DNA of 52,214 nt, taken from contig JAUXHN010000006.1 in the NCBI GenBank assembly GCA_030621515.1, positions 1 through 52,214 on the forward strand. The letters are read 5' to 3'. This stretch comes from Deltaproteobacteria bacterium (lineage in GTDB: Bacteria > Myxococcota_A > Polyangia > JAAYKL01). Positions 1 through 52,214 of the stretch are shown piece after piece. The notes under the pieces are model-generated. The model saw only the letters and a program-made list of their open reading frames with translations. It made no database searches and had not been told where the DNA came from. Every line of letters begins with the position of its first letter. Positions within the stretch are counted from its first letter, which is position 1. A program made the position numbers and the translations under genes.

Positions 1-1719
1 CCGGATACGGCAGTGTATCTCAACAATACATCCTCCACCGAAACCCTCTATGTGGCGCTGGAGTCGGATACTCCGGGTCCCACCGGGGACTACGACATCA
101 CCTTCAACTGGGCGCCGCCTGCGGTAGGTAACCTGTGCGTGAGCGCCGTTACCGGAATCGCGCCTGTGGCGGGCACGCCGGTAAACTGGACGGGTTCCTG
201 GAGCGGTTACACGGACACCTCCAACCTGGATCCGCTAAACGGATGCACCTTCGCCGAAGGTCCCGACGTATGGTTCGAGGTCACGGTTCCCGCCAACGCC
301 AAACTGACCGTCAACGACAACGAGGTGGGCACGGGCCCGCCCACGGTGCTCCACGTGGTGGACTCATGCGGCGACCTGGCCATCTGTCCGTTCTCCGCGC
401 CCGATACGGTGTCCTGGTACAACGAGGATCCGTCCAACCCGGCAACGGTGATCATCGGATTGGAGGCCATAAGCCCAAGTGTGACCTCCGGAGCCATCGA
501 CCTGGACTTCACGATTACGGCACCCATTCCGGCGGGGGATGCCTGCGGGACGGCCATAATTCCCACTCTTCCCCTGACGACGGTTGTCAACATGAACGGC
601 TACGATCCCGCCTGGCCGTTCGATCCGTCCTGTGCGACGGCTTCAGGAAACGACATCTGGTGGGAAGTAAGCGTTCCTTCATATGAGGTGCTGTTCTTCG
701 AGGCCAGCCCCTTCGCCGGGGCGGATATGGTGCTCTATGTCGCGGACACGTGCCCGGTCGCCGGGTGCGCAGCCAGCTCGGACATCGGGGGCGCCGGCGT
801 CAGTGAGTATGTCAACTGGTACAATGACAGCGCCACCGCCTCCACCGCCTACGCCGTTCTCAAGGCCAGTGATTCCTCCCATAACTTCGCCAACGTGGCG
901 ATCTCCATCTACACCCAGACCGCGTCGACGGGCGACTTCTGCGGGAATGCGGAGTATATCAATCTTGCCAGCGGACCATCCACGGACAGCTGGACCGGTG
1001 ATCTCTCCAGCTTTACCGACGGTTTCAATGCCGGGACCGGATGCGCCACCGCCACGAGCCCGAGTCCCGAGGTGTGGTTCGAGGTCGATGTGCCGCCCCT
1101 GAGCTGGATGAACGTGAGCAACTCCACGGGAACAGCTATCACCACACAGATCCTGGATACCTGCGCAACTGTCAATTGCGTGTCATCCGGGTCGAGCAGC
1201 GCGTCCTGGTTCAACACGGATTCCACCAATACGGCGACAATCTGGGTTGTCATCGAGGGAGATGGTGTCACCACGGGCGCCCTGGATCTCTTCTTCAACG
1301 CTTACCAATCCTGTGGCGAGAACTGCTCGGATCCTTGCTCCATTTATCTGGGGGCCAACACCATCGACTGGACCGCGAGCACAAACGACTACCTGACAAC
1401 GCCGACATCCTGCATGTTCAGCTACGTCGTCAACGGCCCGGACGTGTTGCTCTCCTACAACGCCTCTTCAACGGGCACCGCCAACGTGACGATGACCAAG
1501 CCCACGTCCAACCGCTATGTAATGGTCATCTACTCTCCGACCACCACCTGCGGCTGGTCGCTCACCGAGTACGCCTGCGTGAGCGATTTCTCTTTGGCAA
1601 CCTTCACGTTGTCCTTCGCCATCGTGTCCGGCCAGAACTACTACATCATGGTCGCGGATACGAGTTCGGGAACCGCGGTTCTGCCCGATCCTCTGATTAT
1701 CAACGTGACGGAGACCTAG
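1..1719 (+). CDS. Secreted Cys-containing tandem-repeat protein (5' end outside the window)
   Basis: The frame is open to the left edge, so the N-terminus is missing; 572 residues are visible. The protein is made of about four modules of 125-140 residues. Each begins with a G-[DN]-x-C segment, has a [VI]W[FW]EV strand in the middle and a [SN]W[FY]N strand near its end, and holds paired cysteines. The composition (rich in Thr, Ser, Asp, Asn, few Lys) is that of a secreted beta-sandwich protein, resembling pre-peptidase C-terminal (PPC-like) domains. No catalytic domain is visible, and the C-terminus has no sorting tail. Its stop codon overlaps that of the convergent gene on the other strand. 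Function is unknown; an adhesin or surface-layer role is only inference. Confidence 0.8.
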   Translation, partial: PDTAVYLNNTSSTETLYVALESDTPGPTGDYDITFNWAPPAVGNLCVSAVTGIAPVAGTPVNWTGSWSGYTDTSNLDPLNGCTFAEGPDVWFEVTVPANAKLTVNDNEVGTGPPTVLHVVDSCGDLAICPFSAPDTVSWYNEDPSNPATVIIGLEAISPSVTSGAIDLDFTITAPIPAGDACGTAIIPTLPLTTVVNMNGYDPAWPFDPSCATASGNDIWWEVSVPSYEVLFFEASPFAGADMVLYVADTCPVAGCAASSDIGGAGVSEYVNWYNDSATASTAYAVLKASDSSHNFANVAISIYTQTASTGDFCGNAEYINLASGPSTDSWTGDLSSFTDGFNAGTGCATATSPSPEVWFEVDVPPLSWMNVSNSTGTAITTQILDTCATVNCVSSGSSSASWFNTDSTNTATIWVVIEGDGVTTGALDLFFNAYQSCGENCSDPCSIYLGANTIDWTASTNDYLTTPTSCMFSYVVNGPDVLLSYNASSTGTANVTMTKPTSNRYVMVIYSPTTTCGWSLTEYACVSDFSLATFTLSFAIVSGQNYYIMVADTSSGTAVLPDPLIINVTET

Positions 1720-2159
1720 TCAGACCAACCGCTCACGGCTTTCAGTATGCTTGACATAGTTTGTTCGTCGACGGCAAGCCGCGTGCGGATCCGCTCCGCG
1801 TCTGACGGGTCGAAAGGCTCGCCGCGCACCAGGTGGGCTTGTTGTCGGCGTCGTTCACTGCCGGGCTTGTCGCCGGCGGGATCTGAAGACGGCAGAAATA
1901 TTACCAGGTCCGGAATAAGGTCCGGATCGTCCAGGATGGATCCGCTTTCGATGATGAGAAGCTCGGCTTTGGGGAACGAGGATTCGATGACGGAGTAGGG
2001 TGTCGCAAGAGCGAAATAGTTGCTGCTTTTCTCGTGCCGGGCGTGATGAAGACCAATCTTGATCACGGTCGAGCGCGGCAACAGTCGGCCGAGTTCCTGC
2101 GCCAGGAAAGTCTTTCCCACGTTACGGCCGCCGCCGACAATTATTATCTTCCTAGGCAT
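1716..2159 (-). CDS. P-loop NTPase, MobB/dethiobiotin-synthetase-like
   Basis: This 147-residue protein opens with a beta strand and a Walker A loop (GGGRNVGKT, about residues 8-16) directly after the start. A hydrophobic strand ending in IIESGS, around the middle, could be the Walker B region. The short single-domain layout resembles MobB-type GTPases and other small SIMIBI P-loop proteins. No cofactor-specific motif was recognised, so the substrate is open. I chose the ATG at 2159 because it puts the P-loop strand at the N-terminus; an upstream in-frame extension is Arg/Pro-rich and lies inside the preceding gene. The start overlaps the end of the upstream zinc-ribbon-like gene by 8 bases, which suggests translational coupling. 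Confidence 0.7.
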   Translation of the reverse strand: MPRKIIIVGGGRNVGKTFLAQELGRLLPRSTVIKIGLHHARHEKSSNYFALATPYSVIESSFPKAELLIIESGSILDDPDLIPDLVIFLPSSDPAGDKPGSERRRQQAHLVRGEPFDPSDAERIRTRLAVDEQTMSSILKAVSGWSD

Positions 2160-2613
2160 CGCCCTTGGGCGGCGAGAGGGCCATGAGATCGAGCTGACGG
2201 GGATCGACCGGCGCAGGGCCGGTTCTCCTGCTCCGCCGGGGTTTCGCCTTCTTCGCCTTTGATTTGACAACGGTCAACGAGAGGCGCTCCGCCTTGACAG
2301 TCTTCGGGTAGAGTTCATCGACCTCGCCGGGCTGAATCTTTCGCGGTGTCTCCACCTTTGCCGTCCCCTCCTTGGCCGCGTCGATCACGGTTTTTTTAAG
2401 CAGGGCTGCAAGATCCGAATAGCTCCTGCGTGCGCCGGCCACCCGCGCGAGTAGATCTTCCAGCTCGCGGTCGATGCCGTCGAACCGCACGATCTGCAGG
2501 TGCGGGCAGTCCTCGGAAGGCCCCGAGGGGTTCACCACGCCGCAGGCCGGGCAGATCCTGATAACCGCAGTTTCGAGATCTGCTGTCTTTTCCTTGTTGA
2601 TTGCCACGAGCAC
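2152..2613 (-). CDS. Small zinc-ribbon-like hypothetical protein
   Basis: A 153-residue soluble protein. Near the N-terminus a CPAC motif followed about ten residues later by CPH could bind a metal ion. A helical middle part (about residues 48-85) and a Lys/Arg-rich segment (about 117-133) follow. I do not recognise the family. The start is GTG at 2613, with another GTG two codons further in; neither has a clear ribosome binding site. It is the first gene of a two-gene minus-strand unit with the P-loop gene. A 14-bp perfect palindrome lies 8 bases upstream of the start. Confidence 0.6.
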   Translation of the reverse strand: MLVAINKEKTADLETAVIRICPACGVVNPSGPSEDCPHLQIVRFDGIDRELEDLLARVAGARRSYSDLAALLKKTVIDAAKEGTAKVETPRKIQPGEVDELYPKTVKAERLSLTVVKSKAKKAKPRRSRRTGPAPVDPRQLDLMALSPPKGDA

Positions 2614-2620
2614 ATATTAC

Positions 2621-2634
2621 CAGTTTCGAAACTG
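2621..2634. promoter_or_regulatory. 14-bp perfect palindrome, possible operator
   Basis: The sequence CAGTTTCGAAACTG is its own reverse complement. It lies between two divergent genes, 8 bases upstream of the GTG of the zinc-ribbon-like gene and 75 bases upstream of the lipoprotein ATG. That position fits a dimeric regulator site, but no second copy was found in the window, so a role is inference. Confidence 0.35.
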
Positions 2635-2708
2635 ACTCCAACTTTCTTGGCATAGTACATTTGATCTCTGATGGATTTTTAGTAAATTTAAAAAAGGAGG
2701 AGCCGGAA

Positions 2709-3038
2709 ATGATTTTTTGCAAATTATTGTTCATTGGTTTCAGTACGTTAATCTTTGGCGTGGTAACTGCTTGCGGCAGTCAGCAAAAATCGAAAATGGT
2801 AGATCAAACCGAGATACGGCAAGTAGATCAAACCGAGATACAGCAAGTTGATAAGGGTGAGAAGTCCGCAAACGGGATTTTGGTTTGTGATCAGTTTTCT
2901 TACAGTACCTGTCCGGAGGGATGTACCCAAAAATGTACTCCCAGCAATTGTAGTGAAACGGGAAAACGAGCGGATGGAATGCCGATTGTTACTTGTACAG
3001 ATGATTGCGATGGTCCCGGAAGTTGCGTGGCGAAGTAG
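2709..3038 (+). CDS. Small Cys-rich lipoprotein, AT-rich gene
   Basis: A 109-residue protein. A hydrophobic N-terminus ends in a lipobox (VTAC, Cys22), so lipidation and export are likely. After it come two near-identical 8-residue units (VDQTEIRQ, VDQTEIQQ) and a third partial one. The C-terminal half has eight cysteines, enough for four disulfides, suggesting a small disulfide-knotted domain. The ATG at 2709 follows a strong AAGGAGGAG box. The gene and its upstream flank are clearly AT-richer than the neighbours, a sign of possible transfer. No family was recognised. Confidence 0.75.
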   Translation: MIFCKLLFIGFSTLIFGVVTACGSQQKSKMVDQTEIRQVDQTEIQQVDKGEKSANGILVCDQFSYSTCPEGCTQKCTPSNCSETGKRADGMPIVTCTDDCDGPGSCVAK

Positions 3039-3136
3039 AGCGAATGCGCCTAGACAGAATGGACCGACCGGCCGCAATGCTGGCCAGACAGTCTCCTTGT
3101 CTTACTTGGTAGTTCTTGGCCACGGGTTTTGCCCCC

Positions 3137-3616
3137 TTATTCTCTTACGGAAAAGACCGGCTGTCCGCCGACCACCACTTCTGAAATGAAAAACTCGCTC
3201 CGGCCCTTTTGATCCTTCGGCCCGAAAACCGAATAATGAACCACTACCCTGGTTTCTATCCCCTGACCCACCAGGTTCCCCTCCAGTTCCGCTGCCCCAC
3301 CGCGCTTTCGAAACTGGAACATCGTGAATCGCGGTTTTCTACCCAGGAACGTACTCTTTCGGAAAATTTGCTCCAATCGCTCAATCCCCAACTTCTCCTG
3401 AAGCGGTGGTATCAATCGTTGATGGGCTTCTTTCCATCTCCCCTGGTTGGCTTCCTCTAGAAATGCGTTGAAATCGCGAACAAAACCCTGACTTTCCTCC
3501 ATGGCCGAGTTGGTATCGCCACCTAGTTCAACAACCAGCACGATGACCATAACCACGCACAAGATAAAAACGGTAATGAAAGTATCGTTCCTGACAATAT
3601 TCATGATGCGCGACAT
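3137..3616 (-). CDS. Membrane-anchored hypothetical protein
   Basis: A 159-residue protein with one N-terminal membrane segment (about residues 13-30) and a C-terminal soluble domain of about 125 residues. That domain has a helical first half (FLEEANQGRW, then EKLGIERLEQIF) and a beta-strand second half, a pattern like small NTF2-type or DUF4864-like folds. The fold suggestion is weak. The ATG at 3616 has a good GGGAGGTG box seven bases upstream. It is convergent with the AT-rich lipoprotein gene. The function is unknown. Confidence 0.7.
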   Translation of the reverse strand: MSRIMNIVRNDTFITVFILCVVMVIVLVVELGGDTNSAMEESQGFVRDFNAFLEEANQGRWKEAHQRLIPPLQEKLGIERLEQIFRKSTFLGRKPRFTMFQFRKRGGAAELEGNLVGQGIETRVVVHYSVFGPKDQKGRSEFFISEVVVGGQPVFSVRE

Positions 3617-3929
3617 GGCAACACCTCCCAGGGAGCAAAAGACACAAAATCAGTTCTCGGTAGTGCCTTTGAAAAAACAGCCTGGCAAATGTCACCCAGA
3701 GACACTGAAAAACTTCGGATGAATATCAATCCTTGATTCGAAAATTTCAATCCCACTCAATCCCCTGGCGATTCCGGCGGCGATTGGCGGCGGGCGCCGC
3801 AAGTTTCGCCGCATTTGACCGACATTTGAGATCTGCATTTCCCCTCCACGACAGCATTCTACCCGGGATGCATCGCAGGCACAAATGTTGCTCTGCTGAG
3901 ATCCTTTTCAGGAGAGGAAGCCATATTCA
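3617..3929. other. Intergenic region with a REP-like palindrome
   Basis: These 313 bases separate the divergent membrane-protein and transposase genes. No convincing reading frame is present. A GC-rich hairpin (GCGGCG, 2-base loop, CGCCGC) lies at 3787-3800 within a GGCGATT-containing stretch. The 3' end carries the ribosome binding site of the transposase gene (AGGAGAGG at about 3911-3918). Confidence 0.4.
3787..3800. repeat. REP-like GC-rich palindrome upstream of RAYT gene
   Basis: A perfect 6-bp stem (GCGGCG/CGCCGC) with a GG loop stands 130 bases before the RAYT-like gene. RAYT transposases are known to act on short GC-rich palindromes (REPs) near their genes. Whether this is such a site is inference: only one copy was noticed in the window. 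Confidence 0.35.
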
Positions 3930-5039
3930 ATGGGATCGCGGATCCGCATGTTCGAGCCGGAGGTAGTCTACAACATCTCGTTTGGGACGGTGGATAGGCA
4001 GTTCCTGTTCTCGCCCAACCATCGGGAGGACAACCCGCTCTTGCACAGCTCTTGCCCCGCGAACGCCTTCGACCTCGCAAACGACATCACCCCGGTGCCG
4101 AGCACCATCAACATCATCGGCTCCAGCATCGGAAGAGCTCTGAAAGCCAATCCGGTGTGGCTTCACGCCTGCGAATCCAACTCCAATCATTTGCACGAGG
4201 AGGTGTCGGCCGATACAGAGCACCTCGGGAACATCGCCAAGTTCGAGCAACACGCCAACTCCCTCATCGCCCGCGGAATGAACAAGATCCTCGAGCGGGA
4301 GGGACACCTTTTCAGCTCCAGATATCGCATGGAGGCATGCGTCAGCGACGAACCCGCAGAACAGAAGCTCTTCTACGCATTGACCAACGTCGTCAAAGAC
4401 GGCCTGGTCGAGAAAGTGAGTCAATCGCCCTTCTTCTCCACTTTCAAACATCAGGCCCACGGCGAGATTCTCGAATACTGGTACATCGACTGGGAGGGCT
4501 ACTGGGAGGCCGGTGGCGACAGAAACAAACAACTGCGACCCAAGGATTTCCTCAAATGGGTCACCGTCGAAACCACCCCGCTGCCCGCATGGATGGACTT
4601 GTCCGAGAATCAACACCGGACAAGGATACGTAAAGGCGTTCGAGAGATAGAAGAAGAACAGGCAGAGAAGCGTCGTGTCGACAAACGGGCAGTGATCGGC
4701 GTCTCCGCTCTCTTCGAACGCGATCCTCGCGATCGCCCCAAGAACCCCAGGAAGACAGAAGGTCAACTCGCTGCTGTAGCTGTGCGAAACGAAGCGGACC
4801 CTGTCCGTGGAGTTACACAGGTCCGGCCGAGTCGACGAGCATCGCTGAGGCGCAGTCAGCCCCTTTGTCACGCCTCAACTCCAGAGGAATCCCTGTCCTA
4901 CCGCGAGAAGTGGAACAACTTTCGAAACGAGTTTATCAAGGCCTCTTTGGATTTCCGAAACGGATATTGGAAACGAGAATTCCCCCTCGGATGTTACCGA
5001 CCTCCAACCATACGCCTCTACTCAAATGACGAGTTGTGA
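3930..5039 (+). CDS. RAYT-like tyrosine transposase (IS200/Y1 family)
   Basis: A 369-residue protein of the REP-associated tyrosine transposase type. The metal-binding HxH motif is SNHLHE (H87, H89), and a GHLFSSRYR segment holds a candidate nucleophile Tyr132. The following ALTNVVKDGLVEKV matches the region that reads Y-x-NPVRAGLV in related proteins. The long C-terminal half (about 170-369) extends well beyond a minimal Y1 domain, includes a charged helix rich in Glu and Arg, and ends in an YRPP segment. RAYTs nick single-stranded DNA at REP hairpins. The ATG at 3930 has an AGGAGAGG box about 11 bases upstream. The gene stands alone, without a partner IS200 TnpB. A hairpin overlaps its stop codon. 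Confidence 0.8.
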   Translation: MGSRIRMFEPEVVYNISFGTVDRQFLFSPNHREDNPLLHSSCPANAFDLANDITPVPSTINIIGSSIGRALKANPVWLHACESNSNHLHEEVSADTEHLGNIAKFEQHANSLIARGMNKILEREGHLFSSRYRMEACVSDEPAEQKLFYALTNVVKDGLVEKVSQSPFFSTFKHQAHGEILEYWYIDWEGYWEAGGDRNKQLRPKDFLKWVTVETTPLPAWMDLSENQHRTRIRKGVREIEEEQAEKRRVDKRAVIGVSALFERDPRDRPKNPRKTEGQLAAVAVRNEADPVRGVTQVRPSRRASLRRSQPLCHASTPEESLSYREKWNNFRNEFIKASLDFRNGYWKREFPLGCYRPPTIRLYSNDEL

Positions 5040-5045
5040 ACTCGT
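5029..5045. repeat. Inverted repeat over the RAYT stop codon
   Basis: ACGAGTT and AACTCGT form a perfect 7-bp stem with a 3-base loop, and the TGA stop (5037-5039) lies in the loop and right arm. No T-tract follows, so a classical intrinsic terminator is unlikely; an element end or REP-like hairpin is possible. Confidence 0.4.
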
Positions 5046-5437
5046 AAGTGTCACCTTGCGAAGCGAGCGCAGTCAACTTAGCAGCCTCTCCCATTTCAAG
5101 CGCAATGTTTGAATTCAACGGACCGTTCCATTCCAAACCCGACCATCGCCGTCCGATCCTTTCAAATCTGTCGATCTCAACGGTCACGAGACCCCAATCA
5201 AGCTTTCCAAGAGCAACCAAGACATCATTCGTCATGGAATGCAGCAGCTTTCACCAGAATTCTACACCCTGCTACCCGATCCCCAAGAAAATCTTCATTG
5301 TCTCTGGGCCACATTTGGGCCGGAAAACTGCTTGTCTTATCCGACATCGTCGCTGCCCTTCGTAAGGCGCATAGACACAAAATACTATATCGCAGAATGA
5401 GATGAGAGACAGCCGAATTTCTGGCGCATTATACAGG
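5040..5437. other. 398-bp intergenic region with no supported gene
   Basis: The stretch lies between the convergent transposase and Asp-box genes. Open frames on both strands are short, lack ribosome binding sites and show no recognisable domain. Apart from the hairpin at its left edge I see no structured RNA, repeat or terminator with a T-run. It may be decayed DNA left by the mobile element. Confidence 0.4.
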
Positions 5438-7006
5438 TTAATGTTCGAGTTCGTGCTTTGAGAATGTCAGCTTGTGAACGCCTTCGTTCGCGACCACGTA
5501 CAGGGTCCGGCCCGCGTCCGTCACCACGGCCAGGTCCAGCACCCGTCCGCGCGCCACGGTTTTGCTCTTTCCGTTCGTGTCGTCTTCATTCGCATGGCGT
5601 TCACGACCGGTAACCAGGACCGTGTTCCAGGTTCTCCCGCCATCCCGGCAGATGCGGACCATTCCCAGATCGTCGTCCGCGCGATAAGCCGCAGCTGCGA
5701 TCCAGCCGGGATCCTCCGGATCGAGCGTCATCGCCGTGACCCGGGTTGTCGCCTCGGATTCGAACCAGGAGTCGCCGTTGTCCATGGAGCAAAACAGCGG
5801 AACGGACGGAGCGTCCACGGCGATGAGAATCGTTCCTTCGCAGGCGGCGAGACGTGTGGGTCCGTGGCCCACGGCGTGGGCGATGTCGGCGGGCAGGGTT
5901 ATCTGGTGCCATTTTAAGAGATCGTCGCTCCTGATCACGCGGTTCTTTCCCGCCAGGCTCTCGAGGACGAGCACCGATGTCGTTCCCTGAACAACGCATG
6001 CGGCGAGGCAACTGCCCTCTGTCAAGGAGGCCGACCAGGTTCGACCCAGATCGGCGCTCATGAAGATCTGACCGGCCTTCGCGCAGCCGATCAGCTGGTA
6101 ACGATCGCCCACCTTCTGTCCCATGATCGCAAAAGATGTGTCGACAGGCCCGGAGTCCGTCTCCGTTCCCGGGTGGTTCCATCCGTTGATGGGCCGCATC
6201 CGACCGTCACTGCCTGACATCACCAACGCGCCGTGGCGTCTGGTGCCGATGAAGATAGTGTTCCCTGTCGAGCACACACTGTTGGCCTGAATCGACGACG
6301 ACGATTCCGACCTGTGAAACATGCCGTCCGCCCCGGCCCTGAAGATCCCGTTTCCCACGACGAATGGTCCGTCCCGGGTCATATCGATTGCAGCGGGCGA
6401 GCCTCGCAGCGGACCCAGAAACTGGCTCTCGATCACCATCCGCGCGCGATCGGGCATCGACATCAGAAGCGAGTCGTCATCCCCGGGTGAAAGCCCGATT
6501 CCCAACTGATCCATGACCTCCTCGATGGGCGCGTCCTCCTCCTCTTCCCATTCGTCGAGATCCTCCCATCCGGACCGATCCGGTTCGATCTCGCCGTCTT
6601 CCACCGGACCGTCTTGCCCGCCGTCGTCGAGGATGGATGATGGTGATTCCTCCTCGAACCAGTTGTCGTCCATCGACAGGAGATCGTCCGATCCTTCCTG
6701 CGCCCAGCCTTCGTCGTTCTCGTCTATGGGGATGCCCATGTCATTTTCGGGGTTGTCGCCTTCCTCACCCATCCATGAGCCCTCCTGAATCTCGATGAGA
6801 TCCTCGGCGACCTCCATGTCGAGGTCGGACCCTTCCGACTCCCCGGGTTCGCGATCAGGCTCATCGAGGGTTTCGTCCACGTACTGAATGTAGAGCGACG
6901 GATCTTCGTCGGGGACCTCGTCATCTACGATTGGCGGTAGATCGGGAACGTCCATTTGAGGGTCGTCGAGGATATTCCGTGCAGCAGGTTTCTTTTTGTC
7001 CGTCAC
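5438..7006 (-). CDS. Acidic-linker Asp-box (BNR-like) repeat protein
   Basis: A 522-residue protein in two parts. The first 180 residues are extremely acidic (long runs of Asp/Glu) and probably disordered. Residues about 190-520 form a beta-propeller-like region with Asp-box motifs of the form S-x-D-x-G-x-[TS]-W: SADLGRTW, SMDNGDSW and CRDGGRTW. Asp boxes occur in sialidases and Vps10/photosystem-assembly type propellers; no sialidase catalytic residues are evident. There is no signal peptide, so a cytoplasmic location is likely, unusual for this fold. The ATG overlaps the stop of the upstream uracil-DNA glycosylase gene by 4 bases (ATGA), so the two are translationally coupled. Confidence 0.75.
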   Translation of the reverse strand: MTDKKKPAARNILDDPQMDVPDLPPIVDDEVPDEDPSLYIQYVDETLDEPDREPGESEGSDLDMEVAEDLIEIQEGSWMGEEGDNPENDMGIPIDENDEGWAQEGSDDLLSMDDNWFEEESPSSILDDGGQDGPVEDGEIEPDRSGWEDLDEWEEEEDAPIEEVMDQLGIGLSPGDDDSLLMSMPDRARMVIESQFLGPLRGSPAAIDMTRDGPFVVGNGIFRAGADGMFHRSESSSSIQANSVCSTGNTIFIGTRRHGALVMSGSDGRMRPINGWNHPGTETDSGPVDTSFAIMGQKVGDRYQLIGCAKAGQIFMSADLGRTWSASLTEGSCLAACVVQGTTSVLVLESLAGKNRVIRSDDLLKWHQITLPADIAHAVGHGPTRLAACEGTILIAVDAPSVPLFCSMDNGDSWFESEATTRVTAMTLDPEDPGWIAAAAYRADDDLGMVRICRDGGRTWNTVLVTGRERHANEDDTNGKSKTVARGRVLDLAVVTDAGRTLYVVANEGVHKLTFSKHELEH

Positions 7007-7707
7007 CTGGGGCCTCTTTCCCGGAGTCCGAGGGCGTCACGAACCATCTTCATGTCTTCCCATACGGGGCGCTTGGCCGATTCGTTTCGCAGGAGATAGG
7101 CGGGATGGAAGGTGGGCATGACTCTCATCCCGTCCACATCGTGGAAGTGACCCCGCAGCTTGCCGATGGGTCGGCTCGTGTCCAGAACGTACTGGGCGGA
7201 TGGCCTCCCGAGACAGACAACCACTTCCGGAGAGATGATCTCGAGCTGACGCCTCATGAACGGGCCGCACATGCCCGTCTCTTCCGGTAGCGGATCCCGG
7301 TTGTTGGGAGGCCTGCACTTGACCACGTTGCATATATAGACATCGTCCCGATCGAGGCCGATCGCGTTTATTATCTTGTTGAGCAGTACGCCCGCCCTGC
7401 CCACGAACGGTTGCCCGGATTTGTCCTCATCGTGTCCGGGGCCCTCGCCCACGAAGACCAGGCTCGCGTTCGGGTTACCGTCTCCGAAGACAATTTTCGT
7501 GCGGCCCTTGTGGAGTCCGCATCGTTCACAGTCACCAAGCTCCTGCCGCAGGGCCGCCAGGGCCGCTCTCTTGTCGATGGTCTGTTCTGCCGGGATGTCG
7601 GGCGCCGCCGCTGGGCTTTTTTTGCGCTCGTATCCCGACACCCCGTTCTCCACCTCCCAGCGGATTCTGTGGGCCAAGTCTTGCGCAATATCCAATGGGT
7701 CATCCAT
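7003..7707 (-). CDS. Type-4 (Fe-S) uracil-DNA glycosylase
   Basis: A 234-residue enzyme that removes uracil from DNA as the first step of base excision repair. Motif 1 is GEGPGHDED (residues 87-95) and motif 2 is HPAYLL (from His201). Four cysteines (C60, C63, C131, C147) have the spacing typical of the family-4 [4Fe-4S] cluster. The first 50 residues are an extra N-terminal extension. The ATG at 7707 lacks a ribosome binding site, but a TATAGT box ends seven bases before it, so the mRNA may be leaderless. It heads a two-gene unit with the Asp-box protein. Confidence 0.93.
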   Translation of the reverse strand: MDDPLDIAQDLAHRIRWEVENGVSGYERKKSPAAAPDIPAEQTIDKRAALAALRQELGDCERCGLHKGRTKIVFGDGNPNASLVFVGEGPGHDEDKSGQPFVGRAGVLLNKIINAIGLDRDDVYICNVVKCRPPNNRDPLPEETGMCGPFMRRQLEIISPEVVVCLGRPSAQYVLDTSRPIGKLRGHFHDVDGMRVMPTFHPAYLLRNESAKRPVWEDMKMVRDALGLRERGPR

Positions 7708-7713
7708 ATTTCA

Positions 7714-7741
7714 ACTATACGGAATAGAATCCCAACCACAA
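7714..7741 (-). promoter_or_regulatory. Putative sigma70-type promoter of the uracil-DNA glycosylase gene
   Basis: On the minus strand, a TTGTGG box (7741-7736), a 16-base spacer and a TATAGT box (7719-7714) precede the ATG at 7707 by 6 bases. The predicted start is the A of the ATG. The -35 box is weak (3 of 6), the -10 good (5 of 6). Confidence 0.45.
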
Positions 7742-7808
7742 CACCGAACATGCGGCGGTGCGCTTCGAGTGCATCGACTCCCTGAAACAATGAGAGTAAT
7801 CTGATGTG

Positions 7809-8741
7809 ATGTCGTTGCGCTTGCTGATATCCGGGCTCGGCGCGGCCGCGGCCCTTTTTCTGGTTCCCTCACATGCGCTGGCCTGGGGTCCGGTGGCCCA
7901 CCTGGACTTCGCCGGGCAGTTGCTCGCGGGAGCGATCCCGCTTGCTCCGGTGTTGATGGACCTCATCACGAAGCACGCATACGATTTTCTGTACGGCAAC
8001 CTGGCCGCAGACGTGATCCTCGGCAAGAACCGGGCGCGGGATCACGACCAATGCCACAGCTGGGACGTGGCGAGAAAGCTCCTGGTTCGTGCGCGGTTGA
8101 AAGGCCCCGCCGCTGAGGCGTTCATGCTCGGATATGTGGCCCACCTGGGCGCGGACATTGTGGCCCACAACCACATCGTGCCCCAGATGATGGTGATGCA
8201 CTACCGCAAAAAAGGAGCGGGGCACCTCTACTGGGAAGCCCGCGCGGATCAACGGTTGCTCGATCTCGATCCGGGCCTGGTGGAAATCTGGAAGGAACTC
8301 ATGAGCCGGCGCTTCTCGGATCATGATGCCTTCCTGGCGGACGAGCTCGTCCCGACATTATTTTCCAACAAGCTCTCGGCCAGGATCTACAAGCAGGGTC
8401 TTCGGATGCAGAGGAAGACCGTATGGCGCCGGGCTTTGAGGAGGATAGACGTTCGCTCCAGGCTATTGTTCGATCAGGATGATCTGCTGCGGTGGAGAAA
8501 GCTGGCGGTGGTGGCGGCCCACAAGGCCATCGAAAATCCCATGAACGCACAGCTGGATCACCTGGATCCTACGGGAAGAGCAGCGCTCAAACGCGCCGCA
8601 TACTGGCGAAAGGCGTTGAGACGAAAGCTTGGAAACTTGCGCCGTGACCCTTCGGGGAAACTCCTGCTTGCGGCGGCTTACGATCGCGCTCTTCTGGAGA
8701 CCAGGATGGTGAACATCAAAATGTTCGATGATGAAGTCTGA
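7809..8741 (+). CDS. Exported zinc-dependent phospholipase C-like protein
   Basis: A 310-residue protein. The signal peptide ends in SHALA, and cleavage there leaves Trp26 as the mature N-terminus; in bacterial zinc phospholipase C the N-terminal Trp itself binds zinc. Further candidate ligands are the His of VAHLDF, Asp in GNLAADV, the His of CHSWDV and the motif GYVAHLGADIVAHNH. The family hydrolyses phospholipid head groups outside the cytoplasm. The C-terminal third is strongly basic and helical. I prefer the ATG at 7809; a GTG directly before it is possible. It is divergent from the uracil-DNA glycosylase gene and convergent with the FHA gene. Confidence 0.82.
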   Translation: MSLRLLISGLGAAAALFLVPSHALAWGPVAHLDFAGQLLAGAIPLAPVLMDLITKHAYDFLYGNLAADVILGKNRARDHDQCHSWDVARKLLVRARLKGPAAEAFMLGYVAHLGADIVAHNHIVPQMMVMHYRKKGAGHLYWEARADQRLLDLDPGLVEIWKELMSRRFSDHDAFLADELVPTLFSNKLSARIYKQGLRMQRKTVWRRALRRIDVRSRLLFDQDDLLRWRKLAVVAAHKAIENPMNAQLDHLDPTGRAALKRAAYWRKALRRKLGNLRRDPSGKLLLAAAYDRALLETRMVNIKMFDDEV

Positions 8742-8755
8742 ACTTCGGGGGGGGC

Positions 8756-9430
8756 TCAGGCGTTGTAGGTGAAGTGAAGGTCGAACCCGCAGATTGTGAA
8801 AACGTCACCCTCGTCGATCCGCTTGGAGTCGATGGGCTTGCCGTTGAAATCAACGCCGTTTGTGCTTCCGAGGTCCTTCATGTAGTAGGCCCCATTGTGA
8901 AAGATGACCGCCGCGTGCTTGCGTGAGATGTTGGCGTCCTTGATGGGCAGATCCGCCGACTTGGAACCGCGCCCTATGATAAACTGATCCTGTCTTATGG
9001 GCACCTTGCGACCCTGAAAGATAATTGTGAGCGTGGGCCTCGCGGGCTCACCTCTCGCCCCGGGGACCGGTTTCTTGGGCGGCGGCGGCGGCGCGGAAGG
9101 CCGCAAGGGGATTGACGGCTTGCTCCCACCGGGACGCGGCAACGTCGTCCCGCCCGATGAACCCTGTCTTGCTCCCGTGGGTCGCGGCAGCTTGGCGGAC
9201 GGCTTGGCCTTGATGGTGGGCGCGGGCTCCTTCCTGGGCAACTTCGGTTTCTCTCCCGCTCCGGTAGGCTCGAGGAATCCCTGCTCTTTCGAGTACATGC
9301 GCATGGCCTCGTTGATCAGATAGTCCACGGAGCATTCCATATCCTCCGAGTGCCCGACGAAGGCCTCCCATAGCCCGTTTCTCGCATGAAAACTTTGCAG
9401 CGTCTTCTTTTTGGTCGATCGCGTACTCAT
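8756..9430 (-). CDS. FHA-domain protein with N-terminal ribbon-helix-helix-like segment
   Basis: A 224-residue cytoplasmic protein in three parts. Residues about 8-50 look like a ribbon-helix-helix fold (a strand, then helices ending in VDYLINEAMRMY). Residues 55-130 are a Pro/Lys-rich linker. Residues 132-224 form an FHA domain with the phosphothreonine-binding signature GRG, SRKHA and GSTNG. FHA domains read phosphorylated Thr, so the partner may be one of the two Ser/Thr kinases in the window. The gene follows the HEAT-like lipoprotein gene by 6 bases and is probably its operon partner. Confidence 0.88.
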   Translation of the reverse strand: MSTRSTKKKTLQSFHARNGLWEAFVGHSEDMECSVDYLINEAMRMYSKEQGFLEPTGAGEKPKLPRKEPAPTIKAKPSAKLPRPTGARQGSSGGTTLPRPGGSKPSIPLRPSAPPPPPKKPVPGARGEPARPTLTIIFQGRKVPIRQDQFIIGRGSKSADLPIKDANISRKHAAVIFHNGAYYMKDLGSTNGVDFNGKPIDSKRIDEGDVFTICGFDLHFTYNA

Positions 9431-9436
9431 CGCTTC

Positions 9437-10756
9437 TCAACCTTTCTTCTTGATCTCGTTTATGGCCGCTCTGGCCGCTTCACCAAGCGTCTTGTGATCG
9501 AATCCGTCGGGAAGCTTGGTCTTGTTGTCGAGTAACCTCTCCAGCATCGGCACGTCTTTATCTATTGAGCCTACCACCCCCAACGCGTAGACGGCTACAC
9601 TCTTTGCGAAGGTGTTGCCTTCTTTCAAGGCTTCCCGGATCTGGTCGACGAGTTTGGGGAACCTGGAAGTCCATATGATGACCTCCGAAATTTCTTCACC
9701 GTCCCTTGCAAGCTTCTTGGTGTTCAGGGCCGAGGCCAGCTGGTTTTTCCCGTCCATCCGAAGGAGGCACCTCAGCCCCACAAGGCGCCAGAAGAAAACA
9801 TCGTTTGTGAGAAGCTTGGCCATACGATCCGAGTCTTTGGGACCGCCGGCCTGGGCAATTGTGAGGTAAGTCTCTTCTCGCTGGAACTTGTCGAATTCGG
9901 TGTTCTCCGCCATCACGAAGAGAATGTCCATCTGGCCCGGTGTAGCCTTGATGCTGCCGTTGTCCAGGGACTGGGAGTAAGCCCGCAGGGCGAAACGCTG
10001 CAGCTCATCGGAGAGATCCTTGTCGGTCGCCAGATCGAGCAGCGTGTTCGCAATGGCCTGCCCTCCGATGATGGCCGCCGCCACCAGATGTTTTTCTCCA
10101 ATCTGTTTGATGTTCGACTTCAATTGCTCGGAGAGAAACTCGGAGGCCTTTTTGTTGGAGTTCTTGTTGTTCACATCCACTATCAGTTTGGCGATGGGCT
10201 CGATGGCTATCTGGTCGGTGGTCAGGAGCGTGGCCAGGGCATTGGTGGCCGGTTCGCCGATCTTCTTGACCACCGCTCGGACGTTGTATCCGGCCATCGC
10301 GCGGATGTTGTAGTTCCCCTCGACGCACCAGGCCACGAGCGGCTCGATCACTGCATTCTTGCTTCGGGATTGGGCATAGTCGAGCATCAGGTAGAGCCCA
10401 TCCTTGGCGTCTATCTGAAGCTTGTCGAGCGATTTTTCCTGCGGCCCGACGCCAGCGCCCCTGGAGAGCTTTCCCAGGACCGACGCCAGCGCCAATATCA
10501 CCGTTTCGGAATCGGATTTCTCCATCTTCGGGAACGATTCCTTGAACTTCTCCCATTCGTTGATCTCGACGAGAGCCACACCCGCTTTGACTCTCAGGTT
10601 GATGTCGATGCTCGGATCGATGAGGGTGCCGGCAAGTTTCTTGGGACCGTTTTGGGTTCCCTTCCAGATCTCAATTTTTTCCTCCGTGACCTTGCACCCG
10701 GTGAACACGCACATTGTGAGAAGGAAAAGTAAAAGGAATTTGAAGACGTTTTTCAT
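9437..10756 (-). CDS. HEAT-repeat-like lipoprotein
   Basis: A 439-residue protein. The hydrophobic N-terminus ends in a lipobox (FTGC, Cys21), so it should be membrane-attached. The rest is all-helical, with repeating units of about 35-40 residues that resemble HEAT/PBS repeats (for example the PLVAWCVEG and YALGVVGS helices). No enzymatic motif was found. I place the start at the ATG at 10756, which has a GGAGTGG box; an upstream extension is Arg-rich and would bury the signal sequence. Probably an envelope scaffold; the partner is unknown. Confidence 0.8.
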   Translation of the reverse strand: MKNVFKFLLLFLLTMCVFTGCKVTEEKIEIWKGTQNGPKKLAGTLIDPSIDINLRVKAGVALVEINEWEKFKESFPKMEKSDSETVILALASVLGKLSRGAGVGPQEKSLDKLQIDAKDGLYLMLDYAQSRSKNAVIEPLVAWCVEGNYNIRAMAGYNVRAVVKKIGEPATNALATLLTTDQIAIEPIAKLIVDVNNKNSNKKASEFLSEQLKSNIKQIGEKHLVAAAIIGGQAIANTLLDLATDKDLSDELQRFALRAYSQSLDNGSIKATPGQMDILFVMAENTEFDKFQREETYLTIAQAGGPKDSDRMAKLLTNDVFFWRLVGLRCLLRMDGKNQLASALNTKKLARDGEEISEVIIWTSRFPKLVDQIREALKEGNTFAKSVAVYALGVVGSIDKDVPMLERLLDNKTKLPDGFDHKTLGEAARAAINEIKKKG

Positions 10757-10866
10757 CGCGACCACTCCATTTCTCGGCGACCTTCGAAGCGCACTGAACC
10801 TGCGGATTTTTACCAAGTCCGAAGCAATGCCGAAAATCGTTATCGAGTTGTATATCTTAACTAAAG

Positions 10867-10895
10867 TTGAAAACCAATCAATTGAAAGTGATCAT
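10867..10895 (+). promoter_or_regulatory. Weak putative promoter for the PEGA-domain kinase gene
   Basis: TTGAAA (10867-10872), a 17-base spacer and GATCAT (10890-10895) lie in the AT-rich 192-bp gap between the divergent lipoprotein and kinase genes. The -10 box matches the consensus at 4 of 6 positions only. Confidence 0.25.
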
Positions 10896-10948
10896 CAGTT
10901 TATGCAAGGAGTACCACGACCGCGTCCAGCCGTGATATATATGGGGTA

Positions 10949-12523
10949 ATGGGCGAGCGTTTCGGCAATTACGAGCTTCTGGAAAAGGTCGCGGTCGGTG
11001 GCATGGCCGAGATCTTCATGGCCCGTGCCGTCCACGGGCAGGGTGTGGAGAAGCTGGTCTGCATCAAGCGAATCCACCCGGCTCTGTCCGCCGATCGTCT
11101 TTTTGTTGCGATGTTCATCGACGAGGCCAGGCTGGGTGTGACCATGGCCCACGGGAACATCGTGCCCATCTTCGATTTCGGTTACGTGGACGGCCACTAT
11201 TTCCTGGCCATGGAGTACGTGGAGGGACTCGATCTCGCCTCCCTGGCGGGTCGGGCAAAGGTCGTCGGGCTTGAATGGCCGCCCCAGCTTGCGATCTACG
11301 TGGTGATGTGTGTTCTCGAGGGACTGGGATACGCTCATAACAAACGAGACGAACAGGGGAGACCGCTGAAGCTCGTCCACCGGGATGTGAGCCCTTCCAA
11401 CGTGCTCATCTCCAACGACGGCCAGGTCAAGCTGCTCGACTTCGGCATCGCGCGCTCCCGGGCCAGGGAATTCGAGACAAGGACAGGAGTGATCAAGGGA
11501 AAGCCCGGGTACATGAGCCCGGAGCAGGCCGCCGGAAGTAATGTAGACGCGCGTGCCGATGTGTGGTCCTGCGGGGCGGTGCTCCACGAGTTGATCACCG
11601 GGAGCAGGTTGAAGGACGGGCGCAAGAAGGTGGAAGACGAGCTGATCGAGATGGTGATCGACCGCGCCCTGACCGCGAACAGGGACAAGCGCTACAGTGA
11701 CGCAGGCGCATTTCAGCGGGCTCTGGCCGATGTGCTGGCGCAGAGGAACTGGCGTCCTTACGCCCACAACATTGCCGAGTTCCTGGGATCCGTCGAGCTG
11801 GCCCGGGCGCCCGGCCAGGACTGGGACATGAAATCGAAGGGTGTGGAGAAGCACCTGGCCGACGCGCTGAGGTCCGTGAAGGCCGATCTTTCCAGCGTGA
11901 GCAGAGCGACAATCCGCGTCACCGGAACCGAGTCGTTGCCCGTGGAGCCGCCCACGGCCCTGGCCACGACCACCGAGGATATGGGTTCCCGGTCCCGACC
12001 CTTCAAAAAATTTGTGGGTCCGCTTTTGATCGCGGCCTCCCTGGCCCTGATCGTCGCCGCGATAGTGGGATTTACCGTTGTACCCGGCATGGTCGGCTCA
12101 GGGGGAGATGAGATGGATCTCGCCGTGTCTTCAATGATCGACCGACCCGAGCAGGTCGATCCCCCGGGGGAACCGGAAGCGGCGGCCATCGAATTAGACG
12201 TCAAACCTCCGGACGCCAGGCCTCCGGACGCAGGCCTCACGGCCGGGACGGTTCCGAAGGGCGCGACCATGATCAAACCCAGGGTCAAGAACAGGCCGGT
12301 GAAACGCGCCTTCCTCAGCGTGGCCGCCGACCCCTGGGCGAACGTGATCCTGGACGGGAAGAATATCGGCCAGACCCCGATCCAGAAGCGGTCCATCGCA
12401 CCGGGACGCCACAAGGTCGTTTTTTCGTGGTCGTACGGAAAGATTTCCCGGACCGTCCGTTTCTCGGTCAAACCCGGGGAATCGAAGCTGATCAGCGAGC
12501 GGCGGGATCCGGAAAAACCATAG
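10949..12523 (+). CDS. Transmembrane Ser/Thr protein kinase with C-terminal PEGA domain
   Basis: A 524-residue Hanks-type kinase. The kinase domain covers residues 1-280: glycine-rich loop VAVGGMAE, catalytic lysine K40 (VCIK), HRDVSPSN with catalytic Asp146, DFG, and an SPEQA in place of APE. One membrane helix follows at about 355-380. The outside part has a Pro/Asp-rich linker and a PEGA domain (about 450-515), recognised by ADPWANVILDGKNIG and TPIQ. PEGA domains occur on surface proteins and may bind the cell wall. The kinase would sense an envelope signal and phosphorylate cytoplasmic targets. The ATG at 10949 has only a GGGG stretch upstream. Confidence 0.93.
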   Translation: MGERFGNYELLEKVAVGGMAEIFMARAVHGQGVEKLVCIKRIHPALSADRLFVAMFIDEARLGVTMAHGNIVPIFDFGYVDGHYFLAMEYVEGLDLASLAGRAKVVGLEWPPQLAIYVVMCVLEGLGYAHNKRDEQGRPLKLVHRDVSPSNVLISNDGQVKLLDFGIARSRAREFETRTGVIKGKPGYMSPEQAAGSNVDARADVWSCGAVLHELITGSRLKDGRKKVEDELIEMVIDRALTANRDKRYSDAGAFQRALADVLAQRNWRPYAHNIAEFLGSVELARAPGQDWDMKSKGVEKHLADALRSVKADLSSVSRATIRVTGTESLPVEPPTALATTTEDMGSRSRPFKKFVGPLLIAASLALIVAAIVGFTVVPGMVGSGGDEMDLAVSSMIDRPEQVDPPGEPEAAAIELDVKPPDARPPDAGLTAGTVPKGATMIKPRVKNRPVKRAFLSVAADPWANVILDGKNIGQTPIQKRSIAPGRHKVVFSWSYGKISRTVRFSVKPGESKLISERRDPEKP

Positions 12524-12613
12524 GTCGGCAAGAATTTTTGCGCCTTTTTCATGGGTGGTGGACACAATGTACTATGCTCTGAAATCCGGGCGGGCGAAGA
12601 AAGGACGGAAAAA

Positions 12614-13666
12614 ATGACATATGTGCGATTTTCTTTGATTTTCTTGTTTGTGCTGTCAGGCACAAGCTTCGGCTCCTGTGACGACGATTCCCGCGAACGG
12701 GATCTGGAATCCGACGCCGATGCAGATTCCGATTCGGACGGCGATTCGGACTCGGACTCGGACACCGGTCCCACCGGTCCCATCGAGCAGGACTGCTCCG
12801 ATTGTCCCGCCGTGGGCATCACCATGGACAACATGCTGTGTGCGATAGATATCTGCAGCGAAGAGCTCGTTGTCTCGAACACCTACGCATCGCCGACCGC
12901 CTCGCCGGTGGACGGCACATACGAAGCGGTGGCTCATTTCGGGGCCGGGTCCAACGATCTGGCACCCAAGTTGAACGGGTCCTACGCGTTGATGGCGACC
13001 GGACCGGCCACGGGAACCGAGCATACCGAGGACGTGGGCGGCAACCCCGGAACCGATCCATACGCCAACGACGAGTACGCGGATACTCCCACCTACAACG
13101 AGATGGAATGGACCCTGGATCTCATCGCGCCGGAGCAGGCTCACGGTTTTTCGTTCAAATACGTTTTCTTTTCCGAAGAATACGATGAATTTATCGCCAC
13201 CCAGTACAACGACAAGCTCTACATATTCATCACGGCGGCGTCCACCAACGGCGGCGAGAAGTCGATACTCAACTTCACCGATTGCCGGGATCCGGAAGCC
13301 TATCACGATTTCGTCTGCGCGGCCGGCCAGACGGGATGCACCGAGGGCGAGAGATACTGCTACATCGCCATCAACTCGGCGCTCTCTGATTGCTGCTGGT
13401 ACAACGGTTGCCCGGATCCGCAGACCCCCACCGATATCACCGGCACCGGATACGAGTGCGCCCCGGATCAGGGTTCGGACGGCAATACCACCGGGTCATC
13501 CACCGGCTGGCTTATGACCTCCTGGCCCATCAACCCCGGCGAGACGTTCACCTTGACCTTCCACATCCACGACACTGGAGACGGAGTCTTCGATTCGGAA
13601 GTCATCCTGGACAGCTTCCAGTTCCTGTACGATTTCACCATCCCCGAGACATCACCCATCGAGTAA
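12614..13666 (+). CDS. Stalked lipoprotein with choice-of-anchor L domain
   Basis: A 350-residue protein. The signal sequence ends near Cys22 (FGSC, a weak lipobox). A stalk of alternating Asp with Ser or Ala runs from about residue 32 to 53 and ends in DTGP. The rest matches choice-of-anchor L domains: GTYEAVAHF-type strands, then FSFKYVFFSEEYDEF, YNDKLYIFI and, near the end, the EVILDSFQF strand. At least ten cysteines suggest disulfides. The domain is found on surface proteins bound to the envelope by various anchors; its function is not known. The ATG at 12614 follows an AAAGGA box. It lies 90 bases after the kinase gene. Confidence 0.85.
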   Translation: MTYVRFSLIFLFVLSGTSFGSCDDDSRERDLESDADADSDSDGDSDSDSDTGPTGPIEQDCSDCPAVGITMDNMLCAIDICSEELVVSNTYASPTASPVDGTYEAVAHFGAGSNDLAPKLNGSYALMATGPATGTEHTEDVGGNPGTDPYANDEYADTPTYNEMEWTLDLIAPEQAHGFSFKYVFFSEEYDEFIATQYNDKLYIFITAASTNGGEKSILNFTDCRDPEAYHDFVCAAGQTGCTEGERYCYIAINSALSDCCWYNGCPDPQTPTDITGTGYECAPDQGSDGNTTGSSTGWLMTSWPINPGETFTLTFHIHDTGDGVFDSEVILDSFQFLYDFTIPETSPIE

Positions 13667-13806
13667 CTCGGGGTCTCCCGGGATGGGGTTAAAAAAGTTA
13701 CTGAACGTCGTTTTGAAAAATCGGCTATACTGAAACGTAATGTCGTTCAAATGAGCTATTTGGTTCTTGTCGTGGCTCCCTATGTTCGTGAAAGGGAGGA
13801 ACATAG

Positions 13807-14547
13807 ATGAATAACGCCTGGAAGCTTGCTTTTGCAGTAACAACGCTGTGCTTTACCTGGCTGATCAGTTGCGCAACCGGTCCCGAGGCCTGGGATACTG
13901 AAGGCTATTGGGGATCGGAATCCGATTCTGATTCCGATTCTGACTCGGACTCTGATTCTGATTCCGATTCCGATTCTGATTCGGATTCCGATTCTGATTC
14001 CGATTCCGATTCTGATTCCGATTCTGACAGCGATACGGACTCCGATTCCGACACGGATACGGGCCCCGATCCCGGTGACCCATGTGAATCGCTGGACCTG
14101 AACTTCAACCCTTCCTGGGAGAGTTTCGAGGATCAGGTCCTGACGTTGACCAATCAGTATCGCGCCTCCGGGGCCAATTGCGGCACCTACGGTTCATTCG
14201 GGCCCACGGGTCCACTTACGATGCAGAGCCAACTTCGCAAGGCCGCGCGCCGGCACAGCTGGCACATGGGAGATCTCGGCTACTTTTCGCACGACAGCCC
14301 GGGAGGACCCTGCGGAAACGATTTCGTCCAGCGGATCCAGACGGCCGGATACACTAGCTATTCCACCGCCGGTGAAAACATCGCCGCGGGCCAGACGTCA
14401 CCCTCGCAGGTGGTCTCGGGCTGGATGGCGTCGGATGGGCACTGCAAGAATATCATGGCGCCGGCGTTCACCGAAATCGGCGTCGGCTACGCCCTCGTGC
14501 CCTCGAGCCCTTATGGGCACTACTGGACTCAGGACTTCGGCGGCTGA
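13807..14547 (+). CDS. Stalked lipoprotein with CAP (SCP/PR1) domain
   Basis: A 246-residue protein. Lipobox LISC gives a lipidated Cys22. Residues about 38-86 are an Asp-Ser stalk, changing to Asp-Thr and ending in DTGP. The head (residues 105-246) is a CAP domain like YkwD: TLTNQYRA, RRHSWHMGD, FSHDSPGG, the AGENIAAG motif, and YGHYWTQDFG. CAP proteins are secreted, some bind lipids or metal. The ATG at 13807 follows a GGGAGGAAC box. The 3' end overlaps the convergent dapB gene by 19 bases. Confidence 0.9.
   Translation: MNNAWKLAFAVTTLCFTWLISCATGPEAWDTEGYWGSESDSDSDSDSDSDSDSDSDSDSDSDSDSDSDSDSDSDSDTDSDSDTDTGPDPGDPCESLDLNFNPSWESFEDQVLTLTNQYRASGANCGTYGSFGPTGPLTMQSQLRKAARRHSWHMGDLGYFSHDSPGGPCGNDFVQRIQTAGYTSYSTAGENIAAGQTSPSQVVSGWMASDGHCKNIMAPAFTEIGVGYALVPSSPYGHYWTQDFGG
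13915..14064 (+). repeat. Hexanucleotide repeat coding for the Asp-Ser stalk
   Basis: The DNA is made of near-identical GAT/GAC plus TCC/TCT/TCG units, each giving Asp-Ser, about 24 dipeptides long. Slippage by one unit would lengthen or shorten the stalk by two residues without changing frame. Confidence 0.75.
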
Positions 14548-15359
14548 TCTTTCAACCCGAGCATATCCGCCATGGTGTAGAGACCCGGGCCAACCCCACA
14601 GACAAAGACCGCCGCTCGCAGGGCTCCGGTCGCAAACAGGGCACGAGATCCGGCCCGGTGGGTGATCTCCAGTCGCTCGTGCTCACCGGCCAGCACCGCC
14701 GTATGTTCCCCGAACACCCCGCCGCCTCTCACCGCATGAACTCCTATACTATTCGTCGGCCTGACGCCGGTTTCTCCATGGCGCCCGAAAACGAGGGCCT
14801 CGTCCGGATCCATGTCGGCGGCCGATCCGGCTGCCCGGGCAAGGGCGAGCGCGGTGCCCGAGGGCGCGTCTACCTTGTTGCGGTGGTGGATCTCGACAAT
14901 CTCGATGTCGTATTCATCGCCGAGCGCCTTCACGGCCTGCTCGAGCAACGCGGTCATCACCGCAATACCCGGGCTGAGATTTGGAGTGTGGAGGACAGGC
15001 ACTTTTCTGGATGCTTCCTCGAGAGCGGAGATTTCGTCTTTGCCAAGGCCGGTGGTTCCGCAGACGAGGGCCTTCCCTTCCGAGGCGGCGGCGGCGGCGA
15101 CTTCGATCGTTGCCTCGCGGAGGCTGAGATCGACGACCACGTCCGCTTTTCCGATACCCTCCGACAGATTCGATCCGATAGGCAAGCCCATCTTCGAAAT
15201 TCCCGATGCAAGCCCGAGATCTTTTCCCAGTGCCGGGCAATCACCGCGCTCCAGCGCGGCTACTATTCTGACGCCGGGAAAGGCGGAGGCTGCGCGGGCG
15301 ATCTCCAGACCCATCCTCCCGAAGGCGCCCACCAGGGCCACTGCCACGGGAACGGTCAT
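14529..15359 (-). CDS. dapB: 4-hydroxy-tetrahydrodipicolinate reductase
   Basis: A 276-residue enzyme, the usual length. It reduces the product of DapA with NAD(P)H on the way to diaminopimelate and lysine. The N-terminal Rossmann motif is GAFGRMG, followed by the CGTTG strand, and the C-terminal half has the signature HHRNKVDAPSGTAL with the catalytic His pair and the substrate-binding Lys. Its ATG overlaps the dapA stop by 4 bases (ATGA), so it is translated together with dapA. The 3' end runs 19 bases into the convergent CAP gene. Confidence 0.97.
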   Translation of the reverse strand: MTVPVAVALVGAFGRMGLEIARAASAFPGVRIVAALERGDCPALGKDLGLASGISKMGLPIGSNLSEGIGKADVVVDLSLREATIEVAAAAASEGKALVCGTTGLGKDEISALEEASRKVPVLHTPNLSPGIAVMTALLEQAVKALGDEYDIEIVEIHHRNKVDAPSGTALALARAAGSAADMDPDEALVFGRHGETGVRPTNSIGVHAVRGGGVFGEHTAVLAGEHERLEITHRAGSRALFATGALRAAVFVCGVGPGLYTMADMLGLKDQPPKS

Positions 15360-16246
15360 CTGGATACTCCGGTGACGCGCAGGCCCAGGTTTTCCAGCTC
15401 CGCGGCGAGACGATAGATAGTGGGGCGCACGGCCCAGGTGAGCGGCATGCGAATCTCCTTTTCCACCAGGCCCAGCAGATTCAAGGCGGCCTTGACCGGC
15501 GTGGGGTTGGATTCCAAAAAGAGTGCTTCGTGCAACCCGAGCAGACCCGCCTGTATGGCGGCGGCCGCTACTACGTCACCCTCTTTCCAGGCTTGCCACA
15601 TGGCGGCCCATTTCTCCGGCACCACGTTGGCGCCGGTGCTCACCACCCCGTGACCGCCCGCCACCAGGACGGACAGAGTGACTGGATCGTCTCCGCAGAG
15701 CACGTTGATGTTCCCGGCCACCGAGCCGATGATCTGCTGGGCTCGCTCCACCGAGCCGGAGGCTTCCTTGATTGCGACTATCCGATCGTGGGAGGCCAGG
15801 CGCGCCACCGTATCCGGTTTGATGTCCGAGGATGTTCGTGAGGGCACGTTGTACATCACGATTGGCAAGCCGGATTGATCGGCAACGGCCGCGTAGTGGG
15901 AGTAGATGCCGTCCTGTGAGGGCTTGACGTAGGCCGGAGAAGAGACCAGCGCCGCGTCCACCCCGAGATCGACAGCCGCGTGGATCGCCTCGATCACCGC
16001 CCAGGTGGCCACGTAGCTCACTCCTACAATCACGGAGAGCTTTCCGTTCACCCTCTTGACGACCGAGTCGATGACAAGGCGGCGCTCGTCCGGTGTGAGG
16101 GTGCCTCCCTCCCCGGTTGTAGCGCAGATCACCAGTCCCTGAACCCCGGCGTCCACTTGTCGGTCCACCAGGGGTCCGAGAGCCTGCAGATCCACGGTTC
16201 CATTCTTCAGCGGTGTTACCAACGCGGTATGGATTCCTTCGAACAC
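15356..16246 (-). CDS. dapA: 4-hydroxy-tetrahydrodipicolinate synthase
   Basis: A 296-residue enzyme that condenses pyruvate with aspartate semialdehyde, the first committed step of lysine/diaminopimelate synthesis. The Schiff-base lysine is K160 in VAIKEASG, the catalytic Tyr lies in YNVPSRT, and the pyruvate-binding loop reads ATTGEGGT where most family members have TTGES. It is a TIM barrel of typical length. The start is GTG at 16246 with an AAAGGAAG box seven bases before it. No lysine riboswitch is visible in the short upstream region. Confidence 0.96.
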   Translation of the reverse strand: MFEGIHTALVTPLKNGTVDLQALGPLVDRQVDAGVQGLVICATTGEGGTLTPDERRLVIDSVVKRVNGKLSVIVGVSYVATWAVIEAIHAAVDLGVDAALVSSPAYVKPSQDGIYSHYAAVADQSGLPIVMYNVPSRTSSDIKPDTVARLASHDRIVAIKEASGSVERAQQIIGSVAGNINVLCGDDPVTLSVLVAGGHGVVSTGANVVPEKWAAMWQAWKEGDVVAAAAIQAGLLGLHEALFLESNPTPVKAALNLLGLVEKEIRMPLTWAVRPTIYRLAAELENLGLRVTGVSR

Positions 16247-16352
16247 GTGTGCTTCCTTTCACCTGGGCGAACGGTTGCCGACGGTCGTTTCTTTTCGCCC
16301 AATTGCAGCTTTGTGTCCAGAGAGACCTGGGTGAATCCAAAACTGGTACATT

Positions 16353-16381
16353 TTGTCACCAGGCGCCGATTTGTGTATAGT
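16353..16381 (+). promoter_or_regulatory. Strong sigma70-type promoter of the FHA-sigma54 activator gene
   Basis: TTGTCA (16353-16358), exactly 17 bases, and TATAGT (16376-16381) match the consensus at 5 of 6 positions each. The start codon lies 9 bases after the -10 box, so the leader would be about 0-3 bases long and could carry no ribosome binding site. Confidence 0.65.
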
Positions 16382-16390
16382 GATGCCGCC

Positions 16391-17758
16391 ATGAAGGAAT
16401 CCCCACAGACCGTGCTTACAGAAGTTGGAGACACCGCCATCAGCTACGGTGTGGACGGTCTTCCCCTGGTAGAGGAAATTCGGGTTCAACTGAAGGTGAC
16501 GATGGGGGTGGACTCCGGCAGTACGGTGGTGCTCCCACGGGCGGGGATCGTCGTGGGGGCCGGCACGGATGCCGGTTTCAAGATCGAGGACGCTTCGGTT
16601 TCCCGCAAGCACGCGCAGCTGGTACCGGTTCCCGGCGGGGTGCACGTATTGGATATGGGGAGCACGAACGGAACCGTCTTCGAAGGAGTGAGAATCTCCG
16701 AAAAGGTGGTTCCACTTGGCTCAACGCTGACCCTGGGCAAGGCGAAGATCGAGCTGATCAGGTTGGTGGACAGTCAGGTGCTGCCCCTGTCGCGCAGGAG
16801 AAAGTTCGGTGAGCTGATAGGTTCGTCCGAAATCATGCGCCGGGCCTACGCACTTCTCGAAAGAGCGGCGGAGGTGGACATCACTGTACTCCTCGAGGGC
16901 GAGACGGGCACCGGCAAGGAGCTGGCCGCCAAGGCGATACACAGGAACTCCGCTCGAGGTTCCAGGAACTTCCATATCGTGGACTGCGGAGCAGTGTCGC
17001 CGACGCTCATCGAGGCGGAGCTGTTCGGCCACGTTCGGGGATCCTTCACCGGAGCCGACCGGGATCGCGCCGGCGCGTTCGAGCACGCCCACCAGGGGAC
17101 CCTCTTCTTCGACGAGATCGGCGAATTGCCGCTCCCATTGCAACCCAAGCTCCTGCGGGCAATCGAGACTCGGGAAGTGCGCAGGATCGGCGGTTCGGTG
17201 CGAATTCCGGTCGACGTGCGATTCGTGGCTGCCACCAACAAGAACCTGTTCGAGGAGGTCAAGAAGGGCAGATTTCGCGAGGATCTCTACTACAGGCTCA
17301 ACGTCTTCAAGATCGTCTTGCCGCCCCTGCGCGAGCACAGGGACGATATACCGTTACTGGTGAAGCACTTCATGGAAATAGTGGGCGGACATCCCCTTTC
17401 CGACGAAATACTCGAACGCATGATGCAAATGGACTGGCCGGGCAATGTTCGGGAACTGAAGAACGCCGTGGACAGGGCGATAGTGCTCGCCCGTGGGGAG
17501 AAGCGGGTTGACGTTGCGACATCGCCAAAAGAGTCAGGCGATGAGACGACCGACCTCTCCGGGGTGAAGGTGGACACAACCAGGCCGTTCAAGGAAGTCA
17601 AGGCCGAGATAGTGTCCTGTTTCGAGTTGTCCTACCTGGTACAGGTTCTCGATCGAACCGGCGGGAATATCTCCGCCGCCGCGCGGGAGTCCGGGATCGA
17701 CCGCAAACACATGGAGCGCCTGATCCGCAAGCACCACATCGACATCAAGGCCCGCTAG
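16391..17758 (+). CDS. FHA-domain sigma54 enhancer-binding protein
   Basis: A 455-residue transcriptional activator. An FHA domain (about 35-125; SRKHAQL, GSTNG) replaces the usual receiver domain. The central AAA+ domain (about 138-370) has Walker A GETGTGKE, the sigma54-contact loop GSFTGAD (GAFTGA in most), Walker B FFDEIG and the arginine finger region FREDLYYRLNVF. A Fis-type helix-turn-helix (GNISAAARESGIDRKHMERL) ends the protein. It should open sigma54 promoters when its FHA domain binds a phosphothreonine protein; the kinase is not known. The ATG at 16391 is chosen because an excellent promoter lies just upstream; longer frames would run into dapA. Confidence 0.94.
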   Translation: MKESPQTVLTEVGDTAISYGVDGLPLVEEIRVQLKVTMGVDSGSTVVLPRAGIVVGAGTDAGFKIEDASVSRKHAQLVPVPGGVHVLDMGSTNGTVFEGVRISEKVVPLGSTLTLGKAKIELIRLVDSQVLPLSRRRKFGELIGSSEIMRRAYALLERAAEVDITVLLEGETGTGKELAAKAIHRNSARGSRNFHIVDCGAVSPTLIEAELFGHVRGSFTGADRDRAGAFEHAHQGTLFFDEIGELPLPLQPKLLRAIETREVRRIGGSVRIPVDVRFVAATNKNLFEEVKKGRFREDLYYRLNVFKIVLPPLREHRDDIPLLVKHFMEIVGGHPLSDEILERMMQMDWPGNVRELKNAVDRAIVLARGEKRVDVATSPKESGDETTDLSGVKVDTTRPFKEVKAEIVSCFELSYLVQVLDRTGGNISAAARESGIDRKHMERLIRKHHIDIKAR

Positions 17759-17905
17759 TTCAGCGTTCATAGCCTATCCCATGACCGGTACCATTTCTGT
17801 AGGGTTTGGGATATGATCGTGGATCAAAGACGACATACGATTTCGGCGGGCGGGGGGAATAGGCATGCATGAACCTTTGCCGGCGATCGCCGCCTGGAGG
17901 GAAAC

Positions 17906-19609
17906 ATGAGACTCAATTTCTTTACGGCCAGTCTCGTCGCCATTGCGGGCCTGTGCACTGCGGCAGGGGCTCACGCACAGGGGGGCGACCGCATCAATAA
18001 CCCCTACAAGGGCTGGGGCGAGGGCGGCAACGACGAGGGCGAGTTCGCGTTCGTCGTGATGGTGACCTCCAAGGAAATCGTCTTCGATGCCGGCACCCGT
18101 GCCGGGGTCAAGACCGGCGATCGAGTGCGTATCTACCGCACCCTGACTGTGCGCCACCCGGTGACCGGAGAAGAGATCTCGGACAAGTTCCCCATCGGAA
18201 CCGTTCGGGTCGCCAGGGCCAGCGAGCTGCTCTCTATCATCAAGCAGACCAAGAAGCTTGACCATCCACCCAAGGTAGGGGATCTGGTTATGCTCTCGAG
18301 CGCGGATCCCAAAAAGAAAGAGCCCGCTCCGGCCAAGGCGACAAAGGCGGTCAAGCCGGTCGCCAAGCCGCCGACGAAGCAGCCCCGGTCGGCGCTCGCC
18401 GCAGCGGATTTGGACAAGCGGGCCCTGGGCGTGGCGTTTACGGCCAGCCTGGGTCGGCCCCTCTCGATACGCCTGGGACACTACAGGCGGTTCCTCGAGA
18501 ATTACCCTACGAGCGCCTACGCCACGGCGGTGGCCCGCGAAGTGGGTTGGCTCGAGAGCATTATGAGAAAGCTCGAGAAGGGCGCCGGCGGACCCTGTGT
18601 CGCCGAGCCGGAAGATGGGGTTGGCGGGGCGGCTGTGCTGCACTCTCCGATCACCACTCTCGAGGTTGGCGATGCTGCCCAGGTGGTCGTCGCGATCGTG
18701 TCCAAACAGCCGGCCCATGGCGCGCGCCTGTTTTTGCGAAAGGTCGGCGATGAGGGCTTCGATGAGATGGCGCTGGAACCTACAGGCGCCTACTACTTCA
18801 GGGGCGTGATTCCAGAGCAATACGTCAGCGAACGGGGACGCTTCGAGTACTTCATCGAAGTCGCCTTTGTCGAGGGAGAGTCGGTGCCGAAGGTGGCCAG
18901 CGGCGCGAACCCACATGTTGTCAATGTCACCACCCCGGTAGTGGACAAGATCGAACGTGAAGATCGTTCCGTTGCGCGGGTCATGTTCGAGTATGTCAAT
19001 TTCGATATGGACGATGGGGTTGACGACGAGTACTGGGCATTCGAAGCCGACTACTTTTACCGCATCTCCACCTTCCTGTACGGGGTTCGCGTGGGGATGG
19101 GCATCTTCACCGGCACCGGCGGCGATCTGAAAGAAATCGAGGAGAGCAAGGACAACAACCGGGAGGCGGCGGTGAACTACGGTTACATCGAAGGGGAGTT
19201 CGAGATAGTGCCGATTTTCCACTTCATGCTCCGGCTGGCGGCGGGCAATCACCGGGCTTCAGGTGACGATAACGCTGTGATGAACAGCGTGTACGGGTTC
19301 GAGGGGGGAGTGCGGATCGGAGAGGAGCGCAAGACTAACCTTGTGGCTTCCGGGGCGGTGCTGCAACGTATCGGTTACGAGGCGCGCCTGGCACTGGCGA
19401 TCAACGTGTTCAAGCGGGTGCCGATCAGCCTGGAGGGGTTGGTGACCAATTACCCGGTGAACGACTCCAGTCCAGGTCTTCGAATCGTGCTGGGGACCGG
19501 CTATCGCTTTACGGATTGGCTGGCGATCCTGGCGCGCGGGAGCTGGAATGCACGGACGATCAAGCACACTGGATTCGGGGGGGGCGCCAGCCTGGCGCTG
19601 TCCTGGTAA
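17906..19609 (+). CDS. Exported envelope protein, probable outer-membrane beta-barrel C-terminus
   Basis: A 567-residue protein with a signal peptide ending in AHAQ. Residues about 45-135 form a small domain with TRAGVKTGDRVRIYR and VGDLVML, similar to the C-terminal domain of FlgT. A Lys/Ala/Pro linker, a helical part (170-225) and an Ig-like strand region (240-345) follow. The last 210 residues have alternating amphipathic strands and end in ALSW, as outer-membrane barrels do. No function is known. The ATG has a GGAGGGAAAC box. It is the first gene of a two-gene unit and related to the next. Confidence 0.75.
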   Translation: MRLNFFTASLVAIAGLCTAAGAHAQGGDRINNPYKGWGEGGNDEGEFAFVVMVTSKEIVFDAGTRAGVKTGDRVRIYRTLTVRHPVTGEEISDKFPIGTVRVARASELLSIIKQTKKLDHPPKVGDLVMLSSADPKKKEPAPAKATKAVKPVAKPPTKQPRSALAAADLDKRALGVAFTASLGRPLSIRLGHYRRFLENYPTSAYATAVAREVGWLESIMRKLEKGAGGPCVAEPEDGVGGAAVLHSPITTLEVGDAAQVVVAIVSKQPAHGARLFLRKVGDEGFDEMALEPTGAYYFRGVIPEQYVSERGRFEYFIEVAFVEGESVPKVASGANPHVVNVTTPVVDKIEREDRSVARVMFEYVNFDMDDGVDDEYWAFEADYFYRISTFLYGVRVGMGIFTGTGGDLKEIEESKDNNREAAVNYGYIEGEFEIVPIFHFMLRLAAGNHRASGDDNAVMNSVYGFEGGVRIGEERKTNLVASGAVLQRIGYEARLALAINVFKRVPISLEGLVTNYPVNDSSPGLRIVLGTGYRFTDWLAILARGSWNARTIKHTGFGGGASLALSW

Positions 19610-19620
19610 AGGAGGTCACG

Positions 19621-20937
19621 ATGCGACGTATCTATATTGAATTCGCCCTGTCGCTGGCCTTCCTGGTTGCCGTGAGCTCAAGTGCCACGGCGACGGCCGA
19701 CGACAAGAACAAGGAACAACCCGCGACGATTGAAGATGATGCGGAGCCGGCCGACGCAGAGCCGCCGGACGAGACCGCCACAGACGACTCCGACGTGGAC
19801 CAGCCTGCAGCCCGGACGGCTGATACCCAGGCGCCACCACCCGCTGAACAGGGCGATGGTGCCGGCAAGACCCGCGCCGCCTCTGTCGGATTCCTGCATC
19901 AGCCGATCCCCACAACGCGGGCGGGCCGCTCGATCGTGATCAGCGGGAAGATGAACCGCAAGTGGATGATCAAGCGTGTCAGGCTCGCCTGCCGGTGGGG
20001 CTCTGACGGTGAGTGGAAGGAGATTCCGTTCAGGCGCTCGTCAACGGGGAACGCGGTGGCCACGATCCCGGTGGAGTTCGTGGAGTCGCCGGGGGTCGAC
20101 TATTACGTCTACCTGGCTCCAGAGGAGGACGGCGGCGAGCCACAGGAGTTGTTTGCCGCGCGGGACGATCCGTATCGCGTGATCGTCCACGGCTTCTCGT
20201 CCAAAACCCGCTACGGTAGCCGCCTGGCGGAGTGGGACGGACGGCTGTCCCGGATCGATCTCAACTACGGCTACTCGAACTTCGGCAAGAACCTCGAGCT
20301 GACCGGGGATCCCGCTCCTCAACCAGGGGATCCGGAGCCAACGAGGAAAACGGATCGCGGCAACGTGTATCACGAGGTGAACATCGCCTACACTTACCGC
20401 TTCCTCACCTACCTGTACGCGATGCGGGTTGAGATTGCCGCGCTGGCCAACGACTTCGCCGACTTCAAGCCCTTTACCGCATCCAAGGACGAAGAGATCG
20501 GCCCCGGGATGTACGCGATCTCCCCATCGCTGGAGTTCGAGTTCGCCAAGTACTTCGGGATGTCATTGCTGGCGCGCCTCGGCATTTCCGAGGAGTATTT
20601 CGAGGGCGGCGGCGGCATGTCCGTCAGGGTCGGCCGGATCAAGAGCACGCGGCTGGATGTGGGGTTCGAGGGAATGACCCACGCGGGCTGGCGGCTGTTT
20701 CTGCGCTTCGAGTGGGACACGGTGCCCCACTTGCCGATGGCGTTCAATATCGAACGCACCCAGTGGTACGCGGCGGAGTCTTACGCCGTGGAGGACTGGG
20801 GCAGCCGGTTGTACTACGAAATCAGGGCTTTGCTCCCGGCGGGGATCGGACTGCGGATGCACGCCGGCTTCGCCGCCCGGGACCAGGCGGTCGAGGGCGG
20901 GTTGGTGATCGGCGGCGGTGCGTGGGTGGATTTCTGA
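19621..20937 (+). CDS. Exported envelope protein, paralogue of the upstream gene
   Basis: A 438-residue protein with a signal peptide ending in ATAD. An acidic Ala/Pro linker (about 30-80) is followed by an Ig-like strand domain (about 83-195) starting at HQPIPT, and a C-terminal part rich in aromatic amphipathic strands ending in WVDF. The order Ig-like domain plus barrel-like tail is the same as in the upstream protein, so they probably arose by duplication and may work together in the outer membrane. The start is the ATG at 19621 with a perfect AAGGAGGT box; it follows the previous stop by 11 bases. Confidence 0.75.
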   Translation: MRRIYIEFALSLAFLVAVSSSATATADDKNKEQPATIEDDAEPADAEPPDETATDDSDVDQPAARTADTQAPPPAEQGDGAGKTRAASVGFLHQPIPTTRAGRSIVISGKMNRKWMIKRVRLACRWGSDGEWKEIPFRRSSTGNAVATIPVEFVESPGVDYYVYLAPEEDGGEPQELFAARDDPYRVIVHGFSSKTRYGSRLAEWDGRLSRIDLNYGYSNFGKNLELTGDPAPQPGDPEPTRKTDRGNVYHEVNIAYTYRFLTYLYAMRVEIAALANDFADFKPFTASKDEEIGPGMYAISPSLEFEFAKYFGMSLLARLGISEEYFEGGGGMSVRVGRIKSTRLDVGFEGMTHAGWRLFLRFEWDTVPHLPMAFNIERTQWYAAESYAVEDWGSRLYYEIRALLPAGIGLRMHAGFAARDQAVEGGLVIGGGAWVDF

Positions 20938-20938
20938 T

Positions 20939-22249
20939 TCAGGCTTCGCGGGTCAGGTCGTCGAGGGCGGTGAGAGTCTGTTCGAGGGTAGAGATCTCAT
21001 CCAGATCCTGCTGGAGAAACGCGTCGATTCGCTCCCTGCGCGCAAGGGCGGTATCCGTGTCTCTCGACGATCCCTTTCGATATGCGCCCATCAGTATCAG
21101 GTCCTCGTTTTCGCCAAGCGCTCCTTGCAGGCGTCGAAGCGTGTCGGCGGTCTGCCGGTGCTTCCTGGAAACGATAGAGCCCATCACCCGGGAGATGGAT
21201 CTCACCACGTCTATGGCCGGCCAGCGTCCCGCGCCGGCGAGCCTGGCGGACAGGACGATGTGCCCGTCCAGTAGGGAGCGGGCCTCCTGGGCCACCGGAT
21301 CGTCATCGGTGCCCTCGGTGAGCACCGCATAGACGGCGGTGATGGATCCAACGCCGTCGCGCCCGGCGCGCTCGAGCATCGCGGGAAGGGAGGAAAAGGC
21401 GGAGACGGGAAATCCCGCCCGGGCGGGAGCCTCTCCCAGCGCGAGGGCGATATCCCGGCGGGCACGAACGACCCGCGTGAGCGAGTCCACGAGAAGAAGA
21501 GCGTGCTTCCCTTGCGATCGAAACCACTCGGCCACGGCGGTGGCGGTCTCCAGCGCCTGTACGCGAACGAGCGGCGGAGCGTCCGCAGAGGCGAGCACCA
21601 CCACCGAGCGGCCAAGCCCCTCCTCGCCGAGGATCCCGTCGACGAATTCCCTGACCTCGCGACCGCGCTCTCCCACCAGGCAGATCACGAACGCGTCGGC
21701 CGCGGCGTGCTTCGCCAGGGTGGCCAGAAGGGTGGACTTGCCCTCTCCGGGCCCGGCGAATAGCCCGATCCGCTGACCCTTTCCGATCGCCAGGCATCCG
21801 TCGATGGCCCTCAACCCGGTCACGAGTTGCTCGTCGATGGCGTCCCGCGACATGGGATCCGGCGCGGGGCGATGGAGGGGCCAGGGTTGCAGCTCGAAGG
21901 GTTGGGGGAGCCCGTCCAATGGAGCACCGAATGGGTCGATCACTCGTCCAATCAGGGCGTCGCCGCACGGGATTGTTCCGGCGGCTTCGACGATCTCCAC
22001 CCGATCGCCGACACCTATTCCGGTGGTGGGGGAAAGGGGCAGGAGCCTTGCCCGTTCTCCCTCGCAACGGGCCACTTCGGCGCGGATCACCGGTCCACCC
22101 GGTGTGGAGGACACCTCCACCCGATGACCGATGCGGGCACCGGGAAGGAGCGCTTCCAGGCCGAGCTCGTTCACGGAAATGATCTTTCCGGTTATACCCG
22201 CGAGGGAGCACGCCTCGACCTGCCTGGTCAGCTCATCGAAATCGACCAT
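20939..22249 (-). CDS. FliI/SctN-type secretion ATPase, orphan
   Basis: A 436-residue member of the flagellar/type III secretion ATPase family, which is related to F1-ATPase beta. Walker A is GPGEGKST, where most FliI proteins have GSGVGKS. Family segments are recognisable: EAPARAGFP, LPAMLERAG, SITAVYAVLTEG, ARSLLDGHIVLS and PAIDVVRSISRVM. The ATG at 22249 is preferred; it gives the short N-terminal domain typical of the family. These ATPases unfold and feed substrates into an export gate. No export-gate, rod, needle or flagellar gene is visible in the window, so the ATPase is an orphan here. It is the last gene of a seven-gene minus-strand run. Confidence 0.92.
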   Translation of the reverse strand: MVDFDELTRQVEACSLAGITGKIISVNELGLEALLPGARIGHRVEVSSTPGGPVIRAEVARCEGERARLLPLSPTTGIGVGDRVEIVEAAGTIPCGDALIGRVIDPFGAPLDGLPQPFELQPWPLHRPAPDPMSRDAIDEQLVTGLRAIDGCLAIGKGQRIGLFAGPGEGKSTLLATLAKHAAADAFVICLVGERGREVREFVDGILGEEGLGRSVVVLASADAPPLVRVQALETATAVAEWFRSQGKHALLLVDSLTRVVRARRDIALALGEAPARAGFPVSAFSSLPAMLERAGRDGVGSITAVYAVLTEGTDDDPVAQEARSLLDGHIVLSARLAGAGRWPAIDVVRSISRVMGSIVSRKHRQTADTLRRLQGALGENEDLILMGAYRKGSSRDTDTALARRERIDAFLQQDLDEISTLEQTLTALDDLTREA

Positions 22250-22259
22250 GGAAGAGTGG

Positions 22260-23351
22260 TTATCTCGAAATCCGTCTGCGGGCAATGACAATGATGCGCC
22301 GGGTGACGAGGGCGATGACCACGGCAAGGAGGACAACGAGGAATCTCATGGTTCCGCTCTGCGGGGCCTGGCTGCAGTCGAAGATCTCCTCGAGAATCGG
22401 CAGGGAGGGATCCATCCGGGCTATGTCCGCCCATTTGGAGTTGCAAAAATCGTTTTCCGCGTTGCACCCCGGCTCGTAGATCATCCAATCGTCGAAGAAA
22501 CGCTCCAGATCGACGGCCATGACGTCATCGTCCGAAGCAATGATCGCCAAAAAATCGGTGGTCGCTTCGAGCGCGCCGGCCGCGATATCGACGGCCTCCT
22601 TGTTGCAGCGGTCCATGGCCCACGAGTGGCGAAGCCCGTCACGATCCTGCTTGTAGCTGTACGATACAGCGTCCACGTAGTTGGCCACGTGGCGTATACG
22701 GTGGAGGTCGTCGCTTCGGATCGTGTGTGAAAAGGAGTCCTGCACCGCGTGTGTGGCGACACCCAGCAGGAATGCCGGGGCCCAGATCTTCACGTCGACC
22801 ATGCCGTAGAACTCGACGTAGAGGGGTATCTTCACCACCTGCTCGGCGGGTGAGCGATTCCTCGCTTCCCGCATGGCCTCCAGATTGGCCCGGATGAAAT
22901 CCAGGCCTCGTTCTATGGCGAGCTCGTTTCCGGCGGAGTAATCGTCGTTCACCTCCCGAAGGAAATGATCCTTCTGCCGGTGAGGATCCCTGTGCACCTC
23001 TCGAAGGGATTGCACGTTGGTTATCGACTTGCCGCGATTGTCCGGATATCTTGCTCCGATCATGAAACTCACGGTCGTGAACTCCTTCGCGTCGCTTTCG
23101 AACTCCAGGTTCATTGTGCGGGTGATGTAGTCACTGACCGCCTTCCAGACATCGTCGGTGGGAACCTGAACGGAAATATCGGGCTCAAAAAGACCGCTTG
23201 CGAAGAGGTCCTTCGCCGCGCGGTAGGTCATCTGCTCGTGGCACGGGTCGGTGAAACCGGTGTTTATCGTGTATGCCAGGGAATCGGAGGCGACCGTCAG
23301 GAAAAAGGCGGCGACCAGGCATATCCCCATCATGATCCGATGACGGCTCAC
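22260..23351 (-). CDS. Exported zinc phospholipase C/S1-P1 nuclease-like protein with C-terminal anchor
   Basis: A 363-residue protein. A signal peptide (cleaved near SLAYT) is followed by an all-helical domain with the metal-ligand pattern of the zinc phospholipase C/P1 nuclease fold: CHEQMT, KDHFLREVND and the signature LGVATHAVQDSFSHT. The C-terminus is a single membrane helix followed by a run of Arg (RRIIVIARRRISR), a tail-anchor like those used for surface sorting, though the exact MYXO-CTERM Cys motif is missing. The GTG at 23351 overlaps the previous stop by 4 bases and has a GGAGGTG box, which settles the start. Confidence 0.78.
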   Translation of the reverse strand: MSRHRIMMGICLVAAFFLTVASDSLAYTINTGFTDPCHEQMTYRAAKDLFASGLFEPDISVQVPTDDVWKAVSDYITRTMNLEFESDAKEFTTVSFMIGARYPDNRGKSITNVQSLREVHRDPHRQKDHFLREVNDDYSAGNELAIERGLDFIRANLEAMREARNRSPAEQVVKIPLYVEFYGMVDVKIWAPAFLLGVATHAVQDSFSHTIRSDDLHRIRHVANYVDAVSYSYKQDRDGLRHSWAMDRCNKEAVDIAAGALEATTDFLAIIASDDDVMAVDLERFFDDWMIYEPGCNAENDFCNSKWADIARMDPSLPILEEIFDCSQAPQSGTMRFLVVLLAVVIALVTRRIIVIARRRISR

Positions 23352-23926
23352 AGGGACACCTCCACGGTCAGCACCGTTCTGTATTCTATTTTTCTGATTC
23401 CCGGATCCCCGAGGACCGGCGCCAGGAGCGTTACGGACAGCGGGCTCACCTCCAGCGTAACCTTGCGGCTAACGGACCAGCGGAGGCTGATGGGTCGCAG
23501 GTCAAGGAAGAGGCCGGTGGTGCCTGCCTCGTCGAACACGGTATCGAACATCAGGGTAGACGTGCCGAAGGCGATACTCGATCGCACGCGATCATTGAAG
23601 GAGAGACGTTCCGCACCGGCGGCGAAGTTGAGAACGCCGTTGACGAGATCCAGATCCACCTCGCTGACCATCCAGAAATCCCGTTCGAATTGAACGAAGA
23701 CGCCCCATTTTTCCTTCCGCCAGCCCAGCCGTCCAGCGTATCCGAAGCCGCCGGCGATGTTGGAGTTCTCGGCGTCGTCGTTGAAAAAGGCGGCGAACTG
23801 CTCGATCTGGATGTACAGAGTGTGGTCCGGTGGGATCGTCACGTCATGGGCGACGCCCTTTGTCGAGTGGCAGATTAGGGCCAGAAGCACCGGTAATGCA
23901 GCAACGATGATTGACTGACTACGCAA
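23348..23926 (-). CDS. Outer-membrane-like protein, copy 2 of a tandem pair
   Basis: A 192-residue exported protein. After a signal peptide (ending near GVAHD) it is built of alternating amphipathic beta strands, consistent with an 8-stranded barrel or beta-sandwich. It aligns along most of its length with the next upstream protein (for example GYAGRLGWRK vs AYAGRIGWRK, SFNDRVRSSIA vs YFNDNMRISLA, YRTVLTVEV vs YRTVLLIDF). The start is TTG at 23926, supported by a GAGGA box 8 bases upstream. The stop overlaps the start of the phospholipase-like gene. Function unknown. Confidence 0.72.
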   Translation of the reverse strand: MRSQSIIVAALPVLLALICHSTKGVAHDVTIPPDHTLYIQIEQFAAFFNDDAENSNIAGGFGYAGRLGWRKEKWGVFVQFERDFWMVSEVDLDLVNGVLNFAAGAERLSFNDRVRSSIAFGTSTLMFDTVFDEAGTTGLFLDLRPISLRWSVSRKVTLEVSPLSVTLLAPVLGDPGIRKIEYRTVLTVEVSL

Positions 23927-23937
23927 CTTTCAAATCC

Positions 23938-24546
23938 TCATGTTTCAAAATCAATCAACAGCACGGTACGATAACTCATGTAGACAAGAGGGATACCCGT
24001 AAGCACCGGCACGACCATGGCAAAGGTGAAAGGATGAAGCTCGATGGACACAGCCTTTCCCGGCTTCCATCTGAACCCCGCAGGGCGAAAGTCGAAGAAG
24101 AAACCCGTCGAACCCGGAGCGTCCAGTTGTGACCGAGTCAACAATATGGAGGGGCCCGCCGCGAGGCTGATGCGCATGTTGTCGTTGAAGTAGCTGTACC
24201 CTGCGCCGAGTCCCAGATCCAGCACCTGCAATGACAGGCTGTCCTCGTCCGCGCTCTCGATATCTCGCCAGAAGCCGTGTTCGACCACCATGAACAGATC
24301 CCAGGGGGGTTTTCTCCAGCCGATTCGTCCGGCGTACGCAAACGATCCGAGCTTGGCGTTCCCCGAGATGAACTGGCCGAGGAAGGAGAGGTTGGTCTCC
24401 ACCTGGCCGAATAAATGGTTGTCAGGCGCCTCGGTCCGGTCCACGGCAGCGGTCTCCACGGAGTTGTCATCCGCTCCGATCTCCAACACTGGAAGCGTGC
24501 AAGAGAGAAGCGCTGTTGTGAAAGCGAGGTATCTATTGAGGCGCAT
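23938..24546 (-). CDS. Outer-membrane-like protein, copy 1 of a tandem pair
   Basis: A 202-residue exported protein with a signal peptide ending near LEIGADD. The mature part has about eight amphipathic strands and a GSTGFFFDFRPAGFRW segment that also appears, as GTTGLFLDLRPISLRW, in the downstream copy. The pair clearly comes from a duplication that has diverged widely. The ATG follows the yqgE stop with no gap (TGA-ATG), so it is read through coupling. No family was recognised. Confidence 0.72.
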   Translation of the reverse strand: MRLNRYLAFTTALLSCTLPVLEIGADDNSVETAAVDRTEAPDNHLFGQVETNLSFLGQFISGNAKLGSFAYAGRIGWRKPPWDLFMVVEHGFWRDIESADEDSLSLQVLDLGLGAGYSYFNDNMRISLAAGPSILLTRSQLDAPGSTGFFFDFRPAGFRWKPGKAVSIELHPFTFAMVVPVLTGIPLVYMSYRTVLLIDFET

Positions 24547-25122
24547 TCAGGCGTCGCCGACGATGGGAGCGATGTTGATGGGATCTATACCCAGGCTCGT
24601 GATTGCGCTGCGCCACTTGTCTTCGATGGGAACGTCGAATATCAGTTCGTGATTGCACGGTATGTTGATCCAGGCTCCTGTCTTGATCTCGGAAACCAGC
24701 TGGCCCGGTCCCCAGCCCGCATACCCCAGGCAGAACAGGTAACGTTCCGGTCCGCGCCCCTCCGAGATGTCTTTGAGGATCTCCCGGGACGCGGTGACCG
24801 CGATATTGTCTTCAAATACCCGAGTCTCGGGCCCATGCCACTCCGAGGAATGGAGGATCCAGCCAAGCTGCGGCGCCACCGGTCCGCCCATGAGGATCGG
24901 GGGATGCTCGGCCACTTCGATTGGGTTTTCGAGGACCAGTTCCATCTCGGTCAGCACGGTGGCCAGATCGATATTCGACAGCTGGTTGATAATGAGCCCG
25001 ATGGAACCTTCGTCGCTGTGCTCCATCATGAAGACCAATGTCTTCTCGAAGAACGGATCGCGCATGTGCGGCGCGGCTGCCAGAAAGCCGGGTGCGATTG
25101 TAGATTCCATTTGAGAAATCAT
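24547..25122 (-). CDS. yqgE: YqgE/AlgH family protein (UPF0301)
   Basis: A 191-residue cytoplasmic protein of the YqgE/AlgH family. The family pattern is complete: FLAAAPHMRDPFFEKTLV near the N-terminus, GSIGLIINQ, GGPV, and the signature LGYAGWGPGQL near residue 135. The biochemical role of the family is not settled. The ATG at 25122 has no clear ribosome binding site; an ATG four codons later is an alternative. The gene follows the IF-2B-related gene by 41 bases in the same operon. Confidence 0.93.
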   Translation of the reverse strand: MISQMESTIAPGFLAAAPHMRDPFFEKTLVFMMEHSDEGSIGLIINQLSNIDLATVLTEMELVLENPIEVAEHPPILMGGPVAPQLGWILHSSEWHGPETRVFEDNIAVTASREILKDISEGRGPERYLFCLGYAGWGPGQLVSEIKTGAWINIPCNHELIFDVPIEDKWRSAITSLGIDPINIAPIVGDA

Positions 25123-25163
25123 GCATCGAAAGCACGCTCAAGTCGAGCATGAGGTTTAGAATC

Positions 25164-26057
25164 TTACCCGAGAATCTGGCTTCGCAGTTTCGCGATTCCC
25201 TCTCCAACCTGGCCCGCTTCGGATGGAGAGAGGCGTCCCGATTCGGTTACTACGCTGTCCACCAGGTCCGGCGGCGTCACGTCGAAGAGCGGAGCGCTGG
25301 CCGTGACGCCCGGGGGCAGGTCTCCGAACAGATCGTCTGCCTTTTCTATGCGGGCATGCCGGTGCCCACCGAGCTTGATCCGTTGACAGGCAACAACGAA
25401 CGGCACGCCGTGATAACTTGCGGCTATCGCCATCGAGAAAGTGGAGCATCGATTGATGACCGATCCGTCGGCGAGCACCTGATCCGCTCCCACCAGCACC
25501 AGTCTGGATCCCTTCACCGCCGTGGGGAGGGCCCCGTCCGGGAAAACCTCCACCTCGAGGCCGCGAGCCGCCAGCCAACCCGCCGCCTTCAGGCCGTCGC
25601 CGAGTCGGTGACCCTCGCCGATGCGAATTGAATCGGGCTGAAGGGCCACGAGCGCGCTCATTGCCGTGACGCTCCAGGAGCAGGACACGATACAACCGCC
25701 ACAACCTATCTCGCGGCTGGCCAGGTTGGCGATTGTCAGGTTTGCCTGCCCGAGGATCTCGCGCTCGGTTCTGGTGGCGCGGATGAGGGCTGCTCCCGGT
25801 TGAAGGCCGCTCGCCATGAGGGACCTGGTTCGAGAAGCGGCGAAGACGGCCTGGGTTCCTATGGCCGACATGGAGGGTCTCAGGCTGTCCAGAACAGTGA
25901 CCGTAGCGACGATGATCTCCATGGCCTGTTCGGGATCATCCGGCAGATCGGACGAGATGGAATCCAGAGCGTCGAGGCCTCTCAGGGCGAGGGAAGTAGC
26001 GCCGTCGGACTTGTCGCCGCGGATCTCGTCGAAAAGTTTGTGGGTTTCATTGTTCAC
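25164..26057 (-). CDS. IF-2B-related (eIF2B alpha/ribose-bisphosphate isomerase-like) protein
   Basis: A 297-residue protein of the initiation factor 2B alpha/beta/delta superfamily. The C-terminal half has the family core: VLVGADQVLADGSVINR, FSMAIAASYHGVPFVVAC and FDVTPPDLVDSVVTE. In bacteria such proteins include methylthioribose-1-phosphate isomerase and ribose-1,5-bisphosphate isomerase, sugar-phosphate isomerases with a Cys-Asp pair. The Asp of GADQ is present; whether the Cys in CSWS serves as the catalytic Cys is not certain. It follows the TPR gene by 9 bases. The substrate cannot be assigned. Confidence 0.85.
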   Translation of the reverse strand: MNNETHKLFDEIRGDKSDGATSLALRGLDALDSISSDLPDDPEQAMEIIVATVTVLDSLRPSMSAIGTQAVFAASRTRSLMASGLQPGAALIRATRTEREILGQANLTIANLASREIGCGGCIVSCSWSVTAMSALVALQPDSIRIGEGHRLGDGLKAAGWLAARGLEVEVFPDGALPTAVKGSRLVLVGADQVLADGSVINRCSTFSMAIAASYHGVPFVVACQRIKLGGHRHARIEKADDLFGDLPPGVTASAPLFDVTPPDLVDSVVTESGRLSPSEAGQVGEGIAKLRSQILG

Positions 26058-26066
26058 AGGACTTGT

Positions 26067-27356
26067 TCAGGGGTGTTTGGACTTGCATACGGCCTTGCGC
26101 TTCACGATGCTGCCGGCGGAGAGTCCGATCATATCGCCCTTGAGCGCGTTGTCGTAGTGGACCTGACCGGCGGCGTAGAGGCGCCGTTCGCAAGCGATGT
26201 CACCCAGGTACATGTGGGCGAGGGAAAGAGCGGGTTTGAGGTTGATCGCCTGCTTGAGGTAGCTGTTGGCGCTGGTGTAGCGGCCGAGTCGGAAATAGGT
26301 CTCGCCCGTGTGCAGGTACACCCGGACCACTCCGGGGGCCACGGCCTTGGCATTGTCGAGGGCTTCCAGGGAGGCGTCGGAGTTACCGTTTGCGTACTCG
26401 ATGTCGGCCAGCAGGAGGTATGCGTCCACCAGATTTGGAACCAGTTCGATGGCTGCTTCGAGTTCCTTCTTGGAATCCATAGGCTTCTTCAGCCCGAACA
26501 ACGCCTTGCCCAGGCCCAGGTGTGCGGTGCCGCTTTTTACCTTGGAAGAGGAGATCGCCGATTCGAAGGCGGACTTTGCCGCGTTGAAGTCGGCATTCTC
26601 GAGCAGGATCTCGCCGAGCTCCGCGTAGGCCGCGGTCCAATTGGGCCTTATGGCGATTGCCGTCTGCATGTGGGAGACCGCTTCCGCTCCCTTGCCAAGG
26701 ACCCTGGCGTAGTGAAAGTGCGCTTCGCAGGATGCCGGCTCCAGGGTGGTCGCCTGTTTCAATGAGGAGAGGGCCGCGGCGGTGTCGCCGTTGGATTCCT
26801 GCGATAGACCCAGACCCAGACGGGCGATGTAGCCCGCGCCTGCCGTGAGGGCCTCCTGGTACTCTGTAATTGCAATTCCGTCGTCGGCGCGACGCCTGTG
26901 GGCCTCCGCCATGCCGGTCTTGCCGCGGGAGATATCGCCCTTGGCGATGGCCTTCTGGAATTCGTCCATGGCGCGTGCCGAACGATCGAATGTCAGCCAG
27001 AGCCAGCCGGCGCAGACTTCGCCGACGCTCTCGCTCTTGTGACGCCGCCACACTCCCCGGCATGCCTTCTTCGCTTTCTCGAGCTTGCCCCTGGTAATGT
27101 CGATACGGGCGAGCCCGAACTCGGCGTTTCCGTATTTGGCTTCGAGCTTGAGCGCGGCCTTGTAGGAGGCCTTCGCCTCGTCCAGCCTCATGGCTTCCAG
27201 GTAAAGGTCCCCCAGAGCGACAAGCTCGGCGGCACTGGCGGTGCTCATGGAGGCCGCCTTTGTGTCGAGCGGGCTGTTGCCGGCCGCCGCATTGCCGGAT
27301 GTCATCATCGCCGTGGTGACAATGATCATGCCGAATAGCATATTGCGCATGCGCAT
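26067..27356 (-). CDS. Exported TPR-repeat protein
   Basis: A 429-residue protein. A signal peptide (ending GNAAAG) precedes about ten helical TPR units (LVALGDLYLEAMRLDEAKASYKAAL is the first clear one), so it is a periplasmic scaffold or chaperone-like protein. The final residues are basic. The ATG at 27356 has a GAGGAGGAAC box; a start seven codons upstream lies in front of that box and is less likely. It is the first gene of the seven-gene minus-strand run that ends with the FliI-like ATPase. Confidence 0.85.
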   Translation of the reverse strand: MRMRNMLFGMIIVTTAMMTSGNAAAGNSPLDTKAASMSTASAAELVALGDLYLEAMRLDEAKASYKAALKLEAKYGNAEFGLARIDITRGKLEKAKKACRGVWRRHKSESVGEVCAGWLWLTFDRSARAMDEFQKAIAKGDISRGKTGMAEAHRRRADDGIAITEYQEALTAGAGYIARLGLGLSQESNGDTAAALSSLKQATTLEPASCEAHFHYARVLGKGAEAVSHMQTAIAIRPNWTAAYAELGEILLENADFNAAKSAFESAISSSKVKSGTAHLGLGKALFGLKKPMDSKKELEAAIELVPNLVDAYLLLADIEYANGNSDASLEALDNAKAVAPGVVRVYLHTGETYFRLGRYTSANSYLKQAINLKPALSLAHMYLGDIACERRLYAAGQVHYDNALKGDMIGLSAGSIVKRKAVCKSKHP

Positions 27357-27471
27357 TACTCGTTCCTCCTCAACCAAAATGTTGTGTGTTCTTCATATCA
27401 CAACTTTGCTTTTTTAAATCCATATCCGACATCTTTGACATGACGAATATCGGAGATGTTCAAAAAAACGT

Positions 27472-30400
27472 TCAATCATCTTTTCGCGGAACCACCAGAA
27501 AGTGATCCACCTCGAATTTTCCACCGGACGCGTTCTTCTGTTCCAGCTTGATCTCGTGCTTTCCGCGCAACCAGAAATCGGCCACCGTGTCGATGCGGTA
27601 TTCTTCCATTGTGGCGCGAAGGACCGCCTCGCCGGCGACCACGCCGTCGACGGTTATGCGAAGGGTGGTCCGCTCGGTGTTGTCCGGGTCCAGATGCCGC
27701 GCTCGAATGAATACGACGGCGCCGCCCGGCGCGCTGGCCTCGATCTCCAGGGTTGCCTCGGATCCGATGGTGGCGCAGGTGGTGCGACCCATGAACTCGC
27801 CTGGAACCACCCTCTCCCTGGACGTGCATTTACCCCAGCCGTTCTTGAGAGCGGTAGCCTTCTCTTGAATGTCCGTGCCGAACAACAAGCCCTTTTCGAT
27901 GGCTCCGAGTCTGATGAGGGCCTCCGAGGTCCATTTGATTTCCGGTTCCTCGTCAAGGATCCTCATAAACTTGGATGTGGCTCCCTCCAACTCCAGCCAG
28001 CCCAGAGCGACCACGGCGTAGCCCCTGATATCCGTGTGGGTCTCGTGCTCGAGCACGTCCATTAGCGTGTCGAATGCGCGCGGATCCCCGATCTTGCCCA
28101 GGGCCAGCACCGAGAGATAGCGCGTGCGATCCTCGGCGATGGTTTCGATCAGCGGCTCAGTCGCGCGCGGGTCCCGCAGATCTCCCAGGAGCCTGATAGC
28201 GTTCTCCCGAACCTTGAGATCGTTTCTTCCGAGGGCCTCTATGAGCACCGGGACCGCCGCCAGGTCGCCCAGTTTTCCCAGGGAGATCGCCGCCAGGTCC
28301 CTGATGCTCGGATCGTCGTCATAGAGCGCGGCCCTGAGCAGATTGCGCCCGTCGTCGTTGTTGACCGCGGCCAGGGCGAGCGCCGCGAAAAGCCCGATCT
28401 CGTCCTCCCGGTCTTCAAGAAGCGCGATCATCTGCGGGATGGATCTCCACGCCTTTATGTCGGCCAGCAATTGCAAGGCCTCAACACGGTCTTTCAGAGG
28501 AGCCCCGTTGTTCTGCGCGACTGCCAACAACCCGGGAATGGAGCGCTTGTCTCGCATCCTTCCCAGGTTGATCGCCGTGCGCGCGGCGTCTTCTCCTCGG
28601 CTGATTTCGTCCAGCCAGCCGTAGGTTTCCTGCAGGAGCTCGTCGGCTATCTTCTTGTGCTTGTCGTACCGGTTGACCTTCTCGGCCGGATCGGTCTCAA
28701 GGTTGTACAGTTCATACAGGCCGCGCGAGGGATCGGAAATGAGCTTCCACGGCCACATCAAAGCCATGTGACGGCGCATCACCGAGGAGAACACAGGCTT
28801 GTCCACGTGTGCGTCGTCTCCCCCGTATATGGCGGGTCTCAGATCCTGGCCGACCATATGGGTGGGGGGCTCGACGCCGAGGAGCTTGAGAACGGTAGGG
28901 GCGATATCCACCAGGGAAACGGGCGCCTTGATGCGGCCCGGCCTGGCGCCGGGAACCTTGATGAGGAGCGGGACGCGCACCTGCTCTTCGAACAGAGTCG
29001 ACCCATGGTAGTGCCCGCCGTGATCCTTGAACTCTTCGCCGTGGTCCGCCGTGAACACGATTATCGTGTCCCGGGCCAGCTTGCTCTCGATATAGTCGAG
29101 CAGGCGGCCGACCTCCCGATCCGCCTCCGCTATTTCCCCCTCGTATCGGTCCATGGGTGAGGTACCGAAGCGCTCCGACTTGTACGGCTCGTGGACGTTG
29201 AAATAATGGACCCATGAAAAGAACGCGGGTTCTTCCAGGCCGATAAGCCGGTCCATTTCGGCGATAGCGTTGTCGGTGAGTTTGCCCGGGGGCGGCGCAC
29301 CGTGGTTGGCGATTTCGAAACCGAACTTGTTTGTACGGTAGTGACCGACCCTGTCACCCTGCGTGAAGAAAATGCCCTGCGTATAGAAGCCGGAGGTCTT
29401 GTAATTTGCATCGCGAAGGATCTTCGCGATGGTCGGGTGGGAAATCTCCACACCCAGCATGGCCTCGTCGTGGGTGTAGTGGGACGTGTGAAACGACGTG
29501 ATCGAGTAAGAGCTGTGAGGGGCAGCGCAATACGCTCGTTCGAAGACCGTGGCCGTCTTTGCCCATTTGTCCAGGCGGGGTGACAGATCGCGCCTGGTGT
29601 AACCGTAGAGCCCCAGCCTGTCGGCTCGAAGCGCGTCCACGGTAATGAGGACCAAATGCGCGCCGGGGAATACGGGGAAGTCACCGGAGGTCGAAGCCTG
29701 CATGGCCAGGCGTTCCCGTTCGTAGCGAAGCCTTCGGGTGTCTGCGGACGGGCGCGGCCCCTCCCCCACCTTTCGCGGGCCGGCTGTGATGAGCAGCACA
29801 TTGGCGGTGGTCGCCGTACGTTCGTACACCGCCACCTTCACCACCTGGCGCCTGTCCATCAGAACACAGGCCAGGATCGCCAGGATCGCGCAGGCGACAA
29901 GGCAGATGAACCCTATCTTCGAGCCGGTGATCCGCGCGAATCGTGTAAACACCACCAGGCGCAGAGCCAGGGCGAACCCGCCGAGAGTGCCCACGGCGAG
30001 CAGGACGTGCAGGTAGAGGTACAATCGGCGGTACATGTGAGCGTCGCACCAGCGCATGCCGAGCGCGCCCAGGACCAGGGCCAGAGAGACGAGGAGCAGC
30101 CAGATCCTTGTCTTGCGACCGCGTTCGTCCGCGACGGATACGATCGCGATCATCGCTCGAGCGGCGCCGGCTGCCAGCACAATCATCAACAGGGCCACCG
30201 CGCCGATCAGAAAAGGGCGGGCGGGAAGTTGAGAGGTGACCCCGCCCTGAAAGAGGCGCATGGATATGTAAACGAGGCCGGGAGCCGTGATCCCGACGAT
30301 GGCCAGCGCGGCGCCCGTACCCGATGAGCGCCGGAGTTTGCGGGCGGCGGCGCCACCCAGGAGCGCGACGCCCCAGGCGATGAGGGAGAGCAGCGCTCCG

Positions 30401-30591
30401 GCCAGGGTGAGCCGGCCGAGGATTCCGAGTGCCAGCAGAGCAATCGAGCCGGCTCCTTCGATGTCCCCCCAGGCCTGGCGCAGATCCAGGGCGGAGGCGA
30501 TGACGCCGGCGGTCGCGCCGGAGAGGATCGCCGCGAAAACTCCTTTGAGTTTCAGTGAATTGGCAGTGTTTGATAGGTTAGACTGGTTCAT
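27472..30591 (-). CDS. Polytopic membrane sulfatase-like hydrolase fused to HEAT repeats
   Basis: A 1039-residue protein in four parts. Residues 1-265 hold about seven or eight membrane helices. Residues about 310-640 form an alkaline-phosphatase-superfamily sulfatase domain (VLITVDALRADRLGLYGY, TADHGEEFKDHGGHYHG). Residues 660-900 are HEAT/PBS repeats (DRVEALQLLADI, IRDLAAISLGKLGD, VRENAIRLLGDL). A small beta domain ends the protein. The nucleophile region reads CAAPHSSYS instead of the C/S-x-P-x-R motif needed for formylglycine, so a Ser or Thr nucleophile, as in lipid phosphotransferases, is more likely. I chose the ATG at 30591; a TTG at 30609 is possible. Neither has a clear ribosome binding site. 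tRNA-Cys ends 23 bases upstream. Confidence 0.85.
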   Translation of the reverse strand: MNQSNLSNTANSLKLKGVFAAILSGATAGVIASALDLRQAWGDIEGAGSIALLALGILGRLTLAGALLSLIAWGVALLGGAAARKLRRSSGTGAALAIVGITAPGLVYISMRLFQGGVTSQLPARPFLIGAVALLMIVLAAGAARAMIAIVSVADERGRKTRIWLLLVSLALVLGALGMRWCDAHMYRRLYLYLHVLLAVGTLGGFALALRLVVFTRFARITGSKIGFICLVACAILAILACVLMDRRQVVKVAVYERTATTANVLLITAGPRKVGEGPRPSADTRRLRYERERLAMQASTSGDFPVFPGAHLVLITVDALRADRLGLYGYTRRDLSPRLDKWAKTATVFERAYCAAPHSSYSITSFHTSHYTHDEAMLGVEISHPTIAKILRDANYKTSGFYTQGIFFTQGDRVGHYRTNKFGFEIANHGAPPPGKLTDNAIAEMDRLIGLEEPAFFSWVHYFNVHEPYKSERFGTSPMDRYEGEIAEADREVGRLLDYIESKLARDTIIVFTADHGEEFKDHGGHYHGSTLFEEQVRVPLLIKVPGARPGRIKAPVSLVDIAPTVLKLLGVEPPTHMVGQDLRPAIYGGDDAHVDKPVFSSVMRRHMALMWPWKLISDPSRGLYELYNLETDPAEKVNRYDKHKKIADELLQETYGWLDEISRGEDAARTAINLGRMRDKRSIPGLLAVAQNNGAPLKDRVEALQLLADIKAWRSIPQMIALLEDREDEIGLFAALALAAVNNDDGRNLLRAALYDDDPSIRDLAAISLGKLGDLAAVPVLIEALGRNDLKVRENAIRLLGDLRDPRATEPLIETIAEDRTRYLSVLALGKIGDPRAFDTLMDVLEHETHTDIRGYAVVALGWLELEGATSKFMRILDEEPEIKWTSEALIRLGAIEKGLLFGTDIQEKATALKNGWGKCTSRERVVPGEFMGRTTCATIGSEATLEIEASAPGGAVVFIRARHLDPDNTERTTLRITVDGVVAGEAVLRATMEEYRIDTVADFWLRGKHEIKLEQKNASGGKFEVDHFLVVPRKDD

Positions 30592-30614
30592 TGAAAAACG
30601 ATTACCCAATCCGG

Positions 30615-30685
<71 letters not shown>

Positions 30686-30699
30686 GAAAACGGAGATAA

Positions 30700-30727
30700 A
30701 TCCTATCACCCCTTTTTTTGTTGTCAA
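30700..30727 (-). promoter_or_regulatory. Promoter of tRNA-Cys
   Basis: On the minus strand, a perfect TTGACA (30727-30722), 16 bases, and TAGGAT (30705-30700) precede the tRNA 5' end by 14 bases. Predicted transcription start is near 30693. Confidence 0.7.
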
Positions 30728-30776
30728 TTGGGGCCTCCGGGCTCAAGTCCCGCCCGATCAGGCCAATAATAAATTG

Positions 30777-30995
30777 CTATTTGATTCGATAAATGATGCG
30801 GCCCCTCGACGGATCGTAGGGGGATACCGCAAGGCGTACCTGATCGCCCAGAACGATGCGAATACGGAACTTCCGCATCTTTCCCGCCAGGTGGCTCAGC
30901 ACTACGAGGCCAGAATCGAGACGTACCCTGAACATACCGCCGGCAAGCACTTCTTCCACCACTCCATCAAGTTCGATATGTTCTTGTTTTGCCAT
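30777..30995 (-). CDS. infA: Translation initiation factor IF-1
   Basis: A 72-residue OB-fold protein, exactly the usual length. The family sequence is clear: GGMFRVRLDSG, LSHLAGKMRKFRIRI, GDQVRLAVSPYDPSRGRI and the closing IIYRIK. IF-1 binds the ribosomal A site during initiation. The ATG follows an AAGGG box. It lies between the PilZ gene and tRNA-Cys on the same strand. Confidence 0.98.
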   Translation of the reverse strand: MAKQEHIELDGVVEEVLAGGMFRVRLDSGLVVLSHLAGKMRKFRIRIVLGDQVRLAVSPYDPSRGRIIYRIK

Positions 30996-31074
30996 TGAAC
31001 CCTTCAGTCAGTTTCTGTCGACCACTCTTTCGCGGTGAGAGAAGTTATGGGGTTTTTCCGTTCGGGTCAATGGG

Positions 31075-31422
31075 TCAACTCTCGAATTCGAGTGATGAAA
31101 CAAAGCTGGAAAGGTTGATGAGCTGTTCGTCGGAAAGGGTCGCGAATTTGAGTCCCACTCCGGGCAGGTCTTCGCCGGTCGCCGGTTCGCTCCAACAGAC
31201 TTCGGCGATCAGGCTGAGCGGCTCCCATGTGGAAGGAGTGGAAAGGACCACCTTGACCTGCTCGCCCACCTGAAGATTCCCGGTGTTCACAAGGAATACA
31301 CCGCCCGTGCTGATATCCTTGGTGTAAGAGATGATGCTCGTGTCGTCACTCTCCCTGAGCACCTCCACCTGGCATGAGATCCGCTGTCTTTGCGAGTTTC
31401 GAAAATGCCGACTCTCAGACAT
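31075..31422 (-). CDS. PilZ-domain protein (putative c-di-GMP receptor)
   Basis: A 115-residue single-domain protein. A basic N-terminal stretch (RNSQRQR) stands where PilZ proteins have the RxxxR c-di-GMP motif, and the second motif reads DISTGGVFL (D/N-x-S-x-x-G). A GVGLKF strand follows, as in the myxobacterial PilZ subfamily. The first Arg motif is not canonical, so c-di-GMP binding is likely but not certain. The start at 31422 lies 8 bases inside the upstream lipoprotein gene, so the two are coupled. Confidence 0.85.
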   Translation of the reverse strand: MSESRHFRNSQRQRISCQVEVLRESDDTSIISYTKDISTGGVFLVNTGNLQVGEQVKVVLSTPSTWEPLSLIAEVCWSEPATGEDLPGVGLKFATLSDEQLINLSSFVSSLEFES

Positions 31423-31861
31423 CGGGAACGCAGACGCCCAGAGCGGAATCTGTGTACTCCAGGTCGATGACGGCGGCGTTGAGATCGACGGGGAGCATGC
31501 ACGAGTAACTGGAACGGCAACCCCTGTCCGTCTTGCAATGCCGTAGGCAGTACGTGCGTCCGCGGTTGGGCTCGATCTGGTTGCACATTTCCTCGTATTC
31601 GACCCCGCCGTCCTCATCGATTCCCGGGCCGACGGGGCACGGCGTCGTGAACTCGACGCAGATCGCCTCGTTCGGGCATTCGTCCGGATCGCAGCCGATG
31701 ACCAGGCAGTACCCGCCGGGCTGGGTGCTGTCGCAGTTACGGTTCATGTTGGGGGAGCAATCGATGTCGTAGGAGCACGCATCGCCGATCTCGGCTCTGC
31801 AGGCGGCTGTGACAAAGACGGCGGTCAGGATTATTAACAGATGTTTCACCGCCCGGACCAT
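31415..31861 (-). CDS. Cys-rich lipoprotein
   Basis: A 148-residue protein. The hydrophobic N-terminus ends at Cys21 (TAAC). The mature protein has 14 further cysteines arranged as GDAC..DC..C..GGYC..GC..C..C, a pattern common in small myxobacterial surface proteins, and must be disulfide-bonded outside the cytoplasm. No known function. The ATG at 31861 is chosen for the signal sequence; the frame runs on upstream without support. It precedes the PilZ gene and is divergent from the TPR gene at 31983. Confidence 0.75.
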   Translation of the reverse strand: MVRAVKHLLIILTAVFVTAACRAEIGDACSYDIDCSPNMNRNCDSTQPGGYCLVIGCDPDECPNEAICVEFTTPCPVGPGIDEDGGVEYEEMCNQIEPNRGRTYCLRHCKTDRGCRSSYSCMLPVDLNAAVIDLEYTDSALGVCVPDV

Positions 31862-31982
31862 ATCACAGGTGAGCGGGTGCCTGGCAAGACCAGAAAAGCA
31901 CGGAGTTCTCGGCCGACGAGCCTTGAGCGCAGAGGCTATAAATGGCAAGATAGAAGGGAATCGAAACACGCGACGGGGAAAA

Positions 31983-33329
31983 ATGCGGGTTTTCATTGTT
32001 GCTTTATTGCTGGCGGTAGCCTTCGTGCTCACTCCCTGTGTACGGGCGAACGACACAGACAGGGCCGAACAACATTTCAAGGACGGCGTGGCGTTTCTGG
32101 AAAGCAGCCAGTACGAGCGCGCGTCATATCATCTGGATAAGGCCTACAGCCTCGACGCAAACTGGAAGTATCTTGAGTACATTGCCAAGACCTGGTTCGC
32201 GCTGGAGAACTATCAGAATGCGGTTCATGCCCTCGATGCCTACCTGGAAAAGGGCGGCGGTAAGATCCCGGCTACAAAGCGAAAGTGGGCCAGGGGTGTG
32301 CTCGAACGGCTGGAGAAAATAGAGAGCAACCAGGCCAACAATGAAGAGGCGCAGGCCCACTTCGAGAAGGGCAAGGACCTGTACAGACAGCACCGATACG
32401 AGAAGGCGGCGATAGAGCTGGAAAAGGCCTATGAGTTGAGCCCGAGCTGGGAGTTTCTGGAGTTGATGGGAAAGATCGAGGCCGCGCTCAAGAACTACGA
32501 TCGGGCGATCAGGGCGTACGAGAAGTTTCTCGAGGAGAGCGGCGACAATATCTCCGAAGCGCGTAAAAAAGCTGCGAAGAAGGATCTTGCGAACCTGGAA
32601 ACTCTCATCAGAATGGACGAAGACAGGAAAGAGGCTCCGATACACTACAAACAGGGAAAGAGAGAATTGGAGAACGGTCAGTACGAGGAGGCCGCGAGGT
32701 CCCTGGAGTTGGCGTATCGACTATACCCCAACTGGAAGTTTCTGGAGTACATCGGCGAGGCCCTCGCCGGCGCGAAGTCGTATCGGCGCGCTGTCAATGC
32801 GTACAGAACATTTCTCATAAAGGGTAGCGGCAAGATTTCGGAAGAGACACAGACCAGGGTTCTGAACGAGATTGCCGTCCTGACCGAGGCATTCAAGGCC
32901 GGGTCGGAGGAAACGGAAGGCGAGTTCGGGGAGGCAGCAGGGAAGGCGCGGGACGGGGAGTCCTTCGACTGGGATCCCAAAAAACGTTTTTTGACATGGA
33001 TCGTCGGCGGTGTGGGAGTCGGCGGGTTTGTGGGAGCTATCATAACCAGCGCCGTTGCCAATAATGAACAAGACAGGATTGACGCGATCTGTCCGCGCGG
33101 AGAGTGCCCCCTCCAGGATCTCGAAAGTATGCAGGAAAGGCAGGACACGGTGAACAAACAGCAACTCGCGACAAGGGTCCTGGTCGGCGTCGGCGCTGTC
33201 GGGGTTGCGGCGGGGATCACGCTCTTCTTCGTTGAGCCGCTTTTCTCAACTGATAACAAAACCGAAGTGTCCCTGACTCCGTTGCTCGACGCTGAGGGTG
33301 CGGGGATGATGATTGTGGGGAGGTTTTAG
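31983..33329 (+). CDS. TPR membrane protein with three internal repeats
   Basis: A 448-residue exported protein. After a signal sequence (near CVRAND) come three copies of a module of about 93 residues, each a TPR-type unit: the lead motifs are YERASYHLDKAY, YEKAAIELEKAY and YEEAARSLELAY, and each ends in a Gly/Ser-rich turn followed by a Lys-rich helix. Two hydrophobic segments (about 333-358 and 390-415) lie near the C-terminus. The ATG has a GGGGAA box. The next gene starts directly after its stop, so both are one operon. It resembles membrane-anchored TPR scaffolds seen near surface lipoproteins. Confidence 0.82.
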   Translation: MRVFIVALLLAVAFVLTPCVRANDTDRAEQHFKDGVAFLESSQYERASYHLDKAYSLDANWKYLEYIAKTWFALENYQNAVHALDAYLEKGGGKIPATKRKWARGVLERLEKIESNQANNEEAQAHFEKGKDLYRQHRYEKAAIELEKAYELSPSWEFLELMGKIEAALKNYDRAIRAYEKFLEESGDNISEARKKAAKKDLANLETLIRMDEDRKEAPIHYKQGKRELENGQYEEAARSLELAYRLYPNWKFLEYIGEALAGAKSYRRAVNAYRTFLIKGSGKISEETQTRVLNEIAVLTEAFKAGSEETEGEFGEAAGKARDGESFDWDPKKRFLTWIVGGVGVGGFVGAIITSAVANNEQDRIDAICPRGECPLQDLESMQERQDTVNKQQLATRVLVGVGAVGVAAGITLFFVEPLFSTDNKTEVSLTPLLDAEGAGMMIVGRF

Positions 33330-34640
33330 ATGAATAGGCTAACGTGGTTGTTGTGCCTCGTAGCGTTGTTGGCCTCCTGCAACTTCTACAAGACCCTGAC
33401 CGCTGCCGACGCGGGAAATACGGACACCGATGCGGACACCGATACGGACACTGATACTGACACCGATACTGACACTGATACTGATACTGACACTGATACT
33501 GACACGGACTCTGATACTGATACCGATACGGACACTGATACCGGCCCGGTTTGTGTTTCGATTCCCAACTGGACGGAGCATTCGGTGGATGGAGCATTCG
33601 GTGGCGCCTATTCGGTATACGCGGCGGACGTTGACGGAGACGGCGACATGGATGTGCTCGGCGCGGCTTCGGGAAACGATGACATCACATGGTGGGAGAA
33701 CACGGCCGGTGACGGGTCAATCTGGGTCGAGCGAACGGTGGATGGGGCATTCAACGGCGCCTATTCGGTATACGCAGCGGATGTTGACGGAGACGGCGAC
33801 ATGGATGTGCTCGGCGCGGCATACAACGCAGACGACATCACATGGTGGGAGAACACCACGGGCGACGGTACCGCCTGGACCGAGCACCCGGTGGATGGGT
33901 CATTCAACGGCGCCTATTCGGTATACGCCGCCGATGTTGACGGAGACGGCGACATGGACGTGCTCGGCGCGGCAGAATTTGTAAACGACATCGCCTGGTG
34001 GGAGAACACTGCGAGCGACGGTACCGCCTGGACAGAGCACATGGTGGATGGGGAATACGGCGGCGCCAGGTCGGTATACGCGGCGGACATCGATGGAGAC
34101 GGTGACATGGACGTACTCGGCGCGGCCTATGACAACGACGACATCACCTGGTGGGAGAACACTGCGGGTGACGGCACTGCCTGGACCGAGCACACGGTGG
34201 CCGGGGCATTCGATGGCGCCTGGTCGGTATACGCGGCGGACATTGACGGAGACGGCGACATGGACGTGCTCGGCGCGGCCTATGACAACGACGACATCAC
34301 CTGGTGGGAGAACACCGCAGGCGACGGCAGCGCATGGACCGATCATATGGTGGATGGGGAATTCAATGGCGCCTGGTCGGTTTACGCTGCCGATGTTGAC
34401 GGCGACGGCGACATGGACGTGCTCGGCGCGGCGCTGGATGCCGATGACATCACATGGTGGGAGAACACTTCGGGTAACGGTACCGCCTGGGCCGAGCATA
34501 CAGTGGATGGAGCATTCGATGGCGCCAGTTCGGTATTCGCGGCGGACATCGATGGAGACGGCGACATGGACGTGCTCGGCGCGGCATACAACGCCGATGA
34601 AATTACCTGGTGGGAGAGCGATTGTATTTCGGTGAGGTAG
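33330..34640 (+). CDS. Stalked lipoprotein with a seven-bladed VCBS/FG-GAP propeller
   Basis: A 436-residue protein. Lipobox LASC gives lipidated Cys17. An Asp-Thr stalk (about residues 30-70) ends in DTGP. The head is exactly seven repeats of 51 residues, from about residue 81 to the C-terminus. Each has SVYAAD[VI]DGDGDMDVLGAA, a Ca2+-binding DxDGDGDxD loop, and ends with W-W-E-N. Seven units match a closed propeller; a Cys just before the first and one after the last blade could close the ring by a disulfide. The start follows the previous stop with no gap. It is predicted to display a Ca2+-stabilised adhesion head on the surface. Confidence 0.9.
   Translation: MNRLTWLLCLVALLASCNFYKTLTAADAGNTDTDADTDTDTDTDTDTDTDTDTDTDTDTDSDTDTDTDTDTGPVCVSIPNWTEHSVDGAFGGAYSVYAADVDGDGDMDVLGAASGNDDITWWENTAGDGSIWVERTVDGAFNGAYSVYAADVDGDGDMDVLGAAYNADDITWWENTTGDGTAWTEHPVDGSFNGAYSVYAADVDGDGDMDVLGAAEFVNDIAWWENTASDGTAWTEHMVDGEYGGARSVYAADIDGDGDMDVLGAAYDNDDITWWENTAGDGTAWTEHTVAGAFDGAWSVYAADIDGDGDMDVLGAAYDNDDITWWENTAGDGSAWTDHMVDGEFNGAWSVYAADVDGDGDMDVLGAALDADDITWWENTSGNGTAWAEHTVDGAFDGASSVFAADIDGDGDMDVLGAAYNADEITWWESDCISVR
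33420..33548 (+). repeat. Hexanucleotide repeat coding for the Asp-Thr stalk
   Basis: GAT/GAC plus ACT/ACC/ACG units give about 20 Asp-Thr dipeptides, interrupted by one Asp-Ala and one Asp-Ser. The repeat has the same phase and length class as the Asp-Ser repeats elsewhere in the window. Confidence 0.75.
33570..34640 (+). repeat. Seven tandem 153-bp repeats (propeller blades)
   Basis: The units start at 33570, 33723, 33876, 34029, 34182, 34335 and 34488. They are highly similar in DNA, which points to recent amplification or continuing homogenisation by recombination. Spacing is strictly 153 bp. Confidence 0.9.
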
Positions 34641-34747
34641 GCACTTACGGTCAGGAGCAATTGGGGAACAATTGGGGTCGAAACCTTCGTTCTAAATCTC
34701 AATGTACCACGAGAAATAAGTCCGGCTCGTAGTGCCCCTCGGTACAG

Positions 34748-37381
34748 TCAAACGCCTTTGGTGTTCTCGAAGGTCAGTTTCTCCCCGTCCCCTTCGATGA
34801 CGAGTCGATCTCCCCGAGTGACGTCACGGGAGAGAACCAGTTTTGCGACCGGGCCCTCGATCAGCCGCTGGATCGTGCGCCGCATGGGACGGGCGCCGAG
34901 CTCCGGGTCGAAGCCGCCCGCCGCGATCAGCGTGTCGACGGCGCCTTCCCCGACCTCGAGGGACACTCCCTGTTCGGTTTCCAGCTGTCTTCCGAGCTGG
35001 TTCAGCATGAGCATGGCGATCTCGCCGACCTCGGGTCTGGTCAACGGTGCGAAAACCAGGGGCTCGTCGATCCGGTTCCACAGCTCCGGCGCAAGCGCCT
35101 CCCGGGCGGAGGCAAGAATGGACTCACAGATTTTATCCCCGTCGGGCTCGGGCTCGTCTTCACCGGCACTGAAGCCCACCCGCCGCCTGGGGGACGAGAG
35201 GTTCCTCATATCGGAACCGAGGTTGCTCGTCATGACAATTACCGTGTTTTCGAAGACGATGGTGCGTCCCTTGCCGTCGGTCAGGCGACCGTAGTCGAGG
35301 ACCTGGAGCAGAATCTGCAACACATCCCGGTGGGCTTTCTCTATCTCGTCGAGCAGGATCAGGCAGTAGGGGCGCTTTCTAACCGCCTCTGTGAACTGCC
35401 CACCATCCTCGTGCCCTACGTACCCGGGCGGCGCCCCGATCATGCGGGCCACGGCGTGAGCTTCCGAAAACTCGGTCATGTCCAGTCGTATCATGGAATT
35501 TTGGTCCGTGAAGAGCAGGTTCGCGAGTACTTTTGCGGTTTCGGTCTTGCCCACACCGGTCGGCCCGAGGAAGAGCAGCGACCCGATGGGGCGCCCCGAT
35601 CTGAAACCGGCGGCGTTGCGGCGCAGCGTTTCCCCAAGCGCATCGAGAACATGGCGGTGGCCGATGATACGTTCGGCCAGATCCGATTCCAGGTTGAGCA
35701 GGCGATCCTGGTCGCTTGCATTCAGACGCTTTGCGGGGACGCCGATCTGTTCGGCCAGGACATCGGAGATATCCTCGTCGGACACCAGGCCGGCATGGGA
35801 TCTGCGAACCCTGGCTCCCGCCAGATCCAGCAACGCGAGCGCCTTGTCCGGCAACGCGCGGTCGTGAATGTATCTGGACGACAGCTTCACCGCCGCCCTG
35901 AGGGCCTCCGGGGTGTAGGAGAGCTGATGGTGTTCGGCGTAGGACGGCGCCGCGCCTTCGATTATCCGCACGGCCTCGTCGTGGTCCGGCTCGTCGATCT
36001 CGATGACCGTGAAGCGCCGGGCGAGGGCTGGATCCGATTCCACGTGGTGGGAGTACTCTTCGCATGTGGTGGCCGCGATACAGGGCATCTCCCCGCGACC
36101 GAGGGACACCTTGAGATCCTGGACGGCCTCCGCGCCGTCCGGGGAAGCCAGAAGTGAGTGTATCTCGTCGAAGAACAGGACCACCCGCCCGTTGGAGCGG
36201 ATGACCTCCTCCCGCAGAGCATCAAACCGTTCGGACAGGGCGCCCCTCAGGGAGGTTCCCGATAGCAGGTCTCCTGATCTGACCTCCAGCAGAATACGGT
36301 CCTCGAGCCCGGGGGCCTCTCCTTTTACGAGCTTGCAGGCGAGGCCCTCGACGATCGCGGTCTTTCCGACTCCGGGGGCTCCCACCAGACAGGGGCTGTT
36401 GGCCCGCCGTTTGTTGAGCACGTCGGCGATCCGTTCCATCTCGCGTTCGCGGCCTATGATCTCCTCCACATGGCCCCTTGCGGCGTCGGCCGTGATGTTT
36501 CGCCCGATGGCGGCCAGGGTTGGAAATTCGGATGGAGACAGGTCGAATCGCGAGTGTGGATCGGAACCGAAGAGAACCGGTTCAGGGGTGATCGGAACTG
36601 CCCGTTGTTTTAGTTGCACATCAGCCTGAGCGCTTTCAACAGGAGCCGCCGAAGCCTGGCTGCCTTTTGGGGATTCGGATCTCAAAACTCTCGTTTTCTG
36701 CTGGGCCTGCTCGAGAGAAAGTCCCATATTCGAGGGAGGACGCCGCTGCGAGAGGCCCGGGAGTTCCGGTTGCCCGCAAGCGGGTTTCCCTTGTCGGCGC
36801 TTATGTGCCACGGGCTCGAATTGCAAAGGTGGAGTTCTCAGTTGATCCGGAAGGGGGGGGGATTCGCGATTGAAGTCTCCTCCCGGGCGCGCAGCGGTAT
36901 CGTTGCCGACGGAGGACCCGTGTTCCCGAGTCAGGCTGGTGGTCATGTTGCGAAGCGCCTGGTTCCTTATCACATCGACATTCAGACCCCCCTCCACGAG
37001 GATGAGGTGTCCCTCGCAGCGCCGGACGGTCGCAATTGCGGCGAGTACGTGGATCGCGGAAGGTGTGCTGACTCCCAGGGATTCCGCGTACTTGTTCGCC
37101 TTTTCAATTACTTCATCAACGATCCCGGATGGTTCCGGCTCTGAATTGCGAATTGCGTTGCGGAGTTTGGTCTCTGTCAGGCCTCTCAGGGTGAGGGTCC
37201 TCGCGGCTGCGCCGGTGCCGGTAAGGATGGCCAACAGGAGGTAACCGGTACTCATCTCCCCGTTTCCATTACGGGCAAAATCGGCGGCCCGACTCAGCAC
37301 TTCATGGATTGTCCCGGATGTCGCAATGCTCATATTCTTTAACAATTCCAAACTCTTACGAACTTCCAAGGAGTATGCCAT
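34748..37381 (-). CDS. Clp/Hsp100-type AAA+ ATPase
   Basis: An 877-residue double-AAA+ unfoldase. An N-terminal Clp-N-like double helical repeat (about 1-150) is followed by an unusual linker of some 130 residues rich in Pro, Arg and Gln (about 155-285). AAA1 has GAPGVGKT and FFDEIHS; AAA2 has GPTGVGKTETAK, LILLDEIEKAH and the TSNLG sensor region. There is no long ClpB-type middle domain. An RRRVGFSAG loop stands where ClpA/ClpC carry the IGL/LGF motif that docks to ClpP, so a ClpP partner is possible; no clpP is in the window. The ATG at 37381 lacks a ribosome binding site and has a TACAAT box five bases upstream. Confidence 0.9.
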   Translation of the reverse strand: MAYSLEVRKSLELLKNMSIATSGTIHEVLSRAADFARNGNGEMSTGYLLLAILTGTGAAARTLTLRGLTETKLRNAIRNSEPEPSGIVDEVIEKANKYAESLGVSTPSAIHVLAAIATVRRCEGHLILVEGGLNVDVIRNQALRNMTTSLTREHGSSVGNDTAARPGGDFNRESPPLPDQLRTPPLQFEPVAHKRRQGKPACGQPELPGLSQRRPPSNMGLSLEQAQQKTRVLRSESPKGSQASAAPVESAQADVQLKQRAVPITPEPVLFGSDPHSRFDLSPSEFPTLAAIGRNITADAARGHVEEIIGREREMERIADVLNKRRANSPCLVGAPGVGKTAIVEGLACKLVKGEAPGLEDRILLEVRSGDLLSGTSLRGALSERFDALREEVIRSNGRVVLFFDEIHSLLASPDGAEAVQDLKVSLGRGEMPCIAATTCEEYSHHVESDPALARRFTVIEIDEPDHDEAVRIIEGAAPSYAEHHQLSYTPEALRAAVKLSSRYIHDRALPDKALALLDLAGARVRRSHAGLVSDEDISDVLAEQIGVPAKRLNASDQDRLLNLESDLAERIIGHRHVLDALGETLRRNAAGFRSGRPIGSLLFLGPTGVGKTETAKVLANLLFTDQNSMIRLDMTEFSEAHAVARMIGAPPGYVGHEDGGQFTEAVRKRPYCLILLDEIEKAHRDVLQILLQVLDYGRLTDGKGRTIVFENTVIVMTSNLGSDMRNLSSPRRRVGFSAGEDEPEPDGDKICESILASAREALAPELWNRIDEPLVFAPLTRPEVGEIAMLMLNQLGRQLETEQGVSLEVGEGAVDTLIAAGGFDPELGARPMRRTIQRLIEGPVAKLVLSRDVTRGDRLVIEGDGEKLTFENTKGV

Positions 37382-37450
37382 AACCAATTGTACCGGGCAA
37401 ATTTTTGGTCTTTTTTTTACCGAGTTGAGCCGCTTTCGCCTCCGCCTTGG

Positions 37451-37468
37451 TCTAATAGTATTATTAGA
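37451..37468. promoter_or_regulatory. Inverted repeat in a divergent promoter region
   Basis: TCTAATA, 4 bases, TATTAGA is a perfect 7-bp inverted repeat, 70 bases upstream of the Clp-type gene and 65 bases upstream of the exported coiled-coil gene. It is AT-rich and typical of an operator for a dimeric regulator that could control both genes. Confidence 0.45.
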
Positions 37469-37532
37469 TTAAACTCAGAATATGCTGGGAATGTGCACGT
37501 CAAAAACAAATGAGCATCAAAGGAGAATCCAC

Positions 37533-38183
37533 ATGAGGCAGTCAGTAGTCGGACGTATCGCCATTCTCATCGCAATGCTATTTTTCCTTGGCGGGGTCAG
37601 TGAAGTGCTGGCGCGCAAGGTAGAGGACATCTTCGCCGGGAAGGTCCTCCTGCTGAAGAAGCGTCCACCGAGTTATTTCAAGTCCAAGGGCGGGTTTGTC
37701 GGCTACCTCAGATCCAACTCGGTCAGGACGGTCTACGCCGACAAGGAGAACATATGGAAATTCGAAACCATGGCGTTCTTCAGGCGTCCCCTCGGCGATT
37801 ATGAGGTCGAGATGGTGTTCTACGACATAAAAAGCGGGAAGAGCGACAGCCAGCGCCGCTTCGTCGACTCCTACACACAGTACACCCAGGATCGAAACAC
37901 GCGCATCCTGTCCGGAAAGGCCAACCTCACCCGCCCGAGTTTCGACGCCAATAAAAGCTACATGATAGTAGTCCAGTCACACGGAAGGGATCTCGCGAAG
38001 GGCTTCTTCAAGACCAAGGGCGTCACACAGGCAGCGCTCGACCAGCAAAAAAGGGTGGAGCACACGATGAAGGAGATGGAGAAATCCATGGCGGACCTCC
38101 AGAAGAAGGTCAAGGAGCAGGAGGAGGAGGAGGCCAAGAAGAACGCCGAGAAGGACAAGGCAGCCTCGGACGATTTATTTTAG
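37533..38183 (+). CDS. Exported protein with C-terminal coiled coil
   Basis: A 216-residue protein with a signal peptide (cleaved near VLARK), a beta-rich domain (about 30-160) and a C-terminal coiled coil of Lys and Glu (about 165-205). The middle domain contains VEMVFYDIKSGKSD and YMIVVQSHG. I do not recognise the family. The ATG at 37533 follows an AGGAG box; the upstream in-frame ATGs are less likely. The gene is divergent from the Clp-type ATPase gene and shares its regulatory region. Confidence 0.75.
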   Translation: MRQSVVGRIAILIAMLFFLGGVSEVLARKVEDIFAGKVLLLKKRPPSYFKSKGGFVGYLRSNSVRTVYADKENIWKFETMAFFRRPLGDYEVEMVFYDIKSGKSDSQRRFVDSYTQYTQDRNTRILSGKANLTRPSFDANKSYMIVVQSHGRDLAKGFFKTKGVTQAALDQQKRVEHTMKEMEKSMADLQKKVKEQEEEEAKKNAEKDKAASDDLF

Positions 38184-38195
38184 CCTTCCATCATT

Positions 38196-38216
38196 CTGCG
38201 TGGTTTTTCGACGCAG
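38196..38216 (+). terminator. Weak hairpin after the exported coiled-coil gene
   Basis: CTGCGT and ACGCAG form a 6-bp stem around a 9-base loop, 12 bases after the stop. No T-run follows, so termination is uncertain. Confidence 0.3.
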
Positions 38217-38286
38217 TCAGCTTGTGATTACCCACCCAGGATCTTGACATTTCAAATATGAACCTTACACGGTTTGTAAACGATTC

Positions 38287-39357
38287 ATGAATACCAAAAG
38301 AGATTATTACGAAATTCTCGGCGTACCACTCAACGCCGACGCAAAGCAGATCAAGCAGGCGTACAGGCGCCTGGCGATGAAGTTACACCCGGACAGGAAC
38401 CCGGACAGCTCCGAAACGGAGGACCTTTTCAAGGAGGCCGCCGAGGCCTACGACGTCCTTTGCAACCCGGAAAAGAGGGAGATTTACGACCGCTTCGGAC
38501 ATGGGGGGCTTCAGGGACAGGCCGGATTCACCGGAGTCGACGACATTTTTTCGCATTTTGGTGCTATTTTCTCCGATTTCTTCGGAGGCGACGTTTTTGG
38601 AGGACGTCACAGATCCCGCCCGCCGAGACCGCCGAGGGGAGCTGACCTTCGTTACGACCTGTCTCTTAGCTTTGAAGATGCCTTCAGGGGCATCAAGAAG
38701 AAAATCGAGTTGGTTCAGTTACGAAATTGCGGCCGCTGCGAAGGAAAAGGATCGGAACCCGGAACCACTCCCGAGACCTGCAGCGATTGCCACGGTCACG
38801 GACAAGTGATCCAGCGCACCGGGTTCATGACCATAGCCACTCCCTGCCCATCCTGTCTGGGCCGCGGCAGTATAATCACTACACCTTGCGAAGAATGCGA
38901 GGGCACCGGACGAGCGGCGTACAACCGCACCGTTACCATCACTGTGCCCCCGGGGGTGGATACGGGCATGAGGTTGCGGCTCGCCGGAGAGGGAGAGGAC
39001 CCCGAGAGCCCGGGGGATCCCGGAGATCTCTACGTATTCATCGACGTGGAGCCGCATCAACTGTTCGTGCGAAACGGAAATGATCTCGAGTACACGGTTT
39101 CCATTCCATATACCCGGGCAATTCTGGGCTTCTCCATCGAGGTTGAGCTCATCGACGAGACTGTGGAGATCGAGCTGCCTCCGGGAACCCAACCCGGGGA
39201 CAGGATCCGCGTCAGCGGTAAGGGTGTTCCGTTCGTGGGCGGCAAGGGGCGCGGAGACCTGATCGTGAACGTGAAGGTTGTGCTTCCAATCGGAATAAAC
39301 GACGAGGAACGTACCCTTCTCGACAAGCTGGACAATATTTCAAACGGCAGCACGTGA
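38287..39357 (+). CDS. dnaJ: Molecular chaperone DnaJ (type I J-domain protein)
   Basis: A 356-residue protein. The J domain (1-70) has [23 protein letters not shown] and the HPD motif. A Gly/Phe-rich stretch follows with [14 protein letters not shown]. Four zinc-finger repeats ([32 protein letters not shown]) and the substrate-binding C-terminal domains come next. It recruits Hsp70 to unfolded proteins. No dnaK or grpE is visible. The start lacks a ribosome binding site. It lies between the coiled-coil gene and the signalling operon. Confidence 0.96.
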
Positions 39358-39381
39358 CCGCACTCGGCCTGCCTCTTGACC

Positions 39382-39410
39382 TTGCGAGGTGCTTTTCTAG
39401 TTAGTACAAT
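39382..39410 (+). promoter_or_regulatory. Putative promoter of the signalling operon
   Basis: TTGCGA (39382-39387), 17 bases, and TACAAT (39405-39410) precede the first gene by about 52 bases. A short inverted repeat CGACT-N8-AGTCG lies right after the predicted start (39415-39432), in the leader. Confidence 0.55.
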
Positions 39411-39461
39411 GCGCCGACTAGTAAAGAAGTCGTTTTGATAGTCACCGCGCAAGGGCAAGTA

Positions 39462-40778
39462 ATGAATTCATCAGTGTGTACTCATCAAACTGCAGACGAG
39501 AGCCTGCGATCGGGAGATCCCCTGCGTGCGCTTCGCATCGTGGGGCCTATGCTCGAGAACAACCCGTCCGATCTCACAGCCTGGAAGATCGGGGCGCTCG
39601 CGTTGATTGCGCGTGGCGACACAGGCCCGGGGGTAAAGAACCTGAAAAGCGTGGCCCTCGCGATGGCCGAGGAAAGGAACCCGATCCAGGCCATCGCCAC
39701 GGCGAAGGAAATACAGGATCTGGGCCAGGATCCCGGAGACCTGATCTCAGCTATCGCACGAATCTACGGATCGGAATCGGACAGAATCGAGGAGGTGGAG
39801 ATCCCGCCGCCGCCGCTACCCAGCAAACTTGAGGCGGAACCGTGGGGGATCGACCTGGACGACGAACAGGTCGTCTCAAGGGCCGGGGACGCCATGGCCA
39901 TGGCCTGGGGCGCCGCGCTCACACTCCCGGATCGGGGCATCCGGTTGCCCTACATACCCCTGCTGTCCGCCCTTGGCACCTCGGATTTCGAGCACCTCAC
40001 AAACGCGCTCGTCCGTCAGGTGGTCGAGGAGCAGGAGGTCATTATCGAGCAGGGCGCAACCGGAGACGCCATGTACATAGTGGCACAAGGATCGGTGGTG
40101 GTGATGCATCATCCCGCAGGCGGCGACCCGGTAGAGCTGGCTCGCCTGGGCCCCGGGGCGTTTTTCGGAGAGATGGCCCTGGTCTCTTCCACCACGCGGG
40201 CGGCGACGGTGCGAGCGAGCGAGCGCACTGTTCTTTTGCGAGCGGACAAGACCGAGATGGAGCATCTTGCTGAACGCTTTGCGAAAACCGGGGACGTGCT
40301 GGTTGCGTTTTGTCACGCCCGGATGCTCGAGAACCTCATGCGCGTATCTCCGGTGCTCAAACCGGTTCCCCCCAAGCGCAGACCGGACGTGATCTCCAGA
40401 TTCAACACTGATTATAGAAGCGAGGGCGAGGTGATCATCGAACAGGGCAGCGATTGTCCCGGATTGTTCCTGATCGTATCCGGAGGAGTCCGGGTGAACA
40501 AGATCGAAGGAAATGAAGATGTTGTCCTCGCCACCCTGGGCCCCGGCGATCTCTTCGGCGAGATCTCACTGCTCATGAGGAAACCTTCCACGGCGACGGT
40601 AACGGCGGAGCAAAACACGGCGTTGTTGTTCTTGCCACGAACTGAGTTCGAATCGGCCACCGCAGAGTTCCCCGAATTTCTCAAGGGCGTGTACGACATC
40701 GCCATGAACAGGGATATGCGCAACAATTCAATAATGGGCCTTCCGGCGCAGAACGCGGATGGTCTCATACTTGTGTAA
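39462..40778 (+). CDS. Protein with two cyclic-nucleotide-binding domains
   Basis: A 438-residue protein. The N-terminal 150 residues are helical, with TPR-like features. Two CNB domains follow (about 165-285 and 300-420), each with the Gly-rich and phosphate-binding-cassette turns: FGEMALVSSTTRAATV in the first, FGEISLLMRKPSTATV in the second. The first keeps the Arg that binds the cyclic phosphate; the second has a Ser there, so it may not bind or may bind another ligand. There is no helix-turn-helix, so it is not a Crp-type regulator. The ATG at 39462 has an AAGGG box. It opens a seven-gene operon. Confidence 0.85.
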   Translation: MNSSVCTHQTADESLRSGDPLRALRIVGPMLENNPSDLTAWKIGALALIARGDTGPGVKNLKSVALAMAEERNPIQAIATAKEIQDLGQDPGDLISAIARIYGSESDRIEEVEIPPPPLPSKLEAEPWGIDLDDEQVVSRAGDAMAMAWGAALTLPDRGIRLPYIPLLSALGTSDFEHLTNALVRQVVEEQEVIIEQGATGDAMYIVAQGSVVVMHHPAGGDPVELARLGPGAFFGEMALVSSTTRAATVRASERTVLLRADKTEMEHLAERFAKTGDVLVAFCHARMLENLMRVSPVLKPVPPKRRPDVISRFNTDYRSEGEVIIEQGSDCPGLFLIVSGGVRVNKIEGNEDVVLATLGPGDLFGEISLLMRKPSTATVTAEQNTALLFLPRTEFESATAEFPEFLKGVYDIAMNRDMRNNSIMGLPAQNADGLILV

Positions 40779-40781
40779 GCC

Positions 40782-41369
40782 ATGAAGAACACGAAACAGG
40801 GACCGCCTTTGGTAGTATCTTTATTGCTCGCGCTCGCGGGCATGGGCGGGCTCGCCACAGCGATTGTGCTTGTGCCCTCCATGGTGCGGCAGTTCGCCAC
40901 CGCTCGAAACACAGACCCCTCACCGGTTATCCACAAAACGCGGAAAAGCCCGGATTCCTCCCCCAAGCCGGTCGCGACGGTCAACGCCGTACAGACAGAA
41001 GAGGTCGAGGAGAAGGTCGAGGAGAAAATCGAGGAGAAGGTCGAGGAGAAGAATCCCGTGGCTGCTTCGGTAACACAATGGATCATCGAACTCGATCCGG
41101 GAAACTACGAGATCATTAATGGGGGTGAAGCAACGGTGGATGCGATCGTGCACTTCCTCACGACGAACGAGGACGCCAGGGTCAAGCTCACGGGAGTCAA
41201 TCACCCCAACAAGAGCACAAAACGTTCGAAGCAGGCGGCCCGGATCATAAGGGAGGAGATCATCAGGGATGTGGGAATAGCGAAGCACCGGGTCTCAATC
41301 GCTGAAACACAGGAGCCGGAGGTGACGGGCCTCCTGGTGCGCGCCGAGATCATGAGGGGGAGGCGATGA
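40782..41369 (+). CDS. Membrane-anchored protein with a divergent OmpA-like C-terminus
   Basis: A 195-residue protein. One membrane helix (about 9-34) is followed by a Lys/Glu repeat (EEVEEKVEEKIEEKVEEK, about 74-91) and a C-terminal domain (about 98-195). That domain resembles OmpA-like peptidoglycan-binding folds: VKLTGVNHPNK, KRSKQAARIIREEI and a closing strand. The usual Asp and Arg residues are not all present, so the match is tentative. It lies three bases after the previous stop and overlaps the next start by 4 bases. Confidence 0.65.
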   Translation: MKNTKQGPPLVVSLLLALAGMGGLATAIVLVPSMVRQFATARNTDPSPVIHKTRKSPDSSPKPVATVNAVQTEEVEEKVEEKIEEKVEEKNPVAASVTQWIIELDPGNYEIINGGEATVDAIVHFLTTNEDARVKLTGVNHPNKSTKRSKQAARIIREEIIRDVGIAKHRVSIAETQEPEVTGLLVRAEIMRGRR

Positions 41370-41947
41370 CGTTCCTGTTCGCACTAATGATACTGGCCGT
41401 TTTTCTCGGCGGGGTACTCCTGTGGTTATCGGGATTGACCGTCGGCCTTCGCTCCGGCTCCGAGTTGCAGGACAACACGGAACTCGTGAAGCTCCGAGGG
41501 GACAGGGACAAGCTTACGGCCGAGGCTGTCCGGGTCGTCGAAGAAATGGAGCGCGTGGAAAACGAGATGACCATGGCCGCAGAAGAGATGAAGCGCCTCA
41601 GGGACGAGAACGAGGCATTGAAATCCAATGGCGCCTCCCCAAAAAACAAATCTTCACCCCCCAAGCCGCCGCCGTTACCCCCCAAGCCGCCGCCGATACC
41701 CGTCAAGGTCCCCTCGGAAATACCCGAGAGTTCGGATCCATCCGGGGGCGCCGGGGCGCGGAGGGACCGAAATAGCTCCGGATTCAAGACCATGTCCATT
41801 GACAACAGGAGCCAGTCCGTATCCGGCACAGATCACGATCGTTTGCGGCAGTCGTTCGATCAGACTGTTCGCGAGAAGGATCGCCTCGAAACGGAACTCG
41901 CCCGCACACAGCAGGAGCTACAACTCCTGAAGATGCGACAAAAATGA
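41366..41947 (+). CDS. Membrane protein with coiled coils and a Pro-rich segment
   Basis: A 193-residue protein. A membrane helix (about 4-26) precedes a coiled coil (about 38-85), a Pro/Lys-rich stretch (about 95-118, PPLPPKPPPIPVK) and a second coiled coil at the C-terminus (about 155-190). The layout fits a structural linker. Both borders are 4-base ATGA overlaps, so it is translated with its neighbours. No family was recognised. Confidence 0.7.
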   Translation: MTFLFALMILAVFLGGVLLWLSGLTVGLRSGSELQDNTELVKLRGDRDKLTAEAVRVVEEMERVENEMTMAAEEMKRLRDENEALKSNGASPKNKSSPPKPPPLPPKPPPIPVKVPSEIPESSDPSGGAGARRDRNSSGFKTMSIDNRSQSVSGTDHDRLRQSFDQTVREKDRLETELARTQQELQLLKMRQK

Positions 41948-42240
41948 GCATACGAGCATACGAAAGAAGCGATCTGCCAATCGAGGAGAAGTTACCCTCA
42001 CTGGGAAAACGGTTTCCATGCCTGGCAGGAGCCCGTGGTCTCGATCCATGGGATTCCACCGAATTTTACGAGTGGGTGTCCCAACAGGAAAATGGGGGTA
42101 GCGCCTACCACGCCGGTCACCTGTTGCTGAACCTGTCCGGTGATGGCCCCTGGGAGTCGTTCGACATCCTGGCTGCCAGACGGGTGTGGACACCGGACGA
42201 CAGGCAGATCTTCATCAATTGGATAAAGGTATGGCAATAA
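41944..42240 (+). CDS. Small conserved-operon hypothetical protein
   Basis: A 98-residue soluble protein without signal or membrane segment. It is rich in Trp, with motifs SAYHAGHLLLNLSG and TPDDRQIFINWIKVW. I do not recognise it. It overlaps the previous gene by 4 bases and is followed without a gap by the acyltransferase gene, so its reality rests on the tight packing. Confidence 0.7.
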   Translation: MSIRAYERSDLPIEEKLPSLGKRFPCLAGARGLDPWDSTEFYEWVSQQENGGSAYHAGHLLLNLSGDGPWESFDILAARRVWTPDDRQIFINWIKVWQ

Positions 42241-43137
42241 ATGCCCCTGCCGCCCCTGAAGAACCCCTCCAAACCACTCACCATTATTCGCGGCATTGCA
42301 CTGGGAGTGCCGGCGGCGCTGTTTCTTCTGGTGACGCTGATGACCGTCAACTGCGCCCAGGTGCTGTTTCTGATCATCGCGCCGTTTTCCAAGAGAACCT
42401 ATCTGAACTTAAACAGATGGGCCGCAAATTGGTGGTTTGGGTTGTGCGTGAAAGTGGGTCGGGGGGTGCACGGGGTCAACCTGGAGCTGACCGGCGATCC
42501 TGTCCGAACCGGGGAAAACGCGGTGCTGGTAGTGAACCATCAGGAGATGACCGACATCGTTTTCCTCTTCATGGTCGCGCAAGCAGGAGGACGACTGGGT
42601 GATCTGAAGTGGTTTGTAAAGGATGCGGTCAAATATGTTCCGGGAGTCGGCTGGGGCCTATTTCTGCTGGACAATCTGTTCGTGAAACGCCGCTGGTCTT
42701 CGGACAAGGATTCCATCGAGGCTGTCTTCGCCCGACTGAAACGTAACGAGATCCCATTCTGGCTGGTCCTCTTCGCCGAGGGAACACGGATAACGCAGGA
42801 GAAACTGGTTCGCAGTCGACGGATCGCTCAGAAGAAAAACATGAAGCCTCTGTCACACCTGTTGATCCCTCACGCGAAGGGATTCGTCGCATCCCTGGAA
42901 GGGCTGGGAGATCGACTCGACGCTGTGTATGACATTACCATCGCATACGAGAAGGGTGTGCCCACTCTGGGTCAGTACATCCTTGGCTTTGTGGAGAGGG
43001 CTCACATTCACGTGAAGCGATTCGACGCGAACGATCTCCCTGCCGGACATCAGGCCCTCTCCTTGTGGTTGAACCAACGCTTCGAGGACAAGGACGCTCT
43101 GCTTGACGAGTTCTTCTCCCAGGGCGCGTTTCGATGA
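42241..43137 (+). CDS. PlsC-type lysophospholipid acyltransferase
   Basis: A 298-residue membrane enzyme of the glycerolipid acyltransferase superfamily. A hydrophobic N-terminal segment (about 14-48) is followed by the acceptor motif NHQEMTD (NHxxxxD, catalytic His100), the WFVKD strand and the substrate motif FAEGTR (E180). It resembles 1-acyl-glycerol-3-phosphate acyltransferases, with the longer C-terminal part of eukaryote-like members. It should add an acyl chain to a lysolipid; the substrate is unknown. It sits in the signalling operon, directly before the two sensor kinases. Confidence 0.9.
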   Translation: MPLPPLKNPSKPLTIIRGIALGVPAALFLLVTLMTVNCAQVLFLIIAPFSKRTYLNLNRWAANWWFGLCVKVGRGVHGVNLELTGDPVRTGENAVLVVNHQEMTDIVFLFMVAQAGGRLGDLKWFVKDAVKYVPGVGWGLFLLDNLFVKRRWSSDKDSIEAVFARLKRNEIPFWLVLFAEGTRITQEKLVRSRRIAQKKNMKPLSHLLIPHAKGFVASLEGLGDRLDAVYDITIAYEKGVPTLGQYILGFVERAHIHVKRFDANDLPAGHQALSLWLNQRFEDKDALLDEFFSQGAFR

Positions 43138-45305
43138 ATCTGTTTGTTTTATTGCCACTGTTGTCGTTTGTCGTGCTCGTGTTTGTGTGGTCGTTCGTCT
43201 TCGGACAACGGCGAAACGATCCGGTCAATAACGCCTACCTGATCTTCACTGGTATCGGCGCGACATGGCTTACTCTGGAGCTTCTGCTGTACGTACCAGG
43301 ATTGTCAGGCTACGAGCACCTGCTGCTACACGCGGTCATCCCGTTCTGGATGATGACCGGATTTCTCTTTCTCAACTTTACCTACAAGCTCACCGATCGA
43401 AAACCGGACCTGATCTACTGGCTGATCCTGGCCGGAACGACAATGGGAATCGGGGTCGACCTGTTCACCGACTATATACTGGCAGGCCACACGAGCCACT
43501 ACTGGGGCGTGGCCGACGGAAGGAACCCGATACCTCACACCCTGATATGCATTCCCAACGCTGCCGGCGGAGCCCTCGGCCTCCTGTTGATCTTGCTGGA
43601 TCACGGAAAGATCGACGATGGCGACAGGAAGGCCGCCTACCAGTCCATACTCCTGGGCGGTTCTTTAACGCTCACGGCGATGGTCACCATGAACATCATC
43701 ATACCCAACTTCTTCGAGATCGACGATTTTCCCCGCTACGGATCCTCGGCCCTGGTGGTGTTCGCTCTCATCATCTACCGCGCAACGATCAAATATCGAT
43801 TCATGACGATCACCGTGGATCAGGTGGCAGAAGAACTTTTCGAGGACATGCGGGACGGCGTGGTGCTCATTGACGGGCAGGGGGCGATCACCAGGACCAA
43901 CAGCGCGATACGGAGCATGTTCGGCATGGGCCCTCATCATGTGGTTGGGATGAACCTGGACGAGTTGATACCCCGGGTCGATCCGGCCGCCGACGGCGGG
44001 GACGGGCGGCTCAAGGTGGACAGGAGCGGAATCTCCAGGATCTATTCCGTCTCCCGGCCCAACAAGACCCACGGGGAGTTGGTACACGGAAAGATTCTGA
44101 TCGTCCGGGACGAGACCGAGGAGATCGAGGCTCAGGAGATCTTGAAAAAAGACCGGGACGACCTCGAGGTTATGGTGCTGCGCAGGACCGAGGAGTCCCT
44201 TCAGGCCCAGCGGATGGAGGCCATCGGATTGCTCACGGGCGGGGTTGCCCACGACTTCAACAACCTGCTCACTGCTATCATGGGGTTCGCGACGGCCGCG
44301 CGGGACGATCTGACCGAGTCGGACCCGATCCGGGAGGACATGGAAGAGGTGGTGGTGGCGACAAAACGCGCCCGGGATATCATCGGCCAGATGATCTCCA
44401 TCAGCTCCACCACAAAGATCGAACCCAGACAGGTAGCCATACCCGATCTCCTGGACGAGGTTCTCAATCTCCTGGAGGCCTCCACATCCGAGTCCATCAA
44501 GATCCAGCGGGACTACGGCAACGAAGAAATGTACGTGATGGCGGATATCACCGGACTTCACCAGGTGATCATGAATATCGGCACCAATGCATTGCACGCC
44601 ATGGAAGAATCCGGTGGAACCCTCAGCGTCGGCCTGGCCCGTGTGGATTCGAATGTATGTATAACCATGGCCGACACGGGCGAGGGGATCGCAAAAAACA
44701 CACTCGATCAGATTTTCGTCCCGTTCTTCACCACCAGGCAGAGCAAGAAGGGATCCGGCCTGGGCCTTGCCATGGTCCTGAATATCATTCAGCAGCACCG
44801 GGGAACCATCGAGGCCACCTCGGAGGAGGGGAAGGGCGCCACCTTCAAGATCTATCTTCCCTGGATCGACAAGAACGACAACGTATCCGAATCGGGAGGC
44901 TTTTCGATCATTGGAGGAAGCGAGCGAATTCTCTTGCTCGACGACAAGGAGCAGGTGCTCAGGGTGGAAAAGCGTATGCTCGAGCCTCTTGGCTACCGGG
45001 TGACGGCCTTCTCCGAGCCTCAGCGGGCCATTGAGACCATACGTGAAAACAAGCGCTCCTTCGATCTTGTGGTCACGGATCTCTCAATGCCCGGCATGTC
45101 CGGGATCGAGTTCGGTGAACAGGTTCTTGAAATGTGTCCCGATCTCCCGATCATCCTGGTCTCGGGAAACCTGCGGGAGGATGACAAGGCACGGGCCCAT
45201 GAACTGGGTTTCGGCGCGGCCCTGTCCAAACCCCTGCCCAAGGCCGTGCTGGCATCCAAAATTCGCGCGCTTCTCGAAGGCGGCAAGCGAGGGGGCAAAC
45301 CATGA
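43134..45305 (+). CDS. Hybrid sensor histidine kinase with 7-TM N-terminus and receiver
   Basis: A 723-residue protein. Seven membrane helices (about 3-216) form the sensor; a PAS domain (about 225-345) follows. The HisKA domain has AHDFNNLL with the phosphorylated His373. The ATPase domain has its N-box around NIGTNALHAM, then DTGEGI and GSGLGLA. A receiver domain closes the protein (LLDDKEQ, phosphoacceptor Asp649 in VVTDLSMPGMSG). The 4-base overlap with the acyltransferase gene and with the next kinase gene shows co-translation. Confidence 0.93.
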   Translation: MNLFVLLPLLSFVVLVFVWSFVFGQRRNDPVNNAYLIFTGIGATWLTLELLLYVPGLSGYEHLLLHAVIPFWMMTGFLFLNFTYKLTDRKPDLIYWLILAGTTMGIGVDLFTDYILAGHTSHYWGVADGRNPIPHTLICIPNAAGGALGLLLILLDHGKIDDGDRKAAYQSILLGGSLTLTAMVTMNIIIPNFFEIDDFPRYGSSALVVFALIIYRATIKYRFMTITVDQVAEELFEDMRDGVVLIDGQGAITRTNSAIRSMFGMGPHHVVGMNLDELIPRVDPAADGGDGRLKVDRSGISRIYSVSRPNKTHGELVHGKILIVRDETEEIEAQEILKKDRDDLEVMVLRRTEESLQAQRMEAIGLLTGGVAHDFNNLLTAIMGFATAARDDLTESDPIREDMEEVVVATKRARDIIGQMISISSTTKIEPRQVAIPDLLDEVLNLLEASTSESIKIQRDYGNEEMYVMADITGLHQVIMNIGTNALHAMEESGGTLSVGLARVDSNVCITMADTGEGIAKNTLDQIFVPFFTTRQSKKGSGLGLAMVLNIIQQHRGTIEATSEEGKGATFKIYLPWIDKNDNVSESGGFSIIGGSERILLLDDKEQVLRVEKRMLEPLGYRVTAFSEPQRAIETIRENKRSFDLVVTDLSMPGMSGIEFGEQVLEMCPDLPIILVSGNLREDDKARAHELGFGAALSKPLPKAVLASKIRALLEGGKRGGKP

Positions 45306-47095
45306 GGGTCATGGCGCTCATTCACCTTGTTGCCCTGGCGGGTTTCCTGTTCCTCGGAGCGACTCTCTACGCTCAGCGCGGAAGGTCGGATCCCGCCGGC
45401 GGGAGCCTGCGGGTGTTCCTGGCAAACATGGCCACGTGGGTGCTTCTTGAGATCTTCCTCTATTTCCCCATGTCCGTAGGCCTGGAGGATGCTATCTACA
45501 GGGTCATGGCCGTGTGCTGGATTCCGTCGTCCTTCTGGTTTCTTCGGTTCGTCTACCGCTTGCTCAAGATAAAAAACGATTGGATCTACTTTTTGTTCGC
45601 GGGTATCTCCTTCGTCGGAGTAATTGTCTACGTTACGACAGACCTGGGATTGGCCGGAACAGAACGCCATAAGTGGGGAGCCTCGGATATCCGCGCCGGG
45701 CATTTCCTTTTCTTTTCCGCGATTCCCATGACGGCCGGCGTGATGGCAGTATTGCTCTCCATTCGTCGATCTTATTCGCCCAATGTAAACGTCATCCGCA
45801 AGCCCTTGAGAATAGTCGCCTCGGGAGTGCTCCTCGTGTTGGCCACCTCGGCATCGTTCGAGATCATGATCATGTGCACCAATGGAATCTGGAGCACCGT
45901 CAGGTTGAGCTCGTGCACGCCGCTTCTCCTGATCCCCTTTGTGGTATACGCCGCAAAAAAATTCGATTTTCTGTCCGGCGGGATGGTGCGCGTGGCCGAG
46001 GAGATCTTCGAGGATGTCCGTGACGGCATCGTTCTGGTGGATCGCAATGGTCTGGTACAACGAGTCAATCCCGCCGCTCAATCCATGCTCGGCATCGCCG
46101 CAAATACGGCCGAGGGATCTCCTGTGGATACGATCTTGAAAAACTGGAGCATCCTCAGGGAAAAGAGAAAAGGGGAGATGACCGTTCGCGACCGGACTCG
46201 GAGCGACAGATTCCTCGATATGTCGGTCTCGATCGTCACGTCTCACTCCGCTCACCGGGGCTGGATAGTTCTGATCCGAGATTTGACGGAGCAAAAAAAC
46301 GCCCGCGAAGTGCTCCAACGCTCGTTCAAAGAACTTGAAGCGGAGATCGAGAGCAGGACCGAAGAGATCAGGCGTACCCGGCGAATGGAAGCCATCGGAA
46401 CCATGACCGGCGGCATCGCCCACGACTTCAATAACCTGCTCGCCGCGATCATCGGGTTCACATCGGCAGCGAAAGAGGACCTGCCCGTGGAGCACAAGAT
46501 CCAGAGAGATCTCAACGAGGTTCTCACCGCCGCCAACAGGGCTCGGGACATCGTCGATCAAATGCTCGAGCTAGGAAGGCACTCGGACCCTCAGCGGGAG
46601 ATGATCGAAATAGGCTCTTTCGTGGAGCGAGTGTTGACCCTCGTCGAGTCGTTCCTGCCCGCATCCATATCCCTGGAGCGGCAACCCCTCAAGGACGAGG
46701 CCTTCGTGATGGGAGATTCAACCCAACTTCACCAGGCGATCATGAACCTGTGCACCAACGGCTATCAGTCGATGAAGGAGACCGGAGGGGAGCTGGTCGT
46801 GTCCGTCAGGATCATCGGGATGTCAATCGGGGCGGGCAGCTCCCGAAAACCCCTGGAGCCCGGGCAATCCGTCCGCATCTCGGTAGCCGATACGGGACCC
46901 GGCATCGACCGTGATATGCTGGATCGCGTCTTCGAACCCACCGGGACCACCACGCCGGACTTGAGCGACGTGGGCCTGGCCATGGCCATGCGTATAGCGC
47001 GGGAACACGACGGCACGATAATGGTCGAGAGCGAGAAAGGCCGGGGTTCCATCTTTTCCCTGTTGCTACCGGTGGCCAACCCTAATCCCCGATGA
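45302..47095 (+). CDS. Sensor histidine kinase, 7-TM paralogue without receiver
   Basis: A 597-residue paralogue of the preceding kinase. It has a similar seven-helix N-terminus (about 3-215), a PAS-like domain and HisKA motif AHDFNNLL with His374. In the ATPase domain DTGPGI is present, but where GxGLGLA is expected the sequence reads SDVGLAMAM, and the ATP lid is shortened, so ATP binding may be impaired. There is no receiver domain. It ends the operon; its 3' end overlaps the convergent yjbQ gene by 14 bases. Confidence 0.9.
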
Positions 47096-47501
47096 TCTTG
47101 ATCAGCACTCGTTTTCTACGACGTCCGTCAAATTCTCCGTAAAAGATCTGCTCCCACGGCCCGAGATCCAGGCGACCTTCGGTGATGGCAACCACAACCT
47201 CCCGGCCCATCACCTGACGCTTGAGATGCGCATCACCGTTGTCCTCGCCGGTCCGGTTGTGCCGGTATCGATCGATCGGCTCGTGAGGAGCTAACCCCTC
47301 GAGCCAGTCGTCGTAATCGCGGATGAGCCCCGACTCGTCATCGTTGATGTAGACACTGGCCGTGATGTGCATGGCGTTCGTCAGGCAGAGCCCTTCTGCG
47401 ACACCGCTCTCGTCCACGGCCGCCTGAACCTTGTCGGTGATGTTGATGTAATCCCGCCTTGTCTCTGTCTGAAACCACAGTTCTTTTCTCAGGCTCTTCA
47501 T
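47082..47501 (-). CDS. yjbQ: YjbQ family protein (UPF0047)
   Basis: A 139-residue protein of the UPF0047/YjbQ family, the usual length. Motifs are [35 protein letters not shown], and [20 protein letters not shown]. Some members have thiamine-phosphate synthase activity in genetic tests; the true substrate is unclear. The ATG has an AAGGAGGGG box five bases upstream. Confidence 0.95.
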
Positions 47502-47579
47502 AAAACCCCTCCTTTACCGGCTTGTGAGATATGCTCTCTTTTTGATCTCAAAAAAACAGGGTGTCAATCAATCTCGAGC

Positions 47580-47609
47580 TTGACAACGAGGCTGTAATGT
47601 ACATATTGT
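47580..47609 (+). promoter_or_regulatory. Promoter of the toxin-antitoxin operon
   Basis: Perfect TTGACA (47580-47585), 18 bases, and TATTGT (47604-47609) lie 44 bases before the antitoxin ATG. Confidence 0.65.
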
Positions 47610-47630
47610 ACAATGTGTACGTTAAGTACA
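47598..47630 (+). promoter_or_regulatory. Operator-like TGTACA repeats in the toxin-antitoxin promoter
   Basis: Two self-complementary TGTACA sites (47598-47603 and 47607-47612) are followed by a TGTAC-GTTAA-GTACA inverted repeat (47616-47630). They cover the -10 box and predicted start, as expected for autoregulation by a Phd-type antitoxin. Confidence 0.55.
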
Positions 47631-47652
47631 CAAAGTGCAAAGAGGGGAGATC

Positions 47653-47913
47653 ATGGACCGTTTGAATGCCAGCGAAGCACGTAGTGATTTTGCGGATGTG
47701 CTCAATCGAGTGGCCTATCGTGGAGAGCGAATCGTGCTCCATCGTCGCGGCAAGGACGTCGCGGCGATTGTATCGGTTGAAGACTTGAAGCTTTTGGAGC
47801 AGCTCGAAGACGAGAGAGACTTGAAGATGGCCAGGGCGGCGCTCAAAGAAGCCGAGAAGAAAGGCACAAAGAAACTTGCTTCTCTCATGAAGGAGCTCGG
47901 TGACTCGAGATAG
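47653..47913 (+). CDS. Type II antitoxin, Phd/YefM family
   Basis: An 86-residue protein. The N-terminal 55 residues are the Phd/YefM DNA-binding dimerisation domain (NASEARSDFADVLNRVAYRGERIVLHRRGKDVAAIVS). The rest is a charged helix that would wrap around the toxin. The ATG at 47653 follows an AGAGGGGAG box. The toxin gene overlaps its end by 14 bases. Confidence 0.93.
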   Translation: MDRLNASEARSDFADVLNRVAYRGERIVLHRRGKDVAAIVSVEDLKLLEQLEDERDLKMARAALKEAEKKGTKKLASLMKELGDSR

Positions 47914-48175
47914 GTCTTTGGTATACACAATCGAAATCGCGCCGGCGGCAGAGCGGGCTATCAAAAAGCTGCCTGCCGATGTGCGTAAACGAATATTCAA
48001 GTCTTTGATTTCTTTGGAACGGGATCCACGCCCGCATAAAGTCAAGAAATTGAGCGGCGAACTTGATCTGTATCGGCTCCGGATCGGTGACTATCGGATC
48101 GTCTACCAGGTTAAAGATGCCGTGCTTGTGGTCGTGGTGGTGAAGGTCGGTCATCGACGTGAAGTGTATCGCTGA
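47900..48175 (+). CDS. Type II toxin, RelE/ParE family
   Basis: A 91-residue toxin: a short first helix (PAAERAIKKLPADVRKRI), then the strand motifs VKKLSGELDLYRLRIGDYRIVYQV and a C-terminal VVVKVGHRREVYR. RelE-type members cut mRNA on the ribosome with Arg and His residues, which are present in GDYRIVY and GHRREVY. The start is GTG with an AAGGAG box inside the antitoxin gene. With the antitoxin it forms a complete pair. Confidence 0.93.
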   Translation: MTRDRSLVYTIEIAPAAERAIKKLPADVRKRIFKSLISLERDPRPHKVKKLSGELDLYRLRIGDYRIVYQVKDAVLVVVVVKVGHRREVYR

Positions 48176-48266
48176 ACTAACCATGAAATAGAGCCTGTGC
48201 GCCTATCCACCCTCTCGAATAACCTTGCTAATATGAATGCACGCTTCAGATTGGCAAGGTTAAAAC

Positions 48267-48295
48267 TTGGTTTTCCTTCGTATAACGAGTATAAG
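48267..48295 (+). promoter_or_regulatory. Putative promoter of the AAA_14/DUF4143 gene
   Basis: TTGGTT (48267-48272), 17 bases, and TATAAG (48290-48295) precede the ATG by 6 bases, so the predicted start falls on the ATG itself. Confidence 0.45.
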
Positions 48296-48301
48296 TAAGG
48301 A

Positions 48302-49471
48302 ATGCAGGGATACATCACGAGACAACTTACCGACCAGGTAACGACAAAGCTGAAGAACAACCCGGTAGTGGCGATTCTGGGCCCAAGGCAGTGTGGCAAG
48401 ACAACGCTGGCCAGACAGATTGTGGAAGAAAACAACGAGTCGGTGTACCTGGATCTCGAACATCCCGCCGATCTGGCAAAGCTCGAAGATCCCCTCGCCT
48501 TTTTCAACCTTCACAAACAGCAACTGATTTGCCTCGACGAAATCCAGCGCGCTCCCGAACTGTTTTCAATCCTCAGGGGTGTCGTCGACAGACAGCGCGA
48601 AGCGGGCCAGTTTCTCGTCCTCGGTTCCGCGTCACCGGATCTGATCCGTCAGAGTTCGGAGTCGCTGGCCGGACGAATCTCCTATCTCGAGTTGAAGCCG
48701 TTCATGTTCATGGAGGTCGACGACGATGGGCCGTCGAGCACCGAACAGGATCTCTGGTTGAGAGGCGGTTTCCCCAGAAGCTATCTTGCGGGGGATGGAG
48801 ATACCAGTTTCGAATGGCGCCAGGACTTTATCCGCACCTTTCTTGAACGCGACATCGGCATGCTCGGCTTTCGGATGCCACCGGCCCGGCTGGGGCGTTT
48901 TTGGAGAATGTGCGCCCACGTACATGGTTCCTTGTTGAACGCGTCCAAGTTGTCCGATTCTCTTGGTGTCAGTTCTCATACAGTTCGCTCATATCTGGAT
49001 CTGCTGGAGCAGACTTTTATGGTTCGCGTACTCTTTCCCGATACCCCTAATTTGAAGAAGCGACTGATCAAGTCGCCAAAAATATTCTTGAGAGACAGTG
49101 GGATCCTCCACGCGTTGCTCGCCATTCGGACTCACGATGACCTGCTCTCTCATCCGATGAGGGGTTCCTCCTACGAAGGATTTGCCATGGAGAATATCCT
49201 GGCGTCTGCGCCTGACTGGGAACCTTCATTCTATCGAACACGCGCGGGAGCGGAAATAGACCTTGTTCTCCGAAGAGGCCGCCACTCGCTCGCGTTTGAA
49301 ATCAAGTCATCCACCGTTCCAAAAGTTTCGCGAGGTTTCTGGCAAGCCCTTGAAGACATTTCTCCCGATGGCGCGTATGTCGTCGCGCCTGTCGAAGAGC
49401 CATACCCAATCAAACACGGCGTAACTGTTATTCCGTTAGCGCAAGCCGCGAACATAATCCACACCCGGTGA
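48302..49471 (+). CDS. AAA_14/DUF4143 ATPase with nuclease-like C-terminus
   Basis: A 389-residue protein. The N-terminal AAA_14 domain has Walker A GPRQCGKTTL, Walker B LICLDEIQ and the LVLGSASPDL sensor strand. A winged-helix-like part is followed by the DUF4143 domain with KIFLRDSGILHALL. The C-terminal segment EIDLVLRRG...FEIKSS matches a PD-(D/E)xK nuclease pattern. These proteins are widely spread, often next to mobile or defence genes, but their role is unknown. An AAGGA run abuts the ATG too closely to act as ribosome binding site; the mRNA may be leaderless. Confidence 0.9.
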   Translation: MQGYITRQLTDQVTTKLKNNPVVAILGPRQCGKTTLARQIVEENNESVYLDLEHPADLAKLEDPLAFFNLHKQQLICLDEIQRAPELFSILRGVVDRQREAGQFLVLGSASPDLIRQSSESLAGRISYLELKPFMFMEVDDDGPSSTEQDLWLRGGFPRSYLAGDGDTSFEWRQDFIRTFLERDIGMLGFRMPPARLGRFWRMCAHVHGSLLNASKLSDSLGVSSHTVRSYLDLLEQTFMVRVLFPDTPNLKKRLIKSPKIFLRDSGILHALLAIRTHDDLLSHPMRGSSYEGFAMENILASAPDWEPSFYRTRAGAEIDLVLRRGRHSLAFEIKSSTVPKVSRGFWQALEDISPDGAYVVAPVEEPYPIKHGVTVIPLAQAANIIHTR

Positions 49472-49512
49472 ATGCTCACCTGACCGAGTCTATCGCTGAC
49501 TGAGCGGAAAAC

Positions 49513-50835
49513 TCAGGCGTTTTCTGCCATGGAGATCTCCTTGAGGGCCGTGGCGACCTCTTCCATGGTGCCTATTCGTTTCTGGGGATCCTTGGCCAGC
49601 ATCTGATCGATCAACTCCACGAGGGCATCCGGAACACCCGCCACCCGGTCGCGCAAATCCGGGTGAGGCTGGCTGATATGCTGCATCATCACCTGCATCG
49701 GCTCCCCTGTGAACGGCGGTACTCCGGCGATCATTTCGAAGAGCGTGATCCCAAAAGAGTATATGTCCGTGCGTGCGTCTGTTTGCGACCCGGATGCCTG
49801 CTCCGGACTCATGTAGCTGGGCGAGCCCATCACCATTCCCTGTATTGTCATGCTCGGTTCGTGGGCAATTTTCGCCAGACCGAAGTCCATCACCTTGGGG
49901 ACCCCGTCTTCACCGAGCAGGACGTTGCTGGGCTTGTAGTCCCGGTGAACCACACCGCGCCCGTGGGCATATGCCAGCGCCTCGGCTATGGAGGTGCACA
50001 GTTTGAGTGACTCGGACAGTGAAAACGAGCCACACTCCTCGAGCAGCTCGGCCAGATCCTTGCCCACCACCAACTCCATGGCCATGTATAGTTCACCGTC
50101 GAGCTCCGTGAGATCGTACACCTGGACGATACACGGGTGGGTCAACTGGGCCAGGGCCTGGGCCTCGCGAATAAACCTTTCCACCGCAGCACCATCCCCG
50201 CTGCGAGCAACGCTCAGAGATTTCAAGGCCACGGGTCTGTTGAGCAGAGTGTCCGACGCCCTGAAAACGACTCCCATACCGCCGCGGCCTATCTCCCCCT
50301 CGACCCTGTAGCGCTCGGAAGACGGCAACACGACCGATGTTCGGCCGGCCGCAACAATCCCGTCAGTGGACGCGATAGTATCCGCCCCGGCGTCGCTCAG
50401 AATGGTTTTCGCCGAGGCCGCGGGATCGTCGAACGTCTTCGCTTCTGGTGATGCCGGCTCCTCCTCCCATTCAGGAAGCCTTCTCCAGGCCATGACCAGC
50501 ACCGATCCAATCGAGAAAATCCAGTAGTACATCGCCATGGATCCTTCGAGGGCCCTGGATCGCGCGGTTCTCACGCTCTTTTTCTTGAACAGGCCCTTGA
50601 TCCTGGGCGGATGTACGAGGTCGGCGCCGAACCCGGACAACGGGCCCACGAGAAAGATCCCGGCCAGGATAACCACAGCCAATACGACCTGTACTTTTCG
50701 AAGAGAGAGAAGCCAACGTCCCAGGGACCGACGATCCCGAACCATCTCCCTGAGGGCGGCCCATCGGCGTCGATTTCGCCGGACGATTGCCGCCAAACCT
50801 CGCACAAGGACGGATGCTATATTCCCTGTAACCAT
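49513..50835 (-). CDS. Membrane Ser/Thr protein kinase with N-terminal membrane domain
   Basis: A 440-residue Hanks-type kinase with reversed order: a basic N-terminus, two membrane helices (about 48-70 and 100-117), then a linker and the kinase domain (about 175-435). Key residues are all present: IGRGGMGVVF, Lys in VALK, HRDYKPSN, DFG and SPEQA. The kinase should face the cytoplasm with the short loop between the helices outside. Unlike the other kinase it has no extracellular domain. The ATG at 50835 has no clear ribosome binding site and a promoter close upstream. Confidence 0.93.
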   Translation of the reverse strand: MVTGNIASVLVRGLAAIVRRNRRRWAALREMVRDRRSLGRWLLSLRKVQVVLAVVILAGIFLVGPLSGFGADLVHPPRIKGLFKKKSVRTARSRALEGSMAMYYWIFSIGSVLVMAWRRLPEWEEEPASPEAKTFDDPAASAKTILSDAGADTIASTDGIVAAGRTSVVLPSSERYRVEGEIGRGGMGVVFRASDTLLNRPVALKSLSVARSGDGAAVERFIREAQALAQLTHPCIVQVYDLTELDGELYMAMELVVGKDLAELLEECGSFSLSESLKLCTSIAEALAYAHGRGVVHRDYKPSNVLLGEDGVPKVMDFGLAKIAHEPSMTIQGMVMGSPSYMSPEQASGSQTDARTDIYSFGITLFEMIAGVPPFTGEPMQVMMQHISQPHPDLRDRVAGVPDALVELIDQMLAKDPQKRIGTMEEVATALKEISMAENA

Positions 50836-50843
50836 GCCGCTTC

Positions 50844-50872
50844 AAAATACATTGGCACAAACAGCACCTCAA
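50844..50872 (-). promoter_or_regulatory. Putative promoter of the second Ser/Thr kinase gene
   Basis: On the minus strand, TTGAGG (50872-50867), 17 bases, and TATTTT (50849-50844) precede the ATG by 8 bases. The predicted leader is 0-2 bases. Confidence 0.5.
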
Positions 50873-50975
50873 GCCTCAAAAGCTCAATTGGGCTGACTGC
50901 GCCGAAATGTTTGAACAGCGGCCTCACTTCCACATCCCCTCACTTTCCGATAGAATCACCGTCAAGGAGGATATC

Positions 50976-52214
50976 ATGAGAGCCAAATGTTTTTTGATCG
51001 TGCTTGCGCTGCTGGTCTTCTCCGCCTGCGGGGGCGGCGACGGACCTGCGGACGGCGGAACCGATGGTGACTCGGACACAGACGGTGACTCGGATACCGA
51101 CAGTGACTCGGATACCGACTCTGACTCGGACACCGACTCTGATTCGGATTCGGATTCCGACGGCGATCCGGGTTGCCCACCCCTGGATCCACCCACCGGG
51201 AACATCATCGACGTCTCGCCGTCGGATGTGGGGAGCCTGCAGGGAATCGTTGCCGGCGCGAGCACCGGAGATACTATTTTACTTGCCGACGGAACCTACG
51301 ATCTGAACGGGGCGTATCTCTGGTTCGATACTCCGGGGGTCACCCTGCGCTCACAGAGCCAGAACCCCGAAGCCGTGATTATTGACGGGAACTATACGAC
51401 CACCGAGATAGTCACCGTCGCCGCTTCTGATGTCACAATCGCCGAGGTTACCCTGCAGCGCGCCTACACCCATCCGATTCACGTGACCTCGTCCGATCTC
51501 GGGGATACTACCAACACCCTCATCTACAGGATCAACATCATCGACCCGCGGGAGCAGGCCATCAAGATCAACCCTCACTCGGCAACCGCAGGATTCTATG
51601 CGGAAGACGGCAAGATCGCGTGCTCCAGCATCATCCTCACGGACGTCGGCCGGCCAAACGTGAACACTTCCGCCGCCGACGGGTGTTACACGGGAGGCGT
51701 TGACGCTCATCAGGCACGCGGGTGGCTGATCCGCGACAACCACATAGAGGGATTCTGGTGCCCCACCGGACTCGCCGAACACGCCGTCCATATGTGGAGG
51801 GGATGCCGCGATACGGTCGTGGAGCGCAACGTGCTGATAAACAACGCGCGAGGCGTCGGTTTCGGCCTGTCGAACAGCGGGACCGCAAGACTGTACGCGG
51901 ACGATCCCTGCCCCGAAGCGGGAGGAGCGTACATCGGCCACTACGACGGCATCGTTCGCAACAACATTATCTTCGCTGATCGCACCGAGTTGTTTGATTC
52001 CGCAGCCGGGTTCGACTGCGGCGTCTGCCTCTGGTCCGCATGCGGGGCAAGGGCGGTTCACAACACCATCGCATCAACGGGAGCAAACTTCTCTTCTGTG
52101 GAGTGGCGTTTTGCGGGCAGCACGAGCGTGGAGATCACCAATAACATCGCAACCCATGATCTGAGAGAACGAGACGGGGCCACGGCCACACAGACAGGTA
52201 ACCTGGAGGACGCA
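50976..52214 (+). CDS. Stalked lipoprotein with parallel beta-helix domain (3' end outside the window)
   Basis: The frame runs from the ATG at 50976, after an AAGGAGG box, to the right edge without a stop (413 residues seen). Lipobox FSAC gives lipidated Cys18. A stalk of Asp-Ser, Asp-Thr and Asp-Gly units (about residues 28-65) follows. The head begins with the pattern of right-handed beta-helix proteins: the DVGSLQGIVAGASTGDTILLADGTYDL region, then repeating strands ending in Asn (VERNVLINNARG, GIVRNNIIFAD, VEITNNIATHD). Such helices occur in polysaccharide lyases and adhesins; no catalytic residues can be named. It is divergent from the second kinase gene. Confidence 0.85.
   Translation, partial: MRAKCFLIVLALLVFSACGGGDGPADGGTDGDSDTDGDSDTDSDSDTDSDSDTDSDSDSDSDGDPGCPPLDPPTGNIIDVSPSDVGSLQGIVAGASTGDTILLADGTYDLNGAYLWFDTPGVTLRSQSQNPEAVIIDGNYTTTEIVTVAASDVTIAEVTLQRAYTHPIHVTSSDLGDTTNTLIYRINIIDPREQAIKINPHSATAGFYAEDGKIACSSIILTDVGRPNVNTSAADGCYTGGVDAHQARGWLIRDNHIEGFWCPTGLAEHAVHMWRGCRDTVVERNVLINNARGVGFGLSNSGTARLYADDPCPEAGGAYIGHYDGIVRNNIIFADRTELFDSAAGFDCGVCLWSACGARAVHNTIASTGANFSSVEWRFAGSTSVEITNNIATHDLRERDGATATQTGNLEDA

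What the first reader, a model, noticed from the sequence alone, without database searches (positions are those of the whole stretch)
20939..27356. Orphan FliI/SctN-type ATPase at the end of an envelope-protein operon
Seen: a minus-strand run of seven genes with very small gaps: TPR protein, IF-2B-like protein, YqgE, two paralogous outer-membrane-like proteins, anchored phospholipase/nuclease-like protein, FliI-like ATPase. Known: FliI/SctN ATPases normally sit in flagellar or type III secretion clusters. None of those genes is visible. Inference: the ATPase may power export of the operon's own substrates, or act with a distant apparatus.
Basis: partly seen in the sequence, partly recalled or inferred. 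Interest (0 to 1): 0.66.

Follow-up and report, generated by a model that had tools for sequence, protein, structure and literature searches.

The report
ATPase of a scattered protein-export machine
The "orphan" ATPase is most likely the motor of a stripped-down type III (flagellum-like) protein-export machine whose other genes exist in this bacterium but are scattered singly around the genome, and two of its key substrate-handling parts have been cut away.

Summary
In detail: seven minus-strand genes with gaps of 53 bases or less end in an intact FliI/SctN-family ATPase (20939-22249), and no flagellar or type III gene lies in the window, which is a whole contig. "Orphan" holds only locally. 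The same genome encodes SctV, FliO-SctR, SctS-SctT, SctU, SctJ and SctQ homologues, in single copy, on six other contigs, and no canonical flagellar FlhA or FliF. In relatives of the same class a flagellar FliI/FlhA set coexists with this second, non-flagellar set. There the gate genes fliO-sctRSTU form one operon between ribosomal genes and priA, with sctN(-sctL) and sctV elsewhere. In the window's family even the gate operon is broken up, SctU lost its autoprotease (switch) domain, and SctV lost subdomains SD1-SD2 (chaperone docking). SctN, SctV and SctR remain under purifying selection. The operon's own TPR, barrel and phospholipase proteins carry Sec signals, so they are unlikely substrates. 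Best reading: a dispersed, reduced relative of the myxobacterial needle-less type III system (T3SS*), possibly for prey contact. Dispersed YscRSTUV genes induced during predation were already listed, without comment, in Bradymonas. Substrate, outer-membrane exit and function are unproven.

The parts
20939..22249 (-). sctN: FliI/SctN-family ATPase of the non-flagellar set (436 aa; possible longer TTG start at 22336)
   Evidence: Pfam/NCBIfam, PDB relatives, tree, invariant catalytic residues, dN/dS 0.10-0.14
22260..23351 (-). Zn-dependent phospholipase C / S1-P1 nuclease-like protein, signal peptide and C-terminal membrane anchor
   Evidence: PF00882 E=1.7e-7; conserved in G004, G005, G012, G013 at 37-38% identity
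23348..23926 (-). outer-membrane barrel paralogue 2 (192 aa)
   Evidence: 35% identical to paralogue 1; aligned
23938..24546 (-). outer-membrane barrel paralogue 1 (202 aa), predicted 8-stranded
   Evidence: AlphaFold2 pLDDT 78.9; Foldseek OmpX 1.8e-6, NspA 6.8e-6, OmpA 9.9e-6
24547..25110 (-). YqgE/AlgH
   Evidence: PF02622 1e-45; next to the ATPase also in G003
25164..26057 (-). IF-2B/MtnA-like sugar-phosphate isomerase-type protein, inserted only in the window's genus
   Evidence: PF01008 9e-22; found only in G000-G002 among held loci
26067..27356 (-). periplasmic TPR protein, first gene of the operon
   Evidence: Pfam TPRs; conserved at 36-40% identity in four other genomes of the family
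16412..17758 (+). FHA-sigma54 activator (NtrC-type), convergent neighbour kept near sctN in G001, G002, G006, G009; possible regulator
   Evidence: 59-94% identity

Best explanation
The gene is sctN of a dispersed, non-flagellar type III export apparatus. Shown by sequence: a catalytically intact hexameric-type ATPase, plus single-copy SctR, SctS, SctT, SctU, SctV, SctJ and SctQ homologues elsewhere in the same genome (FliO next to SctR shown in the same-genus genome G002). Inferred: these proteins assemble after separate expression into an inner-membrane export gate (SctRST pore, SctU membrane part, SctV proton-driven ring) with an SctJ ring and an SctQ docking platform. SctN then feeds and unfolds substrates into the gate by ATP hydrolysis, while the proton-motive force, through the conserved charged residues of SctV, drives transport. 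SctU has no switch domain and SctV has no SD1-SD2, so there is probably no early/late substrate switch and no classical chaperone docking: the gate would handle one class of substrate, not build a needle or hook. By analogy with T3SS* of Myxococcus and the predation-induced YscRSTUV of Bradymonas, the most likely role is contact-dependent export during interaction with other bacteria. That last step is inference only.
For: (1) Partners found in the own genome: SctV C64, SctR C275, SctU C127, SctJ C222, SctS-SctT C3, SctQ C276. (2) The ATPase sits outside the flagellar FliI clade (25 rows, 93/94) and outside classical SctN (100/98), among 31 non-flagellar ATPases of the same class; its family clade has 100/100. 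(3) G000-G002 and G004 have no flagellar FlhA or FliI detected yet keep this set, so it does not serve a flagellum. (4) Class-wide gene order ribosomal operon-fliO-sctR-S-T-U-(galU)-priA (L211, L212, L213, L217, L218); the window genome's sctU still abuts priA, which ties it to that operon. (5) sctN is preceded by a FliH/SctL homologue in several genomes outside the family. (6) Catalytic Glu, Walker B Asp and Arg finger invariant and Walker A GxGKS intact in 31 rows. (7) dN/dS: SctN 0.10-0.14, SctV 0.14, SctR 0.07. (8) SctV keeps R142, R149, D153, D203, matching by spacing Salmonella FlhA R147, R154, D158, D208 (PMC7911332). (9) Genomes lacking any FlhA match (G008, G033, G041) also lack any FliI/SctN-like ATPase. 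(10) T3 inner-membrane genes up-regulated in predation in Bradymonas (PMC7460792).
Against: No SctL, SctO, SctD, needle or substrate was identified in the own genome; SctL was sought only in held loci, the others not at all. Physical assembly of the scattered proteins is not shown. In family f7, G043 and G051 keep SctV/SctR homologues but show no SctN-like ATPase, and G019 likewise, so the pairing is not strict. SctU evolves faster (dN/dS 0.385). Direct orthology with M. xanthus T3SS* was not tested because its sequences could not be fetched. The tree does not firmly join all non-flagellar class ATPases (deep split 88/32).
Confidence: 0.72

Rival explanations
1. Relic: the apparatus is decaying, and the ATPase lingers or has a moonlighting role.
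For: Missing SctV SD1-SD2, missing SctU switch domain, gene order dissolved; SctU dN/dS 0.385.
Against: The set is a separate paralogue, not leftover flagellar genes. It persists across many families, and SctN, SctV and SctR are under strong purifying selection with intact catalytic and proton-path residues. The same truncations are fixed in three species of the genus.
Confidence: 0.12
2. The ATPase works with its operon partners (YqgE, two barrels, PLC, TPR) in an envelope-maintenance or outer-membrane process rather than in type III export.
For: Conserved order TPR-YqgE-barrel-barrel-PLC-ATPase in seven genomes. The operon holders examined are also those whose SctV lacks SD1-SD2, which could mean a changed job in this lineage.
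Against: G003, G006, G007 and G009 keep the orthologous ATPase without the operon (only YqgE in G003), and outside the family it neighbours SctL and housekeeping genes. The operon proteins are Sec-exported and need no cytosolic ATPase of this type. Type III gate genes are retained in the same genomes.
Confidence: 0.1
3. Ordinary flagellar FliI displaced from its cluster.
For: The FliI clade-1 model scores almost as high as SctN (477 v 479 bits).
Against: No canonical FlhA or FliF and only single divergent gate genes in a 96% complete genome; tree placement outside FliI, whose own orthologues exist in sister genera.
Confidence: 0.03

Closest known systems
Needle-less T3SS* of Myxococcus xanthus (MXAN_2434-2464) and the 'Myxo' short/long NF-T3SS loci (PMC3459982, PMC10433427, PMC12075869)
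   Same: Non-flagellar SctRSTUV, SctJ, SctQ and SctN; FliO beside SctR (FliO in Myxococcota non-flagellar systems: PMC12403147); no flagellar rod/hook context
   Different: There one conserved cluster; here at least seven separate loci. SctV lacks SD1-SD2 and SctU lacks its switch domain here; SctL, SctD and LcrH-type chaperones not found or not sought
YscRSTUV export-apparatus genes of Bradymonas sediminis (PMC7460792; called needle-less T3SS* in PMC11509652)
   Same: Locus tags DN745_01900, 10315, 17280, 03325 and 00480 are far apart, so the gate genes look dispersed there too; up-regulated during predation
   Different: Authors do not comment on dispersal or domain loss; ATPase context not described in the text read; sequences not compared here
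Scattered NF-T3SS of Chlamydiales (PMC3459982)
   Same: Type III genes spread over several loci
   Different: Chlamydial systems are spread over about four loci and include a secretin; here mostly single genes
Flagellar export apparatus FlhA/FlhB/FliPQR/FliHIJ
   Same: Homologous gate, ATPase and FliO
   Different: No canonical flagellar FlhA or FliF in this genome; separate paralogue group

Membership tests
FliI/SctN (YscN) ATPase family | ATP-synt_ab core, T3SS_ATPase_C domain, TIGR01026 over cut-off, Walker A/B, catalytic Glu, Arg finger | tested here: met
FliI or SctN equivalog proper | score over an NCBIfam equivalog cut-off | tested here: not met
   best 478.6 bits against cut-off 604.75 (SctN) and 476.9 against 619.1 (FliI)
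Non-flagellar type III export apparatus (Myxo type / T3SS*) | SctR, S, T, U, V present in the same genome | tested here: met
   (SctU only as its membrane part)
Non-flagellar type III export apparatus (Myxo type / T3SS*) | SctJ and SctQ present | tested here: met
   SctJ YscJ_FliF 4e-13; SctQ FliMN_C 2e-20 and TIGR02551 3e-23 though below its cut-off
Non-flagellar type III export apparatus (Myxo type / T3SS*) | genes in one conserved locus | tested here: not met
   spread over seven contigs; also dispersed in relatives with 20-100 contigs
Non-flagellar type III export apparatus (Myxo type / T3SS*) | no secretin | tested here: inconclusive
   PilQ and GspD explained; one stand-alone 415-aa secretin on C209 resembles SctC weakly (94 bits, cut-off 238)
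Non-flagellar type III export apparatus (Myxo type / T3SS*) | no needle (SctF), SctD and LcrH-type chaperones present | not tested
Non-flagellar type III export apparatus (Myxo type / T3SS*) | proteins orthologous to M. xanthus MXAN_2434-2464 | not testable with these tools
Injectisome / flagellar substrate switching | SctU/FlhB cytoplasmic autoprotease with NPxH site | tested here: not met
   SctU ends after 231 aa with no NPxH; corresponding sites in full-length class homologues are NPTH, NPDH or NPV
Injectisome / flagellar export gate | SctV/FlhA cytoplasmic domain with SD1-SD4 | tested here: not met
   0 of 75 and 3 of 50 residues aligned to SD1/SD2; model matches FlhA_C/SctV_C over about 190 residues only
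Flagellum | canonical FlhA and FliF genes | tested here: not met
   only divergent single-copy homologues in the own genome; rod and hook genes not searched

The most novel reading that the evidence does not exclude
A whole class of bacteria keeps a working type III export machine encoded as scattered genes. In one family it has shed both the FlhA/SctV chaperone-docking subdomains and the FlhB/SctU switch domain, giving a minimal inner-membrane ATPase-plus-gate translocase with new substrates and a borrowed or absent outer-membrane exit.
Probability: 0.5. Interest if true: 0.8.

Novelty: new variant of a known kind. Interest (0 to 1): 0.62.

Why it matters
Type III machines are almost always encoded in clusters and are detected by clustering, so a dispersed version is easily missed or written off as orphan genes. 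If this set works, it shows how little of FlhA and FlhB is needed for export, separates transport from substrate switching and chaperone docking, and offers a natural minimal system for asking what the ATPase does. It also extends the myxobacterial needle-less system, whose mechanism in predation is an open question, to lineages where it was not recognised.

Tried and rejected
Flagellar FliI displaced from its cluster: rejected by the tree and by missing flagellar paralogues. Full type III cluster next door: the window is the whole contig, and flanks of orthologues on longer contigs show none. Dispersal as an assembly artefact: rejected, since relatives with 20-100 contigs show the same split (G055: sctN C4, sctV C3, sctRSTU C6). 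Truncations as sequencing errors: rejected, same ends in G000-G002. Barrels as a secretion channel: the model is an 8-stranded OmpX/NspA-like barrel, too narrow by known examples. Operon holders as one clade in the ATPase tree: rejected at p=0.0005 without G010, not rejected with G010 included (p=0.29), so one origin stays possible. The Lon tree could not root the family. SctL in own loci held: none found. Literature for a dispersed type III system in Polyangia, Sorangium or Haliangium: no direct description found.
Full report
Observation. The seven-gene minus-strand run is real. The last gene encodes a FliI/SctN-family ATPase: ATP-synt_ab 2e-70, T3SS_ATPase_C 1.5e-20, subfamily model TIGR01026 over its cut-off, all FliI and SctN equivalog models under theirs. 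The nearest solved relative by sequence is a flagellum-specific ATP synthase, 2dpy. The window is the complete contig C95 of a 4.64 Mb, 346-contig, 96% complete genome.

Partners elsewhere. The own genome holds one FHIPEP protein (C64), one FliP (C275), one Bac_export_2 (C127), one Bac_export_1 (C3), one YscJ_FliF (C222) and one SpoA protein (C276), none on the window contig. Gene calling around each shows single genes among unrelated neighbours, except SctS-SctT adjacent (L049:9162-10183, followed by a BamA-like gene) and, in G002, FliO next to SctR. Family searches name them SctV, SctR, SctS/FliQ, SctT/FliR, SctU, SctJ, SctQ and FliO. The other ATP-synt_ab hits in the genome are an adjacent pair on C217, read as rotary ATP synthase subunits, and one on C235, read as Rho from its lower score (these two names are my reading).

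Class-wide picture. All 59 genomes searched have at least one ATP-synt-type match, and 54 have FlhA-type genes. Many carry a canonical FlhA (690-710 aa, around 800 bits or more) together with a second, more divergent one. In the 18 relatives' loci inspected the second one has no other type III gene beside it. The ATPase tree separates flagellar FliI (20 class rows with 5 references, 93/94), classical SctN references (100/98) and 31 other class ATPases including the window's. The window family forms a 100/100 clade. The deepest split is weakly supported (88/32), so I claim only that the window ATPase is neither in the flagellar nor in the classical SctN group. Genomes with few contigs show real dispersal: G055 (20 contigs) has sctN on C4, sctV on C3, sctRSTU on C6; G049 (30 contigs) has sctN on C3, sctV and sctU on C12, sctR on C18; G030, G029 and G032 behave alike.

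Ancestral order and its breakdown. In five class members the gate genes run fliO-sctR-sctS-sctT-(sctU) beside the ribosomal protein operon or upstream of galU and priA (L211, L212, L213, L217, L218; names by position and family). In the window family fliO-sctR sits beside lon, in the window genome sctST sits beside bamA, and sctU still abuts priA. The last point ties the short SctU to the ancestral operon.

Domain losses. SctU of the window genome is 231 aa, ends after the membrane part and has no NPxH site; full-length class homologues have NPTH, NPDH or NPV at that place. Matches ending at or before profile position 244 recur in G001-G004, G007, G010, G032, G052 and G055. SctV of G000, G002, G004, G005, G012 and G013 lacks FlhA subdomains 1 and 2 entirely (the G004 gene runs off its contig further downstream). 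An AlphaFold model (mean pLDDT 67; cytoplasmic part about 80) matches the cytoplasmic domains of FlhA and SctV over about 190 residues at about 2.5 A, which corresponds to SD3-SD4. In known systems chaperone-substrate complexes dock between SD2 and SD4 and at the D1-D2 dimple, and the FlhB cytoplasmic domain switches substrate class (PMC8213127, PMC7911332). The inferred consequence is loss of ordinary docking and switching. The charged residues linked to proton coupling are conserved by spacing.

Is it alive? Catalytic residues are conserved throughout. dN/dS between species of the genus is 0.10-0.14 for SctN, 0.14 for SctV, 0.07 for SctR, 0.385 for SctU; Lon and PriA give 0.05 and 0.10. The set persists without a detected flagellar set in G000-G002 and G004. 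This argues against a relic, most weakly for SctU.

The operon. The order TPR-YqgE-barrel-barrel-PLC-ATPase is shared with G004, G005, G012 and G013. The barrels model as 8-stranded OmpX/NspA/OmpA-like proteins. TPR, barrels and PLC begin with Sec-type signal sequences, so they are unlikely type III substrates (sequence reading plus established knowledge). Operon holders and SD1-SD2-less SctV coincide in the genomes examined, and a single origin is not rejected once G010 is included (p=0.29). Why this operon captured sctN is unexplained.

Exit through the outer membrane. The genome has PilQ, a GspD-like secretin in a type II operon, and a stand-alone 415-aa secretin on C209 whose best model is SctC at 94 bits against a cut-off of 238. 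Whether this secretin belongs to the dispersed system, to a Tad system, or to neither is open.

Comparison with the known. Myxococcales have short and long non-flagellar loci lacking secretin and needle (PMC3459982); the M. xanthus T3SS* acts in prey lysis (PMC10433427, PMC12075869). In Bradymonas sediminis the YscRSTUV genes bear widely spaced locus tags and are induced in predation (PMC7460792); the authors do not discuss dispersal. So dispersal in this phylum has a trace in print, while the class-wide ancestral order, its break-up and the SctV and SctU domain losses were not found in the papers read. I place it as a new variant of a known kind.

Limits. Names of held genomes are hidden, so assignment to Myxococcota rests on record titles ('Deltaproteobacteria bacterium') and gene content. 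SctD, SctI, SctO, SctF and Tad genes were not searched. Family f7 genomes with SctV but no SctN-like ATPase show the pairing is not absolute.

Noticed in passing
L235:9918-11165 (own genome C209): Stand-alone 415-aa secretin, best model SctC (94 bits, cut-off 238), weak Tad-type N domain, beside a barrel-like protein and a Lon-like AAA protein; could be the exit of the dispersed system.
   Followed up: partly
window 16412-17758: FHA-sigma54 activator kept close and convergent to sctN in G001, G002, G009 and near it in G006; possible regulator.
   Followed up: partly
class relatives, L211, L212, L213, L217, L218: Export-gate operon fliO-sctRST(U) sits between the ribosomal protein operon and priA across several families.
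   Followed up: yes
L096:9086-10546 and L098:9240-10787: SctN with an extra N-terminal segment, weakly SctL-like, where other genomes have a separate SctL upstream; possible partial SctL-SctN fusion.
   Followed up: partly
G019, G043, G051 (family f7): SctV (and SctR) homologues present with no FliI/SctN-like ATPase detected: possibly a gate running without ATPase.
   Followed up: no
L082:2059-6247 and L083:6817-7971 against window 25111-25163: The IF-2B/YqgE junction carries different inserted genes in G002 and G001 but none in the window genome: an insertion hot spot inside the operon.
   Followed up: no
window 27472-30591: Large membrane sulfatase fused to HEAT repeats, upstream of the operon, conserved in G001.
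   Followed up: no
window 12614-14547, 33330-34640, 50976-52214: Lipoproteins with long Asp-Ser/Asp-Thr repeat linkers after the signal peptide, very common in this genome.
   Followed up: no
window 47653-48175: Phd/YefM-like and RelE-like toxin-antitoxin gene pair (by sequence reading).
   Followed up: no

Follow-up and report, generated by a model that had tools for sequence, protein, structure and literature searches.

A seven-gene locus of an uncultured Myxococcota-like bacterium: a probable young operon built from three older units, carrying a candidate heteromeric histidine kinase pair

Seven genes, g1 to g7, lie back to back on the plus strand at 39462-47095 of the window, the 52,214-nucleotide stretch of DNA analyzed here (Table 1). 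Four of the six junctions are 4-base overlaps reading ATGA, and the remaining two are gaps of 3 and 0 bases. This layout, described in an earlier sequence-only reading, is confirmed by the open reading frame coordinates, and the six junctions are identical in the other two genomes of the genus examined (G001 and G002; the genome of the window is G000). The packing kept in the three genomes fits the single operon that had been proposed, and g1-g7 are probably transcribed as a single unit. As judged by sequence comparison of the three genomes, all seven genes are under purifying selection (dN/dS by NG86 of 0.11-0.44, lowest in g1, g4 and g5 and highest in g2). The TTG start of g1 at 39435 is not kept (there is a one-base shift in G001 and G002), so the g1 start is most likely the conserved ATG at 39462. 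The block before g1, where a promoter had been placed, is nearly identical in the three genomes, and it stays whole in G001 despite an insert of ~2 kb that separates dnaJ from g1. Its consensus match is no better than chance, with 4 matches of this kind in the region against 3.7 expected. The dnaJ gene (u1) is an old upstream neighbor of g1 and probably forms its own transcription unit here.

Table 1. Genes and features of the locus, with positions in the window.
Feature	Position	Strand	Basis or remark
u1, DnaJ	38287..39357	+	Pfam DnaJ/DnaJ_C; TIGR02349 above cut-off
Promoter-like block TTGCGA-17-TACAAT, 5' of g1	39382..39410	+	Near-identical in three genomes
g1, TPR-like N-terminus and two cyclic-nucleotide-binding (CNB) domains	39462..40778	+	Pfam; start comparison
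g2, membrane-anchored, C-terminal OmpA-like fold (predicted) without GHTD	40782..41369	+	Gap 3 after g1
g3, one N-terminal TM helix and predicted coiled coil; F-x-T motif kept near C-terminus	41366..41947	+	Overlap 4 with g2
g4, 98 aa, no TM helix, five-helix model	41944..42240	+	Overlap 4 with g3
g5, YihG-like lysophospholipid acyltransferase (NHQEMTD, FAEGTR)	42241..43137	+	Gap 0 after g4
g6, kinase 'a', multi-TM-PAS-HisKA-HATPase-REC, motifs intact	43134..45305	+	Overlap 4 with g5
g7, kinase 'b', multi-TM-PAS-HisKA-HATPase, no REC; His box intact, ATP-lid/G2 box degenerate	45302..47095	+	Overlap 4 with g6

The first four genes encode a CNB protein and three small proteins. Pfam gives two CNB domains in g1, and its one further match, to TPR, is weak (E 0.018), in agreement with the earlier description of two CNB domains without a DNA-binding domain. 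One N-terminal hydrophobic helix is found in each of g2 and g3, and none in g4. The AlphaFold model of the g2 C-terminal domain (mean pLDDT 89) has a beta-alpha-beta-alpha-beta-beta fold, and in a Foldseek search it matched OprF, OmpA and Pal (E 6e-7; the two top rows have TMq 0.76-0.80). An OmpA-like fold is predicted for g2 from this model. The hydrophobic helices and the fold match bear out the earlier account of three small proteins, of which two are membrane-anchored (g2 and g3) and one of these, g2, is OmpA-like. The membrane-centered character of the seven-gene set is upheld too. GHTD is the usual signature of OmpA-like domains. It is missing in all nine of the aligned g2 homologues, g2 has no match to the Pfam OmpA family (PF00691), and the g2 profile matches the OmpA domains of the same genome weakly (hhalign probability 20.6). 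The predicted fold is what g2 has in common with the peptidoglycan-binding domains of OmpA and Pal, whereas GHTD and a clear profile match are missing. A high-confidence model of g4 has five helices (pLDDT 93) and gave no clear PDB match in two comparisons (best Foldseek E 4.3; Z 3.9 at best in the second). On these comparisons, the fold of the model can be called neither new nor known.

The fifth gene encodes the acyltransferase. HX4D and EGTR are motif names of the acyltransferase superfamily, and the g5 translation holds NHQEMTD and FAEGTR. In Pfam, g5 matches PF16076 and PF01553, the latter at 50 bits against a gathering score of 23, which upholds its earlier designation as PlsC-type. The YihG model NF058536 covers g5 residues 25-290 with an E of 8e-28 and 97.5 bits, below the family cut-off of 260, and by this score g5 counts as a relative, not as a member, of the NF058536 family. 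In E. coli, YihG is reported to be the second lysophosphatidic acid acyltransferase, which alters the acyl chains at sn-2 and has an effect on flagella (PMC7277886). As presented there, YihG is like g5 an extra enzyme in its genome; g5 differs in that it stands in an operon with kinases and scores below the YihG cut-off. The idea that g5 is the sole PlsC-type enzyme of its genome was ruled out by eight PF01553 matches. A search of 59 genomes found strong g5 relatives (E <1e-84) in 11, the genus counted. In ten loci outside the genus, no constant neighbor of these homologues was found, and g1-g4, g6 and g7 do not adjoin them. The exceptions in tblastn searches are a generic receiver-domain match ~2 kb off at one locus and a J-domain match at another.

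The last two genes encode the sensor kinases. Before the kinase part, six hydrophobic stretches are counted in g6 and five or six in g7 on two simple scales, and seven are counted in several homologues. Seven N-terminal helices are therefore likely in both proteins. The sequence-only reading had called them paralogous seven-helix kinases; a multi-helix N-terminus probably related to HisKA_7TM is retained, and the figure of seven does not come from g6 and g7 themselves. In both, the N-terminal region is followed by PAS, HisKA and HATPase domains in that order. The g6 N-terminal region alone gives no meaningful Pfam match. HisKA_7TM (PF16927) matches 8 of 29 homologous N-terminal regions at E <=1 (best 2e-12), g6 itself not among them, and one further homologue scores E 8.7e-5 and 22.9 bits, below the cut-off of 28.6. 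A profile of the g6 N-terminal region found 28 of 317 class genomes (E <1e-8) and 50 of 377 sampled phylum genomes (1e-10). The Pfam HATPase score is 83.1 bits for g6 versus 63.9 bits for g7. No protein with an output domain and no response regulator is encoded among the seven operon genes, so the target of g6-g7 would be an unlinked or partner protein.

The distribution of the genes was followed in a family sample of 14 genomes (G000 and 13 others), all of which are drafts, one merely 71% complete. The full g1-g7 set is present in 3/3 genomes of the genus (G000-G002) and in 0/11 of the remaining family genomes. The expected conservation of gene order in distant genomes did not hold, and a widely conserved seven-gene system is ruled out by these drafts. 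The first four genes occur in order in 8 of the 14 (G000, G001, G002, G004, G005, G010, G012 and G013), and g5-g7 are attached 3' of g4 in three, all in the genus. A dnaJ gene lies upstream of g1 in nine (G000-G002, G004, G007, G009, G011, G012 and G013), with G001 counted despite its insert; upstream of g1 there is a contig end in G005 and a different gene in G010, and g1 stands without dnaJ in G003 and G006. The module is also found in pieces. G008 has dnaJ and then g2-g3, with g1 missing; G007 has g2-g3 and g4 at separate sites; g4 is apart from the other module genes in G003, G006 and G011; and in G009 a weak match to g2 (E 6.8e-9) lies at a different site. In a search of 289 class genomes, the g4 profile hit 12 genomes of the family at E <1e-20, besides two others that matched weakly.

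These distributions suggest that g1-g7 is a real but young operon, in which a single genus has brought three older units together. The first would be the dnaJ-linked module g1-g4, with its TPR/CNB protein, OmpA-fold membrane protein, coiled-coil membrane protein and 98-aa helical protein. The second would be the YihG-like acyltransferase g5, which elsewhere occurs without the other six genes. The third would be the g6-g7 pair, an old tandem arrangement of 7TM histidine kinases that is present at other loci too. The earlier reading had named scattering of the genes in close relatives as evidence against it; this is seen in part, as g5 and the kinase pair do occur apart from the seven-gene set. 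The young, composite nature of the set weakens the proposal of a single conserved pathway that has gone undescribed. However striking the content of an operon, it should not by itself be taken for one old pathway, because the operon may be a recent composite.

The kinase pair was compared more widely. The neighborhoods of most of the matches in the class and of one in the phylum held 14 tandem same-strand kinase pairs, nine with a 4-base overlap. Three of these are the genus operons, and the other 11 are apart from g1-g5. The motif counts use 13 pairs (3 of the genus, 10 elsewhere), with the divergent G081 pair (HisKA MSHEIRTP, both lids intact) left out; one second kinase and one first kinase are cut by a contig end. 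In the first kinases, the first glycine of the G2 (ATP-lid) box is kept in 13/13 readable copies, the phospho-histidine in 10/12, with losses in G004 and G010, and the acid that follows in 8/12. The second kinases have HDFNN in 12/12 readable copies and the G2 first glycine in two of 12 (G064 and G009:C335), so both lids are kept in those two pairs. Second kinases from several genera have in common a lid that is shortened and lacks the first glycine. Where the histidine of the first kinase is gone (G004 and G010), the second kinase retains its own and has a REC domain. An alignment-free pattern check agrees with these counts. For the lid glycine in 'a' versus 'b', a Fisher test gives 2e-5, and counting the genus as a single row gives 2e-4; these values serve only as a guide, since the rows are related. 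Decay of the tandem pairs is lopsided and partly complementary: the lid is mostly lost in 'b' and sometimes the histidine in 'a'. In the window, just g7 is damaged, and g6 carries every motif.

Pfam searches at E 0.001 give a similar view. In G004 and G010, the first kinase has HATPase (82.7 and 77.2 bits) without HisKA, and the second kinases of G004 and G012 have both domains; HATPase scores in the second kinases scanned are weaker (40.3, 55.4 and 55.3 bits). Neither kinase of G289 gives Pfam HisKA at 0.001 although the motif is present, so absence of HisKA is soft support and proves little. The first kinase of G010, at a contig edge, has in-frame stops ahead of its open frame and could be decaying.

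The motifs were also read in 16 kinases of this type outside the pair count, among them the G005:C133 copies, which lie in tandem with a gap of 247 bases and both have intact lids. The glycine is kept in 14/15 readable copies, the histidine in 16/16 and the acid in 11/16. Loss of the acid after the histidine is therefore not special to 'a'. Outside the main motif comparison, 14 of the 57 proteins with a 7TM-type region were inspected separately. Eight of them match the kinase profile, none with a plainly lost G2 and three (all G003) with no His box by the pattern used; the other six have no kinase match in the same frame. These proteins do not change the motif picture.

In a tree of the kinases, which has an arbitrary root and some long branches, the first kinases of G000-G002, G004, G005, G010, G012 and G013 form one clade (100/97) with no second kinase inside. 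Four first kinases, including those of G064, G009 and G289, fall outside it. Ten of the 12 second kinases group together with weak support (59/67), including the one from G289, which belongs to another class, and the G009:C335 pair is placed like a separate duplication (92/92). A first-kinase clade free of second kinases argues that the tandem pair probably predates the operon.

Histidine kinases are usually homodimers, and to our knowledge few heterodimeric or split ones have been worked out. In group A Streptococcus, the co-transcribed membrane kinases FasB and FasC are reported to heterodimerize; by the same account, the kinase domain is needed in just one of them and the histidine in its partner (PMC12675982). 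The g6-g7 pair resembles them, as described there, in being a membrane kinase pair with divided ATP and His roles, although the roles of g6 and g7 are assigned from sequence. FasB and FasC differ in having six TM helices and their response regulator, FasA, in the same operon, and that account describes for them no receiver domain, acyltransferase or envelope module. In Rhodobacter sphaeroides, CheA3 and CheA4 are reported to form a split kinase with catalysis and phospho-histidine on different proteins (PMC3591291; PMC6829392). The likeness to g6-g7, here drawn from motifs, is that the ATP site and the phospho-His are favored on different partners. As these sources present them, CheA3 and CheA4 are cytoplasmic chemotaxis kinases that lack whole domains, whereas pairs of the g6-g7 type have degenerate motifs, and the output of CheA3/CheA4, CheY6, is known. 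No description of the present loci was found in the open-access literature searched on heterodimeric, tandem or degenerate kinase pairs, HisKA_7TM, or a myxobacterial DnaJ/CNB/TPR set.

The lopsided motif loss and the likeness to FasB/FasC and CheA3/CheA4 lead us to infer a heteromeric kinase with divided labor. The reading we favor, with somewhat better than even confidence, is that three older units, whose packing and separate distributions can be read from the genomes, were joined into one genus-level operon, and that this tied a heteromeric kinase pair to lipid acylation. In this scheme, g6 would bind ATP and phosphorylate g7 on its histidine, perhaps along with the g6 histidine, and g7 would act as the phosphoacceptor or allosteric partner of g6. 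The phosphate would end on the g6 receiver domain as its exit, from which an unlinked partner would take it. The protein ratios would follow from co-translation with g5 and g1-g4, and the operon would tie membrane-state sensing to phospholipid acylation and an envelope complex. The heterodimer and the direction of phosphate flow are suggested by motifs and by analogy, and control of g5 or of lipids by g6-g7 is suggested by the gene neighborhood. In the window, g6, with every motif, could also act alone as a homodimer.

Plain genomic packing is on the unlikely side but keeps a real chance of being right. Here, three unrelated units would sit behind one promoter with no common function, and g6 and g7 would work apart, with g7 a decaying copy. 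The confinement of the seven-gene set to one genus, the absence of a constant acyltransferase neighbor in the ten other loci and the broken lid of g7 would all fit. Against it, g7 is under purifying selection (dN/dS 0.20-0.33 in the three genus genomes), the shortened lid recurs in second kinases of several genera, and all four overlaps are kept in the three genomes.

A variant of the favored reading makes g7 a negative pseudokinase that sequesters g6 and not a phosphoacceptor. RetS is a precedent for such a kinase-sequestering negative partner. RetS is also named in PMC12675982. This variant seems unlikely: the broken g7 lid and the lack of REC in the second kinases of the genus would suit it, but HDFNN is kept in every readable second kinase (12/12), and those of G004 and G010 have His and REC where the first kinase lost its His.

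A bolder form of the favored reading is decidedly doubtful. In it, a 7TM kinase family of the Myxococcota would be an obligate two-gene heteromer with long-kept, fixed roles (the ATP partner first, the phosphohistidine second), and in one genus gene fusion would have put it in direct control of phospholipid acylation. Joined to it there would be an envelope complex, DnaJ-linked and with an OmpA fold, in which the small helical protein that lacks a clear structural match takes part. Of more interest than the seven-gene set as such is the tandem kinase pair, whose motif loss is lopsided and in part complementary; it is biochemically testable and kin to known heteromeric kinases. The tandem pairs stand at stages (both intact; second lid lost; first His lost too), which would make the order of steps to an obligate heteromer testable.

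The FGE...R motif is the usual phosphate-binding pattern of CNB domains that bind cAMP or cGMP, and it was compared in 13 g1 homologues (12 of the family and one outside, the G007 homologue left out). The glutamate and arginine of CNB-A are kept in 10/13, and the window copy keeps FGE...R; the CNB-B arginine is kept in 0/13. Three homologues from a genus of the same family labeled genus g4 have lost the arginine in CNB-A as well as in CNB-B, yet genes g1-g4 are still together, and so cyclic-nucleotide binding is not what holds the module together. Of the proposed cyclic-nucleotide role, binding by g1 is possible from the CNB-A motif and from the single match to a class III cyclase that the genome of the window contains. 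A single pathway in which a cyclic nucleotide (g1) and a phosphorelay (g6-g7) jointly control lipid remodeling by g5 would suit the tight packing, the CNB-A residues and the cyclase match, but it is improbable given the separate distributions of g1-g4 and g5-g7, the missing CNB-B arginine (13/13) and the module kept in genus g4 without its CNB-A arginine. Loss of cyclases as the cause of the arginine loss in genus g4 is ruled out by 3, 3 and 2 class III cyclase matches in its three genomes.

The dnaJ-linked module g1-g4 can lose its CNB protein, g1. This is indicated by the family genome G008, in which dnaJ and the genes for the OmpA-fold and coiled-coil membrane proteins (g2 and g3) remain together without it. 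The gene for the helical protein g4 is found on its own in G006, where the histidine kinase that follows has no evident transmembrane part and the nearby response regulator is, judged by eye, sigma-54-type in appearance. In G003, three proteins (on stretches L202, L208 and L211) join an N-terminal region of the 7TM type, as in the g6-like kinases, to an ATPase part; by the pattern used, all three lack a His box.

Features of the window and of its relatives
Sequence	Position	Strand	Feature
Window	34748-37387	minus	ClpB/ClpA-like AAA+ protein
Window	40990-41055		EEKVEEK-type repeat in g2
Window	47635-49471		Overlapping Phd/YefM antitoxin and ParE-type toxin genes, then AAA_14/DUF4143 ATPase gene
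L046 (G001)	9431-11596	minus (ORF)	Insert of ~2 kb separating dnaJ from g1, with a 329-aa ORF
L081 (G006)	11883-15208		Solitary g4, histidine kinase, response regulator
L255 (G008)	1573-4235		dnaJ directly followed by g2-g3; no g1 or g4

The toxin-antitoxin and ATPase stretch downstream of the operon is flanked by a UPF0047 gene and a Ser/Thr kinase gene. In G001, of the same genus, UPF0047 directly adjoins the end of the kinase gene, where the contig stops, and the stretch therefore appears to have been either inserted or lost. The ORF between dnaJ and g1 in G001 has no Pfam match at 0.001; it may resemble REP/IS200-type transposases.

Beside the AAA+ gene lie dnaJ and the gene of a small protein that carries a signal-like helix. 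The AAA+ protein scores well below the curated cut-offs of both the ClpB and ClpA families. Among the three genus genomes, the g2 repeat varies in length (g2 is 195 vs 211 aa), and g3 is also variable through indels (193, 237 and 241 aa).
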